A stretch of 50,131 nt of DNA, taken from the NCBI GenBank assembly GCA_029946105.1, contig JAQSDW010000063.1:1-50131 (forward strand). Reading direction: 5' to 3'. Within the stretch, counting starts at the first letter, position 1; each line of letters starts with the position of its first letter. The DNA comes from Reyranella sp. Lineage in GTDB: Bacteria; Pseudomonadota; Alphaproteobacteria; Reyranellales; Reyranellaceae. Positions 1-50,131 of the stretch are shown piece by piece. Made by a program: the position numbers and the translations under genes. Under the pieces are notes generated by a model. It was given only the letters and a program-made list of their open reading frames with translations, was not told the DNA's origin and searched no databases.

Positions 1-575
1 CGATAGGCGACGTCCAGGCCGACATCGCCGCCGCTGTAGAACGACGACACGATCTCCAGCTTGCCGAACATCAACATCAGCCCGCGGACCGAAAAGCGCC
101 AATAGTCGTCCGGCGCGGCATGGAAGGCCTGCGACCACGGCGTGGCGACATAGGCGAGTCCGCCGGGCCGCAGCAGGCGCTCGATGTTGCCGGCGGCGCG
201 TGCCGGGTGACGCGTGTGTTCGAGCACATGGCTGCAGATCACCAGGTCGAAGGCGTCCTCGCTCAGCTTGGCCGTCAGTGTTCGTGGGCTTGCGCAGATG
301 TCGCCCACGACGTCGACATTGGCGCCCTCGAGCAGGTCGAGGCCGACGAAGCGCGCGCGGCCGCCGAAGCGCTGGGCGATCAGGCTGCGCCAGTTGCGTT
401 CGTTGCGATCCGAAACGAGGGCCCGCGAACCGACCTGCAGCACCCGCGGCGCGCGGCGTCCGATCCGCGCGGCCAGACGGTCGAGCAGCCGTTCGACCTC
501 GCGCCCGACGCTGGTGCCGACGACGCGCAGTTCCCCCCGGGGTTCGGAAGGAGCGTCGCCGCCGGCCGGCTTCAT
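1..575 (-). CDS. Class I SAM-dependent methyltransferase, C-terminus cut by window edge
   Basis: The minus-strand frame from the ATG at 575 encodes a methyltransferase of the type 11 style. It runs off the window, so about 191 N-terminal residues are visible. Motif I is replaced by a variant glycine stretch (RVLQVGSRALVS). The core motif FDLVICSHVLEHTRHP is the classic post-motif II signature, followed by IERLLRPGGLAYVATPW. The substrate is not predictable. It lies 22 bases behind lutC on the same strand and may be co-transcribed with the lut genes, although nothing in lactate metabolism requires it. The first 25 residues are low complexity, so the true start could lie further in. Confidence 0.75.
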   Translation of the reverse strand, partial: MKPAGGDAPSEPRGELRVVGTSVGREVERLLDRLAARIGRRAPRVLQVGSRALVSDRNERNWRSLIAQRFGGRARFVGLDLLEGANVDVVGDICASPRTLTAKLSEDAFDLVICSHVLEHTRHPARAAGNIERLLRPGGLAYVATPWSQAFHAAPDDYWRFSVRGLMLMFGKLEIVSSFYSGGDVGLDVAY

Positions 576-597
576 GGCCAGGCTTTCAAGGGAGTGG

Positions 598-1284
598 TCA
601 TTCGCGCACCACGACGATGTGCATGCGACGCGGCCCGTGGGCGCCGAGTTCCATGGCCTGCTCGATATCGCCGGTCCGGGACGGCCCGGTGATGGTGTTG
701 ATGGTGCGCGGCATGCGGTCCTTGCCATAGCGCGCGCGCAGCCGCGTCCACACGTCTTCGTAGCCGCCGACGATATCGCTCTCGCGGATCACCACGATGT
801 GGGTGTCGGGCAGCAGGTTCAGCGTCACCGGATGGTCCGGCCCCGACGCCATGACCAGTGTGCCGGTCTCGGCAATGCCGGCGAAGGCGCCGGTGATCGA
901 GACCTGGTCGCTCCCCTCGCCGCGGCCCTGGCGCAGCGACAGCATCTTCTGGCTGTTCCAATCGTAGCCGGCGAGCAGGGGCGAGGGCGCAATCGCGGCC
1001 TCGGCCGGCAGGTTGTTGCGTGCCAGGAACGACACCACCTCGGCGGCCACGTCGGGCGCCGCCACGCGCGCCACCGTGGCATTGTTGGTCTCCGCCCATT
1101 GGCAGAATAGCGCCACCTTCTCGGGCTGGGCGAGCTGCGCGCGCGCCACGCTGGGTCCAAGCGGCGGCTGGGCGAGCCGCGCCTCGGCCGCCTGGCGCTG
1201 CTCGCCCGAGATCTCGCCACGGCGCAACGAGCGGCGGATGCCGTTCAGGATCTGCGCTCGGGCCGTTGTCGACGCGTCGCTCAT
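598..1284 (-). CDS. lutC: Lactate utilisation protein C (LUD domain)
   Basis: This is a 228-residue LUD-domain (DUF162) protein, the third subunit of the LutABC L-lactate oxidation complex, which converts lactate to pyruvate in the cytoplasm. Visible family signatures are GAFAGIAETGTLVMAS, then PDTHIVVIRESDIVGGYEDVW, and the C-terminal TGPSRTGDIEQAMELGAHGP segment that lines the predicted active site in LUD proteins. The start is the ATG at 1284, which overlaps the lutB stop by four bases (ATGA), so translation is coupled. Upstream in-frame codons that would lengthen the protein lie inside lutB and are shadow sequence. Length is close to that of Bacillus LutC. Function is by homology; the electron acceptor is unknown. 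Confidence 0.93.
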   Translation of the reverse strand: MSDASTTARAQILNGIRRSLRRGEISGEQRQAAEARLAQPPLGPSVARAQLAQPEKVALFCQWAETNNATVARVAAPDVAAEVVSFLARNNLPAEAAIAPSPLLAGYDWNSQKMLSLRQGRGEGSDQVSITGAFAGIAETGTLVMASGPDHPVTLNLLPDTHIVVIRESDIVGGYEDVWTRLRARYGKDRMPRTINTITGPSRTGDIEQAMELGAHGPRRMHIVVVRE

Positions 1285-2699
1285 GACCGCCTCTTCTTCC
1301 ACTGGGCGTGGAACGTGCCGCCGGCCTGCGGCGCGGGAAGATCGCGGAAGCGTGTCCAGCCGCCAGCCAGGGGCAGCGCGTGATAGCGGCCCTCGGCCCG
1401 TCCGAACAGCGCCAGCACGCGATTGGCGACGCCAGTGAGACGGCGATAGAGCTGTGGCCGGCGCGCAACGAAGCTCCACAGCGCCAGCCCCTGGCGAACT
1501 GCCGTGGGCGTCAGGTGGCGCTCGAACTCGCGCTCACGCCAATGCCGCATCAGCTTGGGCAACGGGATGCGCACCGGACAGACGCTCTCGCAACGGCCGC
1601 AGAAGGTCGAGGCATTTGGCAGGTTGCCCGCTTCCTCGACACCGATCAGCTGCGGCGTCAGCACGGCGCCCAGCGGTCCGGGATAGACCCAGCCATAGGC
1701 GTGTCCGCCGATCGCGCCGTAGACCGGACAATGGTTCATGCAGGCGCCGCAGCGGATGCAGCGCAGGATCTCCTGCATTTCGGTGCCGAGCACCGCCGAG
1801 CGGCCGTTGTCGAGGATGACGACGTGATAGTGCTCCGGCCCGTCGAGATCGCCCGGCCGCTTCGGGCCGGTGTTGAGCGTGGTGTAGGCCGAGGATTCCT
1901 GGCCTGTCGCCGAGCGCGCCAGCACGCGCAGCAGGACGGCGGCGTCCTCGAGGGTGGGGATCACCTTCTCGATGCTGGCCAGCACGATGTGCATGCGGGG
2001 CAGCGTGTTGGAGAGATCGGCATTGCCCTCGTTGGTCACCAGCATCGACGAGCCGGTCTCGGCCACCAGGAAGTTGGCGCCGGTGAGACCGACGTCGGCA
2101 TCGAGGAACTTCTGGCGCAATACGTGGCGGGCTTCGGCAACGAGATCGTTGCGTTCGGTCAGACGCTTGGTGAAGCCCAGCTTGGCGTGATGCTCGAGGA
2201 AGGTATCGGCCACCTGGTCCTTGGTGAGATGGACCGCCGGCGCGATGATGTGGCTGGGCGGCTCGTGGCGGAGCTGGATGATGTATTCGCCGAGGTCGGT
2301 CTCGATCGGCGCGATGCCCAGCTCCTCGAGATGCTCGTTGAGCGCGATCTCCTCGGCCACCATCGACTTCGACTTGGCGACGGTCCTGGCGCCCATGCTC
2401 TGGCACAGCTCGCCGATGATGCGGCGCGCGTCGGCCGCGGTCGGCGCCCAATGGACGTGGCCACCCAGTGCCAGCACCTTGCGCTCGAACTCTTCCAGGT
2501 AGAAATCGAGGTTGGCCAGCGCGTGGTTCTTGATGTCGCGCGCGCGGTCGCGCAGGGCCTCGAACTCGGGCAGGCGCTCGGCCGCCTGGCGGCGGCGCTC
2601 CGAGAAGCCGACCTTCAGCTTGGCGAGCGAGTCCTGCAGGTTGGGGTCGGCCAGCGCATGGTCGACGTTGTCGTTGAAGTCGCGGGCGGTGGATTCCAT
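1281..2699 (-). CDS. lutB: Lactate utilisation iron-sulfur protein LutB
   Basis: This 472-residue protein combines an N-terminal LUD domain with two C-terminal 4Fe-4S motifs. The first is ILRCIRCGACMNHCP (CxxCxxCxxxCP) and the second FCGRCESVCPVRIP. In the LUD half, VAETGSSMLVTNEGN and LPRMHIVLASIEKVIPT are typical. LutB carries electrons in the LutABC lactate oxidation complex. It starts at ATG 2699, sharing one base with the lutA stop (TGATG), and ends overlapping lutC, so A-B-C is one coupled unit. Size matches Bacillus LutB (about 475 residues). No lactate permease or GntR-type LutR regulator is in the window. Confidence 0.95.
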   Translation of the reverse strand: MESTARDFNDNVDHALADPNLQDSLAKLKVGFSERRRQAAERLPEFEALRDRARDIKNHALANLDFYLEEFERKVLALGGHVHWAPTAADARRIIGELCQSMGARTVAKSKSMVAEEIALNEHLEELGIAPIETDLGEYIIQLRHEPPSHIIAPAVHLTKDQVADTFLEHHAKLGFTKRLTERNDLVAEARHVLRQKFLDADVGLTGANFLVAETGSSMLVTNEGNADLSNTLPRMHIVLASIEKVIPTLEDAAVLLRVLARSATGQESSAYTTLNTGPKRPGDLDGPEHYHVVILDNGRSAVLGTEMQEILRCIRCGACMNHCPVYGAIGGHAYGWVYPGPLGAVLTPQLIGVEEAGNLPNASTFCGRCESVCPVRIPLPKLMRHWREREFERHLTPTAVRQGLALWSFVARRPQLYRRLTGVANRVLALFGRAEGRYHALPLAGGWTRFRDLPAPQAGGTFHAQWKKRRS

Positions 2700-3508
2700 C
2701 AGCCGGGCCCGCCCCGTTCACTGCCGCGTTCCGGTTCGCCGATCGCCGGCAGATCGCCCATGCCGGCCAGCACTTCGGCGACATGGCGGACGCGGACGGC
2801 GCTGCCCTCGCGCTGCAGCTTGCCGGCCATGTTCATCAGGCAGCCGAGATCGCCGGCCAGCAGGGTGTCGGCCCCCGAGGCCGCGATATCGGCCGATTTC
2901 TCGCCAACCATGGCATTCGATATTTCAGGATATTTCACGCAGAAGGTGCCGCCGAAACCGCAGCACACCTCGGGGGTTTTCATCTCGCGGACCGACAGGC
3001 CCCGGACGGTCGCCAGCAGCCGGCGCGGCTGGTCCTTGACGCCGAGTTCGCGCAAGCCGGAGCAGGAATCGTGATAGGTGACGGCGCCGTCATAGTGAGC
3101 CGCGACCTTCTTTACGCCCAGCACGTCGACCAGGAATGCCATCAACTCGTAACTGCGCGCGGCCAGGTTCTCGGCCCGCGCCTTCATCGCCGGATCGTCG
3201 TCGAACAGGCCAGGATAGTGATGACTCAACATGCCACCACACGAGCCAGAGGGCGCCACGACGGCGTCGTAGCCTTCGAAGGCGTCGATGACCTGCGCCG
3301 CGATCGCCCGCGTCGTGGTGCGGTCGCCGCTGTTGTAGGCCGGTTGGCCGCAGCAGACCTGAAGCGGCGGCAGTTCGACCGTGCAGCCCGCCTCCTCGAG
3401 CAGCTTGACCGCGGCAAAGCCTATCGAAGGTCGGAACAGATCGACGAGGCAGGTGACGAAAAGCGCGATGCGGCGCGGACGGATAGTGAGGGACGGTAAC
3501 TTGGACAC
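2699..3508 (-). CDS. lutA: Lactate utilisation protein A, CCG-domain (Fe-S) protein
   Basis: This is the first gene of the lutABC set, with two cysteine-rich CCG domains: LQVCCGQPAYNSG near residue 50 and TPEVCCGFGGTFCVKYP further on, plus HDSCSGL. The family resembles the HdrB / glycolate oxidase GlcF C-terminal domain that binds a non-cubane Fe-S cluster. There is no ATG at the N-terminus. The family homology begins at RRIALFVTCLVD, so I chose the GTG at 3508, giving 269 residues. A TTG at 3544, with an AAGGGG stretch just upstream, is an alternative that would put the start 11 bases from the palindrome at 3556-3570. Either way that palindrome lies in the lutA promoter region as well as in that of katG. 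Confidence 0.9.
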   Translation of the reverse strand: MSKLPSLTIRPRRIALFVTCLVDLFRPSIGFAAVKLLEEAGCTVELPPLQVCCGQPAYNSGDRTTTRAIAAQVIDAFEGYDAVVAPSGSCGGMLSHHYPGLFDDDPAMKARAENLAARSYELMAFLVDVLGVKKVAAHYDGAVTYHDSCSGLRELGVKDQPRRLLATVRGLSVREMKTPEVCCGFGGTFCVKYPEISNAMVGEKSADIAASGADTLLAGDLGCLMNMAGKLQREGSAVRVRHVAEVLAGMGDLPAIGEPERGSERGGPG

Positions 3509-3551
3509 GGTGCCCAAGATGGCAGCCGCCAAAATCGGGTGCAATCACCCC

Positions 3552-3581
3552 TTGTTTAGAATTATTCTAATCTGATATAGA
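3552..3581 (+). promoter_or_regulatory. Predicted katG promoter overlapping the operator
   Basis: TTGTTT (3552-3557), an 18-base spacer and TATAGA (3576-3581) form a plausible sigma-70 promoter pointing to katG. The palindrome occupies most of the spacer, which is the arrangement of a repressor operator. The implied 5' leader is about 85 bases, with a GGAG ribosome site at 3663-3666. Confidence 0.45.
3556..3570. promoter_or_regulatory. Irr/Fur-family operator-like palindrome between lutA and katG
   Basis: TTAGAATTATTCTAA is a perfect 15-base palindrome (7-base arms, one central base). It resembles the Irr-box/ICE pattern TTTAGAA-N3-TTCTAAA described for alphaproteobacterial Irr and is close to PerR/Fur boxes. 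It lies between the predicted -35 and -10 of katG and just upstream of lutA, so one regulator could control both. Regulator identity is inferred from the motif only. Confidence 0.6.
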
Positions 3582-3603
3582 AGTGGTCAGCCAAAGATGA
3601 TGA

Positions 3604-5883
<2,280 letters not shown>

Positions 5884-5901
5884 CTGAGGAGGAGAGGCGC
5901 T

Positions 5902-5934
5902 CGGCCCGGGCGACCACGCCCGGGCCGTTTCGTT
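5902..5934 (+). terminator. Intrinsic terminator after katG
   Basis: Perfect 10-base stem CGGCCCGGGC (5902-5911) pairs with 5918-5927 across the loop GACCAC and is followed by TTTCGTT. It ends the katG transcript; the convergent mltA gene begins its stop codon about 20 bases further on. Confidence 0.8.
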
Positions 5935-5951
5935 GTCGGTAACGCCGCGCT

Positions 5952-7055
5952 CTAGCTCTTGTTGGGAACCAAGACGATCGCCCGGCCGCCGCTGTTCATG
6001 CGGCCGGCCCATTCCGCAGCCTGCGGGCCGTTGCCGTAGTACACGTCGCCGCGTGCCGGACCCACGATGGCGGCACCGGAATCCTGGGCGATCATCAGGC
6101 GCCGATAAGGCTCCGTGGCACCGGGCTTGCGATAGACAGGGCGAACGGTGTCGATCCAGACCGGTGTGCCGAAGGGGGTCAGCGTGGTGTCGACGGCCAG
6201 GCTGCGCTGCGCGGTGAGGGTCACGCCCTCGGCGCCGGCGGCGTTCCGGCTCTTGGTGTCCTTGAAGAAGATGTAGCGCTCGTTCTTGCGCATCACGTCG
6301 CGCGCCTGCTGGGGGTTGCGCTTCAGCCAGTCGCGGATCGCCGGCCAGTCGGCGTCGTCCTTCTTCATCACGCCCATCTCGATCAGCACGTTGCCGATGG
6401 CGGTGTAGGGCCGATTGTTGGAGCCGTCGAAGCCGAGAGTCATGACGCCGCCTTCGGCGAGTTGAATCTTGCCGCTGCCCTGGACCTGGACCTCGAACAG
6501 CCCGACGGGATCCTGCACCCAGGCGATTTCGAGTCCCTTGCCCTTCAAAACGCCCTGCTCGATCTCGGCGCGCGTGTAGTAGGGCTTGTCGGTGAGATCG
6601 GGCGGCCGGCGATAGACCGGCACGGTGAACAGACGGGACGGCGCCTTGCTGCCGCGCATCTCGGGCTCGAAGTAGCCCGTATACTTGGCTGGCTCCTTGA
6701 CCACGAGCGGCCGGAAATTCTCCTCGAAGAATACGCGGGCCGCCTTGTTGTCGCCCACCTTGACCGCGGCGCCGGCGTCGCAGATGCGCTTCCATTCGGC
6801 GGGAGTGACGGTCTTTTCGCCACCGTCGGTGACGATCTTGACCTCGGGTCCGGTGGTCAGCTTGGGGCAGGAGCGGCGAAAGGTGGCAAGTGCCTCGCCA
6901 TGCTTTTCATCGGCCCAGCCGGCGATCTCGTTGAAGGAGATCGGCGCCATCGCCACCCGCTTTTCGGGCGCGCTTGCTCCGATACCCGCACATGCAGACA
7001 GGAGACCAGCGACGGCAAGCAACACCGCGCCGCCGGACAGGACGCTCCAGCGCAT
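5952..7055 (-). CDS. mltA: Membrane-bound lytic murein transglycosylase A
   Basis: This 367-residue lipoprotein cleaves peptidoglycan glycan strands to 1,6-anhydromuropeptides. The N-terminus is a signal peptide ending in a lipobox (LLSACAG, cysteine 22), so it is probably anchored in the outer membrane. The MltA barrel domain is recognisable around GYFEPEMRGS and VFTVPVYRRPPDL-like stretches. The C-terminal 3D domain reads IAQDSGAAIVGPARGDVYYG, whose aspartate corresponds to the catalytic Asp of E. coli MltA (QDTGGAI context). It starts at ATG 7055, 16 bases behind the Tim44-domain gene on the same strand. That pairing with a Tim44-like gene is, to my knowledge, common in alphaproteobacteria. 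Confidence 0.95.
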   Translation of the reverse strand: MRWSVLSGGAVLLAVAGLLSACAGIGASAPEKRVAMAPISFNEIAGWADEKHGEALATFRRSCPKLTTGPEVKIVTDGGEKTVTPAEWKRICDAGAAVKVGDNKAARVFFEENFRPLVVKEPAKYTGYFEPEMRGSKAPSRLFTVPVYRRPPDLTDKPYYTRAEIEQGVLKGKGLEIAWVQDPVGLFEVQVQGSGKIQLAEGGVMTLGFDGSNNRPYTAIGNVLIEMGVMKKDDADWPAIRDWLKRNPQQARDVMRKNERYIFFKDTKSRNAAGAEGVTLTAQRSLAVDTTLTPFGTPVWIDTVRPVYRKPGATEPYRRLMIAQDSGAAIVGPARGDVYYGNGPQAAEWAGRMNSGGRAIVLVPNKS

Positions 7056-7071
7056 ATTCGGAAAGCCTCCC

Positions 7072-7809
7072 TTAGCCTTCGCTTTCAGTCTTTGTCAGCA
7101 GCCAGTTTGGATCGCTGGACTTGGTGTCGCGGCTGAACGTCCAGAGATCGACAACCTTCTGCACCTCGTTTGGATTGCCGTCGGCGATCTGGCCATCGGC
7201 ATTGCGCACCACGTTGATCTGTTCGCTGACGAAGCGCACCGCGATCGAGGCGACACTGCCCTGCAGTTCGGCCGCCGCAATGTCGGAGGCCTCGAAGCCG
7301 ATCAGCGTGGTCTCGGCCTTCTCCTGGCGCTCGGCACGGCCGCGAATGGCGCCCTCGAAGCTCGAAAAAGTCGCATTGTCCAGCAACGGACGCAGCGTTC
7401 CCACATCGCCCCGGGCGAAAGCCTCGACGATGGCAGTGAACGCCGCGCGCGCGCCGGTGCAGAAGCCCATCGGATCGAAAGAGGGGTCGGCCGCGCGTAC
7501 CGCCGCGACGCCGGCGGTGGCGGTTGGCAGGACCGTGGCCCTGATGCCGCCCGGGCCGGTCACGGACGATGGCGGGCGCGGCGCCGGGGTATTGGCGGTC
7601 GGCAGCGGGACGACGTTGTCGGGCTGGCTCGCACTGCCAGGCGCATCGCCGACGCGCGGCGCCGCTGCCGACGGCGGGGCCGGCGGCGTGAACGGATCGC
7701 GCGCGGGCGGTCGCTCGCTGCCTGTGCGTTTGCCGAGGACGGAACGCAGTCGCAGGATCAGGAATACTGCGACCAGCCCGATGAGAATGATGTCGTAGTT
7801 GTTACCCAC
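7072..7809 (-). CDS. Tim44-like domain protein, membrane anchored
   Basis: This 245-residue protein has an N-terminal transmembrane helix (NNYDIILIGLVAVFLILRLR), a basic stretch with SVLGKRTG, a Pro/Ala-rich linker of about 80 residues, and a C-terminal Tim44/TIM44-like domain (FTAIVEAFARGDVGTLRPLL and VRFVSEQINVVRNADG). In mitochondria this fold tethers Hsp70 to the import channel; bacterial versions are inner-membrane proteins of uncertain role. I chose the GTG at 7809 because a GGAG lies seven bases upstream and the transmembrane helix then starts immediately, as in homologues. Longer starts (TTG at 7836) lack support. It is probably co-transcribed with mltA from the promoter at 7849-7877. 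Confidence 0.85.
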   Translation of the reverse strand: MGNNYDIILIGLVAVFLILRLRSVLGKRTGSERPPARDPFTPPAPPSAAAPRVGDAPGSASQPDNVVPLPTANTPAPRPPSSVTGPGGIRATVLPTATAGVAAVRAADPSFDPMGFCTGARAAFTAIVEAFARGDVGTLRPLLDNATFSSFEGAIRGRAERQEKAETTLIGFEASDIAAAELQGSVASIAVRFVSEQINVVRNADGQIADGNPNEVQKVVDLWTFSRDTKSSDPNWLLTKTESEG

Positions 7810-7848
7810 GATGGCGCTCCGCCAACCCGTTACCAACCCGCTTCAAAT

Positions 7849-7877
7849 TACATAAGCCCCGAATGCGGAAAGGGCAA
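7849..7877 (-). promoter_or_regulatory. Predicted promoter for the Tim44-domain gene and mltA
   Basis: On the minus strand TTGCCC (7877-7872), a 17-base spacer and TATGTA (7854-7849) precede the GTG at 7809 by about 40 bases, leaving a short leader that carries the GGAG ribosome site. It lies in the 88-base gap after the cyclase gene. Confidence 0.5.
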
Positions 7878-7897
7878 GGCAAGCGGGAAGTGGCGAT

Positions 7898-9250
7898 TTA
7901 CGTCGCCAGAACCACAATATCGACCAAATCCGTAACACCTCCCACCCGTCGGCCGATCCGCCTCTCGCGCATCGCGGGCGGGACATAGCCCTGCTGCTCG
8001 GCGAGGGCGTAGGTGGCGCTGTCCGTCATGGCCCGGGTCTTTTCGTCCTTGTTGTGCTTTTCGAGCTTGGCTGCGAAGTTGACCGCATCGCCGATCACCG
8101 TGAACTCCAGCCGTTCGCCGTCGCCGACGGCGCCGAAGACGACGCGGCCCGACGAGCCCGCCATGCCGATGGTGCGCGGCGGCCGGCCGGCGGCCCGGCG
8201 TTCGTGGATCCAGCGGTCGGCGGCGGCGATCACGGCGTCGGCGGCGCGCAGCGCATCGGCGGCGGCCGTCGCCGAGGCAGCCACTGCGCCGAACGAGGCA
8301 AGGATGCCGTCGCCCAGGAACTTGTCGATGCTGCCGCCGTTGCCGGCGACCAGCGGGCAGACCCGGCCCTGATAGTCCTGCAGGACCTTCATCACCTCGT
8401 CCGGCTCGAGTTCGGTCGACAACCGCGTGAAGCCGCGCAGGTCGACGGTCAGGATGGCGACCTCGCGCAACTCGCCCTCGCCGGCCTTGATCGACATCGC
8501 GGCGGTCCGGATGCGGGCGGCGACGCCAGGATCGAAAAAGCGCGATAGATCGCGCGCCGCGGCACCCTCGCTGACTGATCGGACTAGCAGGTGGCGGGCC
8601 CGCGCGATGGCGAGTGCCAGCACCATGGTAGTGAGCAAGATGGCGATGATCTTGTCGATCTCGGCGCCCACCAGGAGGGCGTTGGATGTCATGTATTCGA
8701 TGAAATTGTGCGTCCGGTTGGGCGGCCCGCCGCGCCCGGTGGCGACGTAGAGTGTGAGCAGCGCCCAGCCGATCGAGGCGCAGAGGCCGGTGAAGACCAC
8801 GAACCGGGCCTCGAAGCGCAGGGTCCTGAGCGCAATGAACAGGAATACGTAGAACAGCGTCGGCACCTTCAGATAGAAGGCCGCTGGCTGCGCGTACTTG
8901 AAATGAAAGCTCCAGATCAGCCCCATCAGCAGCGTCATGTCGGCGATCACCGACAGGTAGAGCATCCAGGGGCTAAGCAGCCTGGCATGCGCCAGCGCGA
9001 TGCGGACGACGCAGAACGCGGCGTAGATCAGCAGCACCTGCAGCTCGAGGGAGTATTCGTCCTGCACCACGCCCTCGGCCATGGCGGTGCTCTGGTAGAC
9101 GCCGGTGACGAGACCGACGATGACGAGCTGGATCCAGCCGATCAGGATCTCGCTGCGTTCCTGCTGCCGCCGGATGGCGTCGCGCACACGTTCCGGGATG
9201 TTCTCCGGCCCGCCGCCGTCGAACAGCCAATCGCCCAGGCGGGCCAGCAT
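7898..9250 (-). CDS. Membrane-bound class III adenylate/guanylate cyclase
   Basis: This 450-residue protein has about six transmembrane helices in residues 35-220 and a class III nucleotide cyclase domain in the C-terminal half. The metal-binding aspartates are D270 (TVDLRGFTRLS) and D314 (KFLGDGILASFG). The purine-specifying pair K310 and T384 (EFTVIGDAVN) points to ATP. The transition-state pair is N391 and K395 (VNFAAKLEK), where most active cyclases have arginine. It starts at ATG 9250, sharing one base with the preceding methyltransferase stop (TGATG). It is the last gene of a coupled trio with a methyltransferase and an MBL-fold hydrolase. The membrane part resembles no named sensor domain that I recognise. 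Confidence 0.88.
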   Translation of the reverse strand: MLARLGDWLFDGGGPENIPERVRDAIRRQQERSEILIGWIQLVIVGLVTGVYQSTAMAEGVVQDEYSLELQVLLIYAAFCVVRIALAHARLLSPWMLYLSVIADMTLLMGLIWSFHFKYAQPAAFYLKVPTLFYVFLFIALRTLRFEARFVVFTGLCASIGWALLTLYVATGRGGPPNRTHNFIEYMTSNALLVGAEIDKIIAILLTTMVLALAIARARHLLVRSVSEGAAARDLSRFFDPGVAARIRTAAMSIKAGEGELREVAILTVDLRGFTRLSTELEPDEVMKVLQDYQGRVCPLVAGNGGSIDKFLGDGILASFGAVAASATAAADALRAADAVIAAADRWIHERRAAGRPPRTIGMAGSSGRVVFGAVGDGERLEFTVIGDAVNFAAKLEKHNKDEKTRAMTDSATYALAEQQGYVPPAMRERRIGRRVGGVTDLVDIVVLAT

Positions 9251-10086
9251 CAGACCTTCTCCAGCCACAGGCTCGTGGCCATCGCCTCGGCCGGCTGCGG
9301 CAGGCGGGCCACCACCGAGGCCGCGAGGCGTTCGCCCATCCGCCGCGTCGCCCACACGCTGGAAAACAGCGGTCGATAGGCACCTGATGTGAGCAATGGC
9401 AGCACACCCTGCTGTTCGTTGTAATTCCGCCAGCCCCAGATCGGCGGGTAGTCGAACGGCAGGAAGATGTCGTGGATGTGCACCAGGGCGCCCGCCGGCA
9501 GGCGGGGCAGCACGCGATTGAGCAGGATGTCGACGTCGCTGCCGGGCATCAGGATGTGGCTCGAATCGATGAACAGCACGCCGCCTGCCTGAAGCCCGTC
9601 GAAGGCATCGGACGGGGCGGCCTGCAAGGTCGAGGGCACGACGCGCACCCCCGGCAGGCCGACGATGTCGGCGCGGGGCATCGGATCGATGGCGAGGATC
9701 TCGCCGACGCCGCATTCCGCCCGGGCGAGGATGCGGGTCGAATGGCCCGACCCGACCTCGACGATGCGCTGCGGCTTGCGTTCGCGGACCAGGGCGTAGG
9801 CGACGGCGGCGTCGAGCGCGGGAAACCAGGATTGCCCGGTCAGACTCTTCAACCCTTCGATTCCCGCCGCATGGCGATCGACCGTGTCGAGCATCGAGGC
9901 GAATGCGCCAGCGTGCCGCTCGAAGAGCTGCTCGATCGCCGGATAGGGCGGCTGGGCGCCGGGCGGCGGCAACAGGGGGGCGTAGCGATGCGGAATGAAC
10001 CAGCCGCGCGGGGCGAGACCCAGTACGGTCGGCAATCCCAGCACCAGCCGCCGCCAGCGTCCGCGCAGGCTGAGCGAGCCGGTCAC
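9250..10086 (-). CDS. Class I SAM-dependent methyltransferase (Methyltransf_24 type)
   Basis: This 278-residue protein has motif I as IVEVGSGHSTRILAR and the acidic adenosine-binding motif as EILAIDPMPRADI. It also has VLFIDSSHILMPGSDVD and VHIHDIFLPFDYPP, which fit the Methyltransf_24 group often found with glycan or O-antigen genes. It starts with GTG at 10086, overlapping the stop of the MBL-fold gene by four bases (GTGA), and ends in a one-base overlap with the cyclase. The substrate is unknown. Residues 1-30 are basic and hydrophobic (RRLVLGLPTVLGL), perhaps a membrane-associating segment rather than a signal peptide. Confidence 0.85.
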   Translation of the reverse strand: MTGSLSLRGRWRRLVLGLPTVLGLAPRGWFIPHRYAPLLPPPGAQPPYPAIEQLFERHAGAFASMLDTVDRHAAGIEGLKSLTGQSWFPALDAAVAYALVRERKPQRIVEVGSGHSTRILARAECGVGEILAIDPMPRADIVGLPGVRVVPSTLQAAPSDAFDGLQAGGVLFIDSSHILMPGSDVDILLNRVLPRLPAGALVHIHDIFLPFDYPPIWGWRNYNEQQGVLPLLTSGAYRPLFSSVWATRRMGERLAASVVARLPQPAEAMATSLWLEKV

Positions 10087-10934
10087 GGGGTGAGCGTCAG
10101 GCCTTCGTGGGCGACGATCGCGCGCGGCAGGCCGCCCGGCGCGTTGCCGGGGCGGGTGGCGGCCGCCTCGCGGGCCACACCGTCCATGAAGGCATCGTCA
10201 TGACTGGGATCGTGATGGAAGATGGCGAGCGTGCCCACGCCGGCCGCGTCGGCCAGCCGCGCGCCTTCCTGCCAGGTCGAATGGCCCCAGCCGCGATAGC
10301 GCGGATACTCGGCATCGGTGTAGCTCGAGTCGTAGATCATCACGTCGGCGCCTCTGCAGAGCTCGACGATGTTTTCGTCGCGCCTGCCCTCGTAGTGCTC
10401 GGTGTCGGTGATGTAGCAGATCGACTTGCCGCCGTGCTCGATGCGGTAGCCGGTGGCCCCATTGGGATGATTGAGCGGTGCCGTGCGCATGCTCACCGCC
10501 TCGCCGCAGGACAGCGTCTGGCCGCTCTTGAACTCCTTGAAGGCGACGGTCGCCTGGAAGACCTCGAGCGACACCGGATAGAGCGGCGCCTGCATCAGGT
10601 GGCCGACGACCTTCTTCAGCGTATAGGGCGCCTCGAGATGACCGGCCCACATTCGCACCGAATTGCGCTGCTCGAACAGTGGCGCAAAGAAAGTGAGCCC
10701 CGAGATGTGATCGAGATGCGTATGGGTGAAGTAGATGTCGATATCGAGCGGCGCCTGGCGGGCGAGTTCAAGACCCAGCGTGCGGATGCCGGTGCCGGCA
10801 TCGAAAATCAGCCGCCGGCCGGCTGCGGTGACTTCCAGGCACGAGGTATTGCCGCCATAGCGCGTATATTCCGCACCAGAGCAGGAAATGGAGCCGCGCA
10901 CGCCCCAGAACCGGACTTTCAGACTATCGGCCAA
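10083..10934 (-). CDS. MBL-fold metallo-hydrolase, cyclic-nucleotide-phosphodiesterase-like
   Basis: This metallo-beta-lactamase-fold hydrolase has the metal site YFTHTHLDHISGL (HxHxDH). The N-terminal signature VRFWGVRGSISCSG and the C-terminal YDSSYTDAEY, GWGHSTWQEG and FHHDPSHDD mark the subgroup that contains putative class II-like phosphodiesterases. Family homology begins at KVRFWG. I chose the TTG at 10934, which gives 283 residues and has GAGGAAAGGGG upstream; a longer TTG start at 11039 adds a low-complexity stretch. It is the first gene of a trio whose last member is a nucleotide cyclase, which makes a phosphodiesterase role attractive but unproven. Confidence 0.82.
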   Translation of the reverse strand: MADSLKVRFWGVRGSISCSGAEYTRYGGNTSCLEVTAAGRRLIFDAGTGIRTLGLELARQAPLDIDIYFTHTHLDHISGLTFFAPLFEQRNSVRMWAGHLEAPYTLKKVVGHLMQAPLYPVSLEVFQATVAFKEFKSGQTLSCGEAVSMRTAPLNHPNGATGYRIEHGGKSICYITDTEHYEGRRDENIVELCRGADVMIYDSSYTDAEYPRYRGWGHSTWQEGARLADAAGVGTLAIFHHDPSHDDAFMDGVAREAAATRPGNAPGGLPRAIVAHEGLTLTP

Positions 10935-11122
10935 GGACCCGCTACCCCTTTCCTCTTCGGCCGCAGAGTCCACGGGAGGGTGGCCCACGTCAACCAAGGC
11001 CCGCCCGGCCCCGGGCCTGGCCCCGTTCTTGCCGGGCAATCCCCGGTTCTCGTCAGGCGATCCAATGACTGGTGTTTCACGTATTGTTGCAGGGAGCAGG
11101 TGAAATCGCAGGCTCGCCCGCG

Positions 11123-11150
11123 TTGCCTGTGGCCTTGTTCGGGGTAATAC
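11123..11150 (+). promoter_or_regulatory. Predicted hspQ promoter, possibly giving a leaderless mRNA
   Basis: TTGCCT (11123-11128), a 16-base spacer and TAATAC (11145-11150) lie only seven bases before the hspQ ATG at 11158. Transcription would start at or next to the A of the ATG. There is no Shine-Dalgarno sequence in that gap. Confidence 0.5.
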
Positions 11151-11157
11151 TTACGTC

Positions 11158-11529
11158 ATGGAAATCGAAAACCACGCTTCCTCCCCGGCGATCGTCGAAC
11201 CGCCGACGCGCGTCGCGAAGTTCGCCATCGGGCAGGTGGTAAAGCACCGTATCCATCCCTTCCGGGGCGTCATTTTCGACGTCGATCCGGTGTTCGCCAA
11301 CACCGAGGAGTGGCTGTCGTCGATTCCCCCGGAGGTCCGCCCGCGCCGCGACCAGCCATTCTACCATCTGCTGGCCGAGAACTCGCAGACGACCTACGTC
11401 GCCTATGTCTCGGAACAGAACCTTCTGCCCGACGACTCCGGCAAGCCGGTGTCGCATCCGCAGGTCCCGCACTTTTTCAAGGAACTGAAGCGCGACCACT
11501 ATGTCTCGCGCGACCGCGCCCTGCACTGA
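11158..11529 (+). CDS. hspQ: Heat shock protein HspQ
   Basis: This 123-residue protein matches the HspQ family. Conserved segments are KFAIGQVVKHRIHPFRGVIF, DVDPVFANTEEW and QPFYHLLAENSQTTYVAYV, ending with SEQNLLPDDSGKPVSHPQ. In enterobacteria HspQ binds and degrades mutant DnaA and is a specificity-enhancing factor of Lon protease. It is slightly longer than E. coli HspQ because of about 18 extra N-terminal residues. The ATG at 11158 lies seven bases behind a good -10 box with no ribosome site, so the message may be leaderless. It is convergent with the rraA-like gene. Confidence 0.93.
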   Translation: MEIENHASSPAIVEPPTRVAKFAIGQVVKHRIHPFRGVIFDVDPVFANTEEWLSSIPPEVRPRRDQPFYHLLAENSQTTYVAYVSEQNLLPDDSGKPVSHPQVPHFFKELKRDHYVSRDRALH

Positions 11530-11547
11530 TCCGGCGTCTGCCCTGAT

Positions 11548-12252
11548 CTAGTGAATATCCTCCGAGGCCGCGAAGGCCTTGCGCAGGACCTCGATCCCGA
11601 ATCCCTTCTTCTTTGCCGCGTCCAGGATCACCTTTTCCTTGCGCTCCAGCAGCTTGATCGCGGCCGGCAACTTGGCGGCAAGCTCTTGCGGGATGACGAC
11701 GGCGCCGTGGCGGTCGGCATGGATCAGGTCGCCATGGACCACGGTCATGCCGAAGATGTCGACGGGCATGCCCCAGCCTTCGACATGCACGAAGGCATGG
11801 CTCGGGCCGACCTTGCCGGCGAGAATGGGAAAGCCCTTGGCCAGCATGCCGAGATCGCGCACCGATCCGTTGGTGACGCAGCCCAGCACGCCCAGGCCAC
11901 GATGCACGGTGCTGTTGACCTCGCCCCACATGGCGCCGGTGCCGGGGTTGGAATCGAGATCCTGGATGATGGCGATGGTCGGGCCCTGGCCGCTCACGAC
12001 GTACTCGTACCAGCCAACGCGCATGGCCTTCTTTTCGGCCGCGGTTCCGACGGCAGGCTGAGCGGCGCGGATGACGCCGGTGCGGGCATAGCCCACCATC
12101 GGCGGCGCATCGGGCTCGGTCGGATGGAGGTGCTGGGTCGTGAAGCCCGTCGCGGTGCGGACGCCACGCGCTTCCTCGAGCGCATTGCAGATCGTCGGCG
12201 TGTCGACGGCACGCAGCGCGTCGAACAGCTTCTTCTGGGTCTTGGCGTCCAT
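11548..12252 (-). CDS. RraA-family protein / HMG aldolase-like
   Basis: This 234-residue protein has the RraA / 4-hydroxy-4-methyl-2-oxoglutarate aldolase fold. Family motifs are VDTPTICNALEE near the N-terminus, LGCVTNGSVRDL (the RD pair contributes to substrate and metal binding in aldolases) and VVHGDLIHADRHGAVVIP. Members are either class II pyruvate aldolases / oxaloacetate decarboxylases or RNase E inhibitors. The sequence style and the absence of any RNase E context favour a small-molecule lyase. It starts at ATG 12252, 19 bases behind an orphan solute-binding protein gene on the same strand, which could supply its substrate. Confidence 0.82.
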   Translation of the reverse strand: MDAKTQKKLFDALRAVDTPTICNALEEARGVRTATGFTTQHLHPTEPDAPPMVGYARTGVIRAAQPAVGTAAEKKAMRVGWYEYVVSGQGPTIAIIQDLDSNPGTGAMWGEVNSTVHRGLGVLGCVTNGSVRDLGMLAKGFPILAGKVGPSHAFVHVEGWGMPVDIFGMTVVHGDLIHADRHGAVVIPQELAAKLPAAIKLLERKEKVILDAAKKKGFGIEVLRKAFAASEDIH

Positions 12253-12271
12253 CGTCGTTTTCCCCCTTGAG

Positions 12272-13132
12272 TCAGTTCAATTGAAACGGAAAGTATTTCT
12301 CGTTGATCTTCCTGTAGGTGCCGTCGCTCACCATCTCGCCCATCGCCTTGTTGAAGGCGTCGCGCAGCTTCGCGTCCTCGCGGCGCATGCCGGCGGCGAC
12401 GCCGATGCCCAGTGTCTGATTGTCCTTGATGTCCTGGCCCACCAGCTCGCAGCATTTGCCTTCGGCCTTCTGGCTCCACAGCCAGAGCTGCACCTTGTCG
12501 CCGAACACCGCGTCGATCTCGTCGGTGGCCAGCGCGTTCAACGCCTCGGCCAGGGTGTTGTAGCGTTTCAACTGGGCGGAGCGCCGGAAACTCTTGTCGG
12601 CCCAGTCGGCGTGCGTCGAATCCTTCTGGATGCCGATCCGCTTGTTGCGCAACAGCGACGGCGGACCGTCGAACGGCGCGCCTTTCTGCGCGATGAAGGC
12701 GCCGGGCGAGAGGTAGTAACGGCGCGACAGGCCCATTCGCTTCCGCCGCTCGCTGGTCACTTCCATCGACGACAGGATCATGTCGAACTTCTTGTCGAGC
12801 AGGCCGGGAATGAGATCGTCCCATTTGAAGGCGGCGAACTCGCACTCGGCCTTCATGCGCTGGCAGGCTTCCTGGGCCAGCTCCATCTCGAAACCGGCGG
12901 GGATGCCCTTGCGGTCGAGGTAGTTGAAGGGCGGGAAGGCGGCCTCGGTGGCAACGGTGATCTTGAAGGCGGGTGGCGTGAAGGGCGACTTGGGGCCGGG
13001 CTTGGCCGCCGCCGCAGGCTTGGTCGGTGCCGCCGGGGGCTTCGCCGCCGGCTTCTGTGGTTGCGGCTGCTGTGCCGACGACGTGCCGGCGGCGGCAATC
13101 AGCACGACGAGAAGCGCCAGCAGTCGCCTCAT
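12272..13132 (-). CDS. Periplasmic solute-binding protein, family 3 (amino-acid type), orphan
   Basis: This 286-residue protein has a Sec signal peptide (MRRLLALLVVLIAAAGTSSA), an unusual Pro/Ala/Lys-rich linker of about 35 residues, then an SBP_bac_3 domain. The domain carries ITVATEAAFPPFNYLD, GFEMELAQEACQRM, KFDMILSSMEVTSERRKRMG and GDGTYRKINEKYF-like ends (SDGTYRKINEKYF). This is the family that binds polar amino acids for ABC importers. No permease or ATPase of that type is nearby. It begins at ATG 13132, overlapping the hemW stop by four bases, and is followed by the rraA-like gene, so it is transcribed as part of the rph-rdgB-hemW unit. Confidence 0.88.
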   Translation of the reverse strand: MRRLLALLVVLIAAAGTSSAQQPQPQKPAAKPPAAPTKPAAAAKPGPKSPFTPPAFKITVATEAAFPPFNYLDRKGIPAGFEMELAQEACQRMKAECEFAAFKWDDLIPGLLDKKFDMILSSMEVTSERRKRMGLSRRYYLSPGAFIAQKGAPFDGPPSLLRNKRIGIQKDSTHADWADKSFRRSAQLKRYNTLAEALNALATDEIDAVFGDKVQLWLWSQKAEGKCCELVGQDIKDNQTLGIGVAAGMRREDAKLRDAFNKAMGEMVSDGTYRKINEKYFPFQLN

Positions 13133-14295
13133 GCAATCAGCCGCTCCAGGAGCGCGTTGAGCCGTTGGCGGCCGGCCTCGGTGGCGCCGAGGCGATCGGG
13201 CCGGACTTCGAGAAAGCCCGCCTCGATCAGCGGGGCCAGCTTCGCCTCACCCAGCGCCGCCACGGGGTCGGTGCCGGTGACGGATGCGAACAGCGCCCGG
13301 TCGATGCCGTCGGCCAGTCGCAGTCCCATCATCAAAGCCTCCTCCACCAGATCCTGCCCGGCAACAACGGTGCTTTCCGCCGTGCCATGGCCCGCCCGTT
13401 CGACTGCCTCGAGCCAGGCTTCCGGCCCGCTCGCCCGCCGCGTCGCCCGCTTGGCCCAACCCTGGGTCGTGCCCTCGGCGAAGCGGCCGTGCGCGCCCGG
13501 CCCGATTCCGACGTAATCCTGATACCGCCAATAGATCAAATTATGGCGGCAGGCAGCCCCCGGCCGCGCATGATTGGAAATTTCGTAGGCGGGGAGGCCT
13601 GCCGCCGAGAGGCGGGCTTGGGTCGCCTCGAACATCGTCGCTGCGACCTCCTCGTCCGGCAGCACGAAGGCGCCGCGGGCATGGTCGGTGAAGAAGCGCG
13701 TGCCGCGTTCGATCGTCAGCTGATAAAGCGACAGATGCTCGCCGGCGAGGGCGAGCGCACGCTCCAGCTCTTCGGCCCAGGCCTCCGGAGTCTGGCCCGG
13801 CCGGGCATAGATCAGGTCGAACGAGAAGCGGCCGAAATGGCCGCGCGCGGTCTCGAGGGCGGCCAGCGCTTCCTCCGTCGAATGCTCGCGGCCGAGGAAT
13901 TTCAACGACGCGGCATCGAGTGCCTGGACGCCCAACGACACGCGATTGACGCCCGCTTCGGCCAGGGCCGCGAACCGGCCGGCCTCGACCGAGGTCGGAT
14001 TGGCCTCCAGCGAGATCTCGACGTCGGGCGCGCAATCCCACAGTGCCCTGGTGCGCTGGATCAACGCGGCCACTGTTTCGGGCGGCATCAGCGACGGCGT
14101 GCCGCCGCCAAAGAACATCGTTTCCACCCGGCGGCCCGGCGCCTCGCGCGCGGCATGCTCCAGTTCCGCCAAGAGCGCATCGCGCCAGCGCACGTGTTCG
14201 ACACCGTCCCTGACGTGGCTGTTGAAGTCGCAGTAGGGACACTTCGACTTGCAGAAGGGCCAATGGACGTAGACGCCCAGCGGCTGCGCGCTCAT
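13129..14295 (-). CDS. hemW: HemW, radical SAM haem chaperone
   Basis: This 388-residue radical SAM protein has the 4Fe-4S motif HWPFCKSKCPYCDFNSH (CxxxCxxC), SAM-binding MFFGGGTPSLM, and the HemW-specific segment CRHNLIYWRYQDYVGIGPG. HemW (formerly annotated as an oxygen-independent coproporphyrinogen oxidase) delivers haem to respiratory enzymes and lacks the extra cysteine of true HemN, consistent with CPYCDF here. It starts at ATG 14295 with a four-base overlap with rdgB; the longer upstream frame is rdgB shadow. The order rph-rdgB-hemW is widespread in alphaproteobacteria. Confidence 0.95.
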   Translation of the reverse strand: MSAQPLGVYVHWPFCKSKCPYCDFNSHVRDGVEHVRWRDALLAELEHAAREAPGRRVETMFFGGGTPSLMPPETVAALIQRTRALWDCAPDVEISLEANPTSVEAGRFAALAEAGVNRVSLGVQALDAASLKFLGREHSTEEALAALETARGHFGRFSFDLIYARPGQTPEAWAEELERALALAGEHLSLYQLTIERGTRFFTDHARGAFVLPDEEVAATMFEATQARLSAAGLPAYEISNHARPGAACRHNLIYWRYQDYVGIGPGAHGRFAEGTTQGWAKRATRRASGPEAWLEAVERAGHGTAESTVVAGQDLVEEALMMGLRLADGIDRALFASVTGTDPVAALGEAKLAPLIEAGFLEVRPDRLGATEAGRQRLNALLERLIA

Positions 14296-14906
14296 CCGAA
14301 AGAGGCCTCGACCATCATCCGGAACGCGCGCCCCCGATGGCTGATCGCGTTTTTCTCGGCATCGGACATTTCCGCCGTCGTCCGTGTGTCGCCTTTCGGC
14401 TGGAAACATGGGTCGTAGCCATGGCCGCCGCTGCCGCGCGGCGGCCAGACGATGCTGCCGTCGAGCGTGCCGTGGAATAGCTCGAGATGCTCGTCGGGCC
14501 AGGCGAGTGCCAGCACGCAATGGAAGGTGGCGGCGCGGGCGGTGTCTTCCTGTGGCACGCCGCGCGCGCGGAGTTCGTCCTGGATGCGGCGCATGCCGAC
14601 CATGGCGTCGCGCGTCGGGCCTTCCCAGTCGGCGGTATAGAGCCCTGGCTGGCCATCGAGGGCATGCACGCTGAGGCCCGAATCGTCGGCCAGCACCGGC
14701 AGGCCGCTGGCGCGCGTTGCCGCCAAAGCCTTGATCGTGGCGTTCTCCTCGAAGGTCGTGCCGGTCTCGTCAGGTGCCGGCAGGCCGAGGTCGCCCGCCG
14801 AGACGATCTCGACGCCGAACGCGCCGAGCATGGTGCGGATTTCGCCCGCCTTGCCACGGTTGTGGGTGGCCACGACCAGCTTGGGCAAGGTGAAGCGACG
14901 CGCCAT
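14292..14906 (-). CDS. rdgB: dITP/XTP pyrophosphatase (non-canonical purine NTPase)
   Basis: This 204-residue Ham1/RdgB enzyme hydrolyses dITP, ITP and XTP to monophosphates to keep deaminated purines out of nucleic acids. Motifs are LVVATHNRGKAGEI (substrate-binding SHNxxK type), TFEENATIKA, the catalytic VLADDSGLSVHAL, and GSGGHGYDPCFQP followed by SHRGRA near the C-terminus. The start is ATG 14906, six bases behind GGAAG; the longer frame upstream is not supported. It overlaps hemW by four bases and follows rph by 16. Confidence 0.95.
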   Translation of the reverse strand: MARRFTLPKLVVATHNRGKAGEIRTMLGAFGVEIVSAGDLGLPAPDETGTTFEENATIKALAATRASGLPVLADDSGLSVHALDGQPGLYTADWEGPTRDAMVGMRRIQDELRARGVPQEDTARAATFHCVLALAWPDEHLELFHGTLDGSIVWPPRGSGGHGYDPCFQPKGDTRTTAEMSDAEKNAISHRGRAFRMMVEASFG

Positions 14907-14922
14907 CAATTCTTCCCGCTCG

Positions 14923-15639
14923 TCATTTTCCAATCGCCAGCTTCTGCAGGCGCGCCAGTTCACCGACGCCTTTCTTGGCGAGATTGAGCAGTTCCATGAA
15001 CTGCGCCTCGCTGAACGGCTTGTCTTCCGCCGTGCCCTGGACCTCGACGATGCCGCCGTCGCCGGTCAACACGAAGTTGGCGTCGGCCTGGGCCTTGGAG
15101 TCCTCGGGATAGTCGAGGTCGAGCACCGCCGTTCCCTCGAACAGGCCGCACGACACCGCGGCCACCTGGCCTGTCATCGGGTTGGCCGTGAGCTTGCCGT
15201 CCTTGATCAGGCGCTCGAAGGCGAAATGCAGCGCCACCCAGGCACCGGTGATGCTGGCGGTGCGGGTGCCGCCGTCGGCCTGCAGCACGTCGCAGTCGAT
15301 ATTTATTTGCCGCTCGCCCATGGCCGGCAGATCGACCACGGCGCGCAGCGCGCGGCCGATCAGGCGCTGGATCTCCTGGGTGCGGCCCGATTGCTTGCCG
15401 CGGGCGGCCTCACGGTCCGTGCGGGTATGGGTCGAGCGCGGCAGCATGCCGTACTCGGCGGTGACCCAGCCGCGCCCCGAATTACGCAGGAACGGCGGCA
15501 CTTTCTCGTCGACCGAGGCGGTGCAAAGGACGTGGGTTTCGCCGAACTTCACCAGGCACGAGCCTTCGGCATAGCGCGAGAAGCCCGGCTCGAGCGAAAT
15601 CGGTCGTAATTGGTCGGGGCTGCGGCCGGAAGGGCGCAT
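14923..15639 (-). CDS. rph: Ribonuclease PH
   Basis: This 238-residue phosphorolytic 3'-5' exoribonuclease trims tRNA 3' ends. Characteristic segments are [14 protein letters not shown] at the N-terminus, [46 protein letters not shown]-like [35 protein letters not shown] (phosphate/catalytic region) and [17 protein letters not shown]. The start is ATG 15639 with AGGAG ten to six bases upstream. It is divergent from hrcA with 116 bases between, an arrangement seen in many alphaproteobacteria. Confidence 0.97.
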
Positions 15640-15719
15640 TGGCTTCTCCTGAACGGGTATCGCCCGAATGGCGGGCGGCCGGTGTAGCGCCGGGACGAGG
15701 CCGAATCCAGCCACCTTCA

Positions 15720-15748
15720 TTGACCGCCCCTCCCGCACTACCTACATT
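15720..15748 (+). promoter_or_regulatory. Predicted hrcA promoter, possibly giving a leaderless mRNA
   Basis: TTGACC (15720-15725), a 17-base spacer and TACATT (15743-15748) end seven bases before the hrcA ATG at 15756, so the transcript would start at or next to the ATG. No ribosome site is visible between them. I see no CIRCE inverted repeat here. Confidence 0.55.
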
Positions 15749-15755
15749 TTTCACC

Positions 15756-16859
15756 ATGGCAATCCACCGCATCGGTTCTGCCGGAGGGGTGCTTACCGAC
15801 AGCTCTTCCGGCCCACGGCAAACGGCTTCGGTTGCCGAGTTGAACGACCGAGCGCGCGAGGTGCTGCGCCTGGTGGTCGAAAGCTACGTCGAGACCGGCG
15901 AGCCGGTGGGCTCTCGCGCCCTCACGCGCAAGCTCACCGAGACGCTGTCGCCAGCCACCATCCGCAACATCATGGCCGACCTGCAGGATGTCGGGCTGCT
16001 CTATGCGCCCCATACCTCCGCCGGCCGCCTGCCGACCGACGCGGGGCTGAAACTGTTCGTCAACGGCCTGCTCGAAGTCGGCAACATTTCCGAAGAAGAG
16101 CGCACCAGCATCGAGGCGCGCTGCGCCACCGTCGGCCGCAGCGTCACCGAGGCGCTGGAGCAGGCGACCACGCTGCTGTCGGGCCTGTCGCGCTGTGCCG
16201 GTCTCGTGATGGCGCCCAAGACCGAGCAGCCGCTGAAGCACGTCGAGTTCGTCAATCTCGGCCCCGGTCGTGCCTTGGTCGTCACGGTCACGCAATCGGG
16301 CCATGTCGAGAACCGTGTGATCGACACGCCGCTCGGCCTGCCGCCGTCGGCGTTGGTCGAGGCCACCAACTATCTCAACGCGCGCCTGATGGGCCGCACC
16401 TTCGAGGATGCGCGCCGTCTCATCCTGGAAGACCTGAAGTTGCAGCGCGCCGAGTTGAACGACCTCACCGCACGGGTGATCGAATCAGGGCTGGCGTCGT
16501 GGGCTGGCGAGCCGGGCAGCGCGCTGATCGTGCGCGGTCAGGCGCGGCTGTTGGAAGACATCACGGCGATCGAAGATCTCGAGCGCGTGCGTATCCTGTT
16601 CGATGCGCTTGAACGCGGCGAGGGCTTCGTACGCCTGCTCGAACTCGCCAATGGCGCGTCGGGCGTGCAGATCTTCATCGGCACCGACAATCCGCTGTTC
16701 GCCAACACCGGCTGCTCGATGGTGGTGGCGCCGTTCCGCGATTCGCAGGAACGCATCCTGGGAGCCATCGGCGTCATCGGCCCGACGCGACTGAACTACG
16801 CCCGGATCATCCCGCTGGTCGACTACACCGCCCGCGCCATCGGCCGGGTTGTAGGTTAA
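15756..16859 (+). CDS. hrcA: Heat-inducible transcription repressor HrcA
   Basis: This 367-residue protein has an N-terminal winged helix (LNDRAREVLRLVVESYVETG, then EPVGSRALTRKL and SPATIRNIMADLQDVGLL), followed by the GAF-like dimerisation and inserted domains. The end is typical: IFIGTDNPLFANTGCSMVVA and IGVIGPTRLNYARIIPLVDY. HrcA represses groESL/dnaK-type operons at CIRCE elements. The usual neighbour grpE is not downstream; the next gene is a convergent transpeptidase. I chose ATG 15756; about 25 non-conserved residues precede the helix-turn-helix. The promoter sits unusually close to the start codon. Confidence 0.95.
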   Translation: MAIHRIGSAGGVLTDSSSGPRQTASVAELNDRAREVLRLVVESYVETGEPVGSRALTRKLTETLSPATIRNIMADLQDVGLLYAPHTSAGRLPTDAGLKLFVNGLLEVGNISEEERTSIEARCATVGRSVTEALEQATTLLSGLSRCAGLVMAPKTEQPLKHVEFVNLGPGRALVVTVTQSGHVENRVIDTPLGLPPSALVEATNYLNARLMGRTFEDARRLILEDLKLQRAELNDLTARVIESGLASWAGEPGSALIVRGQARLLEDITAIEDLERVRILFDALERGEGFVRLLELANGASGVQIFIGTDNPLFANTGCSMVVAPFRDSQERILGAIGVIGPTRLNYARIIPLVDYTARAIGRVVG

Positions 16860-16865
16860 GACGAC

Positions 16866-17486
16866 TCACCAGTCCTTTTCGTCGAAATCCTCGAACACCT
16901 TCACATCGGCACCGTCGCTGGCCGCCGCTGTCTGCTCGGAGGCCGGCAACGTGAGCACGCGCAGGCGGGTTTGCGGTCCGATCAGCGGCACCAGCTCCAG
17001 CAGATCAGCTTGCGAGAAGGCGACGCAGCCCTTCGTGGGCGCGTAATCCTCGCGCGCGATATGGAGGAAGATGGCGCTGCCCCACTCGCCCTCGGGCGGG
17101 TCGTCGTTGTAGCCGACCACGACCACGAGGTCGTAGAGGCCGTCCTCGCGCCACATCTTCTCGGCGCTCCAGTCGTTCGGCACGTGGACCAGCCGATTGT
17201 AGGTGGCCGAGCGTGGATCGTCGCACCAGCCGTCGTGCTCCGAGATCGGCCGGGTCGGCAGGCGGACTTTGGGCAGCACCAGGCGGTCGTTGCGGAAATA
17301 GATGCGGCGCAGCGGATATTCCCCGGCCGGCGTGGCGGCATCGCCCTCCACCTTGTCCTCGCGGATACCTCCTTCACCCACCGTGCAGCGCCAGCGCCGG
17401 GCGCCCAGCGTCGCCCATCCCTGCGAGGTTTCGGGTGAATCGGCCAGGACGATCAGAACATCTTCGTCGGTATCGAGGGGGGACAT
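16866..17486 (-). CDS. L,D-transpeptidase family protein (YkuD domain)
   Basis: This 206-residue protein carries a YkuD-type catalytic segment [19 protein letters not shown], with the nucleophilic cysteine in GCVA and an upstream histidine. The beginning, [20 protein letters not shown] and [18 protein letters not shown], also fits the family, which forms 3-3 or protein-peptidoglycan cross-links. No signal peptide is visible, so export is uncertain; a related cytoplasmic-looking subgroup is common in alphaproteobacteria. The start is ATG 17486 with AGGAG upstream. The C-terminal 25 residues are acidic ([11 protein letters not shown]). It is convergent with hrcA, six bases apart. Confidence 0.85.
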
Positions 17487-17538
17487 TGCCTGTAACTCCT
17501 ATGCCCCTCATAAAGGCACGCTCTTGAGGGAGAAAGCG

Positions 17539-18240
17539 ATGGCTTATGTCGTAACGCCGCCGGCCACTGTCGGCGTGCCGGTCAATGGAACCGGCGATCT
17601 GTTCCCGGTCCGCCGCATCTTCTGCGTCGGCCGCAATTATGCCGCCCACGCCCGTGAAATGGGCCACGATCCCGACCGCGAGCCGCCGTTCTTCTTCACC
17701 AAGCCGGCCGACGCGATCGTGATCTGTGCCGACCCGAAGAATCCGACCAAGGTCGCCTACCCGTCGGCGACCAAGAACCTGCACCATGAGATGGAGCTGG
17801 TTGTCGCCATGAAGTCGGGCGGCACCAACATCGCCGTCGACAAGGCCCTCGACCATGTCTTCGGCTACGGCGTCGGTCTCGACATGACCCGCCGAGACCT
17901 GCAGAACCAAGCCAAGGACATGGGTCGGCCTTGGGACATGGGCAAGGGCTTCGACCAGTCCGCGCCGATCGGCGAGATCTTCCCGGTGGCCAAGATCGGC
18001 CATCCGTCGAAGGGCACCATCCAGCTCGATGTGAACGGCAAGACCCGCCAGAAGTCGGACCTCAACGCGCTGATCTGGAGCGTGCCCGAGACGATCTCGT
18101 ATCTCTCCGGCCTGGTGGCGCTGGCCGCCGGCGACCTGATCTACACCGGCACGCCCGACGGCGTGGCCGCGGTGGTCAAGGGCGACACGCTGTCCGGCTT
18201 CGTCGACGGCTGCGGCACGGTGACGTGTACCTTGGTGTGA
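17539..18240 (+). CDS. Fumarylacetoacetate hydrolase family protein
   Basis: This 233-residue FAH-fold enzyme has [14 protein letters not shown], the metal-binding [10 protein letters not shown] (two glutamates) with the later aspartate in [16 protein letters not shown], and the closing [18 protein letters not shown]. It is closest in style to fumarylpyruvate or maleylpyruvate hydrolases and 2-keto-diacid hydratases, which cleave C-C bonds in aromatic degradation. No other aromatic-degradation genes are nearby, so the substrate stays open. The start is ATG 17539 behind GAGGGAGAAAG. Its last codons and stop lie inside the hairpin at 18228-18259. Confidence 0.9.
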
Positions 18241-18259
18241 GCACGCTAACACCAAGGTA
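18228..18259. repeat. Hairpin folding over the stop codon of the FAH gene
   Basis: TACCTTGGTGT (18228-18238) pairs perfectly with 18249-18259 (11 bases), and two further pairs close a CACG loop after one mismatch. The stop codon TGA (18238-18240) is inside it. There is no T-run, so it is not a standard terminator. It directly abuts repeat copy A. Confidence 0.8.
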
Positions 18260-18330
18260 GGCGGGCGGCAGTGCCTGCAGGAGCGCAGCGACGAAGGCGC
18301 GGGAGCCCGCGCGCTTCGGACAAGACAAGA
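18260..18330 (+). repeat. Dispersed intergenic repeat, copy A (single arm)
   Basis: This stretch begins GGCGGGCGGCAG, continues with GGAGCGCAGCGACGAAGGC, GAGCCCGC and ends with a GGACAAGACAAG tail. The same string occurs near 38385-38450 (plus) and as reverse complement near 35370-35413 and 38480-38530. It fills the gap between the convergent FAH and metallopeptidase genes and codes for nothing visible. Confidence 0.8.
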
Positions 18331-18335
18331 ACGCG

Positions 18336-19280
18336 CTACAACTGCTGCGCCCTGAACGTATCGCACTTCTTGTAGTCGCCGCTATCGAGGCCGATGCGGA
18401 ACCAGCGCGTGCGCTGGGCGCTGCTGCCGTGCGTGAAACTGTCGGGCACCACGCGACCCTGGGTCTGGCGCTGCAGCTTGTCGTCACCGATCGCCGTTGC
18501 CGCGGCCATCGCCTGGTCGATGTCGCGATCGTCGATCATCTTGCCGCCGCGCTGGCGGTCGGCGCGGTTGGCCCAGACGCCGGCGAAGCAGTCGGCCTGC
18601 AGTTCGGTTCGTACCGATAACGCGTTGCCATCGCGTTTGCTCATGCTCTCGCGCATCTGCTGGACCTTTCCGGAGATGCCGAGCAGGTTCTGCACGTGGT
18701 GCCCGATCTCGTGGGCGATGACATAGGCCTGCGGGAACTGACCCGGCGAATGGAAGCGCGCCGCCAGCTCGTCGAAGAAGCCGAGGTCGAGATAGACCCG
18801 TTGATCGGCCGGGCAATAGAACGGCCCCATGGCCGCCTGACCGACGCCGCAGTCGGTCCGCGTGGCGTCGCGGAACAGTACCAGCCTGGGCTCGCGATAG
18901 ACTTGGCCCATGTCGCGAAATATGTCGGACCACACTGTCTCGGTGCTCTTCAGCACGCGCGACACGAACTGCGCCTCGGCATCTGCCGCCGGTCGCGGGG
19001 CCGTCCGGCTGGCGGACGAGGATGCGGGCGCCTGGACCGAAGGGGCGTCGCTGCCGCCCAGACCGCCCAGCAATGCGCCCGGGTCGGCGCCCAGCACCAG
19101 GGCGATGACGACGAAGGCGATCAGCCCGAAGCCGCCCTTGAACATGGTGCCACCGCCGCCACCCATCGGGATACCAGGGCCGCCAAACCCGCCACCCCCG
19201 AACCCGCCGCCGCCGAATCCACCGCCACCGTCATCGCGCCGGTCCTCGATATTGCTGCTCTCGTCACCGTCGATCTGCAT
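18336..19280 (-). CDS. ypfJ: Neutral zinc metallopeptidase, YpfJ family
   Basis: This 314-residue membrane-anchored protein has a glycine-rich N-terminus (GGGGFGGGGF repeats, residues 18-43), one transmembrane helix (FGLIAFVVIALVLGAD) and a zinc_peptidase domain. The domain contains the zincin motif AYVIAHEIGHHVQNLLG and the downstream metal ligand in RTELQADCFAGVWA. The C-terminal DSFTHGSSAQRTRWFRIGL is typical. Substrates of this family are not established. The start is ATG 19280. It is divergent from exonuclease III, with 71 bases between, and convergent with the FAH gene across repeat copy A. Confidence 0.92.
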   Translation of the reverse strand: MQIDGDESSNIEDRRDDGGGGFGGGGFGGGGFGGPGIPMGGGGGTMFKGGFGLIAFVVIALVLGADPGALLGGLGGSDAPSVQAPASSSASRTAPRPAADAEAQFVSRVLKSTETVWSDIFRDMGQVYREPRLVLFRDATRTDCGVGQAAMGPFYCPADQRVYLDLGFFDELAARFHSPGQFPQAYVIAHEIGHHVQNLLGISGKVQQMRESMSKRDGNALSVRTELQADCFAGVWANRADRQRGGKMIDDRDIDQAMAAATAIGDDKLQRQTQGRVVPDSFTHGSSAQRTRWFRIGLDSGDYKKCDTFRAQQL

Positions 19281-19351
19281 GGCAAGCCTCCGCCGGGGAG
19301 CATGGGCGAAGCGGCGTGCGTTCGTCCATCCTTGCCGTATATTGCGTGGTA

Positions 19352-20173
19352 ATGAGTCTCTCCATCGCCACTTGGAACATCAACTCGGTCCGGCTGCGGA
19401 TCGGTAACGTCCAGCGGTACCTGCGGTTGCGCAAGCCGGACGTCCTGTGTCTGCAGGAAACCAAATCTCCAGACGAATTCTTTCCCCACGCGGCCTTCGA
19501 GGCGCTGGGCTACAGCCATCGCCTCGTCCAGGGCATGAAAGCCTACAACGGTGTGGCGATCGTCTCGAAAGTACCGTTCACCGCCACCACCATCCATCAT
19601 CGCTGCGGCAAGGAGGATTGCCGCCATGTCGAGGCAGCGCTCGACGTCGGCGGCGACCCGATCCTGCTCGATAATCTCTACATTCCGGCCGGTGGCGACA
19701 TTCCCGATCCGGACCAGAACGTGAAGTTCGCCCACAAGCTCGATTTCTACCGCGAGATGGCCCAGTGGTACGCCGACCACAAGCCACGGCCACGCGCCCG
19801 CAAGGGCTTGCGCCGGATCGCCGTCGGCGACCTCAACGTGGCGCCGCTGGAACACGACGTGTGGAACCACAAGCAGCTCCTCAAGATCGTGTCGCACACA
19901 CCGGTCGAGGTCGATCTGTTCGGCCGCATGCAGGCGTCGCTCGACTGGATCGATGTGCCGCGCCGCTTCGTTGCCGCCGACAAGAAACTCTATTCGTGGT
20001 GGAGCTATCGCAACAACGACTGGCGGGCGTCCAACCGCGGCCGCCGGCTAGACCATATCCTTGCGACGCCGGCGCTGTCGGGCGCCATCAGCAGCTACCG
20101 AATCGATTCCGACCTGCGCGATTGGGAGAAGGCGTCCGACCACGTGCCGGTGATGGCGACATTCGACGTCTGA
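19352..20173 (+). CDS. xth: Exodeoxyribonuclease III
   Basis: This 273-residue AP endonuclease / 3'-5' exonuclease acts in base excision repair. Motifs in order are IATWNINSVRLR, VLCLQETKSPDEFFP, AYNGVAIVSK, IAVGDLNVAPLEHDVWNH, LYSWWSYRNNDWRASNRGRR, LDHILATPAL and the catalytic SDHVPVMATF. The start is ATG 19352; the track-length upstream extension is not conserved. A TATATT sequence at 19338-19343 lies only eight bases before the ATG but lacks a good -35, so a leaderless message is possible but weaker than for hspQ and hrcA. It is followed after 12 bases by a small membrane-protein gene. Confidence 0.95.
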   Translation: MSLSIATWNINSVRLRIGNVQRYLRLRKPDVLCLQETKSPDEFFPHAAFEALGYSHRLVQGMKAYNGVAIVSKVPFTATTIHHRCGKEDCRHVEAALDVGGDPILLDNLYIPAGGDIPDPDQNVKFAHKLDFYREMAQWYADHKPRPRARKGLRRIAVGDLNVAPLEHDVWNHKQLLKIVSHTPVEVDLFGRMQASLDWIDVPRRFVAADKKLYSWWSYRNNDWRASNRGRRLDHILATPALSGAISSYRIDSDLRDWEKASDHVPVMATFDV

Positions 20174-20185
20174 CGGGAGAAGGCA

Positions 20186-20428
20186 ATGAGCATCCTCGGC
20201 ATCATCTTGATCGGCCTGGTGGTCGGTCTGATCGCGCGCTTCCTGACGCCCGGCCCCAATCCGCGCGGCATCATCGTCACCATCGTGATCGGCGTCGTCG
20301 GTGCGGTGATCGCCACCTATGGCGGCCAAGCGCTCGGCCTCTACCAGATCGGCCAGCCCGCCGGATTTTTTGGCTCGGTGATCGGCGCTGTCGTGCTGCT
20401 GGTGTTGCTGAAGCTGATCGACCGCTAG
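20186..20428 (+). CDS. GlsB/YeaQ/YmgE family small membrane protein
   Basis: This 80-residue protein consists of three hydrophobic helices (LGIILIGLVVGLIARFL, IIVTIVIGVVGAVIAT and FFGSVIGAVVLLVLLKLI) separated by glycine-rich turns. It matches the transglycosylase-associated protein family, a general stress membrane protein of unknown biochemical role. GGGAGAAGG lies just upstream of ATG 20186. The stop TAG (20426-20428) is interleaved with the stop of the convergent methyltransferase gene; the four bases CTAG serve both. Confidence 0.9.
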   Translation: MSILGIILIGLVVGLIARFLTPGPNPRGIIVTIVIGVVGAVIATYGGQALGLYQIGQPAGFFGSVIGAVVLLVLLKLIDR

Positions 20429-20913
20429 CTGGCGCGGTAGAGAAAATACCGGTCCTTCGGCACGCCCGGCGGCTCGGGCTGCCGCTGCCAGCGCGGCACC
20501 TCGAGCGCCTGGTTGGCGAGCACATGGCCGCCTGGGCCCACCAGCGCGTCGAGCACCGGCCCGAGCCACGCCGCCATGGCCATGTTGGCGGCATGATCGC
20601 CGGTGCCGAGATCGGTATGGATCAACGCCGCGGTCGCCCCGAGCTGGCGCGCGGCGCGCGGCAAGGCCTCGCGCGCTTCACCCATGAACAGTCGGTCGTT
20701 GGGCGGGATGCAGTCGGGATGGGCCGCCACCTGGCGCTCGAAGACGTAGATGTCGCGGCCGGGAAAGAGATCGCGCAGGTGATCGTAGGTCCGTCCATTG
20801 CCCAGCCCGACTTCGAGGATGGGGCCCGGCAGGGCATCGATCGCGGGCTTGAGGAAATTCAGGCAGTCGCGCTGCGCCTGCATGCGCGCGATGAAACTGT
20901 CGAGACGGCTCAT
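20425..20913 (-). CDS. Small class I SAM-dependent methyltransferase
   Basis: This 162-residue protein has motif I as ILEVGLGNGRTYDHLR and an acidic motif DIYVFERQVAAHPDC, followed by AALIHTDLGTGDHAANMAM and LVGPGGHVLANQALEVPR. It is shorter than most free methyltransferases. The start is ATG 20913, ten bases behind the cyclic-nucleotide-binding gene. The longer frame upstream is a shadow. It is third in the unit ABC protein, cNMP-binding protein, methyltransferase, so it may modify a glycan or lipid intermediate of the divergent cluster. That role is inference from position. Confidence 0.8.
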   Translation of the reverse strand: MSRLDSFIARMQAQRDCLNFLKPAIDALPGPILEVGLGNGRTYDHLRDLFPGRDIYVFERQVAAHPDCIPPNDRLFMGEAREALPRAARQLGATAALIHTDLGTGDHAANMAMAAWLGPVLDALVGPGGHVLANQALEVPRWQRQPEPPGVPKDRYFLYRAS

Positions 20914-20923
20914 CAGGATTCGA

Positions 20924-21394
20924 TCAGGCGGCGCTGGTGGCCGTGCGCAGCTTCTCGTTGGCGGTGCGCAGCTTCTGGTTGGTGTCCTCCAGGCGATGCG
21001 CCAGCTCACGCATGATCTCCACCGCCATCTGCGGCAGTTCGGCGACCAGCCGGTAGAACATGTCCTTGGTGATCTTGAGCGTGCTGAGTGGCTCCTTTGC
21101 CTTGATGGTGGCGGTGCGCGGCACGTCGCAGAGGATGGCGATTTCGCCGAAGAAGCTGTTCTTCTTCATCTCGGCCACGGCGATTTGGCCGCCCTCCGTG
21201 TCGATCAGCACATCAGCCGTGCCGCCGAGGATGACGTACATCGTGTCGCCCTGGTCGCCTTGGTGGCAGACCTCCTGGCCAATGGCGAAATTCACCCGCT
21301 CGCTGGTGAAGGCCAGCAACTTCAGTTTCGCCTGGTCGATCTTGGAGAAGATCGGCACCAGCTTCAGCAGCTCGACTTCCTCGTTGAGGTTCAT
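20924..21394 (-). CDS. Stand-alone cyclic-nucleotide-binding protein
   Basis: This 156-residue protein is a single Crp-type cNMP-binding domain without a DNA-binding domain. The phosphate-binding cassette FGEIAILCDVPRTATIKA keeps the glycine-glutamate and arginine that contact the cyclic nucleotide. The C-terminal tail is a helical coiled coil with a short internal repeat (QKLRTANEKLRTA). It lies 19 bases behind the ABC protein gene and ten before the methyltransferase, in one operon. A cytoplasmic regulatory subunit for the ABC protein is the simplest idea; the nearest cyclase gene in the window is at 7898-9250. Confidence 0.88.
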   Translation of the reverse strand: MNLNEEVELLKLVPIFSKIDQAKLKLLAFTSERVNFAIGQEVCHQGDQGDTMYVILGGTADVLIDTEGGQIAVAEMKKNSFFGEIAILCDVPRTATIKAKEPLSTLKITKDMFYRLVAELPQMAVEIMRELAHRLEDTNQKLRTANEKLRTATSAA

Positions 21395-21413
21395 CGTATC
21401 CTCCTGAAATTCC

Positions 21414-24272
21414 TCACGCCGATGCCATGAGGTCGGTATAGAGCCCGCCTTTTGCCGCCAATTCCGACGGCGATCCCTGGGCGACGATACGGCCGCCCTG
21501 CATGATCACGATCTGGTCGAACGGTTCGGCCTGGCTGGGGCGATTGGCGATCCAGATCAGGCCGCGACCGTCCGTTGTCGCCGTCGTCAGCATGTTGTCC
21601 CGGATGCGGTCCTGCGTGCGGCCGTCGAACATGGCGACGGCCTCGTTGACGATCAGGAGCTGCGGCCGCTTGATCAGAGCCCGGGCAATGCCGAGTTTCT
21701 GGCGCTGCGTCGCCGGCAGACGTTTGCCTGCGACGCCGACATTGTACTCCAGGCCGACCTCGATCACCGAATCGTGCAACCCGAGCTCATTCAGCACTTC
21801 CGAGGTCAGTGTGCGGATCCGCTGCTCGCCGTTGGCCTGGCCGTAGACCAGGCGACCGAACAGGATGTTGTCCTGCAAGGTGGCGGCGCTGTTGTAACGC
21901 TGGAAGTCATAGAATTCGACGCCGCCGCGCAGCTCGGCAGGCAGGCCTGACGCGAAAGCGCGGCGGGCGCCGAGCAGGCGCTCCTCGACTGCGCCGTCGA
22001 CCAGGCCGAGACGATGGCGGGCTTCGATGTAGCGGAACGGTAGCGTCATCAGGCGGGCCCGTTCGGTCTCGGGCACGGCCTCGATGCCCTTGCCGCCCAG
22101 CCGCTGCAGCAGCAGCCGGACGTTGGGCAGTTCGTCGGCCGAGATGAAGCTGTACTGCTCGAACAGCGGATTGTCGGGCGACAGGCCGGAGAACAGCTCG
22201 ACCATGGTCTCGGCGATGGTGAGGCCCATGCGCTGCAAGTCGAGATCGAGGCCGGTCGCGCGCAGCACCGACTGCATGTAGGGCTCGGACGCGAGATTGT
22301 CGCCGTCGAACTGCTTGCCGAGCGGCGTGCCGAACAGCAGGTTCTCGGCGACCGACAGATTCTTGTTGTAGAGGTCGGCATTGAACGGCTCGACGAGGCC
22401 GGCATAGGTCTCGTTCTGCAGCCGGCCGTGCAGCGTATGACGCGCCGTGAGGATCTTCTCGGCGAGATCGGGCCGCAACGCCGCGTCGATGCTGCCGCGC
22501 ATGCCGAGCGCATAAATGTCCTCGTCGATCTCGACCTGACGCAGGGCAGCGACCATGCGTGGCAGCAGGTCGGCCGGGCCGCTGGCACCGGCCAGTTCGT
22601 AGTCGATCCAGTCGGCATTGGGATCGAACGGCGGATTGCCGGCGCGCTCCGATTCCTTCCAGAACGCCTCGCGTACCGCACGCACGGCGTCGTCGTATTT
22701 GGCAGGCGCGACCGGCCGGAATTTCAGGCCGAACAGCAGGTTGTCGCGGACCGAGAGGGGAAACAGGTAGGTATCCTGGCCGATGTAGGCGGCGCGGGCG
22801 CCCAGCACATACTCCGGCACCTGGAAAAAATCCTGCCCGTCGAGCCGGACCGAGCCGCCCGTCGGCAGCACCAGGCGGGCCAGCACCTGGCCCAGCACAT
22901 CCTTGCCCGAGCCCGAGCCGCCGATCACCGCCAGCTTGGTCGAGGTCGGGATGGAAAGCGTCACGCCGTCGAGCAGCTTCACCCGGCCGTCCTCGGAGAA
23001 GGTGACGCCGGTCAGCGCCAGTTCCTGGCCGAGCGGCGGCGGCGGCCCGTCGGGGATCGCCTGCAGTTCCGGCGGCATCATGCCCTCGGGCTGGAACTGG
23101 TCGATCACCTGCTCGTACTTGATCTGCACGTCCTGGCGCTGCTGGTCCCAGTCGATCAGCTCCTTGATCGGCGACGGCAGGTCCTTGTAGGCGAGCAGGA
23201 CACCGACCACGGCACCCACGTCCATCTGGCCGGTAATGGCGAAATAGCCGCCGATCAGGTAGATCGCGAACGGGGTCGCCTGGGACAGGAAGTTGTTCCA
23301 GAACTTGGCGACGAACTTTTTCTGATAGAGATCGAAGCGGATCTTGAAGATGGCGCCCAGCCGCTCGGAGATGTCGGCGCGCTCGTAGTTGGCGGCACCG
23401 TGGATATGGATCTCGTGGACGCCGTCGGCGGTCTCGGCGATGCGGCCGGCGAGCAGCCGGGCCGAGAGCTGGCGTTGCCGGCCGAGCACCAGCACCGGTT
23501 TGCGCAGCCGCGGGATGATCGCCATCTGCACCGCCAGCAGGACGACGACGACGATGCCGAGCAACCAGTTCTGCATCATGATGAAGATGATGGCCGTCAG
23601 CGCCTGACCACCCAGGAACATCGGCGCCACGAAGGCGTCGCCGATGAAGCCGCCCAGCGGCTCGACCTCGTCCTTGACCATGGTGGCGAGCTCGGCTTGC
23701 TTGACCTTCCGGAAGTGGGCCGGCGGGAACCGCAGGATCCGGTCGTAGAGCTCGTAACGCAGGCGGCGCAGCATGCGCTCGCCCATGCGGCCCTTCTGGG
23801 TGTTGATGGTCTTCTTGAACTGGCCGTTCACGACCACGGCGCCCAGGAAGACGAAGCTCATGACGACCAGGTACTGGAGCTGGTCGACCTGGAAGCCGTC
23901 GAAGAAGCGGATCACCTTGCCGGGCAGGATGGCCGAGAGATCGAGCTCCCAGACCAGGAACGGGATGGTCGTGCTGTTCTTGAAGGCGTTGCCCTGGATG
24001 CCGTTGTTGATGACCGACTTCGGCACGGTGAGCGACAGGAAGTAGAACAGCTGCGCCAGCACCACGAGGCCCAGGATCACGAGCTGCTCGGGCCGGCTGT
24101 GCCGCCAGATGTAGGTGAACAGATTGCGTTGCATCGAATCCCGCGCGGCGCCGGCTCGGTACTGGAGCCAGAGTCCGGTATATTCGATCAGCCCCTTGAT
24201 TACATTCGATTTTTCGTGTCTGAGAGGCCCGATTTCACGCCGCAGCCCGGCTGTGGCATAGTCCGGCAACAT
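21414..24272 (-). CDS. ABC exporter-like protein with expanded, degenerate nucleotide-binding domain
   Basis: This 952-residue protein has an ABC-exporter membrane domain (hydrophobic segments near 64-90, 133-150, 215-255 and 330-362) followed by a nucleotide-binding domain more than twice the usual size. Walker A is GGSGSGKD (451-458), with aspartate where serine/threonine should be. The signature is RLPATQRQ (851-858) instead of LSGGQ. Walker B is LLIVNEA (872-878), with N876 for Asp but E877 kept. The H-switch position is N910. Between Walker A and the signature, three Q-loop-like cassettes recur: SVRDNLLFG (507-515), SVAENLLFG (640-648) and TLQDNILFG (798-806). The start at ATG 24272 is the longest option; the first 20 residues are doubtful, and ATG 24134 is an alternative. 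It is divergent from the glycosyltransferase operon, 47 bases apart. Confidence 0.85.
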   Translation of the reverse strand: MLPDYATAGLRREIGPLRHEKSNVIKGLIEYTGLWLQYRAGAARDSMQRNLFTYIWRHSRPEQLVILGLVVLAQLFYFLSLTVPKSVINNGIQGNAFKNSTTIPFLVWELDLSAILPGKVIRFFDGFQVDQLQYLVVMSFVFLGAVVVNGQFKKTINTQKGRMGERMLRRLRYELYDRILRFPPAHFRKVKQAELATMVKDEVEPLGGFIGDAFVAPMFLGGQALTAIIFIMMQNWLLGIVVVVLLAVQMAIIPRLRKPVLVLGRQRQLSARLLAGRIAETADGVHEIHIHGAANYERADISERLGAIFKIRFDLYQKKFVAKFWNNFLSQATPFAIYLIGGYFAITGQMDVGAVVGVLLAYKDLPSPIKELIDWDQQRQDVQIKYEQVIDQFQPEGMMPPELQAIPDGPPPPLGQELALTGVTFSEDGRVKLLDGVTLSIPTSTKLAVIGGSGSGKDVLGQVLARLVLPTGGSVRLDGQDFFQVPEYVLGARAAYIGQDTYLFPLSVRDNLLFGLKFRPVAPAKYDDAVRAVREAFWKESERAGNPPFDPNADWIDYELAGASGPADLLPRMVAALRQVEIDEDIYALGMRGSIDAALRPDLAEKILTARHTLHGRLQNETYAGLVEPFNADLYNKNLSVAENLLFGTPLGKQFDGDNLASEPYMQSVLRATGLDLDLQRMGLTIAETMVELFSGLSPDNPLFEQYSFISADELPNVRLLLQRLGGKGIEAVPETERARLMTLPFRYIEARHRLGLVDGAVEERLLGARRAFASGLPAELRGGVEFYDFQRYNSAATLQDNILFGRLVYGQANGEQRIRTLTSEVLNELGLHDSVIEVGLEYNVGVAGKRLPATQRQKLGIARALIKRPQLLIVNEAVAMFDGRTQDRIRDNMLTTATTDGRGLIWIANRPSQAEPFDQIVIMQGGRIVAQGSPSELAAKGGLYTDLMASA

Positions 24273-24319
24273 TCACCGGTCGGGGCAGGAGGCGCTTCGT
24301 CCAGGGGGAGACGCGTCGC

Positions 24320-25597
24320 ATGCCCGCCAGCAGCCGGTCCAAGCGTGTGCTGATCTACAGCCACGACTCCTTCGGTCTCGGCCACGTGAGCCGCTGCCGC
24401 ACCATCGCCAATGCCCTCGTCGAGGCCGACGAATCGGTCTCGGTCCTGATCCTGTCGGGCTCGCCGATGATCGGATCCTACGAATTCCGCTCCGGCATCG
24501 ACTTTGTGCGCGTGCCCGGCGTGGTCAAGCAGCTGAGCGGTGAATACGACTCCGCCAACCTCCGGGTCGGCGTCGAGCACACGATGGAAATGCGGACACG
24601 CATCATCCGCGATACCGCCGACATCTTCCGGCCCGACCTCTTCATCGTCGACAAGGAGCCGCTCGGGCTCCGCGGCGAGGTCGGCCCGGCGCTGCGGCTG
24701 CTCAAGGACCGCGGCACGCCGCTGGTGCTCGGCCTGCGCGACGTCATGGACGATCCGGCGGCGCTTGCCCAGGAGTGGGAGCGCAAGAAGATCGTGCCGG
24801 CGCTGCGTGATCTTTACGACGAGATCTGGATCTACGGCCTGCCGCAGATCAACAAGCCGCTCACCGGCATCGATGTGCCGCCCTCGGTGCGTCACAAGAT
24901 GGTCTACACCGGCTATCTGCATCGTGAATTGCCGCTGCACGCCGACGTGCCGCACGAGATCGAGGAGATCGATGGGCCGTTCATCCTGGTCACGTCCGGC
25001 GGCGGCGGCGACGGCGAGGATCTGGTCGACTGGGTGCTCGCGGCCTACGAGCACGATCCCCACATTCCCTATGGCGCGGTGATCGTCTTCGGCCCGTTCA
25101 TGTCGGCGACCGCCCGCGAGTCCTTCAGGGACCGTGCCGTGAAGTTCAAGAACATCCGCACCCTCACCTTCACCAACAATCTCGGCGCGCTGATGCAGCG
25201 CGCGGCGGGCGTGGTCGCCATGGGCGGCTACAATACGTTCTGCGAGATCCTGTCGTTCGACAAAAGGGCGATCATCGTGCCGCGCACCAAGCCGCGGCTG
25301 GAGCAATTCATCCGGGCCCGCGCCGCGCGCAACATCGGCCTGATCGAGATGCTGGACGCCGACAAGGGCCGCGACCCGCAGGCCATGGCGACGGCGCTGC
25401 GCCAGTTGCCGCAGCAGGGCCTGCCGAGCGACGTCGTGGTGCCCGGCCTGCTCGACGGTCTCGGCAATGTCTGGCGTCTGGTCGCCAAGCAGCTGATGAA
25501 CCCGCACCGCGGGCCGGCCTCGCTTGGTGCTGCGGAAAGCAGCGCGGAGCCGGCGCCAGATTCGGCGATCGGTCCGTCGGCGCGCGCCAGGACCTAA
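24320..25597 (+). CDS. MurG/GT28-like glycosyltransferase
   Basis: This 425-residue GT-B fold protein has the N-terminal loop RVLIYSHDSFGLGHVSRC and the C-terminal donor-binding region FILVTSGGGGDGEDLV, LGALMQRAAGVVAMGGYN, TFCEILSFDKRAIIVPR. The GH in the first loop and the GGYNT stretch match the MurG/GT28 and related UDP-sugar transferase layout. The acceptor is unknown. ATG 24320 follows GGGGGAGACGCG. It is the first gene of the glycan operon. The last 30 residues are low complexity. It is a paralogue in type of the gene at 28604-29767. Confidence 0.85.
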   Translation: MPASSRSKRVLIYSHDSFGLGHVSRCRTIANALVEADESVSVLILSGSPMIGSYEFRSGIDFVRVPGVVKQLSGEYDSANLRVGVEHTMEMRTRIIRDTADIFRPDLFIVDKEPLGLRGEVGPALRLLKDRGTPLVLGLRDVMDDPAALAQEWERKKIVPALRDLYDEIWIYGLPQINKPLTGIDVPPSVRHKMVYTGYLHRELPLHADVPHEIEEIDGPFILVTSGGGGDGEDLVDWVLAAYEHDPHIPYGAVIVFGPFMSATARESFRDRAVKFKNIRTLTFTNNLGALMQRAAGVVAMGGYNTFCEILSFDKRAIIVPRTKPRLEQFIRARAARNIGLIEMLDADKGRDPQAMATALRQLPQQGLPSDVVVPGLLDGLGNVWRLVAKQLMNPHRGPASLGAAESSAEPAPDSAIGPSARART

Positions 25598-25610
25598 GCA
25601 CCGGCTGCAC

Positions 25611-26900
25611 ATGTCCGTCGAAAAGGACGCGCGTGTCGCGGTCGTGCTGAAGGGCTGGCCACGTCTTTCCGAGACCTTCATCGCCCAGGAACTGGCCGGT
25701 CTGGAGACGCGCGGCGTCGCGCTCGAGATCTGGTCGCTGCGCCGTCCGACCGACAAGATCCACCATCCGGTCCACGATCGCGTGACCGCGCGCACCGTCT
25801 ACTTGCCCGAATACCTCAAGGACGATCCGCGCCGCGTGTTCGACGGCTGGCGAAAGGCGCGTCGCCTGCCGGGCTATGCGCTCGCGCGGAAAAAATTTCT
25901 CGCCGACCTCAAGCGCGACCCGACGGCCAACCGGGCCCGGCGCTGGGGACAGGCTCTGGTGCTGGCGGCCGAGCTGCCGCCGTCGATCGACCGGCTGTAC
26001 GCTCACTTCCTCCATACACCGGCCTCGGTCGCGCGCTATGCGGCGGCCCTTCGTGGCCTGCCGTGGAGCGTGTCGGCGCATGCCAAGGACATCTGGACCA
26101 GTGAACCATGGGAGCTTTCGGAAAAGCTCGACGACTGCGCCTGGCTGGTCACCTGCACCGCGATAGGCCTGCGGCGGCTGAAGGAACTGGCGTCCCGACC
26201 CGGCAAGCAGTCCGAACACCTGCGCCTCGTCTATCACGGTCTGGACTTCGCCCATTTGCCGCCGCCACCGCCGCTGCGACCGCGCCGCGATGGCACCGAT
26301 GCGGCCGATCCGGTGGTCATCCTGTCGATCGGCCGCAAGGTCGAGAAAAAGGGTTACGACGATCTTCTGGAGGCACTGGCCAGGCTGCCGCGCGAATTGC
26401 ACTGGCGCTTCGAGCATGTCGGCGCCGGCGGACTGTCCGACGCGCTGAAGGCCGAGGCCGCATCGCTCGGCATCGCCCAGCGATGCCTGTGGCACGGTGC
26501 GCAGCCGCAAAAGGCGGTGTTTGCTGCCCTGGCGCGCGCCGATCTGTTCGTGCTGGCCAGCAAGAAAGCGGCCGATGGCGACCAGGATGGCTTGCCGAAC
26601 GTGCTGATGGAGGCAGCCCACCAGGGCCTGCCGCTCGTGTCGACGCACGCTGCGGCCATCGGCGAGTTCATCGACGATGGCGTGAACGGCCTGCTGGTGG
26701 CGCCGGCCGCGCCCGATGAACTGGCGATCGCGCTTGCCCGCCTCGTGGCAAATCCGGATCTTCGCGCCCGCCTGGCCGTACGGGCCGCCGAGACCCTGCA
26801 TGCCCGCTTTTCCTTCGACTCGGGCGTCGACTGGATCGCCGATGCCCTCGGCGGACCAGTGGACCAGCAACGCTCGCAAACGGCGCGCGCCGCGGAGTAA
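25611..26900 (+). CDS. Glycosyltransferase family 4 protein
   Basis: This 429-residue GT-B enzyme has RVAVVLKGWPRLSETFIAQE at the N-terminus, typical of exopolysaccharide GT4 enzymes. Its C-terminal domain reads VVILSIGRKVEKKGYDDLLE, LFVLASKKAADGDQDGLPNV, LMEAAHQGLPLVSTHAAAIG, with the GLPNVLMEA helix holding the donor-binding glutamate. It starts at ATG 25611, 13 bases behind the previous stop; the longer upstream frame is shadow. A retaining NDP-sugar transfer to a lipid- or sugar-linked acceptor is expected from the family. It is part of the glycan operon. Confidence 0.9.
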   Translation: MSVEKDARVAVVLKGWPRLSETFIAQELAGLETRGVALEIWSLRRPTDKIHHPVHDRVTARTVYLPEYLKDDPRRVFDGWRKARRLPGYALARKKFLADLKRDPTANRARRWGQALVLAAELPPSIDRLYAHFLHTPASVARYAAALRGLPWSVSAHAKDIWTSEPWELSEKLDDCAWLVTCTAIGLRRLKELASRPGKQSEHLRLVYHGLDFAHLPPPPPLRPRRDGTDAADPVVILSIGRKVEKKGYDDLLEALARLPRELHWRFEHVGAGGLSDALKAEAASLGIAQRCLWHGAQPQKAVFAALARADLFVLASKKAADGDQDGLPNVLMEAAHQGLPLVSTHAAAIGEFIDDGVNGLLVAPAAPDELAIALARLVANPDLRARLAVRAAETLHARFSFDSGVDWIADALGGPVDQQRSQTARAAE

Positions 26901-26904
26901 TCCC

Positions 26905-28008
26905 ATGCGCGTGCTGCTGCACACGCCGCTCAAGCCGCCGGACAGTTCCACGCCCTCGGGCGATCGCGAGATGGCGCGCGGGCTTGGCCGTCTGCTGCGT
27001 CGCCTCGGCCACGACGTGGTCATGCCGGCTGCCAGCCGCATGGCATCCGGCGTGCCGATGCCCGACGCCCACCTAGGCCTCGAACGCGCCGCCCGCCGGC
27101 GCGCGGCGCGGTTGATCGGTCGCTGGAAGTCCCTGCCGGCCGGCCATCCCGAGCGCTTCGACCTCTGGTTCACCTATCACTGCTATTACCGCAAGCCCGA
27201 CTGGCTGGGCCCGATCGTAACGCGCGCGCTCGGCATTCCCTATGTGATTGCCGAAGCTTCGCATGCACCGCGCCGCGCCCAGGGTCCGGCGCGACTCGGT
27301 CATCGCGCCGTCGAACGTGCACTCGCCGCCGCCGATCTGGTGCTGACGGTCAATCCGCGCGACGTCGCGGGCGTCCGGGCGCGGCTTCGCCCCGGTGCCC
27401 GCCAGCTCCGCCTGCCGCCTTTCATCGATGTGGTGCCGTTTCGCCGCGTCGCGCCGCGGGTGGCGAACGACGTGCCCGTGCTGTTGAGCGTCGGAATGAT
27501 GCGCACGCGCGACAAGCTCGAGTCCTACCGCGTTCTCGCCCAATCCCTCCTGCTCCTGAAGGACCACACATGGCGGGCGGTGCTGGTCGGCGATGGCCCG
27601 GCACGCGGTGAAATAGAGGCGCTGATGGCGCCGCTCGGCGAGCGCGTGCGCTTTGCCGGTGCAGTGGCGCACGGCGATCTGCCGGCGCTTTATGCTGCGT
27701 CGGACCTTTACCTTTGGCCCGCAATCAACGAAGCCTACGGCATGGCATTCCTCGAAGCCCAGGCGGCCGGCCTCGCCGTGGTCGCCGGCCGGACTGGTGG
27801 CGTGCCCGCGGTTGTGGCGGACGGCGTCACGGGCTTGTTGACGCCGATCGGTGATGCCACAGCCTTTGCATCGGCCGTGGCGCGACTGCTCGATGCGCCA
27901 GACGAGCGCGCGCGATTGGCCGCCGCTGCTGCCGCGCGCGTGGCTGCGCACCATGACGAAGACGCTGCCGCTCGTGCGCTGGCAGTGGCACTGCGGAGCT
28001 TGTGGTGA
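26905..28008 (+). CDS. Glycosyltransferase family 4 protein
   Basis: This 367-residue GT-B protein begins MRVLLHTPLKPPDSSTPSGD. The donor-binding half has VLLSVGMMRTRDKLESYRVL, LVGDGPARGEIEAL, FAGAVAHGDLPALYAASDLY and EAYGMAFLEAQAAGLAVVAG, the E-x7-E region of GT4. The start is ATG 26905, four bases behind the previous stop. It overlaps the phosphatase gene by four bases (GTGA). Substrates are unknown. The C-terminal 60 residues are alanine-rich helices. Confidence 0.9.
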   Translation: MRVLLHTPLKPPDSSTPSGDREMARGLGRLLRRLGHDVVMPAASRMASGVPMPDAHLGLERAARRRAARLIGRWKSLPAGHPERFDLWFTYHCYYRKPDWLGPIVTRALGIPYVIAEASHAPRRAQGPARLGHRAVERALAAADLVLTVNPRDVAGVRARLRPGARQLRLPPFIDVVPFRRVAPRVANDVPVLLSVGMMRTRDKLESYRVLAQSLLLLKDHTWRAVLVGDGPARGEIEALMAPLGERVRFAGAVAHGDLPALYAASDLYLWPAINEAYGMAFLEAQAAGLAVVAGRTGGVPAVVADGVTGLLTPIGDATAFASAVARLLDAPDERARLAAAAAARVAAHHDEDAAARALAVALRSLW

Positions 28009-28607
28009 GCGCGGTGCCTTTTGCCATCCTTCGGCATGCCCCGACCGAGTGGAACGCCGCCGGCCGGCTGCAGGGTCTCACCGACACCGGTCTCAGCCGC
28101 GACGGCGAGGCCGCGGCGCGACGCTGGCGCCTGCCGCCGCCGGCCGATGGCTGGAAGCGAATGTCCAGTCCGCTGCAGCGTGCGCGGCGCACGGCCGAAC
28201 TGCTGCAGCCTTCTGTTGCCGTCACCGTCTGCTCGGAGCTGCGCGAAATGAGCTTCGGTGTCTGGGAGGGCCGCACCCTGGCCGAGCTGCGGGCCGCGGG
28301 CGGCGAGACATTCGCTGCAGCCGAGAACGCCGGTCTCGATTTCCAGCCGCCGGGCGGGGAGTCCCCGCGCGCGACGATGACGCGCATCGGGCGCTGGGCG
28401 GCGGATCTGGCGCGTGCCGGCGAGCCCACGGTCGCCGTGTCGCACAAGGCCGCCATCCGTGCCTTGCTCGCGTTGGCCACCGGCTGGAACATGCTGGGCC
28501 GGCCGCCGCACAAGCTCGACTGGCGCTCGGCGCATTTCTTCGTCGCCCACGACGACGGCCTGGTGGCGGTCGAGCGACTGAACGTGTCGCTCGAAGCGGC
28601 TTCATGA
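28005..28607 (+). CDS. Histidine phosphatase family protein
   Basis: This 200-residue phosphoglycerate-mutase-like phosphatase has the catalytic histidine in FAILRHAPTEWNAAGRLQG, the acid/base region ELREMSFGVWEGRTLAEL and the second histidine in VAVSHKAAIRALLAL. The GTG at 28005 overlaps the preceding stop (GTGA), and the end overlaps the next gene (ATGA). In a glycan operon such an enzyme could remove phosphate from a sugar or lipid phosphate, much as GmhB- or CobC-like phosphatases do; that is inference. No signal peptide, so it is cytoplasmic. Confidence 0.9.
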   Translation: MSAVPFAILRHAPTEWNAAGRLQGLTDTGLSRDGEAAARRWRLPPPADGWKRMSSPLQRARRTAELLQPSVAVTVCSELREMSFGVWEGRTLAELRAAGGETFAAAENAGLDFQPPGGESPRATMTRIGRWAADLARAGEPTVAVSHKAAIRALLALATGWNMLGRPPHKLDWRSAHFFVAHDDGLVAVERLNVSLEAAS

Positions 28608-29767
28608 CCGGGCGTGTCTTCTTCCATGTGCAGCACCTTCTGGGCATCGGCCATCTCCGCCGCGCCGCCACGCTCGCGCGCGCCATGGCGGTCGGCGGCT
28701 TCGACGTGCTGCTGGTTTCGGGCGGCGCACCAATCGATGGGTTGGCGCTGGCCGGCGTGCGGTTCCACCAGCTGCCGCCGCTGCGTGCTGCCGATTCAGG
28801 ACTAAGAGATCTGGTCCGGCTCGACGGCACGCCGCTCGACGATGCCTTTCGCGCTGATCGTGCGGGCCGGCTGCTCGATCTGTTCGACTTCGAACAGCCC
28901 GACGTGCTGATGACCGAGCAGTTTCCATTTGGCCGTACGCAGCTCCGCTTCGAACTGATGCCACTGCTCGAGGCAGCGCAGGATCTGCCGTCGTCGCCCT
29001 GGATCGTGTCCTCGGTGCGCGATGTCGTGCGCCGCACGGCCTCGCCCGCCCGCGTCGACGAGACGGTGGCGACCTTCGCCGCGTTCGATGCCCTGCTGAT
29101 CCATGCCGATCCGGCGCTCGTACGTTTCGAGGAGAGTTTTGCGGCGTGGGATGATGTGAAGGCACGGGCGCTCTATACCGGCTACGTGGTTGATTGCGAT
29201 CCCTTGCCCGCGCCCCGCGGCGGGACTGGCCCGGGTATTGTCGGGAAGGGCGAGGTGATCGTGTCGGCAGGCGGGGGCGTGGTGGGTGCGCCCCTGCTGC
29301 ACGCCGCCATTGCAGCGCGACCGCTGACGCCGCTGGCCGATCGGCGCTGGCGCCTGCTGGTCGGCGCCAATATGCCTGCCGCCGAGCAGGCCGCGCTCGC
29401 CGCAGCGGCCACCGATGGCATTGTCGTCGAGCCGGTGCGCGATGACTTTCCGACCTTGCTGCGCAATGCCGCGCTGTCGATTTCCCAAGCCGGCTACAAC
29501 ACGGTCATCGAAACGCTGTGTTACGCCGATCGCGCCGTGCTGGTGCCTTTCGGCACCGCGCGCGAAACCGAGCAGGCCGACCGTGCCCGCCTTCTGGCCG
29601 AGCGTGGCATGGTCGCAGCCGTCCCGCCGGACAGCCTGTCGCCGGCCTCCTTGGCCGCCGCCGTCACCGCGGCATGGGCCGGCCCGTCGATCCGCAGCTT
29701 TCCGCCGGTCGACGCGCGTGGAGGGCAGGCCACTGTCGCGGCGCTCCGTCAGATGGTGGCGTCATGA
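28604..29767 (+). CDS. MurG-like glycosyltransferase
   Basis: This 387-residue protein of the same type as 24320-25597 has VFFHVQHLLGIGHLRRAATL at the N-terminus, EVIVSAGGGVVGAPLL in the middle, and SISQAGYNTVIETLCYADRA then VPFGTARETEQADRARLLAE at the end, the donor-binding region of MurG-like enzymes. The GIGH and AGYNT motifs correspond to GLGH and GGYNT of its relative. The start is ATG 28604 in a four-base overlap with the phosphatase, and the end overlaps the deacetylase-like gene. Two enzymes of this unusual type in one operon suggest two similar linkages. Confidence 0.85.
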   Translation: MTGRVFFHVQHLLGIGHLRRAATLARAMAVGGFDVLLVSGGAPIDGLALAGVRFHQLPPLRAADSGLRDLVRLDGTPLDDAFRADRAGRLLDLFDFEQPDVLMTEQFPFGRTQLRFELMPLLEAAQDLPSSPWIVSSVRDVVRRTASPARVDETVATFAAFDALLIHADPALVRFEESFAAWDDVKARALYTGYVVDCDPLPAPRGGTGPGIVGKGEVIVSAGGGVVGAPLLHAAIAARPLTPLADRRWRLLVGANMPAAEQAALAAAATDGIVVEPVRDDFPTLLRNAALSISQAGYNTVIETLCYADRAVLVPFGTARETEQADRARLLAERGMVAAVPPDSLSPASLAAAVTAAWAGPSIRSFPPVDARGGQATVAALRQMVAS

Positions 29768-30549
29768 GTAGCTGGCAGGCGCTCGACCTGGAGCTCGAGC
29801 AATGGCGTGCCGCCGGTCGCACCGCTGAGCTGTGGTGGCGCGACGACGATGCTGCCGATACCAGCCCGGAACTCGATCGCCTTCTCGCGCTGCATCGCGA
29901 GACCGCAGTGCCGCTGGCGTTGGCGATCGTGCCGGCGCACGCGACGGCGGCCCTGGCGGTGCGGCTCGCCACTGAACCTGGCGTCGATCTGCTTCAGCAC
30001 GGCTATGCCCACGTCAATCATGCAGCGTCTGGCGAAGGCAAGAAGATCGAACTTGGCCCCCATCGCCCGGCCATGATCGTGCTGGGCGAGCTCGGCACCG
30101 GCTGGCTGGCGATGGAACGACTGTTTGGCAAACGCCCACTTGCTGTCATGGTGCCGCCTTGGAATCGTATTGCGCCGGCTCTGGTGCCGACCCTGCCGGA
30201 AATCGGCTTTGCCGGCCTCTCGACCTTCGGCGCGCGGGCCCGCGCCCAGCCGGTGCGGGGATTGCGGCAGATCAATACGCATGTCGACCTGGTCGACTGG
30301 AAAAGCGGCGGTGGCTTCACCGGCGAGGAGGCGTGTCTTGCAGTGCTGGTGGCGTCGCTCTCCCGGTCACGGACCGAAAGCGGTGAGCCCGTGGGCATTC
30401 TCAGTCATCATCTTGCGATGGACGGCGGGGCATGGGATTTCCTAAGGTTGCTCTGGGAAAGAACGAGAGCGATGTCGGGCATGCGCGTGCGCTCGGCGCG
30501 CGAGCTGTTCGCAGCCAAGAAAGCCGACGAAGGGGAGGCGCGCGTTTGA
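29764..30549 (+). CDS. Polysaccharide deacetylase-like protein
   Basis: This 261-residue protein has a NodB-like arrangement: an aspartate cluster ELWWRDDDAADTSPELD near residue 25, and HGYAHVNHAASGE (residues about 79-91) carrying the histidines that bind metal in the family. Later segments are VMVPPWNRIAPALVPTLPEI and GILSHHLAMDGGAWDFL. These fit metal-dependent de-N-acetylation of sugars, but the spacing differs from classical NodB enzymes, so another CE4-fold activity is possible. It overlaps both neighbours: ATGA with the glycosyltransferase and TTGA with the membrane protein. No signal peptide, so it would act in the cytoplasm on a precursor. Confidence 0.82.
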   Translation: MSSWQALDLELEQWRAAGRTAELWWRDDDAADTSPELDRLLALHRETAVPLALAIVPAHATAALAVRLATEPGVDLLQHGYAHVNHAASGEGKKIELGPHRPAMIVLGELGTGWLAMERLFGKRPLAVMVPPWNRIAPALVPTLPEIGFAGLSTFGARARAQPVRGLRQINTHVDLVDWKSGGGFTGEEACLAVLVASLSRSRTESGEPVGILSHHLAMDGGAWDFLRLLWERTRAMSGMRVRSARELFAAKKADEGEARV

Positions 30550-31052
30550 GTTCAACCGATCTGCGCTACCCGCGCGAGACGCTGTGGGCCGACTATCTGC
30601 GCGCCGCGGCCGGCGTCGTGCTGTGCGGCGCTCCGTTGCTGCTGCTCGACGTCAATCGCTGGCTGGCCGTCATCCTGGCGGCCGGTTTCGTTCTGTTCGC
30701 CTTGTTCCTGGTGCGCACTGCGCTTCGCCATCAGACCCGCTATGTCCTCGGACCGGATACGCTCTGCGCCGACGGGCCGGCGGGCACGCTGGTCGAATGG
30801 GCGCGCCTCGACCGCCTGAAGCTCAGCTATTTCTCGACCAAGCGCGACCGGACGGGTGGCTGGATGCAGCTCAGCATTGGCTCGACGGGCGGACGCCGGG
30901 TAAAGGTCGATTCCTCGCTGGATGGATTTCACGATATCGTCGAGCGGGCGGCGCGCGCTGCCGAGGTCGGCGGCGTCGACCTCAGCGAGTCGACACGCGC
31001 CAATCTGCGGTCAATGGGTATATCGGTGGCGGGTCAGGAAGAATTGGCATGA
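30546..31052 (+). CDS. Small membrane protein, unknown function
   Basis: This 168-residue protein starts with TTG at 30546, which overlaps the previous stop (TTGA). Two transmembrane helices (LRAAAGVVLCGAPLLLL and LAVILAAGFVLFALFLV) are followed by a soluble beta-rich domain of about 80 residues (YVLGPDTLCADGPAGTLVEW, then MQLSIGSTGGRRVKVDSSLD). That layout resembles bacterial PH-like membrane proteins, but I do not recognise a named family. Its end overlaps the peptide ABC ATPase gene by four bases, bridging the glycan operon and the transporter operon. Confidence 0.8.
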   Translation: MSSTDLRYPRETLWADYLRAAAGVVLCGAPLLLLDVNRWLAVILAAGFVLFALFLVRTALRHQTRYVLGPDTLCADGPAGTLVEWARLDRLKLSYFSTKRDRTGGWMQLSIGSTGGRRVKVDSSLDGFHDIVERAARAAEVGGVDLSESTRANLRSMGISVAGQEELA

Positions 31053-33022
31053 AGGATTTGCTCCGCGTCGAGAACCTGACGGTCGATTTCGGCGTTCACG
31101 AAGGAATCCTGCGGGCCGTCGACAACGTGTCCTTCACCATCCCACCCGGCGGCACGCTGGCACTGGTGGGCGAGTCGGGTTCCGGCAAGTCGGTGTGCAG
31201 CCAGGCCATCATGGGTCTGCTGCCCCGCACCGCGACCGTCTCGTCGGGCTCTATCCTGTTCGAGGATCCGCGCGCCAGCGGCGGCCAGATCGACATCGCC
31301 AAGCTCGACCGCACCGGTACCGAGATCAGGCGCATCCGTGGCGGGCAGATTTCCATCATCTTCCAGGAGCCGATGACCTCGCTATCGGCGCTGCACACCG
31401 TGGGCGACCAGATCGGTGAAGCCGTCGAATTGCACGGCGGCAGCCGGCTCAGCCAGCTCCATTCGCTGGGCGACCAGCTCGGCGAGGCGGCGCGGCATTC
31501 CGGCCGCAAGCTCGGCCGCGCCGAGATCGACGAACTGACACGCGACATGCTGCGGATGGTCGGCTTCCCTGATCCCAAACGGGCACTGCGCACCTATCCG
31601 TTCGAACTTTCCGGCGGCCTGCGCCAGCGCGCCATGATCGCCATGGCGCTGGTCTGCCGGCCGGCGCTGCTGATCGCCGACGAGCCGACGACGGCGCTCG
31701 ATGTCACCATCCAGGCCCAGATCCTGCGCCTCATCAAGGATCTGCAGCAGGAACTCGGCATGGCGCTGCTGATGATCACCCATGATCTCGGGGTGGTTGC
31801 CAACGTCGCCGACGACGTGGTCGTGATGTATCGCGGCAAGGTGGTCGAGGCGGGCCAGCTGCACGATATCTTCCGCGACCCCCAGCATCCCTATCTCAAG
31901 GCGCTGCTGCATGCCGTGCCGCGCTTCGACATGGCGCCCGGCGAGCGCCTGCAGCCCATCCGCGAGATTACTGCGGCGACCGGCCATCTTCTCAAGGAGA
32001 AGCCGGCCACGACGCCGACGCCGACGTTCAATCCCGATTCGCCGGTGCTCAAGGTCCGGCACCTCAGCAAGACCTTCCGTATCCGCAAGGCCGACACGTT
32101 GATCGAGTCCCTGCTCGGGGGTGGCACCACGCGAACGATCCGCGCCGTCAACGATGTCAGTTTCGACGTCCAGCGCGGCGAGTGTCTCGGCCTGGTGGGC
32201 GAGTCGGGCTGCGGCAAGACCACGCTCAGCAAGATGTTGATGCGGGGCATCTCGGCCGATCCCAACGAGGGCGCCGGCCGGGTGGTGTTCGACGATTGGG
32301 GCCGCAAGGTCGACGTCATGACGCTCGAGGGCGAGGAGCTGAACCGCTTCCGCACCAAGCTGCAGTTCATATTCCAGGACCCCTTCGGCTCGCTCAATCC
32401 GCGCATGACCGTCTATGACATCCTGGTCGAGCCGCTGATCATCCATCGCATCGGCGATGACGCCTATCGTCGCGAGATGGTGAGCGAGCTGATGGAGATG
32501 GTCGGCCTCGACCGCCGGCACCTCAGCCGCTACCCGCATTCCTTCTCTGGCGGCCAGCGCCAGCGTATCGGCATCGCGCGCTCGCTGGCGCTCAGGCCCG
32601 ACATGGTGATCTGCGACGAGCCCGTCTCGGCGCTCGACGTTTCGATCCAGGCGCAGGTTCTCAATCTGCTCAAGGACCTGCAGAAGCAGCTCGGCCTCAC
32701 CTATCTCTTCATCTCGCACAACCTTGCCGTGGTCGACTACATCGCCGATCGCATCGCGGTGATGTGCGCCGGTCGTCTGGTCGAGCTGGCGCCCGCTGGC
32801 GAATTGTTCCGCAATCCGCTTCACCCCTATACCAAGGCGCTACTGTCGGCCGTTCCGATGCCCGATCCCGACCGTCGACTCGACCTGGGTGCCCTGATGG
32901 AGGGCAAGGCTTCGGACCCGGCGGCATGGCCGGAGCCGTACAAGGATACCGGACAGCAGCCGCTGTTCTGGACCGAGGCCGTGCCGGGGCACTATGTCCG
33001 TGTCGCGCGGGAAGGGGCCTGA
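31049..33022 (+). CDS. Fused double-ATPase of a peptide-type ABC importer (OppD-OppF fusion)
   Basis: This 657-residue protein contains two complete nucleotide-binding domains. The first has Walker A GESGSGKS (41-48), Q106, the signature ELSGGLRQR and [12 protein letters not shown]. The second has [36 protein letters not shown] and [11 protein letters not shown], plus the OppF-type [12 protein letters not shown] tail. It energises uptake of peptides or similar solutes with the two permeases that follow. The first domain carries an internal duplication just after the Q-loop, [10 protein letters not shown] (116-125) and [10 protein letters not shown] (138-147). The start is ATG 31049 in a four-base overlap with the upstream membrane protein. 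Confidence 0.93.
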
Positions 33023-33024
33023 GC

Positions 33025-34023
33025 ATGCTTAAGTTCATCGTGCATCGCGTGCTGCTGATGATCCCGACCCTGTTCATCATCAGCGCCCTTGTCTATTTCA
33101 TCATCGACCTGCCGCCGGGCGACTGCGTCACCTCGCAGATCGACGAGCTGCTGGCGCGCGGCGACCCCGATGCCCACAAGCGCGCCGAGGAGCTGCGCTC
33201 GCTTTACGGCCTGGATCAACCGTTGTGGGAGCGCTACTTCGACTGGGTCGGCGGCATTTTCCATTGGGATTTTGGCTTGAGCTGCCAGGACACGGTGCCC
33301 GTCGGCGATCTGATCGGCGAGCGCATGGCGCTCACGCTGATCATGGAATCCACGACCATCGCCTTCATCTGGATCGTGTCGTTCGTCATTGGCGTTTACG
33401 CCGCGACCCACCAGTACCGAATGGGCGATTACATGGCTTCGTTCATCGGCTTCGTCGGTCTGTCGGTGCCGAACTTTCTGCTGGCGCTGGTGCTGCTCTA
33501 TGTCGGCAAGGTCTACTTTGGCCTGTCGATCGGCGGCCTGATGGACCCCCAATACATCGATAAACCATTCAGCTGGGGCAAGTTCGTCTCGGTGGCCCAG
33601 CACCTCATCATCCCGGTAATCGTCATCGGCATGTCGGGGACCGCCGGCATGATCCGGCGGCTGCGCGCCAACCTGCTCGACGAATTGCAGAAGCAGTACG
33701 TCGTCACTGGTCGGGCCAAGGGCCTGCCGCCGCTCCGGCTGCTGATCAAGTATCCGCTGCGCCACGCCATCAACCCTTTCATCGCCGACATCGGCGGCCT
33801 GCTGCCCGACGTCATCTCGGGTTCGGTCATCGTCTCGGTGGTGCTGTCGCTGCCGACGACCGGGCCGATGCTGCTGGGAGCGCTCAAGACCCAGGACGTA
33901 AACCTCGCCGCCACCTTCCTGCTGTTCGTGGCGGTGCTGACGGTGGTCGGCATGCTGATCTCGGATCTGGCGCTCGCTGCACTCGATCCGCGCATCCGCT
34001 TCGGCGCCTCGTCAGAGAAGTGA
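33025..34023 (+). CDS. Peptide-type ABC transporter permease (DppB/OppB family)
   Basis: This 332-residue inner-membrane permease has about six helices. The N-terminal FIVHRVLLMIPTLFIISALV and the conserved loop RAEELRSLYGLDQPLWERYF are typical of OppB/DppB. The EAA coupling motif is GRAKGLPPLRLLIKYPLRHA, which docks on the ATPase. It follows the ATPase gene by two bases, and the second permease follows after seven. Substrate could be peptides, nickel or opines; with no binding protein here the specificity cannot be read. Confidence 0.92.
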   Translation: MLKFIVHRVLLMIPTLFIISALVYFIIDLPPGDCVTSQIDELLARGDPDAHKRAEELRSLYGLDQPLWERYFDWVGGIFHWDFGLSCQDTVPVGDLIGERMALTLIMESTTIAFIWIVSFVIGVYAATHQYRMGDYMASFIGFVGLSVPNFLLALVLLYVGKVYFGLSIGGLMDPQYIDKPFSWGKFVSVAQHLIIPVIVIGMSGTAGMIRRLRANLLDELQKQYVVTGRAKGLPPLRLLIKYPLRHAINPFIADIGGLLPDVISGSVIVSVVLSLPTTGPMLLGALKTQDVNLAATFLLFVAVLTVVGMLISDLALAALDPRIRFGASSEK

Positions 34024-34030
34024 GGCGGAC

Positions 34031-35236
34031 ATGACCGACCAGACCTCGCCTCCCCCATCCGGTGCACCCAAGCCCGCCCCTCAACCCGGGCGCACGCCGC
34101 ATTTCGTCAACCGCGAGCCATGGGATCCCTACGTCTCCGAGCGCCTGACCGCCGACCAGGAACGGTACTACATGGCCGGCCAGTGGAAGCTGATGTGGTG
34201 GCGTTTTCGCCGCCATCGGCCGGCCGTCGTCTCGATGATCTTCCTGGCGTTGATGTATTTTTCCACGGCCATCAGCGAATGGATCGCACCCTACGACCTG
34301 CACAGCCGCCACTCGGCCTATATCTTCGCGCCGCCGCAGGAAGTGCACATGTTCCACGACGGCAAGTTTCTCGGGCCTTTCGTCTATGGCTTGAAGACCG
34401 CGCGCGACCCCGAGACACTGCAGCGCGTCTACACGCCAGATCCGACCAAACCGATGCCGCTCCGCTTCTTCTGCAGCGGTGCGGCCTACGAATTCTGGGG
34501 CATGATCGACGCCACGTTCCATTTCGTCTGCCCGGCCGAGGGCGGACAGTTCTTCTGGCTGGGCACCGATCGGCTGGGGCGTGACCTGTTCAGCCGCATC
34601 GTCTACGCCGCGCGCATCTCGCTCACCATCGGCGTCATCGGCATCACGCTGTCATTCGCGCTGGCGCTGATCCTGGGAGGCCTGGCGGGTTATTACGGCG
34701 GCTGGGTCGACAGTGTCGTCCAGCGCATCACCGAGATCATCAAGAGCTTCCCGCATCTGCCGCTGTGGCTGGCGCTGTCGGCGGCGCTGCCCGTCACCTG
34801 GTCGCCGCTGGTGATCTATTTCGGCATCACCATCATCCTGGCATTGCTCGACTGGCCGGGGTTGGGGCGCGCCGTGCGCTCCAAGCTTCTGTCGTTGCGC
34901 GAGGAGGACTACGCGGCCGCCGCCCAGATGATGGGCGCCAAGCCAGGCCGCATCATCGGCCGCCACCTCCTGCCCGGCTTCATGAGCCACCTGATCGCCT
35001 CGGCGACGCTGTCGATCCCCTCGATGATCCTGGCCGAGACGGCGCTGTCGTTCCTGGGTCTCGGTCTCCGGCCGCCCATCACCTCCTGGGGCGTCCTGCT
35101 GAACGAGGCGACCGACATCAATGTCGTCGCCGTGAATTGGTGGCTGATGTTGCCGGTCGTGCCGGTCATCCTGGTGATCCTGGCCTACCAGTTCATGGGA
35201 GATGGAATGCGTGACGCTGCGGATCCCTACGCCTAA
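34031..35236 (+). CDS. Peptide-type ABC transporter permease (DppC/OppC family)
   Basis: This 401-residue permease has a proline-rich cytoplasmic N-terminus of about 45 residues, a first helix (AVVSMIFLALMYFSTAI) and a long extracytoplasmic loop of about 110 residues before the conserved FFWLGTDRLGRDLFSRIVYA. The EAA motif is AAQMMGAKPGRIIGRHLLPG, and the end ETALSFLGLGLRPPITSWG is standard for OppC/DppC. The long loop resembles YejE-type and related permeases. The last four codons and the stop lie within the hairpin at 35227-35257. No substrate-binding protein gene follows; the next 420 bases are non-coding. Confidence 0.92.
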   Translation: MTDQTSPPPSGAPKPAPQPGRTPHFVNREPWDPYVSERLTADQERYYMAGQWKLMWWRFRRHRPAVVSMIFLALMYFSTAISEWIAPYDLHSRHSAYIFAPPQEVHMFHDGKFLGPFVYGLKTARDPETLQRVYTPDPTKPMPLRFFCSGAAYEFWGMIDATFHFVCPAEGGQFFWLGTDRLGRDLFSRIVYAARISLTIGVIGITLSFALALILGGLAGYYGGWVDSVVQRITEIIKSFPHLPLWLALSAALPVTWSPLVIYFGITIILALLDWPGLGRAVRSKLLSLREEDYAAAAQMMGAKPGRIIGRHLLPGFMSHLIASATLSIPSMILAETALSFLGLGLRPPITSWGVLLNEATDINVVAVNWWLMLPVVPVILVILAYQFMGDGMRDAADPYA

Positions 35237-35257
35237 GCGCGCAGCGCTTAGGCGTAG
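35227..35257. repeat. Hairpin folding over the stop codon of the DppC-like gene
   Basis: CTACGCCTAAGCGC (35227-35240) and 35244-35257 form a perfect 14-base stem with loop GCA. The stop TAA (35234-35236) is in the left arm. No T-run follows. It abuts the left arm of repeat copy B. Confidence 0.85.
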
Positions 35258-35413
35258 CCGGCGTCAGGGCCTGTAATCAGGCCCGAGAGCCGGCACCGTG
35301 CAGAATGGATGCGGTATTGAATACTATTAAGTCTCTGAAATTCTTATCTATTCTGCACCGTGTGGGCTCTCGGGCCTTCGTCGCTGCGCTCCTGCAGGCC
35401 CTGCCGCCCACCC
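35258..35413. repeat. Dispersed intergenic repeat, copy B (inverted pair)
   Basis: Two inverted arms flank an AT-rich centre (35310-35350). The right arm, read as reverse complement, begins GGGCGGCAGGGCCTGCAGG and continues GAGCGCAGCGACGAAGGC, GAGAGCCC and GGTGCAGAAT. The left arm is a shortened version containing GTCAGGGCCTG, GGCCCGAGAGCC and GTGCAGAAT. It is the same family as copies A (18260-18330) and C (38385-38529). No ORF is visible. Confidence 0.8.
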
Positions 35414-35453
35414 TGAGCAACAGTAGGCGCGCTCGCGCGCCTACTGTTGCTCA
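35414..35453. repeat. Hairpin at the right end of repeat copy B
   Basis: TGAGCAACAGTAGGCGCG (35414-35431) pairs perfectly with 35436-35453 over the tetraloop CTCG, an 18-base stem. AAAAAT follows on the plus strand, so it is not a plus-strand terminator. It separates the repeat from the candidate small RNA. Confidence 0.8.
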
Positions 35454-35474
35454 AAAATCACACTATTGCCCCAT

Positions 35475-35622
35475 TTGGGTCTAGCGACGGCCATGGGGGG
35501 CTTCCATGTAGGGGTTGTATCTCCCCCCGGACGTGGTTCCCCCCAAAGGCCACGTTCTAGCCTCCTCGGAGGCGTTTCGGCCGTCCTCTCATTCTCCCCC
35601 GAGAGGACGGCCTTTTTCTTTT
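35475..35622 (+). ncRNA. Candidate small RNA with C-rich loops and intrinsic terminator
   Basis: This non-coding stretch between the transporter operon and ccmA ends in a strong terminator and contains consecutive hairpins. They are GGGGGG (35495-35500) with CCCCCC (35523-35528); ACGTGG (35531-35536) with CCACGT (35550-35555) around a loop containing CCCCCC; GCCTC (35560-35564) with GAGGC (35569-35573); and the terminator, whose loop is ATTCTCCCCC. Repeated CUCCCC-type loops are the pattern of alphaproteobacterial anti-Shine-Dalgarno small RNAs such as MmgR/suhB. The 5' end is a guess, because no convincing promoter is visible. It could instead be the leader of ccmA, but the terminator lies before that gene. 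Confidence 0.5.
35579..35622 (+). terminator. Strong intrinsic terminator before ccmA
   Basis: GGCCGTCCTCTC (35579-35590) pairs perfectly with 35601-35612 over a ten-base C-rich loop and is followed by TTTTTCTTTT. It ends a plus-strand transcript just 37 bases before ccmA; I take it as the 3' end of the candidate small RNA. Confidence 0.9.
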
Positions 35623-35659
35623 GGGGCCTCCTTCCGGCCGCGTGTTACGACGACGCCTC

Positions 35660-36289
35660 ATGGCGACCCCCCTTCTTGAAGTGGCGGATCTGGCCTGCCG
35701 GCGCGGCGGCAGGCGGGTGTTCGAGCGCCTGTCCTTTTCCCTCGGTCCCGGCGAGTTGCTGGCGTTGATCGGCCGTAACGGCAGCGGCAAGACCACCCTG
35801 TTGCGCGCGCTCGCCCTGCTGATGCGCCCCGAGGCGGGCACGATCCGCTGGCAGGGCGTCGAGGCGCGGGGTGAACCCGATGTCTGGCGCGGCCGTCTCG
35901 GCTGGCTCGGACATCTCGAGGGTCTCAAGGCCGATCTCACCGTGGCCGAAAACCTGCTGGCGGCGGAACGCCTGCGCGGGGCACCACCGGCCGAGGACCG
36001 GCTCGACAGCGCCCTGGTCGCCTTCGATCTCTCGTCACTGGCGCAGCGCGCCGTGCGCACCCTGTCGGCCGGGCAGCGGCGGCGAACGGCGTTGGCCCGA
36101 GTCGTCCTTACGCAAGCGCCGATCTGGCTGCTCGACGAGCCGCTGAACGCACTCGATGCGCCGGCGCAGGCAGCTTTTCGCGAAGCCCTCGCCACCCATC
36201 TCGAGTCGGGTGGCGTCGCCATCGCTGCTACCCATGCCGATCTCGGTCTACCCGGTGGTCGCACCCTCGAGCTTGGGACACCGACGTGA
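35660..36289 (+). CDS. ccmA: Cytochrome c biogenesis ATPase CcmA
   Basis: This 209-residue ABC ATPase has Walker A ALIGRNGSGKTTLLRALALL, signature TLSAGQRRRTALARVVL and Walker B WLLDEPLNALD. CcmA with CcmB, CcmC and CcmD releases haem-loaded CcmE from CcmC using ATP in System I cytochrome c maturation. The start is ATG 35660, about 37 bases behind a terminator. A weak TTGGGG-16-TGTTAC promoter could lie at 35621-35648. It overlaps ccmB by four bases (GTGA). It is the first gene of the ccmABCDEFGHI operon. Confidence 0.95.
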   Translation: MATPLLEVADLACRRGGRRVFERLSFSLGPGELLALIGRNGSGKTTLLRALALLMRPEAGTIRWQGVEARGEPDVWRGRLGWLGHLEGLKADLTVAENLLAAERLRGAPPAEDRLDSALVAFDLSSLAQRAVRTLSAGQRRRTALARVVLTQAPIWLLDEPLNALDAPAQAAFREALATHLESGGVAIAATHADLGLPGGRTLELGTPT

Positions 36290-36951
36290 GCGGTTTCGCG
36301 GCTCTCGTCGCCCGCGACTTGCGCCTGGTCTGGCGCCGGCCCGGCGACGTTGCCGTCGTGCTCGCCTTCTTCGTCGTTGCCACGACGCTCTTTCCGCTCG
36401 GCATCGGACCGGAAGCCAACGTGCTGGCCCGCATCGCCGCGGGCGTCCTCTGGTGCGCGGCGCTGTTCGCGGCACTGCTCTCGCTCGATCGCCTGTTCGC
36501 CGCCGACTTCGAGGATGGCACGCTCGACCTGCTGCTGCTGGCACCGTGGCCGCTCGAGCTGGCCGCCCTCGCCAAGTGCTGTGCTCACTGGATTGTGACC
36601 GGCCTGCCGCTGGCTGCTCTGGCGCCCCTCCTGGGTGTGGCTTTCGGACTCGAATCCTCGGTGCTGCTGGCGCTCAGTGCCACGCTGCTGGTCGGCACGC
36701 CCACCCTGTCGCTGATCGGCGGCCTGGCCGCGGCGCTGACGCTGGGCGCGCGCAAATCGGGAGCTTTGCTTGCCCTGCTGGCCTTGCCGCTCTGCGTGCC
36801 GACGCTGATCTTTGGCGCTGGCGCCGTCGAGGCGCTGGCATCAGGTGGGGATTTTGGCGCCCATTTCGCGGTGCTGGCGGCGCTCGCCCTGGTGGCGCTG
36901 GCAACCACGCCGTGGGCGATCGCCGCGGCATTACGTCAGGCGGGTGAGTGA
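36286..36951 (+). CDS. ccmB: Haem exporter membrane subunit CcmB
   Basis: This 221-residue membrane protein has six predicted helices and the family features LVARDLRLVWRRPGDVAVVL at the N-terminus, SLDRLFAADFEDGTLDLLLL (the FxxDxxDGTLE-like motif) and LPLCVPTLIFGAGAVEA. It is the permease partner of CcmA. The start is GTG 36286, overlapping the ccmA stop. A 45-base gap precedes ccmC, the only non-overlapping junction in the first half of the operon. Confidence 0.95.
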   Translation: MSGFAALVARDLRLVWRRPGDVAVVLAFFVVATTLFPLGIGPEANVLARIAAGVLWCAALFAALLSLDRLFAADFEDGTLDLLLLAPWPLELAALAKCCAHWIVTGLPLAALAPLLGVAFGLESSVLLALSATLLVGTPTLSLIGGLAAALTLGARKSGALLALLALPLCVPTLIFGAGAVEALASGGDFGAHFAVLAALALVALATTPWAIAAALRQAGE

Positions 36952-36996
36952 ATCTGGCGAATAGACTCAGGGCTGCGATTGGATAGATAGAGCGAT

Positions 36997-37716
36997 ATGG
37001 CCGACCTTCACTTTCTCGCCAATCCCGCGCGTTTCAGGCGGTTCAGCCAGCGCGTGGTGCCCAGCCTGTCGGGCGCGACGGCGCTGATGCTGGCGGTCGG
37101 CCTTTATCTGGCATTGCTCCAGTCGCCGCCCGACTACCAGCAGGGCGACACCGTGCGGATCATGTTCGTGCATGTGCCCTCGGCCTGGCTCGCCATGGCG
37201 GGCTATGCGCTGCTGGCCGGATTGGGTGCCTCGCTGCTCATCTGGCGCCATCCGCTGGCGGCGCTGATGGCACGCGCGGCGGCGCCGGTGGGCGCGGGCT
37301 TCTGCGCCGTCTGTCTGCTGACGGGCTCGCTGTGGGGCCGGCCGATGTGGGGCGCCTACTGGGTGTGGGACGCGCGCCTCACCTCGATGCTGCTGTTGTT
37401 CTTCCTCTACCTCGGCCACATCGCCTTGAGCCGCGCCTACGACGAGCCGGAGCGTGGCGACCGCGCCGCCGCCATCCTGGCCCTGATCGGTGTCATCAAC
37501 CTGCCGATCATCAAATTCTCGGTCGATTGGTGGAACACGCTGCACCAACCCGCGTCTGTCGTGCGCCTCGGCGGTCCCTCGATCCATCCCTCCATCCTGG
37601 TGCCGCTGCTCTGGATGGCCGTCACCCTGTTCCTGCTGTTCGTGCTGCTGGTGCTGTTGCGCACCGACACCGAGATCGACCGCCGCCGCCTCGAGAATGC
37701 GGAGCAGCAGGCATGA
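36997..37716 (+). CDS. ccmC: Haem-handling protein CcmC
   Basis: This 239-residue membrane protein with six helices carries the tryptophan-rich haem-binding motif WGAYWVWDARLTS (118-130). The two histidines that ligate haem are in FVHVPSAW (H59) and NTLHQPAS. CcmC passes haem to CcmE in the periplasmic leaflet. The start is ATG 36997. Its stop overlaps the first of four repeated ATG codons in front of ccmD. Confidence 0.96.
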   Translation: MADLHFLANPARFRRFSQRVVPSLSGATALMLAVGLYLALLQSPPDYQQGDTVRIMFVHVPSAWLAMAGYALLAGLGASLLIWRHPLAALMARAAAPVGAGFCAVCLLTGSLWGRPMWGAYWVWDARLTSMLLLFFLYLGHIALSRAYDEPERGDRAAAILALIGVINLPIIKFSVDWWNTLHQPASVVRLGGPSIHPSILVPLLWMAVTLFLLFVLLVLLRTDTEIDRRRLENAEQQA

Positions 37717-37770
37717 GCAATCCCCCATGAGCACCCCCCCCCATGAGCAACCCCCCATGAGCAACCACGC
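37713..37770 (+). repeat. Tandem repeat of the ccmD start region with two mini-ORFs
   Basis: The unit ATGAGCAACCCCCC occurs as four starts at 37713, 37727, 37743 and 37757 (spacings 14, 16, 14; the C-run varies). Starts 1 and 3 read five codons (MSNPP) and stop at a TGA overlapping the next ATG. Starts 2 and 4 are in frame with ccmD. The run looks like slippage expansion of an original ATGA junction between ccmC and ccmD. Confidence 0.85.
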
Positions 37771-37897
37771 CGTCTACGTGATGTCGGCCTATCTCGCAGC
37801 TCTGGTGATCCTGGGCGGGTTGCTGATCTCCTCGCTCGCCGCCCGCCAGCGCGTGCGCCGCGACCTTGCTGCGCGCGGTATGGATCGAAAGAGATGA
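37757..37897 (+). CDS. ccmD: Haem exporter protein CcmD
   Basis: This 46-residue single-span membrane protein reads MSNHAVYVMSAYLAALVILG then a basic tail RQRVRRDLAARG, the usual CcmD layout. It stabilises the CcmABC-CcmE complex. I chose ATG 37757. ATG 37727, in frame, would add ten residues from the tandem repeat. The end overlaps ccmE by four bases. This gene is easily missed because of its size. Confidence 0.85.
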   Translation: MSNHAVYVMSAYLAALVILGGLLISSLAARQRVRRDLAARGMDRKR

Positions 37898-38364
37898 CAC
37901 CCAAGCGCATGACACCCAAGCGCCTAAGTCCCAAGCGTCGGCGCCTGTGGCTGGTCGTGGGCTCGCTCGCCGTGCTGGGCTTTGCTGCCACGCTGGTGCT
38001 GACCGCGCTAAACGACAACATCGTCTTCTTCTATTCGCCGACGCAGATCGCCGAGAAAAAGATCCCGCCCGAGCGCCGCTTCCGCATGGGCGGCTTGGTC
38101 GAGGCTGGCAGCGTAAAGAAATCCGCCGACGGACAGGTGACCAGCTTCACGGTTACCGACACGCACAAGACCGTGAATGTCGTCTATCGCGGCCTGCTGC
38201 CCGATCTTTTCCGCGAGGGCCAGGGCGTGGTGGCTGAAGGTTCGCTCGGTGCCGACGGCGTGTTCGCCGCACGCGAGGTGCTGGCCAAGCACGACGAGAA
38301 TTACATGCCACCCGAAGTCGCGAAGGCGATCAAGGACGCTGGTCAGTGGAAGGAGCGCAAATAA
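37894..38364 (+). CDS. ccmE: Haem chaperone CcmE
   Basis: This 156-residue periplasmic haem chaperone is anchored by an N-terminal helix (WLVVGSLAVLGFAATLVLTA). The covalent haem-binding motif is AKHDENYMP, with H133 and Y137. The OB-fold core includes FRMGGLVEAGSVKKSADGQV and GVVAEGSLGADGVFAAREVL. The N-terminus carries a 15-base tandem duplication, MTPKR MTPKR, followed by a diverged third copy LSPKR, so ATG 37909 is an alternative start. The stop codon lies inside a hairpin that leads into repeat copy C. Confidence 0.95.
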   Translation: MTPKRMTPKRLSPKRRRLWLVVGSLAVLGFAATLVLTALNDNIVFFYSPTQIAEKKIPPERRFRMGGLVEAGSVKKSADGQVTSFTVTDTHKTVNVVYRGLLPDLFREGQGVVAEGSLGADGVFAAREVLAKHDENYMPPEVAKAIKDAGQWKERK

Positions 38365-38384
38365 TGCGAAGCATCATTTGCGCT
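38354..38384. repeat. Hairpin folding over the ccmE stop codon
   Basis: AGCGCAAAT (38354-38362) pairs with 38376-38384; after one mismatch three more pairs close a five-base loop. The TAA stop (38362-38364) is in the stem. It abuts repeat copy C, as at copies A and B. Confidence 0.75.
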
Positions 38385-38554
38385 GGCGGGCGGCAGGCGC
38401 TGCAGCGAAGCGAAGCGCCGGGAGCCCGCACGGTTCAGAACAGACAAGACTCGTGCTGCGGCACCTCCTGCAAGGCTCCACATAGCGGGCTCTCGCGCCT
38501 TCGCTACGCTCCAGGCGCTGCCGCCCGCCTGCGCTTTCGCTACGCTGCAAGCGC
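38385..38554. repeat. Dispersed intergenic repeat, copy C (inverted pair) inside the ccm operon
   Basis: The left arm begins GGCGGGCGGCAGG, then GCGAAGCGAAGCGC, GGGAGCCCGC and CAGAACAGACAAGA. The right arm (38468-38529) is its imperfect reverse complement, with GCGGGCTCTCGCGCC and GGCGCTGCCGCCCGCC. A weak 7-base stem TGCGCTT (38530-38536) with AAGCGCA (38549-38555) closes at the ccmF ATG. It fills the 190-base gap between ccmE and ccmF. Confidence 0.8.
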
Positions 38555-40504
38555 ATGATTCCAGAACTCGGCCACTTTGCTTTGATCCTCGCGCTGGCCG
38601 TCGCGCTGGTGCAGGGCACGCTGCCGCTCCTCGGCGCGGCGCGGGGCGACGATCGGCTGATGGCGCTCGGCCGTACCGCCGCGCTTACGCAGGCCCTGCT
38701 GGTCATCGTGGCCTTCGGCGCGCTCACGCAGGCCTATGTCACATCGGATTTCTCCGTGGCCAACGTCGTGGCCAACTCGCACTCGGCCAAGCCGCTGCTC
38801 TACAAGATCAGCGGCGTGTGGGGGAACCACGAGGGCTCGATGCTGCTGTGGGCGCTGATCCTGGCGCTGTTCGGGGCCGCCGTTGCGATCTTCGGCGCCG
38901 GCCTGCCCGACACGCTGCGCAGCCGCGTACTTGCCATCCAGGCGCTGATCGGCGTGGGGTTCCTGGCCTTCCTGCTCTTCACTTCGAACCCCTTCGAGCG
39001 CGTCTCACCGCCACCGCTCGACGGCAACGGCCTCAATCCGCTGCTGCAGGATCCCGGCCTCGCCTTCCATCCGCCGCTGCTCTACTTGGGCTACGTCGGC
39101 TTCTCCGTCACCTACGCCTTCGGCATCGCGGCTCTCCTGGAAGGCCGTGTCGATGCCGCCTGGGCGCGCTGGGTGCGGCCGTGGACACTCGCCGCCTGGT
39201 GCTTCCTGACGCTCGGCATAGCGCTCGGTTCGTGGTGGGCCTACTATATCCTCGGCTGGGGCGGCTTCTGGTTCTGGGATCCGGTCGAGAACGCCTCGCT
39301 GATGCCGTGGCTCGCCGGCACCGCGCTGCTGCATTCAGCCATCGTCGTCGAAAAGCGCGACGCGCTGAAGAGCTGGACGGTGCTGCTCGCCATCCTTGCG
39401 TTTTCGCTTTCATTGCTGGGGACCTTCCTGGTGCGTTCCGGCGTGCTCACCTCGGTGCATGCCTTCGCCCAGGACCCGGCGCGCGGCATGTTCATCCTGG
39501 CCTTCCTGCTGCTGGTCACCGGTGGCGGCCTCGCGCTCTACGCCTGGCGCGCGCCGCAACTGCAGGGCGGCGGCCTGTTTCAGCCCGTGAGCCGCGAGGG
39601 CGCGCTGATCCTGAACAACCTGCTGCTCTGCACGCTGGCAGCCACCGTGCTGCTGGGCACGCTCTATCCGCTCTTCCTCGACCTGCTCACCGGCAACAAG
39701 GTCTCGGTTGGGCCGCCGTTCTTCAACGCCACCTTCGTGCCGATCTGCGCGCCGCTGTTCGCCGCCCTCTGCGTCGGCCCGTTGCTCAACTGGAAGCGCG
39801 CCGAACTGTGGCCGGCACTGATGAAGCTGCGCCTGGCCTTCATCGTGTCGATCGTCGCCGCCATCGTCGCCGCCACCGCGATCGACAGCCGCGCCACGTT
39901 GGCGGCAGTCGCCTTCGGCTTCGGCGTCTGGCTGATCGCGGGCAGCCTGGCGGGCTTTGTCGAGCGGGTTTGGAACGGCAGGCTACGCACCCTGCCGCGC
40001 TCCTTCATCGGTATGACGATCGCGCATGCAGCCCTCGGCGTCGTCGTGCTGGGATCGGTCGGCACCGCCGCCTGGAACACCGAACTGATCAAGACCATGA
40101 AGCCCGGCGACACGGCTGCCTTCGCCGGCTTCGACGTCAAGCTCGACCGCATCGAGAACCTGCAAGGCCCCAATTATATCGCCGAGCGCGCGACGCTCAG
40201 CCTGAGCGTCGACGGCAAGCCCTACACCGTGCTCACGCCCGAGCGCCGCCTGTTCACGGTGCAGCGCCGCCAGGTGGCGGAGACCTCGATCCACACCAAC
40301 CTGCTGCGCGACATCTACGCCACCCTGGGCGAGGGCGGGGCGGAGGGCGGCTGGGTGATCCGCCTCTATTACAATCCGCTGGCGCCCTGGATCTGGCTCG
40401 GCGCCGCGCTCTGCGCGCTGGGCGGCTTCGTCTCGCTGTCGGACCGTCGCCTCCGCATCGGTGCGCCGTCACGTACGCGCGTCTTGACGCAACCCGCCGA
40501 ATGA
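38555..40504 (+). CDS. ccmF: Haem lyase subunit CcmF
   Basis: This 649-residue membrane protein of the haem-copper handling family has the tryptophan-rich motif WGGFWFWDPVENASL (235-249), LLYKISGVWGNHEGSMLLW near residue 82, and RSGVLTSVHAFAQDP. CcmF with CcmH and CcmI attaches haem to apocytochrome c at CxxCH. The start is ATG 38555. No Shine-Dalgarno is present, because repeat copy C reaches the start codon. The end overlaps ccmG by four bases. Confidence 0.97.
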   Translation: MIPELGHFALILALAVALVQGTLPLLGAARGDDRLMALGRTAALTQALLVIVAFGALTQAYVTSDFSVANVVANSHSAKPLLYKISGVWGNHEGSMLLWALILALFGAAVAIFGAGLPDTLRSRVLAIQALIGVGFLAFLLFTSNPFERVSPPPLDGNGLNPLLQDPGLAFHPPLLYLGYVGFSVTYAFGIAALLEGRVDAAWARWVRPWTLAAWCFLTLGIALGSWWAYYILGWGGFWFWDPVENASLMPWLAGTALLHSAIVVEKRDALKSWTVLLAILAFSLSLLGTFLVRSGVLTSVHAFAQDPARGMFILAFLLLVTGGGLALYAWRAPQLQGGGLFQPVSREGALILNNLLLCTLAATVLLGTLYPLFLDLLTGNKVSVGPPFFNATFVPICAPLFAALCVGPLLNWKRAELWPALMKLRLAFIVSIVAAIVAATAIDSRATLAAVAFGFGVWLIAGSLAGFVERVWNGRLRTLPRSFIGMTIAHAALGVVVLGSVGTAAWNTELIKTMKPGDTAAFAGFDVKLDRIENLQGPNYIAERATLSLSVDGKPYTVLTPERRLFTVQRRQVAETSIHTNLLRDIYATLGEGGAEGGWVIRLYYNPLAPWIWLGAALCALGGFVSLSDRRLRIGAPSRTRVLTQPAE

Positions 40505-41040
40505 ACCGCCATCTCCTCTTCCTCCTGCCGCTGGCGACGCTGGCACTAATGGCGGGCTTCTTCGCCTGGTCGCTGCTGGCGGGGCGCGATCCTGCGTCGA
40601 TCGGCTCGGTGCTGGTCGGCCGTCCAGCGCCGCGCCTCGAGGTGAAGGCGCTACGCGAGGCAGAGCCGCCGCTCACCGACGCGCTGCTGAAGAGCGGCAA
40701 GCCGGTGATCGTGAATTTCTTCGCGAGCTGGTGCACGCCCTGCCTCGCCGAGCATCCGCTGTTCGCGCGCCTGGCCGAGCGCGACGGCGCGGTCATCATC
40801 GGCATTGCCTGGAAGAACAAGCCCGAGGAGGCGCGCGCCTGGCTGAAGCGGCTGGGCGATCCCTACAAGTTCGCCGGCGCCGATCTGGAAGGCCGCACCG
40901 GCCTCGACTGGGGTCTGTCCGGCGTGCCCGAGACCTATCTGGTGGATGGACAAGGCATCGTCCGCCGCCACTTCCGCGGGCCGATCACCGAGCGCGACGT
41001 AAACGAGACGATCATGCCCTTCCTCAAGGGCGCAAAATGA
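40501..41040 (+). CDS. ccmG: Thiol:disulfide oxidoreductase CcmG/DsbE
   Basis: This 179-residue membrane-anchored thioredoxin-fold protein has a signal-anchor (LLFLLPLATLALMAGFFAW), active site NFFASWCTPCLAEHP (C78, C81) and the cis-proline region GLSGVPETYLVDGQG. It reduces the apocytochrome haem-binding cysteines or CcmH in the periplasm. ATG 40501 overlaps the ccmF stop, and the end overlaps ccmH. Confidence 0.96.
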   Translation: MNRHLLFLLPLATLALMAGFFAWSLLAGRDPASIGSVLVGRPAPRLEVKALREAEPPLTDALLKSGKPVIVNFFASWCTPCLAEHPLFARLAERDGAVIIGIAWKNKPEEARAWLKRLGDPYKFAGADLEGRTGLDWGLSGVPETYLVDGQGIVRRHFRGPITERDVNETIMPFLKGAK

Positions 41041-41489
41041 AGCGCCTCGTGGCACTCCTGCTTGCGACGCTGCTCGTCGCTCCGGCGCTGGCCGTCGAGC
41101 CGTCGGAGATGCTGCCCGACCCCGCGCTCGAAGGTCGCGCGCGCGAGATCGGGCGGGAGTTGCGCTGCGTCGTCTGCCAGAACCAGTCGATCGACGATTC
41201 GGCGGCCGAAGTGGCGCGCGACATGCGCCGCGCCGTGCGCGAGCGGCTGTCGGCCGGTGACAAGGATGAGCAGGTCTTCGCCTACATGGTCGCGCGTTAC
41301 GGCGACTACGTGCTGCTGAAGCCGCCCTTCAAGGCAGGGACCTGGGCGCTGTGGCTGGGCGGACCGCTGGTGCTGCTGGTGGCCGGTGGCGCGCTCCTGA
41401 TTGCGGCGCGCCGCCGCAAGCTGCCCGTAGCGCCCGCGCCGCTGAGCGAGGAAGAGCAGCGCCGCCTCGCCGCGCTGCTCGACCGCTGA
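41037..41489 (+). CDS. ccmH: Cytochrome c maturation protein CcmH
   Basis: This 150-residue protein has a signal peptide (MKRLVALLLATLLVAPALA), the redox motif ELRCVVCQNQSI (C44, C47) and a C-terminal transmembrane helix (WLGGPLVLLVAGGALLIAA). It handles apocytochrome thiols. This is the short CcmH form; the TPR part found fused in E. coli is the separate ccmI gene downstream, as in most alphaproteobacteria. ATG 41037 overlaps ccmG. Confidence 0.96.
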   Translation: MKRLVALLLATLLVAPALAVEPSEMLPDPALEGRAREIGRELRCVVCQNQSIDDSAAEVARDMRRAVRERLSAGDKDEQVFAYMVARYGDYVLLKPPFKAGTWALWLGGPLVLLVAGGALLIAARRRKLPVAPAPLSEEEQRRLAALLDR

Positions 41490-41502
41490 TGCCCAAACTC
41501 CG

Positions 41503-44552
<3,050 letters not shown>

Positions 44553-44583
44553 TCGGGGGAGCGTGCCTCCCGAAGCGAAAACG

Positions 44584-44716
44584 ACCTCACCCTGAGGAGC
44601 ACGCCGAAGGCGTGCGTCTCGAAGGGTGGGCAACACCGAGACTGCATCCCACCCCAGGGCGGGGGTTACCCCGCCCGCCGAGACGCGACCCTCCGGGCCG
44701 CTCCTCAGGGTGAGGT
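44584..44716. repeat. Palindromic intergenic repeat after groEL
   Basis: ACCTCACCCTGAGGAGC (44584-44600) is repeated as a perfect reverse complement at 44700-44716. Inner parts (GCACGCCGAAGGCGTGCGTC and its imperfect mate) continue the symmetry, and a small GGCGGGGGTTACCCCGCC hairpin lies in the middle. The style matches a dispersed repeat I recall from Rhizobiales-like genomes. It fills the groEL-to-44732 gap. Confidence 0.75.
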
Positions 44717-44731
44717 GAATCGGGAGACCCC

Positions 44732-45238
44732 ATGACGCTCCGTCCGGAATATTCCCTCGGCCATTCCGCCTACAACGCCTTCCTCCACGCCGAAGTCGGC
44801 GAGGAGCTGAACGGGACCAAGCTCACGGTGCTGACCGCGCTCACGCGCCTCGGCATCGATCCGTGGCAGGAGGCCGCTCGCCTCGCCGACCTGCCGCGCG
44901 ACGTCGCCGTCACGGCGCTCGCTGCTGCCCTCGCGCGCCTGCCCCCCATGTCACCGGGCGGCAGCTGGAAAGCAGCCGACGCCGAAGCGATCGCCACGCG
45001 CCTGTCGGCCTTGCTGCCCGGCCAGAGCTCGGCGCCTCTCGCACAGCCGGCCCCGCGCGCCAAAGCCGCTCGCGCAAGCGCGCCGGCCGCCGCCTCGGCG
45101 CCCCGGGCCAAGGCATCGCTCACGACCTGGCTGCTGTGGGGCGTGGCCGGCCTCGCGCTCTATTTCCTGTTCATGCAGATGCAACCGGATCGGGAGTTCG
45201 AGCCGTCGTCTGGACAGAGCGCGATCACACAGCAGTGA
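44732..45238 (+). CDS. Hypothetical protein with C-terminal transmembrane helix
   Basis: This 168-residue protein starts at ATG 44732 with CGGGAG just upstream. The N-terminal 95 residues look folded and conserved in style (YSLGHSAYNAFLHAEVGEEL, LTALTRLGIDPWQEAARLAD). An Ala/Pro-rich linker follows, then a helix (TTWLLWGVAGLALYFLFMQM) and a short polar tail. It resembles a tail-anchored or single-span inner-membrane protein. I do not recognise a family. It is convergent with the hydrolase, 11 bases apart. Confidence 0.75.
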   Translation: MTLRPEYSLGHSAYNAFLHAEVGEELNGTKLTVLTALTRLGIDPWQEAARLADLPRDVAVTALAAALARLPPMSPGGSWKAADAEAIATRLSALLPGQSSAPLAQPAPRAKAARASAPAAASAPRAKASLTTWLLWGVAGLALYFLFMQMQPDREFEPSSGQSAITQQ

Positions 45239-45249
45239 AGTGGCGGCCT

Positions 45250-46278
45250 CTATCCAGGCAATGATTCCTGCCGCGTCTCTTCAAGGAACTTCATTACCGC
45301 GAGATCGCTCCAGGGCTTGTAGCCGCCGGTACCGTGGAAGCCGACATGGCCGCCGTGCTCCGTCAGGACGGGCCTCAGGGACAAGCTCTTGTTGGATCCC
45401 CAATAGTGGCCGCTGTAGGCGCCACCCGGCACCCAGGGATCGTCCAGCGCCGCCAGCACAAGGGTGGGAATGCGGATGCCGGGGAGGAAATTCACGGCAC
45501 TGCTGCGAAAGTAGTAATCCTCGGCGCCGGCAAAGCCATTGCGCGGAGCGGTGAAGACGTCGTCGTACTCATACAAGGTCCGCGACGCCGCGATGTTCTT
45601 GCGTTCGTCCTGTGTCAGCACGGCACCGTCGGCCAGGGCCTCGCGCTTGACCGCGCCGAAGACGTTCCGGTGGTAGAGCAGGTTGCGAAAGCGCAGCAGG
45701 CTGAGGCAGGTGCCGAGAAGATCGATCGGCGCCGAGATGCTGGCGGCCGCGACGAGCGGCGTGCGCGAGCCCTCCTCGCCCAGATACTTCAACAGGATCG
45801 CGCCGCCCACGGAGTAGCCGACGGCGGCGATCCCTGTCGCCGTCAGATCCTGGGGCAGCAGGCCAATCAGCTCGGCCAGGTCGCGGCTGCTGGCGGCCGA
45901 GTACTGGCCGCCGCACGTGGTCCGCGACGGCCCGGCGCCGCGCATGTTGAGCCGCAGCACGCGATAGCCCTTGTCGAGAAGGTAGCCCGACATCCGCCTC
46001 ATGTACGGACTGTCTTCCGAGCCCGGAACACCATGAAGCAAAAGGACCAGCGGCAGGCCCGCCTGTGGCGCAGCCGGGCGGTCGAGCATGGCAAGCATCG
46101 TGTCGCCGCCGTTCAGCGCAATGCGCAGCCGTTCGCTGGTGCCCGGCGACAGGCTGCTGGGCGCGTCGATCAGCGCGGTGGCGAGGGTCTGGAGATCGCC
46201 GCCCCACCACGGGAAGCGCTGCGTGAAGGGCGGCAGCTTGAGCTCGGGCCCATTGAGCGCAGGGGGGGCGGCCTTCAT
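45250..46278 (-). CDS. Alpha/beta hydrolase, YheT family
   Basis: This 342-residue hydrolase has the N-terminal RFPWWGGDLQTLATAL typical of YheT/ABHD1-3-like proteins, an oxyanion region LVLLLHGVPGSEDSPYMRRM, the nucleophile elbow AVGYSVGGAILLKYLG, the acid LAALDDPWVPGG and the histidine in LTEHGGHVGFHG. Substrates are probably esters of lipids; none is established. The start is ATG 46278, overlapping the stop of the DyP fusion gene by four bases, so the two are coupled. The longer open frame upstream is shadow of the peroxidase gene. Confidence 0.9.
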   Translation of the reverse strand: MKAAPPALNGPELKLPPFTQRFPWWGGDLQTLATALIDAPSSLSPGTSERLRIALNGGDTMLAMLDRPAAPQAGLPLVLLLHGVPGSEDSPYMRRMSGYLLDKGYRVLRLNMRGAGPSRTTCGGQYSAASSRDLAELIGLLPQDLTATGIAAVGYSVGGAILLKYLGEEGSRTPLVAAASISAPIDLLGTCLSLLRFRNLLYHRNVFGAVKREALADGAVLTQDERKNIAASRTLYEYDDVFTAPRNGFAGAEDYYFRSSAVNFLPGIRIPTLVLAALDDPWVPGGAYSGHYWGSNKSLSLRPVLTEHGGHVGFHGTGGYKPWSDLAVMKFLEETRQESLPG

Positions 46279-49200
46279 GGCCTGGCCGAATTGGCCAGGA
46301 AACGTATCGCCGACCGGCTTGGCATGAAGAAGTAGCCGCCGGCTTTCACGGTGACGAAACTCTTCATGTTCTTCAGCGTGACCGGACCCGACGGCGTGGG
46401 GATGGTGAAGACATAGGATTGCGGCGGTTGCCCCGGCGGTGCTGGCGGCGCGGTGATGGGATCGGGCTCGTTGCTCAGCCCCTGGAAGTTGGGCGATCCG
46501 ATCCAGGATTGCTGCAGGAACTCGAACTGGCGTTCGAGATCGGCGCAGAGGGCCACGAACAACATGCCTCTTTCCGACTTTTCGTCGCCGTACGGACGGC
46601 CGCGTCGCAGGATCCGGTGGCGTTTCTCGATCATCGTCTGCTTGGGATCGTTCGGCGCCAGGCTGCCGCGCGGGTTGGCCCGGCGAACGTGCGCGCCAAA
46701 GGGGCAACGAAGGCCCTGCGGATCGTCCGTTGCGAAGCTGAAGTCGTTGTCCGCGCGCTCCTGTGTCTCGAGGCCAGGTGTCTTGCTGCCGGCCATCTCG
46801 TGCGGGTGGCTGACCAGCGAGGCACCGCTCCGCCAGCGCCCCATCATCTTGGCGGCAATCCATTCCTGGGTGATCTCGCCGCCGACGCTGTTCTCGAGGC
46901 CGGGATACTTTTTGAGCTCTCCCTCCTGGACGGCAAGGAAATCGTTGAAGCCATCGACGTCCTGCATCAACTGGCGCACGACGACGTACGTGCCATTGCG
47001 GCCGAAATCGCGCAGATCGGCATCCTGAGACCCGGCAAACCGCGGGAAGCGCGACAGAAAATCAGGCGTGTCGGTTTCGAGTTCGTCGCCGGGGTCGCTC
47101 TCCGCCGGCAAGGTCACGGCCATCGGCGGATAGCCGGAGCCATCGCGGTAGCCGAGGATCAACTCGCCCGCCTCGACCACGTCGGCCTTGTCTTCCACCG
47201 CCGCCTCGCGCTGGGTGCCGCGCAGGATCGGCTGGGAGATGCCGTCGCGGAAACCAAAGTGCTCGTACAACGGCTTCTCGTCCTCGGGAGCCGGCGCCAT
47301 GGCCGCCACGGCTTCCCGGGCTTGTTTCGTCTTCCGGGTCGGTTCGGTCATCAACTCCCAGATCGCGTTTCGTCCCAGCTTTGCCTGATGTACCGCGAGG
47401 ACGTCGCGGCACGCCTGCGCCTGCTTGCCGTAGATGAACAGCACGGCATCCACCGCCTTGCCCGAGGCATTGGTCCGGTCGATATGCGCCCGGTCGATAT
47501 CCGCCCACCGCCAATCCTCCGGCGCGGAAGGCCCGGTATCGCCGAGCACTCTGGCGCGGTCGGCCATGCCCAGGCGGAAGACGGGCGGAAACGACGCCAT
47601 CTTCTCCGCCTTGTCGTGATCGTCGCTGCCGAGGCATGTGGCGATGCCACGGGCCGAGAAAGCCACGAAGGTCGCGGTCCTGTCGCCGACATCCGGGCGC
47701 TCGCCGAACGTGACCTCCCTGCCCAGCGATTTGAGCCACGCTTTCCGTGCTGCGCCGTCCCCTGCTGCGTCGTCGTCGGGAAGGGTGAAGGCAGCACACA
47801 GCACGTAGTCGTGGGAAGCGAGGCCGCGGAAGACCAGGGACTGGACCTCGTCGGTCTCGATCGCATTTTGCGGCCGTGGCATGGCGCCGAAGCAGTCGAG
47901 CCAGGCGCGTGCGGCGGTATCGGTCTGGGCGCGCATCAACCCGTCGTGGATCAGCGCATTGGTACGGATCTGGTCGGTCGTGAGTTTGGGGAAGCGGCTG
48001 TACCAGAACTGCGTGACGATCTGCTGGCGCCGCACCCACCGCTTGAATCGGGCGCCGTCCGCGGCGCCGCCGAGGACCAGGAGGCGAGTCTTCGGAAAGC
48101 CCCTGCCGTGGCTCCAGACCGCCGTCTGGCCCTCGTGCGCCTTGGTGATGAAGTCCTCGAGATAGCTCAGCCAGCTGCCGTCGTAGTTGGCGAGGAACAG
48201 CATTTGCTCGCTGCCGGGCAGCCGGAACCATCGCGCGTAGTGGATCGTGCCCATGTTGAGCACGAAGCCCGGCCGGAACCAGTATTGGACTTCCTTGCCG
48301 ATGATCCAGAGCGACAGCGCCAGGGTGATTTTGCGAAAGGCGCCGGGCTTCATCACCGTGACAGCGGTGATGTGGTTCTGCGCGTACTCGGGCGCATTCT
48401 CCTTCGCGGCAATTTCTTCGATGTGATCGAGAGGCGCGGTCCGCCGGTCGATGTCCTTGTCGTCGCGCACTTCGTGCCAGTAGAGGATCGCCACGAAGAC
48501 GAGGATCACGGTGAGCCAGAAGAGGAAGGTCGCGACGATGCCGGCCGCGAGCGAAAGGGACAATGCACCGAGGTGGTTGACGATGAGGTGGAACGGTTCG
48601 GGATAGAAATGGATGGCCGCGAGAACGGCCAGGATCGCGCCGAAGCCGAGCGTCCATTCGACGAGGAGCCGGTTTCGCCGCAGCAGCGGTCGGGCCGCGG
48701 CCCAGAGCCGCCGCACGATGTGCGCCGCGGCAACACCGCCCAGAGCGGCCAGCGCGATCCGACCGAGCAGCGGGAGTTCGTGCCCCCAGTGATGCAACGG
48801 CCCGTACTGCAGCGCCCAGAACGCCGCTGCGGCGCCGGCGAGCGACAACACGACCATCCGCCAGGCCTGGAGTAACGAGGGCACGGCCATGTTCCACAGG
48901 CCGACCACCGCGAACGTGGCGGCGACGCCGCCGACCGCGGCCAGCACGATCTGCCCGACGAGGGAGAGGTCCGGACACCACCGCTGCAGCACGCAGAACG
49001 CCACGGCGGCAAAGCCGACCATGGCCGCGGGCCACCTGAACCAGCGGACCAGCAGGACGACGATGAACAGGACGGCCGACACGACGAACAGCAGGACGGT
49101 GCCGAGCGCGACCAGCCTTTCCGTACCCGCCTTCCACCAGCGCACCAGCGTATCGAAGCCGTCCCGGACCGCCAGGGCGACGATGAGAAAGCCGCCCGAC

Positions 49201-50093
49201 GTGGCGCCCACGAGGGCCAGTCCGAGCGCGATCCAGGAGTCGTGATTGGTGGCGTACCGGATGGCACCGCCCAGCAGGCACACCGAGGTGCCGAGCAGGA
49301 GTGCCAGGAAGAGTCCGGCGTTCGACTTCAGGACGCCCGGCAGGCCCTGGATGCCGACCTTGGTATCGTCGCCCGTCCATTCGGACATTTTCAGCTGCCG
49401 CCGCGTCGGACGCATGAGGAAGCCGCGCAGCTCCCGGCCTTCCGCCCGCAGATCCTCCTCGATCCGTTGGTCGGCGGGAGACAGGCGCGCCATGTCGTAG
49501 GCCAATGCGCTCTCGGGTCGCGTGAGGTCGCGGACATAGGCGAGCGCATCCACTGCCCGCTTGCGCAGGCCCTCGTGGACATGGAGATAGCGGTCGACGG
49601 CCTTGCGGACGAAGAGCGCGACCTCTTCCTGCTTTGCGATATCGCCGACCGGCGTATCAGGCGTGCCGTTGAAATTGAGGCCGATGGCGCCCCACGGCGC
49701 GAAGTGGAGCGCGGTCTTGTGGCGCTCGAGCAGGAAATGGAGCTTGCTCTTGAACCGCTCCGGCAGCTTGGCCGCATCGATCTCCTTGCTGCCCGCGACG
49801 CAGCCGAAGATCGGCTCGAGCAGCGCGCCGGCGTGTTCGACGATCCTGGCGAGTGCCGTGTCCTCGTCGCCATCGACATTGAGCTCGAACAGGAGGCGCG
49901 GGTCGGGCGCGGCCTCCGGGTCGTCGGGATCCCTGGCATCGAAGGCCGACAGAGAGACGAAATGCACCAGCTGCGTCGCCTCGAGGGCCCGACCGATCGG
50001 GCTGTCCAGGGCCGCCGGATTGCCGAGCCTTTCGATCATGCTTCTGGCGTCGTCGAGCCGGTCCGGTTCGATCCTCGCCTGGATGGTGATCAT
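46275..50093 (-). CDS. Large membrane protein with C-terminal DyP-type peroxidase domain
   Basis: This 1272-residue protein has three parts. Residues 1-245 are a soluble alpha/beta region. Residues 255-540 hold about ten transmembrane helices. Residues 560-1272 are a second soluble region ending in a DyP peroxidase. DyP hallmarks are EHFGFRDGISQP (GFRDG at 947-951), the proximal haem histidine H1135 in CPFGAHVRRANPR, and the following HRILRRGRPYG. DyP enzymes oxidise dyes, phenols or haem with peroxide and are normally 300-500 residues and soluble, so this fusion is unusual. ATG 50093 is the only start in view. No in-frame stop precedes it within the window, so an earlier start beyond the edge cannot be excluded. 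It is coupled to the YheT-like gene. Confidence 0.9.
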   Translation of the reverse strand: MITIQARIEPDRLDDARSMIERLGNPAALDSPIGRALEATQLVHFVSLSAFDARDPDDPEAAPDPRLLFELNVDGDEDTALARIVEHAGALLEPIFGCVAGSKEIDAAKLPERFKSKLHFLLERHKTALHFAPWGAIGLNFNGTPDTPVGDIAKQEEVALFVRKAVDRYLHVHEGLRKRAVDALAYVRDLTRPESALAYDMARLSPADQRIEEDLRAEGRELRGFLMRPTRRQLKMSEWTGDDTKVGIQGLPGVLKSNAGLFLALLLGTSVCLLGGAIRYATNHDSWIALGLALVGATSGGFLIVALAVRDGFDTLVRWWKAGTERLVALGTVLLFVVSAVLFIVVLLVRWFRWPAAMVGFAAVAFCVLQRWCPDLSLVGQIVLAAVGGVAATFAVVGLWNMAVPSLLQAWRMVVLSLAGAAAAFWALQYGPLHHWGHELPLLGRIALAALGGVAAAHIVRRLWAAARPLLRRNRLLVEWTLGFGAILAVLAAIHFYPEPFHLIVNHLGALSLSLAAGIVATFLFWLTVILVFVAILYWHEVRDDKDIDRRTAPLDHIEEIAAKENAPEYAQNHITAVTVMKPGAFRKITLALSLWIIGKEVQYWFRPGFVLNMGTIHYARWFRLPGSEQMLFLANYDGSWLSYLEDFITKAHEGQTAVWSHGRGFPKTRLLVLGGAADGARFKRWVRRQQIVTQFWYSRFPKLTTDQIRTNALIHDGLMRAQTDTAARAWLDCFGAMPRPQNAIETDEVQSLVFRGLASHDYVLCAAFTLPDDDAAGDGAARKAWLKSLGREVTFGERPDVGDRTATFVAFSARGIATCLGSDDHDKAEKMASFPPVFRLGMADRARVLGDTGPSAPEDWRWADIDRAHIDRTNASGKAVDAVLFIYGKQAQACRDVLAVHQAKLGRNAIWELMTEPTRKTKQAREAVAAMAPAPEDEKPLYEHFGFRDGISQPILRGTQREAAVEDKADVVEAGELILGYRDGSGYPPMAVTLPAESDPGDELETDTPDFLSRFPRFAGSQDADLRDFGRNGTYVVVRQLMQDVDGFNDFLAVQEGELKKYPGLENSVGGEITQEWIAAKMMGRWRSGASLVSHPHEMAGSKTPGLETQERADNDFSFATDDPQGLRCPFGAHVRRANPRGSLAPNDPKQTMIEKRHRILRRGRPYGDEKSERGMLFVALCADLERQFEFLQQSWIGSPNFQGLSNEPDPITAPPAPPGQPPQSYVFTIPTPSGPVTLKNMKSFVTVKAGGYFFMPSRSAIRFLANSARP

Positions 50094-50131
50094 GTTCTGG
50101 GTTGAAGAGGTGGCCCCCGTCTGGGTCCCCC

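Follow-up and report, generated by a model that had tools for sequence, protein, structure and literature searches.

The window, a 50,131-nucleotide stretch of Reyranella sp. DNA (contig JAQSDW010000063.1), encodes an ABC-exporter-type half-transporter in which the motifs for ATP hydrolysis have drifted and which is accompanied by a cyclic-nucleotide-binding-domain (CNBD) protein and a set of glycosyltransferases. The protein belongs to what is apparently an undescribed and widespread family of bacterial membrane exporters. Assignment to the exporter class is based on Pfam matches to PF00664 (57.9 bits) and PF00005 (59 bits), each above its cut-off, and on the fold of the nucleotide-binding domain (NBD); the best NCBIfam match was MsbA, at 187.5 bits against a cut-off of 602. 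The insert that enlarges the NBD was present in 131 of 385 sampled Alphaproteobacteria genomes. A search of a phage collection gave no match to the exporter family, and in the literature searched, which mostly left aside subscription journals, no paper was recognisable as describing it. One locus, titled Candidatus Muproteobacteria, lies outside the Alphaproteobacteria. We give about an even chance to the reading that the family may consist of CNBD-controlled glycan exporters in which the NBD itself has ceased to hydrolyse ATP.

The ORF extends over 21414-24272 of the reverse strand and has 952 codons counted from the first ATG, as the earlier note described, but the protein itself is probably shorter. 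Comparisons with 13 hand-picked near relatives gave a median dN/dS of 0.99 for residues 1-46 (10 comparisons) and a dN/dS of approximately 0.15 for residues 47-952 (13 comparisons), and M47 (MQRNLF/MERSLF) was kept in the relatives' variants examined. Because dN/dS is close to 1 upstream and M47 is kept, translation probably starts at M47, which would place residues 1-46 outside the coding region of the degenerate exporter and give a protein of about 906 residues (21414-24134, reverse strand). This length exceeds the 580-620 residues usual for a half-transporter. A length of at least 800 residues was found for 123 of the 131 ORFs with an insert match, and these 123, which include some duplicate loci, were used for the analysis. 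The transmembrane domain (TMD; residues 47-400, 23073-24134, reverse strand; ABC_membrane, PF00664, E 1.7e-15) is the most constrained large part of the protein, with a median dN/dS of 0.053. The exporter gene thus evolves under purifying selection, and the 123 intact ORFs together with the dN/dS of about 0.15 rule out a pseudogene or a sequencing artefact.

The four deviations from a canonical ABC exporter reported in the earlier note were all found in the window protein, with the motifs where it had placed them: GSGSGKD at residues 452-458, RLPATQRQ at 851-858, LLIVNEA at 872-878 and WIANR at 907-911. The degenerate Walker A (IGGSGSGKDV, residues 450-459) maps to 22896-22925, and the remainder of the NBD (residues 849-952, containing the signature-like RLPATQRQ, the Walker-B-like LLIVNEA, the D-loop and the H-switch Asn910) maps to 21417-21728, both on the reverse strand. 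Clustering of the 123 ORFs and the window protein to less than 80% identity yielded 56 representatives. Walker A Lys with Ser/Thr (GGSGSGKD in the window) was found in 1 of these, the Ser/Thr-Gly-Gly of the signature (LPATQ in the window) in none, Walker B Asp followed by Glu or Gln (N-E in the window) in 4, the Q-loop Gln in 8 and the H-switch His (Asn in the window) in 15. No representative kept three or more of the five catalytic motifs, indicating that the loss of hydrolysis motifs is family-wide. The replacing residues are not themselves fixed: D458, N876 and N910, which the earlier note had proposed to look for in homologues, proved to lie at positions that drift. Walker A has Lys or Arg in 42 of the 56 representatives and neither in 14, Asp or Glu replaces its Ser/Thr in 38, and the Walker B Asp is present in 14. 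The four rhizobial members inspected are without the Walker A Lys, the Sinorhizobium meliloti (S. meliloti) member having GGTSGGGEA. Given the catalytic fragments in some members, ATP binding, or hydrolysis at a composite site shared with a canonical partner, may still occur. Identity was lower in the ATP-binding lobe (70, 70, 71 and 49%) than in the TMD (84, 93, 95 and 67%) in all four comparisons. For two canonical exporters set against the same genomes, the ATP-binding lobe lagged in three of eight comparisons, two of them clearly, and the whole NBD was clearly faster than the TMD in two of eight as well; as a distinguishing sign, faster evolution of the NBD than of the TMD is weak.

Profile alignments support an enlargement of the helical subdomain in which the Q-loop cassette and the helices that follow it were partially triplicated. 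The three cassettes are SVRDNLLFG (residues 507-515), SVAENLLFG (640-648) and TLQDNILFG (798-806), spaced by 133 and 158 residues as originally placed, and Asn644, Asn802 and Gly806 are invariant in all 56 representatives. Each unit consists of a cassette and its subsequent helices: unit 1, which also includes the preceding strand, covers residues 492-600 (22473-22799), unit 2 residues 624-700 (22173-22403) and unit 3 residues 782-848 (21729-21929), all on the reverse strand. Unit 1 contains an NADWIDY element (residues 552-558, 22599-22619, reverse strand), the Trp555 of which is kept in 52 of the 56 representatives. The self-alignment by hhalign related all three cassettes beyond their LLFG cores, bearing out the partial internal triplication that had been suggested. 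The cassette 2 and 3 regions aligned over 84 columns (98.9%, E 2e-17). Cassette 1 with its long linker gave alignments of only 26 columns to either of the others (39.8%, E 3e-4, and 68.6%, E 5e-5). When linkers were removed, the alignment of unit 1 extended to 62 columns with unit 3 (E 2e-9) and to 83 columns with unit 2 (E 9e-12). None of 60 column shuffles matched the score of any cassette pair, although this control is imperfect, a negative pair (residues 700-745 against 838-880) having beaten 100 of 100 shuffles at a probability of 3.9%. These alignments rule out an unrelated domain for the cassette units. A full triplication that includes the signature helix was hinted at by the order of secondary structure and was rejected, a repeat of this helix being undetected in comparisons where 45 of 100 and 52 of 100 shuffles scored as well.

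The length of the insert is nearly constant among relatives, with 331 residues between positions 516 and 846 in nine of ten relatives measured and 328 in one; it is partly missing from some distant members. Three queries with the insert gave no Pfam match at E ≤ 1, and there was no PHROGs match at E ≤ 0.1. Its profile had a sole match among solved structures at E ≤ 1, a haemagglutinin chain (E 0.13) that we judged to be due to chance. Structure prediction, with 12 (full length) and 27 (NBD) of 57 sequences as input, supplied the model check proposed in the earlier note: the NBD was modelled with a pLDDT of 87 as a complete, ordinary NBD fold with approximately 300 extra residues. Among the 50 matches listed, 239-246 residues of the NBD model superpose on solved NBDs (Z 27-29, rmsd 1.9-2.4 Å), and the top three Foldseek matches of the full model are chains of TmrAB.

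The main clues to function, both new beyond the earlier note, are the CNBD partner and the glycosyltransferase neighbourhood. Directly downstream of the exporter lies a gene for a CNBD protein of 156 residues (20924-21394, reverse strand; PF00027, E 1.2e-18; 42.4 bits against a cut-off of 161 for NCBIfam cyc_nuc_ocin). The motif of its phosphate-binding cassette is FGEIAILCDVPRTATI, at residues 82-97 (21104-21151, reverse strand). A CNBD match was present in 117 of the 123 tabulated loci, in 13 of them inside the exporter ORF itself, and was missing from six. Among forty 20-kb loci the CNBD was downstream of the exporter or fused to it in 39 (five fused) and missing from one (L181), and Pfam confirmed all five of the CNBD-exporter fusions scanned. 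The residues of the nucleotide pocket are nearly fixed, with Gly in 123, Arg in 122 and Glu or Asp in 121 of 123 rows. The ligand of such a domain can differ from cAMP; according to the available passages of PMC10986499, the CNBD of HetC binds ppGpp.

Divergent from the exporter, on the forward strand, lie genes for a GT28-like glycosyltransferase (24320-25597; PF04101), two GT4-type glycosyltransferases (25524-26900, PF00534; 26716-28008, PF13692), a histidine-phosphatase superfamily protein (28002-28607; PF00300) and a second GT28-like glycosyltransferase (PF04101), the ORF of which runs from its first start codon over 27851-29767 and the gene of which probably starts near 28605. Their synteny clusters were found in 30, 30, 29, 27 and 29 of 40 loci, respectively. 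The 40 genomes were chosen by hand for their long contigs, and there is overlap with the 123 loci tabulated for a CNBD match. The glycosyltransferase clusters, present in 29-30 of the 40 loci, were found in none of 20 control stretches drawn from 17 of the same genomes. The next gene downstream on the exporter side encodes a SAM methyltransferase (Methyltransf_17; 20425-21009, reverse strand), with relatives in 18 of the 40 loci.

The S. meliloti member maps to 841.7-844.4 kb of pSymB. An identity with MsbA2 was rejected, the msbA2 operon fragment being located at 938.3 kb of pSymB. GT28-like and GT4 genes lie beside the ABC and CNBD genes in both S. meliloti pSymB and the window, as judged from the part near the ABC gene. 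Counting back from the LacI gene SM_b21272, as given in the available part of PMC11387232, and using the gene order of strain R28, we infer the tags smb21269 for the ABC gene and smb21270 for the CNBD gene. By these inferred tags, the S. meliloti exporter and its CNBD lie within the PPP region, smb21252-smb21271, in which nine genes are needed for the PPP surface polysaccharide according to the available passages of PMC10128002. The same passages report that cyaA was depleted in that study's screen of S. meliloti, and that the phazolicin MIC of a cyaA mutant shifted only two-fold (Table 1). The available passages on the PPP region refer to it by its glycosyltransferases and make no mention of the transporter motifs or the CNBD.

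Direct observation covers the architecture, the loss of motifs, the selection, the association or fusion with a CNBD and the glycosyltransferase neighbourhood; the mechanism is one that we infer in all its steps. The gene product would serve a surface-glycan export system as its membrane subunit. Glycosyltransferases of the divergent set would make a glycan or glycolipid, which the TMD would carry over the inner membrane. The NBD would have lost its ATPase role and act as an allosteric coupling module, and the downstream or fused CNBD would bind a cyclic or related nucleotide and open or close the transporter through this module. With the NBD serving as a coupling module gated by the CNBD, the driving force would not be hydrolysis at the NBD itself, but could come from substrate flux, from a proton gradient or from a separate partner with ATPase activity. 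Because of the motif loss, the part-tripled motor domain and the tie to the CNBD, the exporter may lack an ATP engine of its own. A bolder version, which we hold to be possible but rather doubtful, is a nucleotide-gated glycan exporter free of ATP hydrolysis, in which the motor would have become a regulatory module of three units that takes the signal of the CNBD, and transport would be powered by substrate flux, a proton gradient or polymer synthesis.

Several features could also be accommodated by a heterodimer, in which the family would provide a degenerate half and the single functional ATPase site would come from a canonical half encoded elsewhere, as in TmrAB, TM287/288 and MsRv1273c/72c. 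The NBD fold and dimer elements persist (D-loop Asp in 43, Gln858 in 42 and Lys/Arg859 in 47 of the 56 representatives), TmrAB, a heterodimer, supplied the top Foldseek matches, and the genomes hold other exporters, with three to five other ABC_membrane matches in each of three small member genomes. We nonetheless consider a heterodimer unlikely. Known degenerate-site heterodimers keep one full motif set between their halves; in this family Walker A, the signature and the H-switch have all drifted, and therefore both composite sites would be affected. Furthermore, the canonical half of such a pair usually has its gene beside that of the degenerate one, and no second exporter half was seen in the annotated loci examined or among the conserved neighbours identified by Pfam.

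We judge it distinctly unlikely that the NBD is a slow or unusual ATPase that hydrolyses ATP with replaced residues, for instance an acidic residue for the Walker A Ser/Thr. The non-random replacement at Walker A, where Asp or Glu often follows a Lys or Arg, would fit such an enzyme, but 14 of the 56 representatives have neither basic residue, the four rhizobial members are without the Lys, and the Q-loop Gln and the Walker B D-E/Q are as rare as given above. To a former transporter that now serves as a membrane scaffold or signalling receptor, sensing a nucleotide or glycan intermediate and regulating the biosynthetic enzymes, we assign little probability. Such a role would be consistent with a drifted motor, a kept sensor motif and a tight glycosyltransferase link; it is at odds with a TMD that is the most constrained large domain, and with the four annotated rhizobial loci, in which no other glycan exporter was seen in the stretch and the other ABC set is importer-type with a binding protein.

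ABC exporters are a class defined by ATP-driven transport. The family has the same ABC_membrane TMD and NBD fold as the type IV half-exporters of the MsbA, TmrAB and P-glycoprotein class, but differs in the roughly 300 extra residues of the helical subdomain, the drifted motifs and the CNBD that is nearly always a neighbour or fused. Catalytic residues are likewise missing from an otherwise normal NBD in TmrAB, TM287/288, MsRv1273c/72c and CFTR, in which a canonical partner or a second half preserves one good site; the lineage described here has lost motifs on both NBD faces, with no partner seen nearby. We know of no counterpart to the cassette triplication. The peptide transporters SbmA and BacA are membrane proteins of the exporter fold that manage without a built-in ATPase domain. 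They are importers and lack an NBD entirely, whereas this family keeps a full but altered NBD. BacA is named in the available passages of PMC10128002. The HetC/NHLM-type exporters are also physically tied to a CNBD, which in HetC is required in vivo according to the available passages of PMC10986499. HetC differs in that it contains a peptidase (C39) domain and cannot do without one of its ATPase residues, where this family has lost its ATPase motifs; Pfam detected no peptidase domain in the window protein or in the seven relatives scanned. The CNBD is N-terminal in HetC, whereas here it is C-terminal or separate, beside glycosyltransferases. A conserved, selected lineage without hydrolysis motifs would be a natural experiment on the roles of an NBD besides burning ATP. 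Because tractable rhizobia include members, the exporter idea is directly testable, in a region linked, by the inferred tags, to protection from an antimicrobial peptide.

NADWIDY and the CNBD were lost jointly at five loci (L181, L120, L121, L123 and L134). There are counter-cases, L124 and L131 having a CNBD without the full NADWIDY, and L137 and L141 having the motif region without a CNBD match; this co-loss is only a lead. A cyclase gene was found near 6 of the 40 loci and in 2 of the 20 control stretches, which leaves enrichment unclear, and on these counts a cyclase neighbourhood was dropped as a family trait. Two rhizobial loci have several cyclase genes nearby.

The exporter gene at 21414-24272 (minus strand) is an open reading frame of 952 codons, and the motifs placed in it by the earlier note were all found at their positions. 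The true start is probably M47, because median dN/dS over residues 1-46 is 0.99 (10 comparisons), as expected of DNA that encodes no protein, while over residues 47-952 it is 0.15 (13 comparisons with chosen near relatives). Pfam matched the exporter transmembrane domain (TMD; PF00664) and an ABC ATPase domain (PF00005), the latter split over two stretches of the protein. The best NCBIfam match was MsbA, far under the cut-off, and family members, where annotated, are publicly named 'ABC transporter ATP-binding protein', 'ABC transporter transmembrane domain-containing protein' or similar.

Structure prediction for the whole protein gave a moderate model (pLDDT 72.9, pTM 0.51), for which Foldseek returned TmrAB first (E 3e-17), but with a TM-score of just 0.30 by query length. 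Residues 410-952 alone gave a good model (pLDDT 87.4, pTM 0.83). Of the 543 residues in it, 239-246 could be superposed on complete nucleotide-binding domains (NBDs) with Z of 27-29 and rmsd of 1.9-2.4 Å in the 50 rows shown. This superposition indicates that the exporter, as modelled, contains a complete ordinary NBD plus about 300 extra residues. The fold itself is already known.

Internal repetition in and next to the insert (residues 516-846) was analyzed with cassette profiles drawn from 124 aligned sequences, with 60 column shuffles as control. The regions of cassettes 2 (SVAENLLFG) and 3 (TLQDNILFG) gave an 84-column alignment (98.9%, E 2e-17). For cassette 1 (SVRDNLLFG) with its linker, the alignment to each of them spanned only 26 columns (39.8% and 68.6%). 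The three short segments of helix that follow the cassettes resemble one another (E 1e-6 to 2e-5). Without their linkers, whole units gave mutual alignments of 61-83 columns (E 2e-9 to 1e-15). The scores of the cassette regions, helix segments and linker-free units were above those of all 60 shuffles, a control to be read with the caveat that an unrelated pair likewise outscored its shuffles, at a probability of only 3.9%. The proposal that the helical subdomain is triplicated thus holds for the Q-loop cassettes and first helices, and not for the signature helix, in which no repeat was detectable by profile comparison with shuffles. The repeated region is accurately described as three copies of a Q-loop cassette with the first helical-subdomain helices; one linker, in unit 1, bears the element NADWIDY (residues 552-558) and a long one follows unit 2.

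Directly downstream of the exporter, at 20924-21394 (minus strand), lies a gene for a cyclic-nucleotide-binding domain (CNBD) protein. A CNBD match was present at 117 of 123 tabulated loci (duplicates included), lying within the exporter ORF in 13; Pfam confirmed the fusion in all five of these ORFs submitted. In a second survey, which overlaps the first and took one 20-kb stretch from each of 40 genomes, 39 had a CNBD: under a strict rule it lies immediately downstream in 33, and it sits in an overlapping long frame in one more and is fused in five. Any CNBD match occurred in 2 of 20 control stretches. The Gly, Glu/Asp and Arg residues of the phosphate-binding cassette, by which CNBDs hold the cyclic phosphate, are conserved in 123, 121 and 122 of 123 CNBD rows, respectively. 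The lone stretch lacking a CNBD, L181, belongs to a lineage also lacking NADWIDY. This joint absence may point to a docking site, a lead only because other loci break the pattern. Exporters without NADWIDY and with no CNBD found occur at L181, L120, L121, L123 and L134.

Divergent from the exporter are, in order, GT28-like, GT4, GT4, histidine-phosphatase and GT28-like genes, with matching clusters at 30, 30, 29, 27 and 29 of 40 loci and none in the 20 control stretches; the counts for the two GT28-like clusters are not independent because their memberships overlap. The cluster of the methyltransferase downstream of the exporter was found at 18 of 40 loci (controls 0 of 20). On S. meliloti pSymB (strain R28), importer-type ABC genes are followed in turn by three glycosyltransferases, a methyltransferase, the exporter-family ABC, the CNBD, an FkbM methyltransferase and a LacI regulator. 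Extracts of PMC11387232 give SM_b21272 as a LacI regulator, so counting back would make the ABC 21269 and the CNBD 21270; the same inferred count lands 21265 on a 'glycosyltransferase family protein', the name given to 21265 in extracts of PMC10128002. According to those extracts, nine genes between smb21252 and smb21271 are required for an uncharacterised surface polysaccharide protecting against phazolicin, with an eight-fold lower MIC in smb21252 and smb21265 mutants. They add that the adenylate cyclase gene cyaA was depleted in the same screen, its mutant showing just a two-fold drop in MIC, and cite cAMP as a reported regulator of possibly involved genes. Beyond the window's glycosyltransferase cluster, 30584-35236 carries peptide ABC genes of the importer type (two permeases and an ATPase with two ABC matches), and a similar set is also found beside rhizobial loci. 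Ordinary cytochrome c maturation genes (CcmF, CcmH-type) occupy 38555-42762.

Catalytic motifs were scored in 56 representatives (ORFs of at least 800 aa with an insert match, plus the window protein, clustered below 80% identity). Walker A K plus S/T was retained in 1, the Q-loop Gln in 8, the S/T-G-G signature in 0, Walker B D plus E/Q in 4 and the H-switch His in 15; at least three of these five motifs were kept in none. Cassette residues Asn644, Asn802 and Gly806 do not vary at all, and 52 of 56 representatives retain Trp555. The gene is under purifying selection, with median dN/dS lowest in cassette 1 (0.015), followed by the TMD (0.053), and highest in the ATP-binding lobe (0.27). This lobe showed lower identity than the TMD in all four comparisons made (70, 70, 71 and 49% vs 84, 93, 95 and 67%); in two canonical exporters (eight comparisons) the lag was clear in 2, slight in 1 and absent in 5. 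Judged from these alignments, motor residues drift across the family and CNBD sensor residues stay.

The simplest reading using all the evidence, to which we give an even chance, is that the protein exports a glycan and that its NBD has turned into a regulatory adaptor under a nucleotide-binding subunit. The NBD would act as this adaptor instead of as a motor, and the CNBD subunit would govern the exporter through it; the least secure step is what supplies the energy. HetC, as reported in extracts of PMC10986499, is an ABC exporter for which a CNBD is essential, with ppGpp the best in vitro ligand of its CNBD, but it needs its ATPase residue. The NBD could possibly keep residual ATPase activity: remnants persist (Walker A Lys in 29 of 56 and Arg in 13 of 56, D-loop Asp in 43 of 56). 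The Walker A Lys is absent from all four rhizobial members inspected. The protein might instead form a heterodimer with a canonical half, or be a non-transport scaffold, both of which are possible. For the combination of partial helical-subdomain triplication with family-wide loss of hydrolysis motifs and a dedicated CNBD subunit, our searches of openly licensed papers found no description.

Nucleotide cyclases were found near 6 of 40 exporter loci and in 2 of 20 control stretches, no clear enrichment. A class III cyclase gene lies at 7898-9715 (minus strand), about 12 kb from the exporter, a nearness that may be chance because the genome has 30 cyclase matches. At a few loci (L169, L155, L178) cyclase genes lie near the exporter, and several surround two rhizobial loci (L145, L146).

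One species-genome scan yielded 69 loci, most of them from records titled Reyranella or as other Alphaproteobacteria; the distant members come from Tistrella, a Rhodovibrionaceae and Hyphomicrobiales, and L075, titled Candidatus Muproteobacteria, is the sole member titled outside Alphaproteobacteria. An insert-only profile built from 11 sequences had matches in 131 of the 385 genomes of a class-level sample and in 31 of 398 from a phylum-level draw that partly overlaps it, all of the matches listed for that draw being from the same class. It also matched 263 plasmid records, including R. etli p42e and S. meliloti pSymB, and none of the phage records searched. Insert length was 331 residues in nine of ten relatives measured and 328 in the other, and part of the insert is absent from some distant members. 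Divergent fused paralogues coexist in some genomes, three in G154 (L126, L127 and L130) and two in G331 (L125 and L128). On pSymB of S. meliloti 1021 (L218, about 841.7-844.4 kb), the reference record is one base off the R28 record in length, and its longest open frame for the exporter has 805 aa rather than 903.
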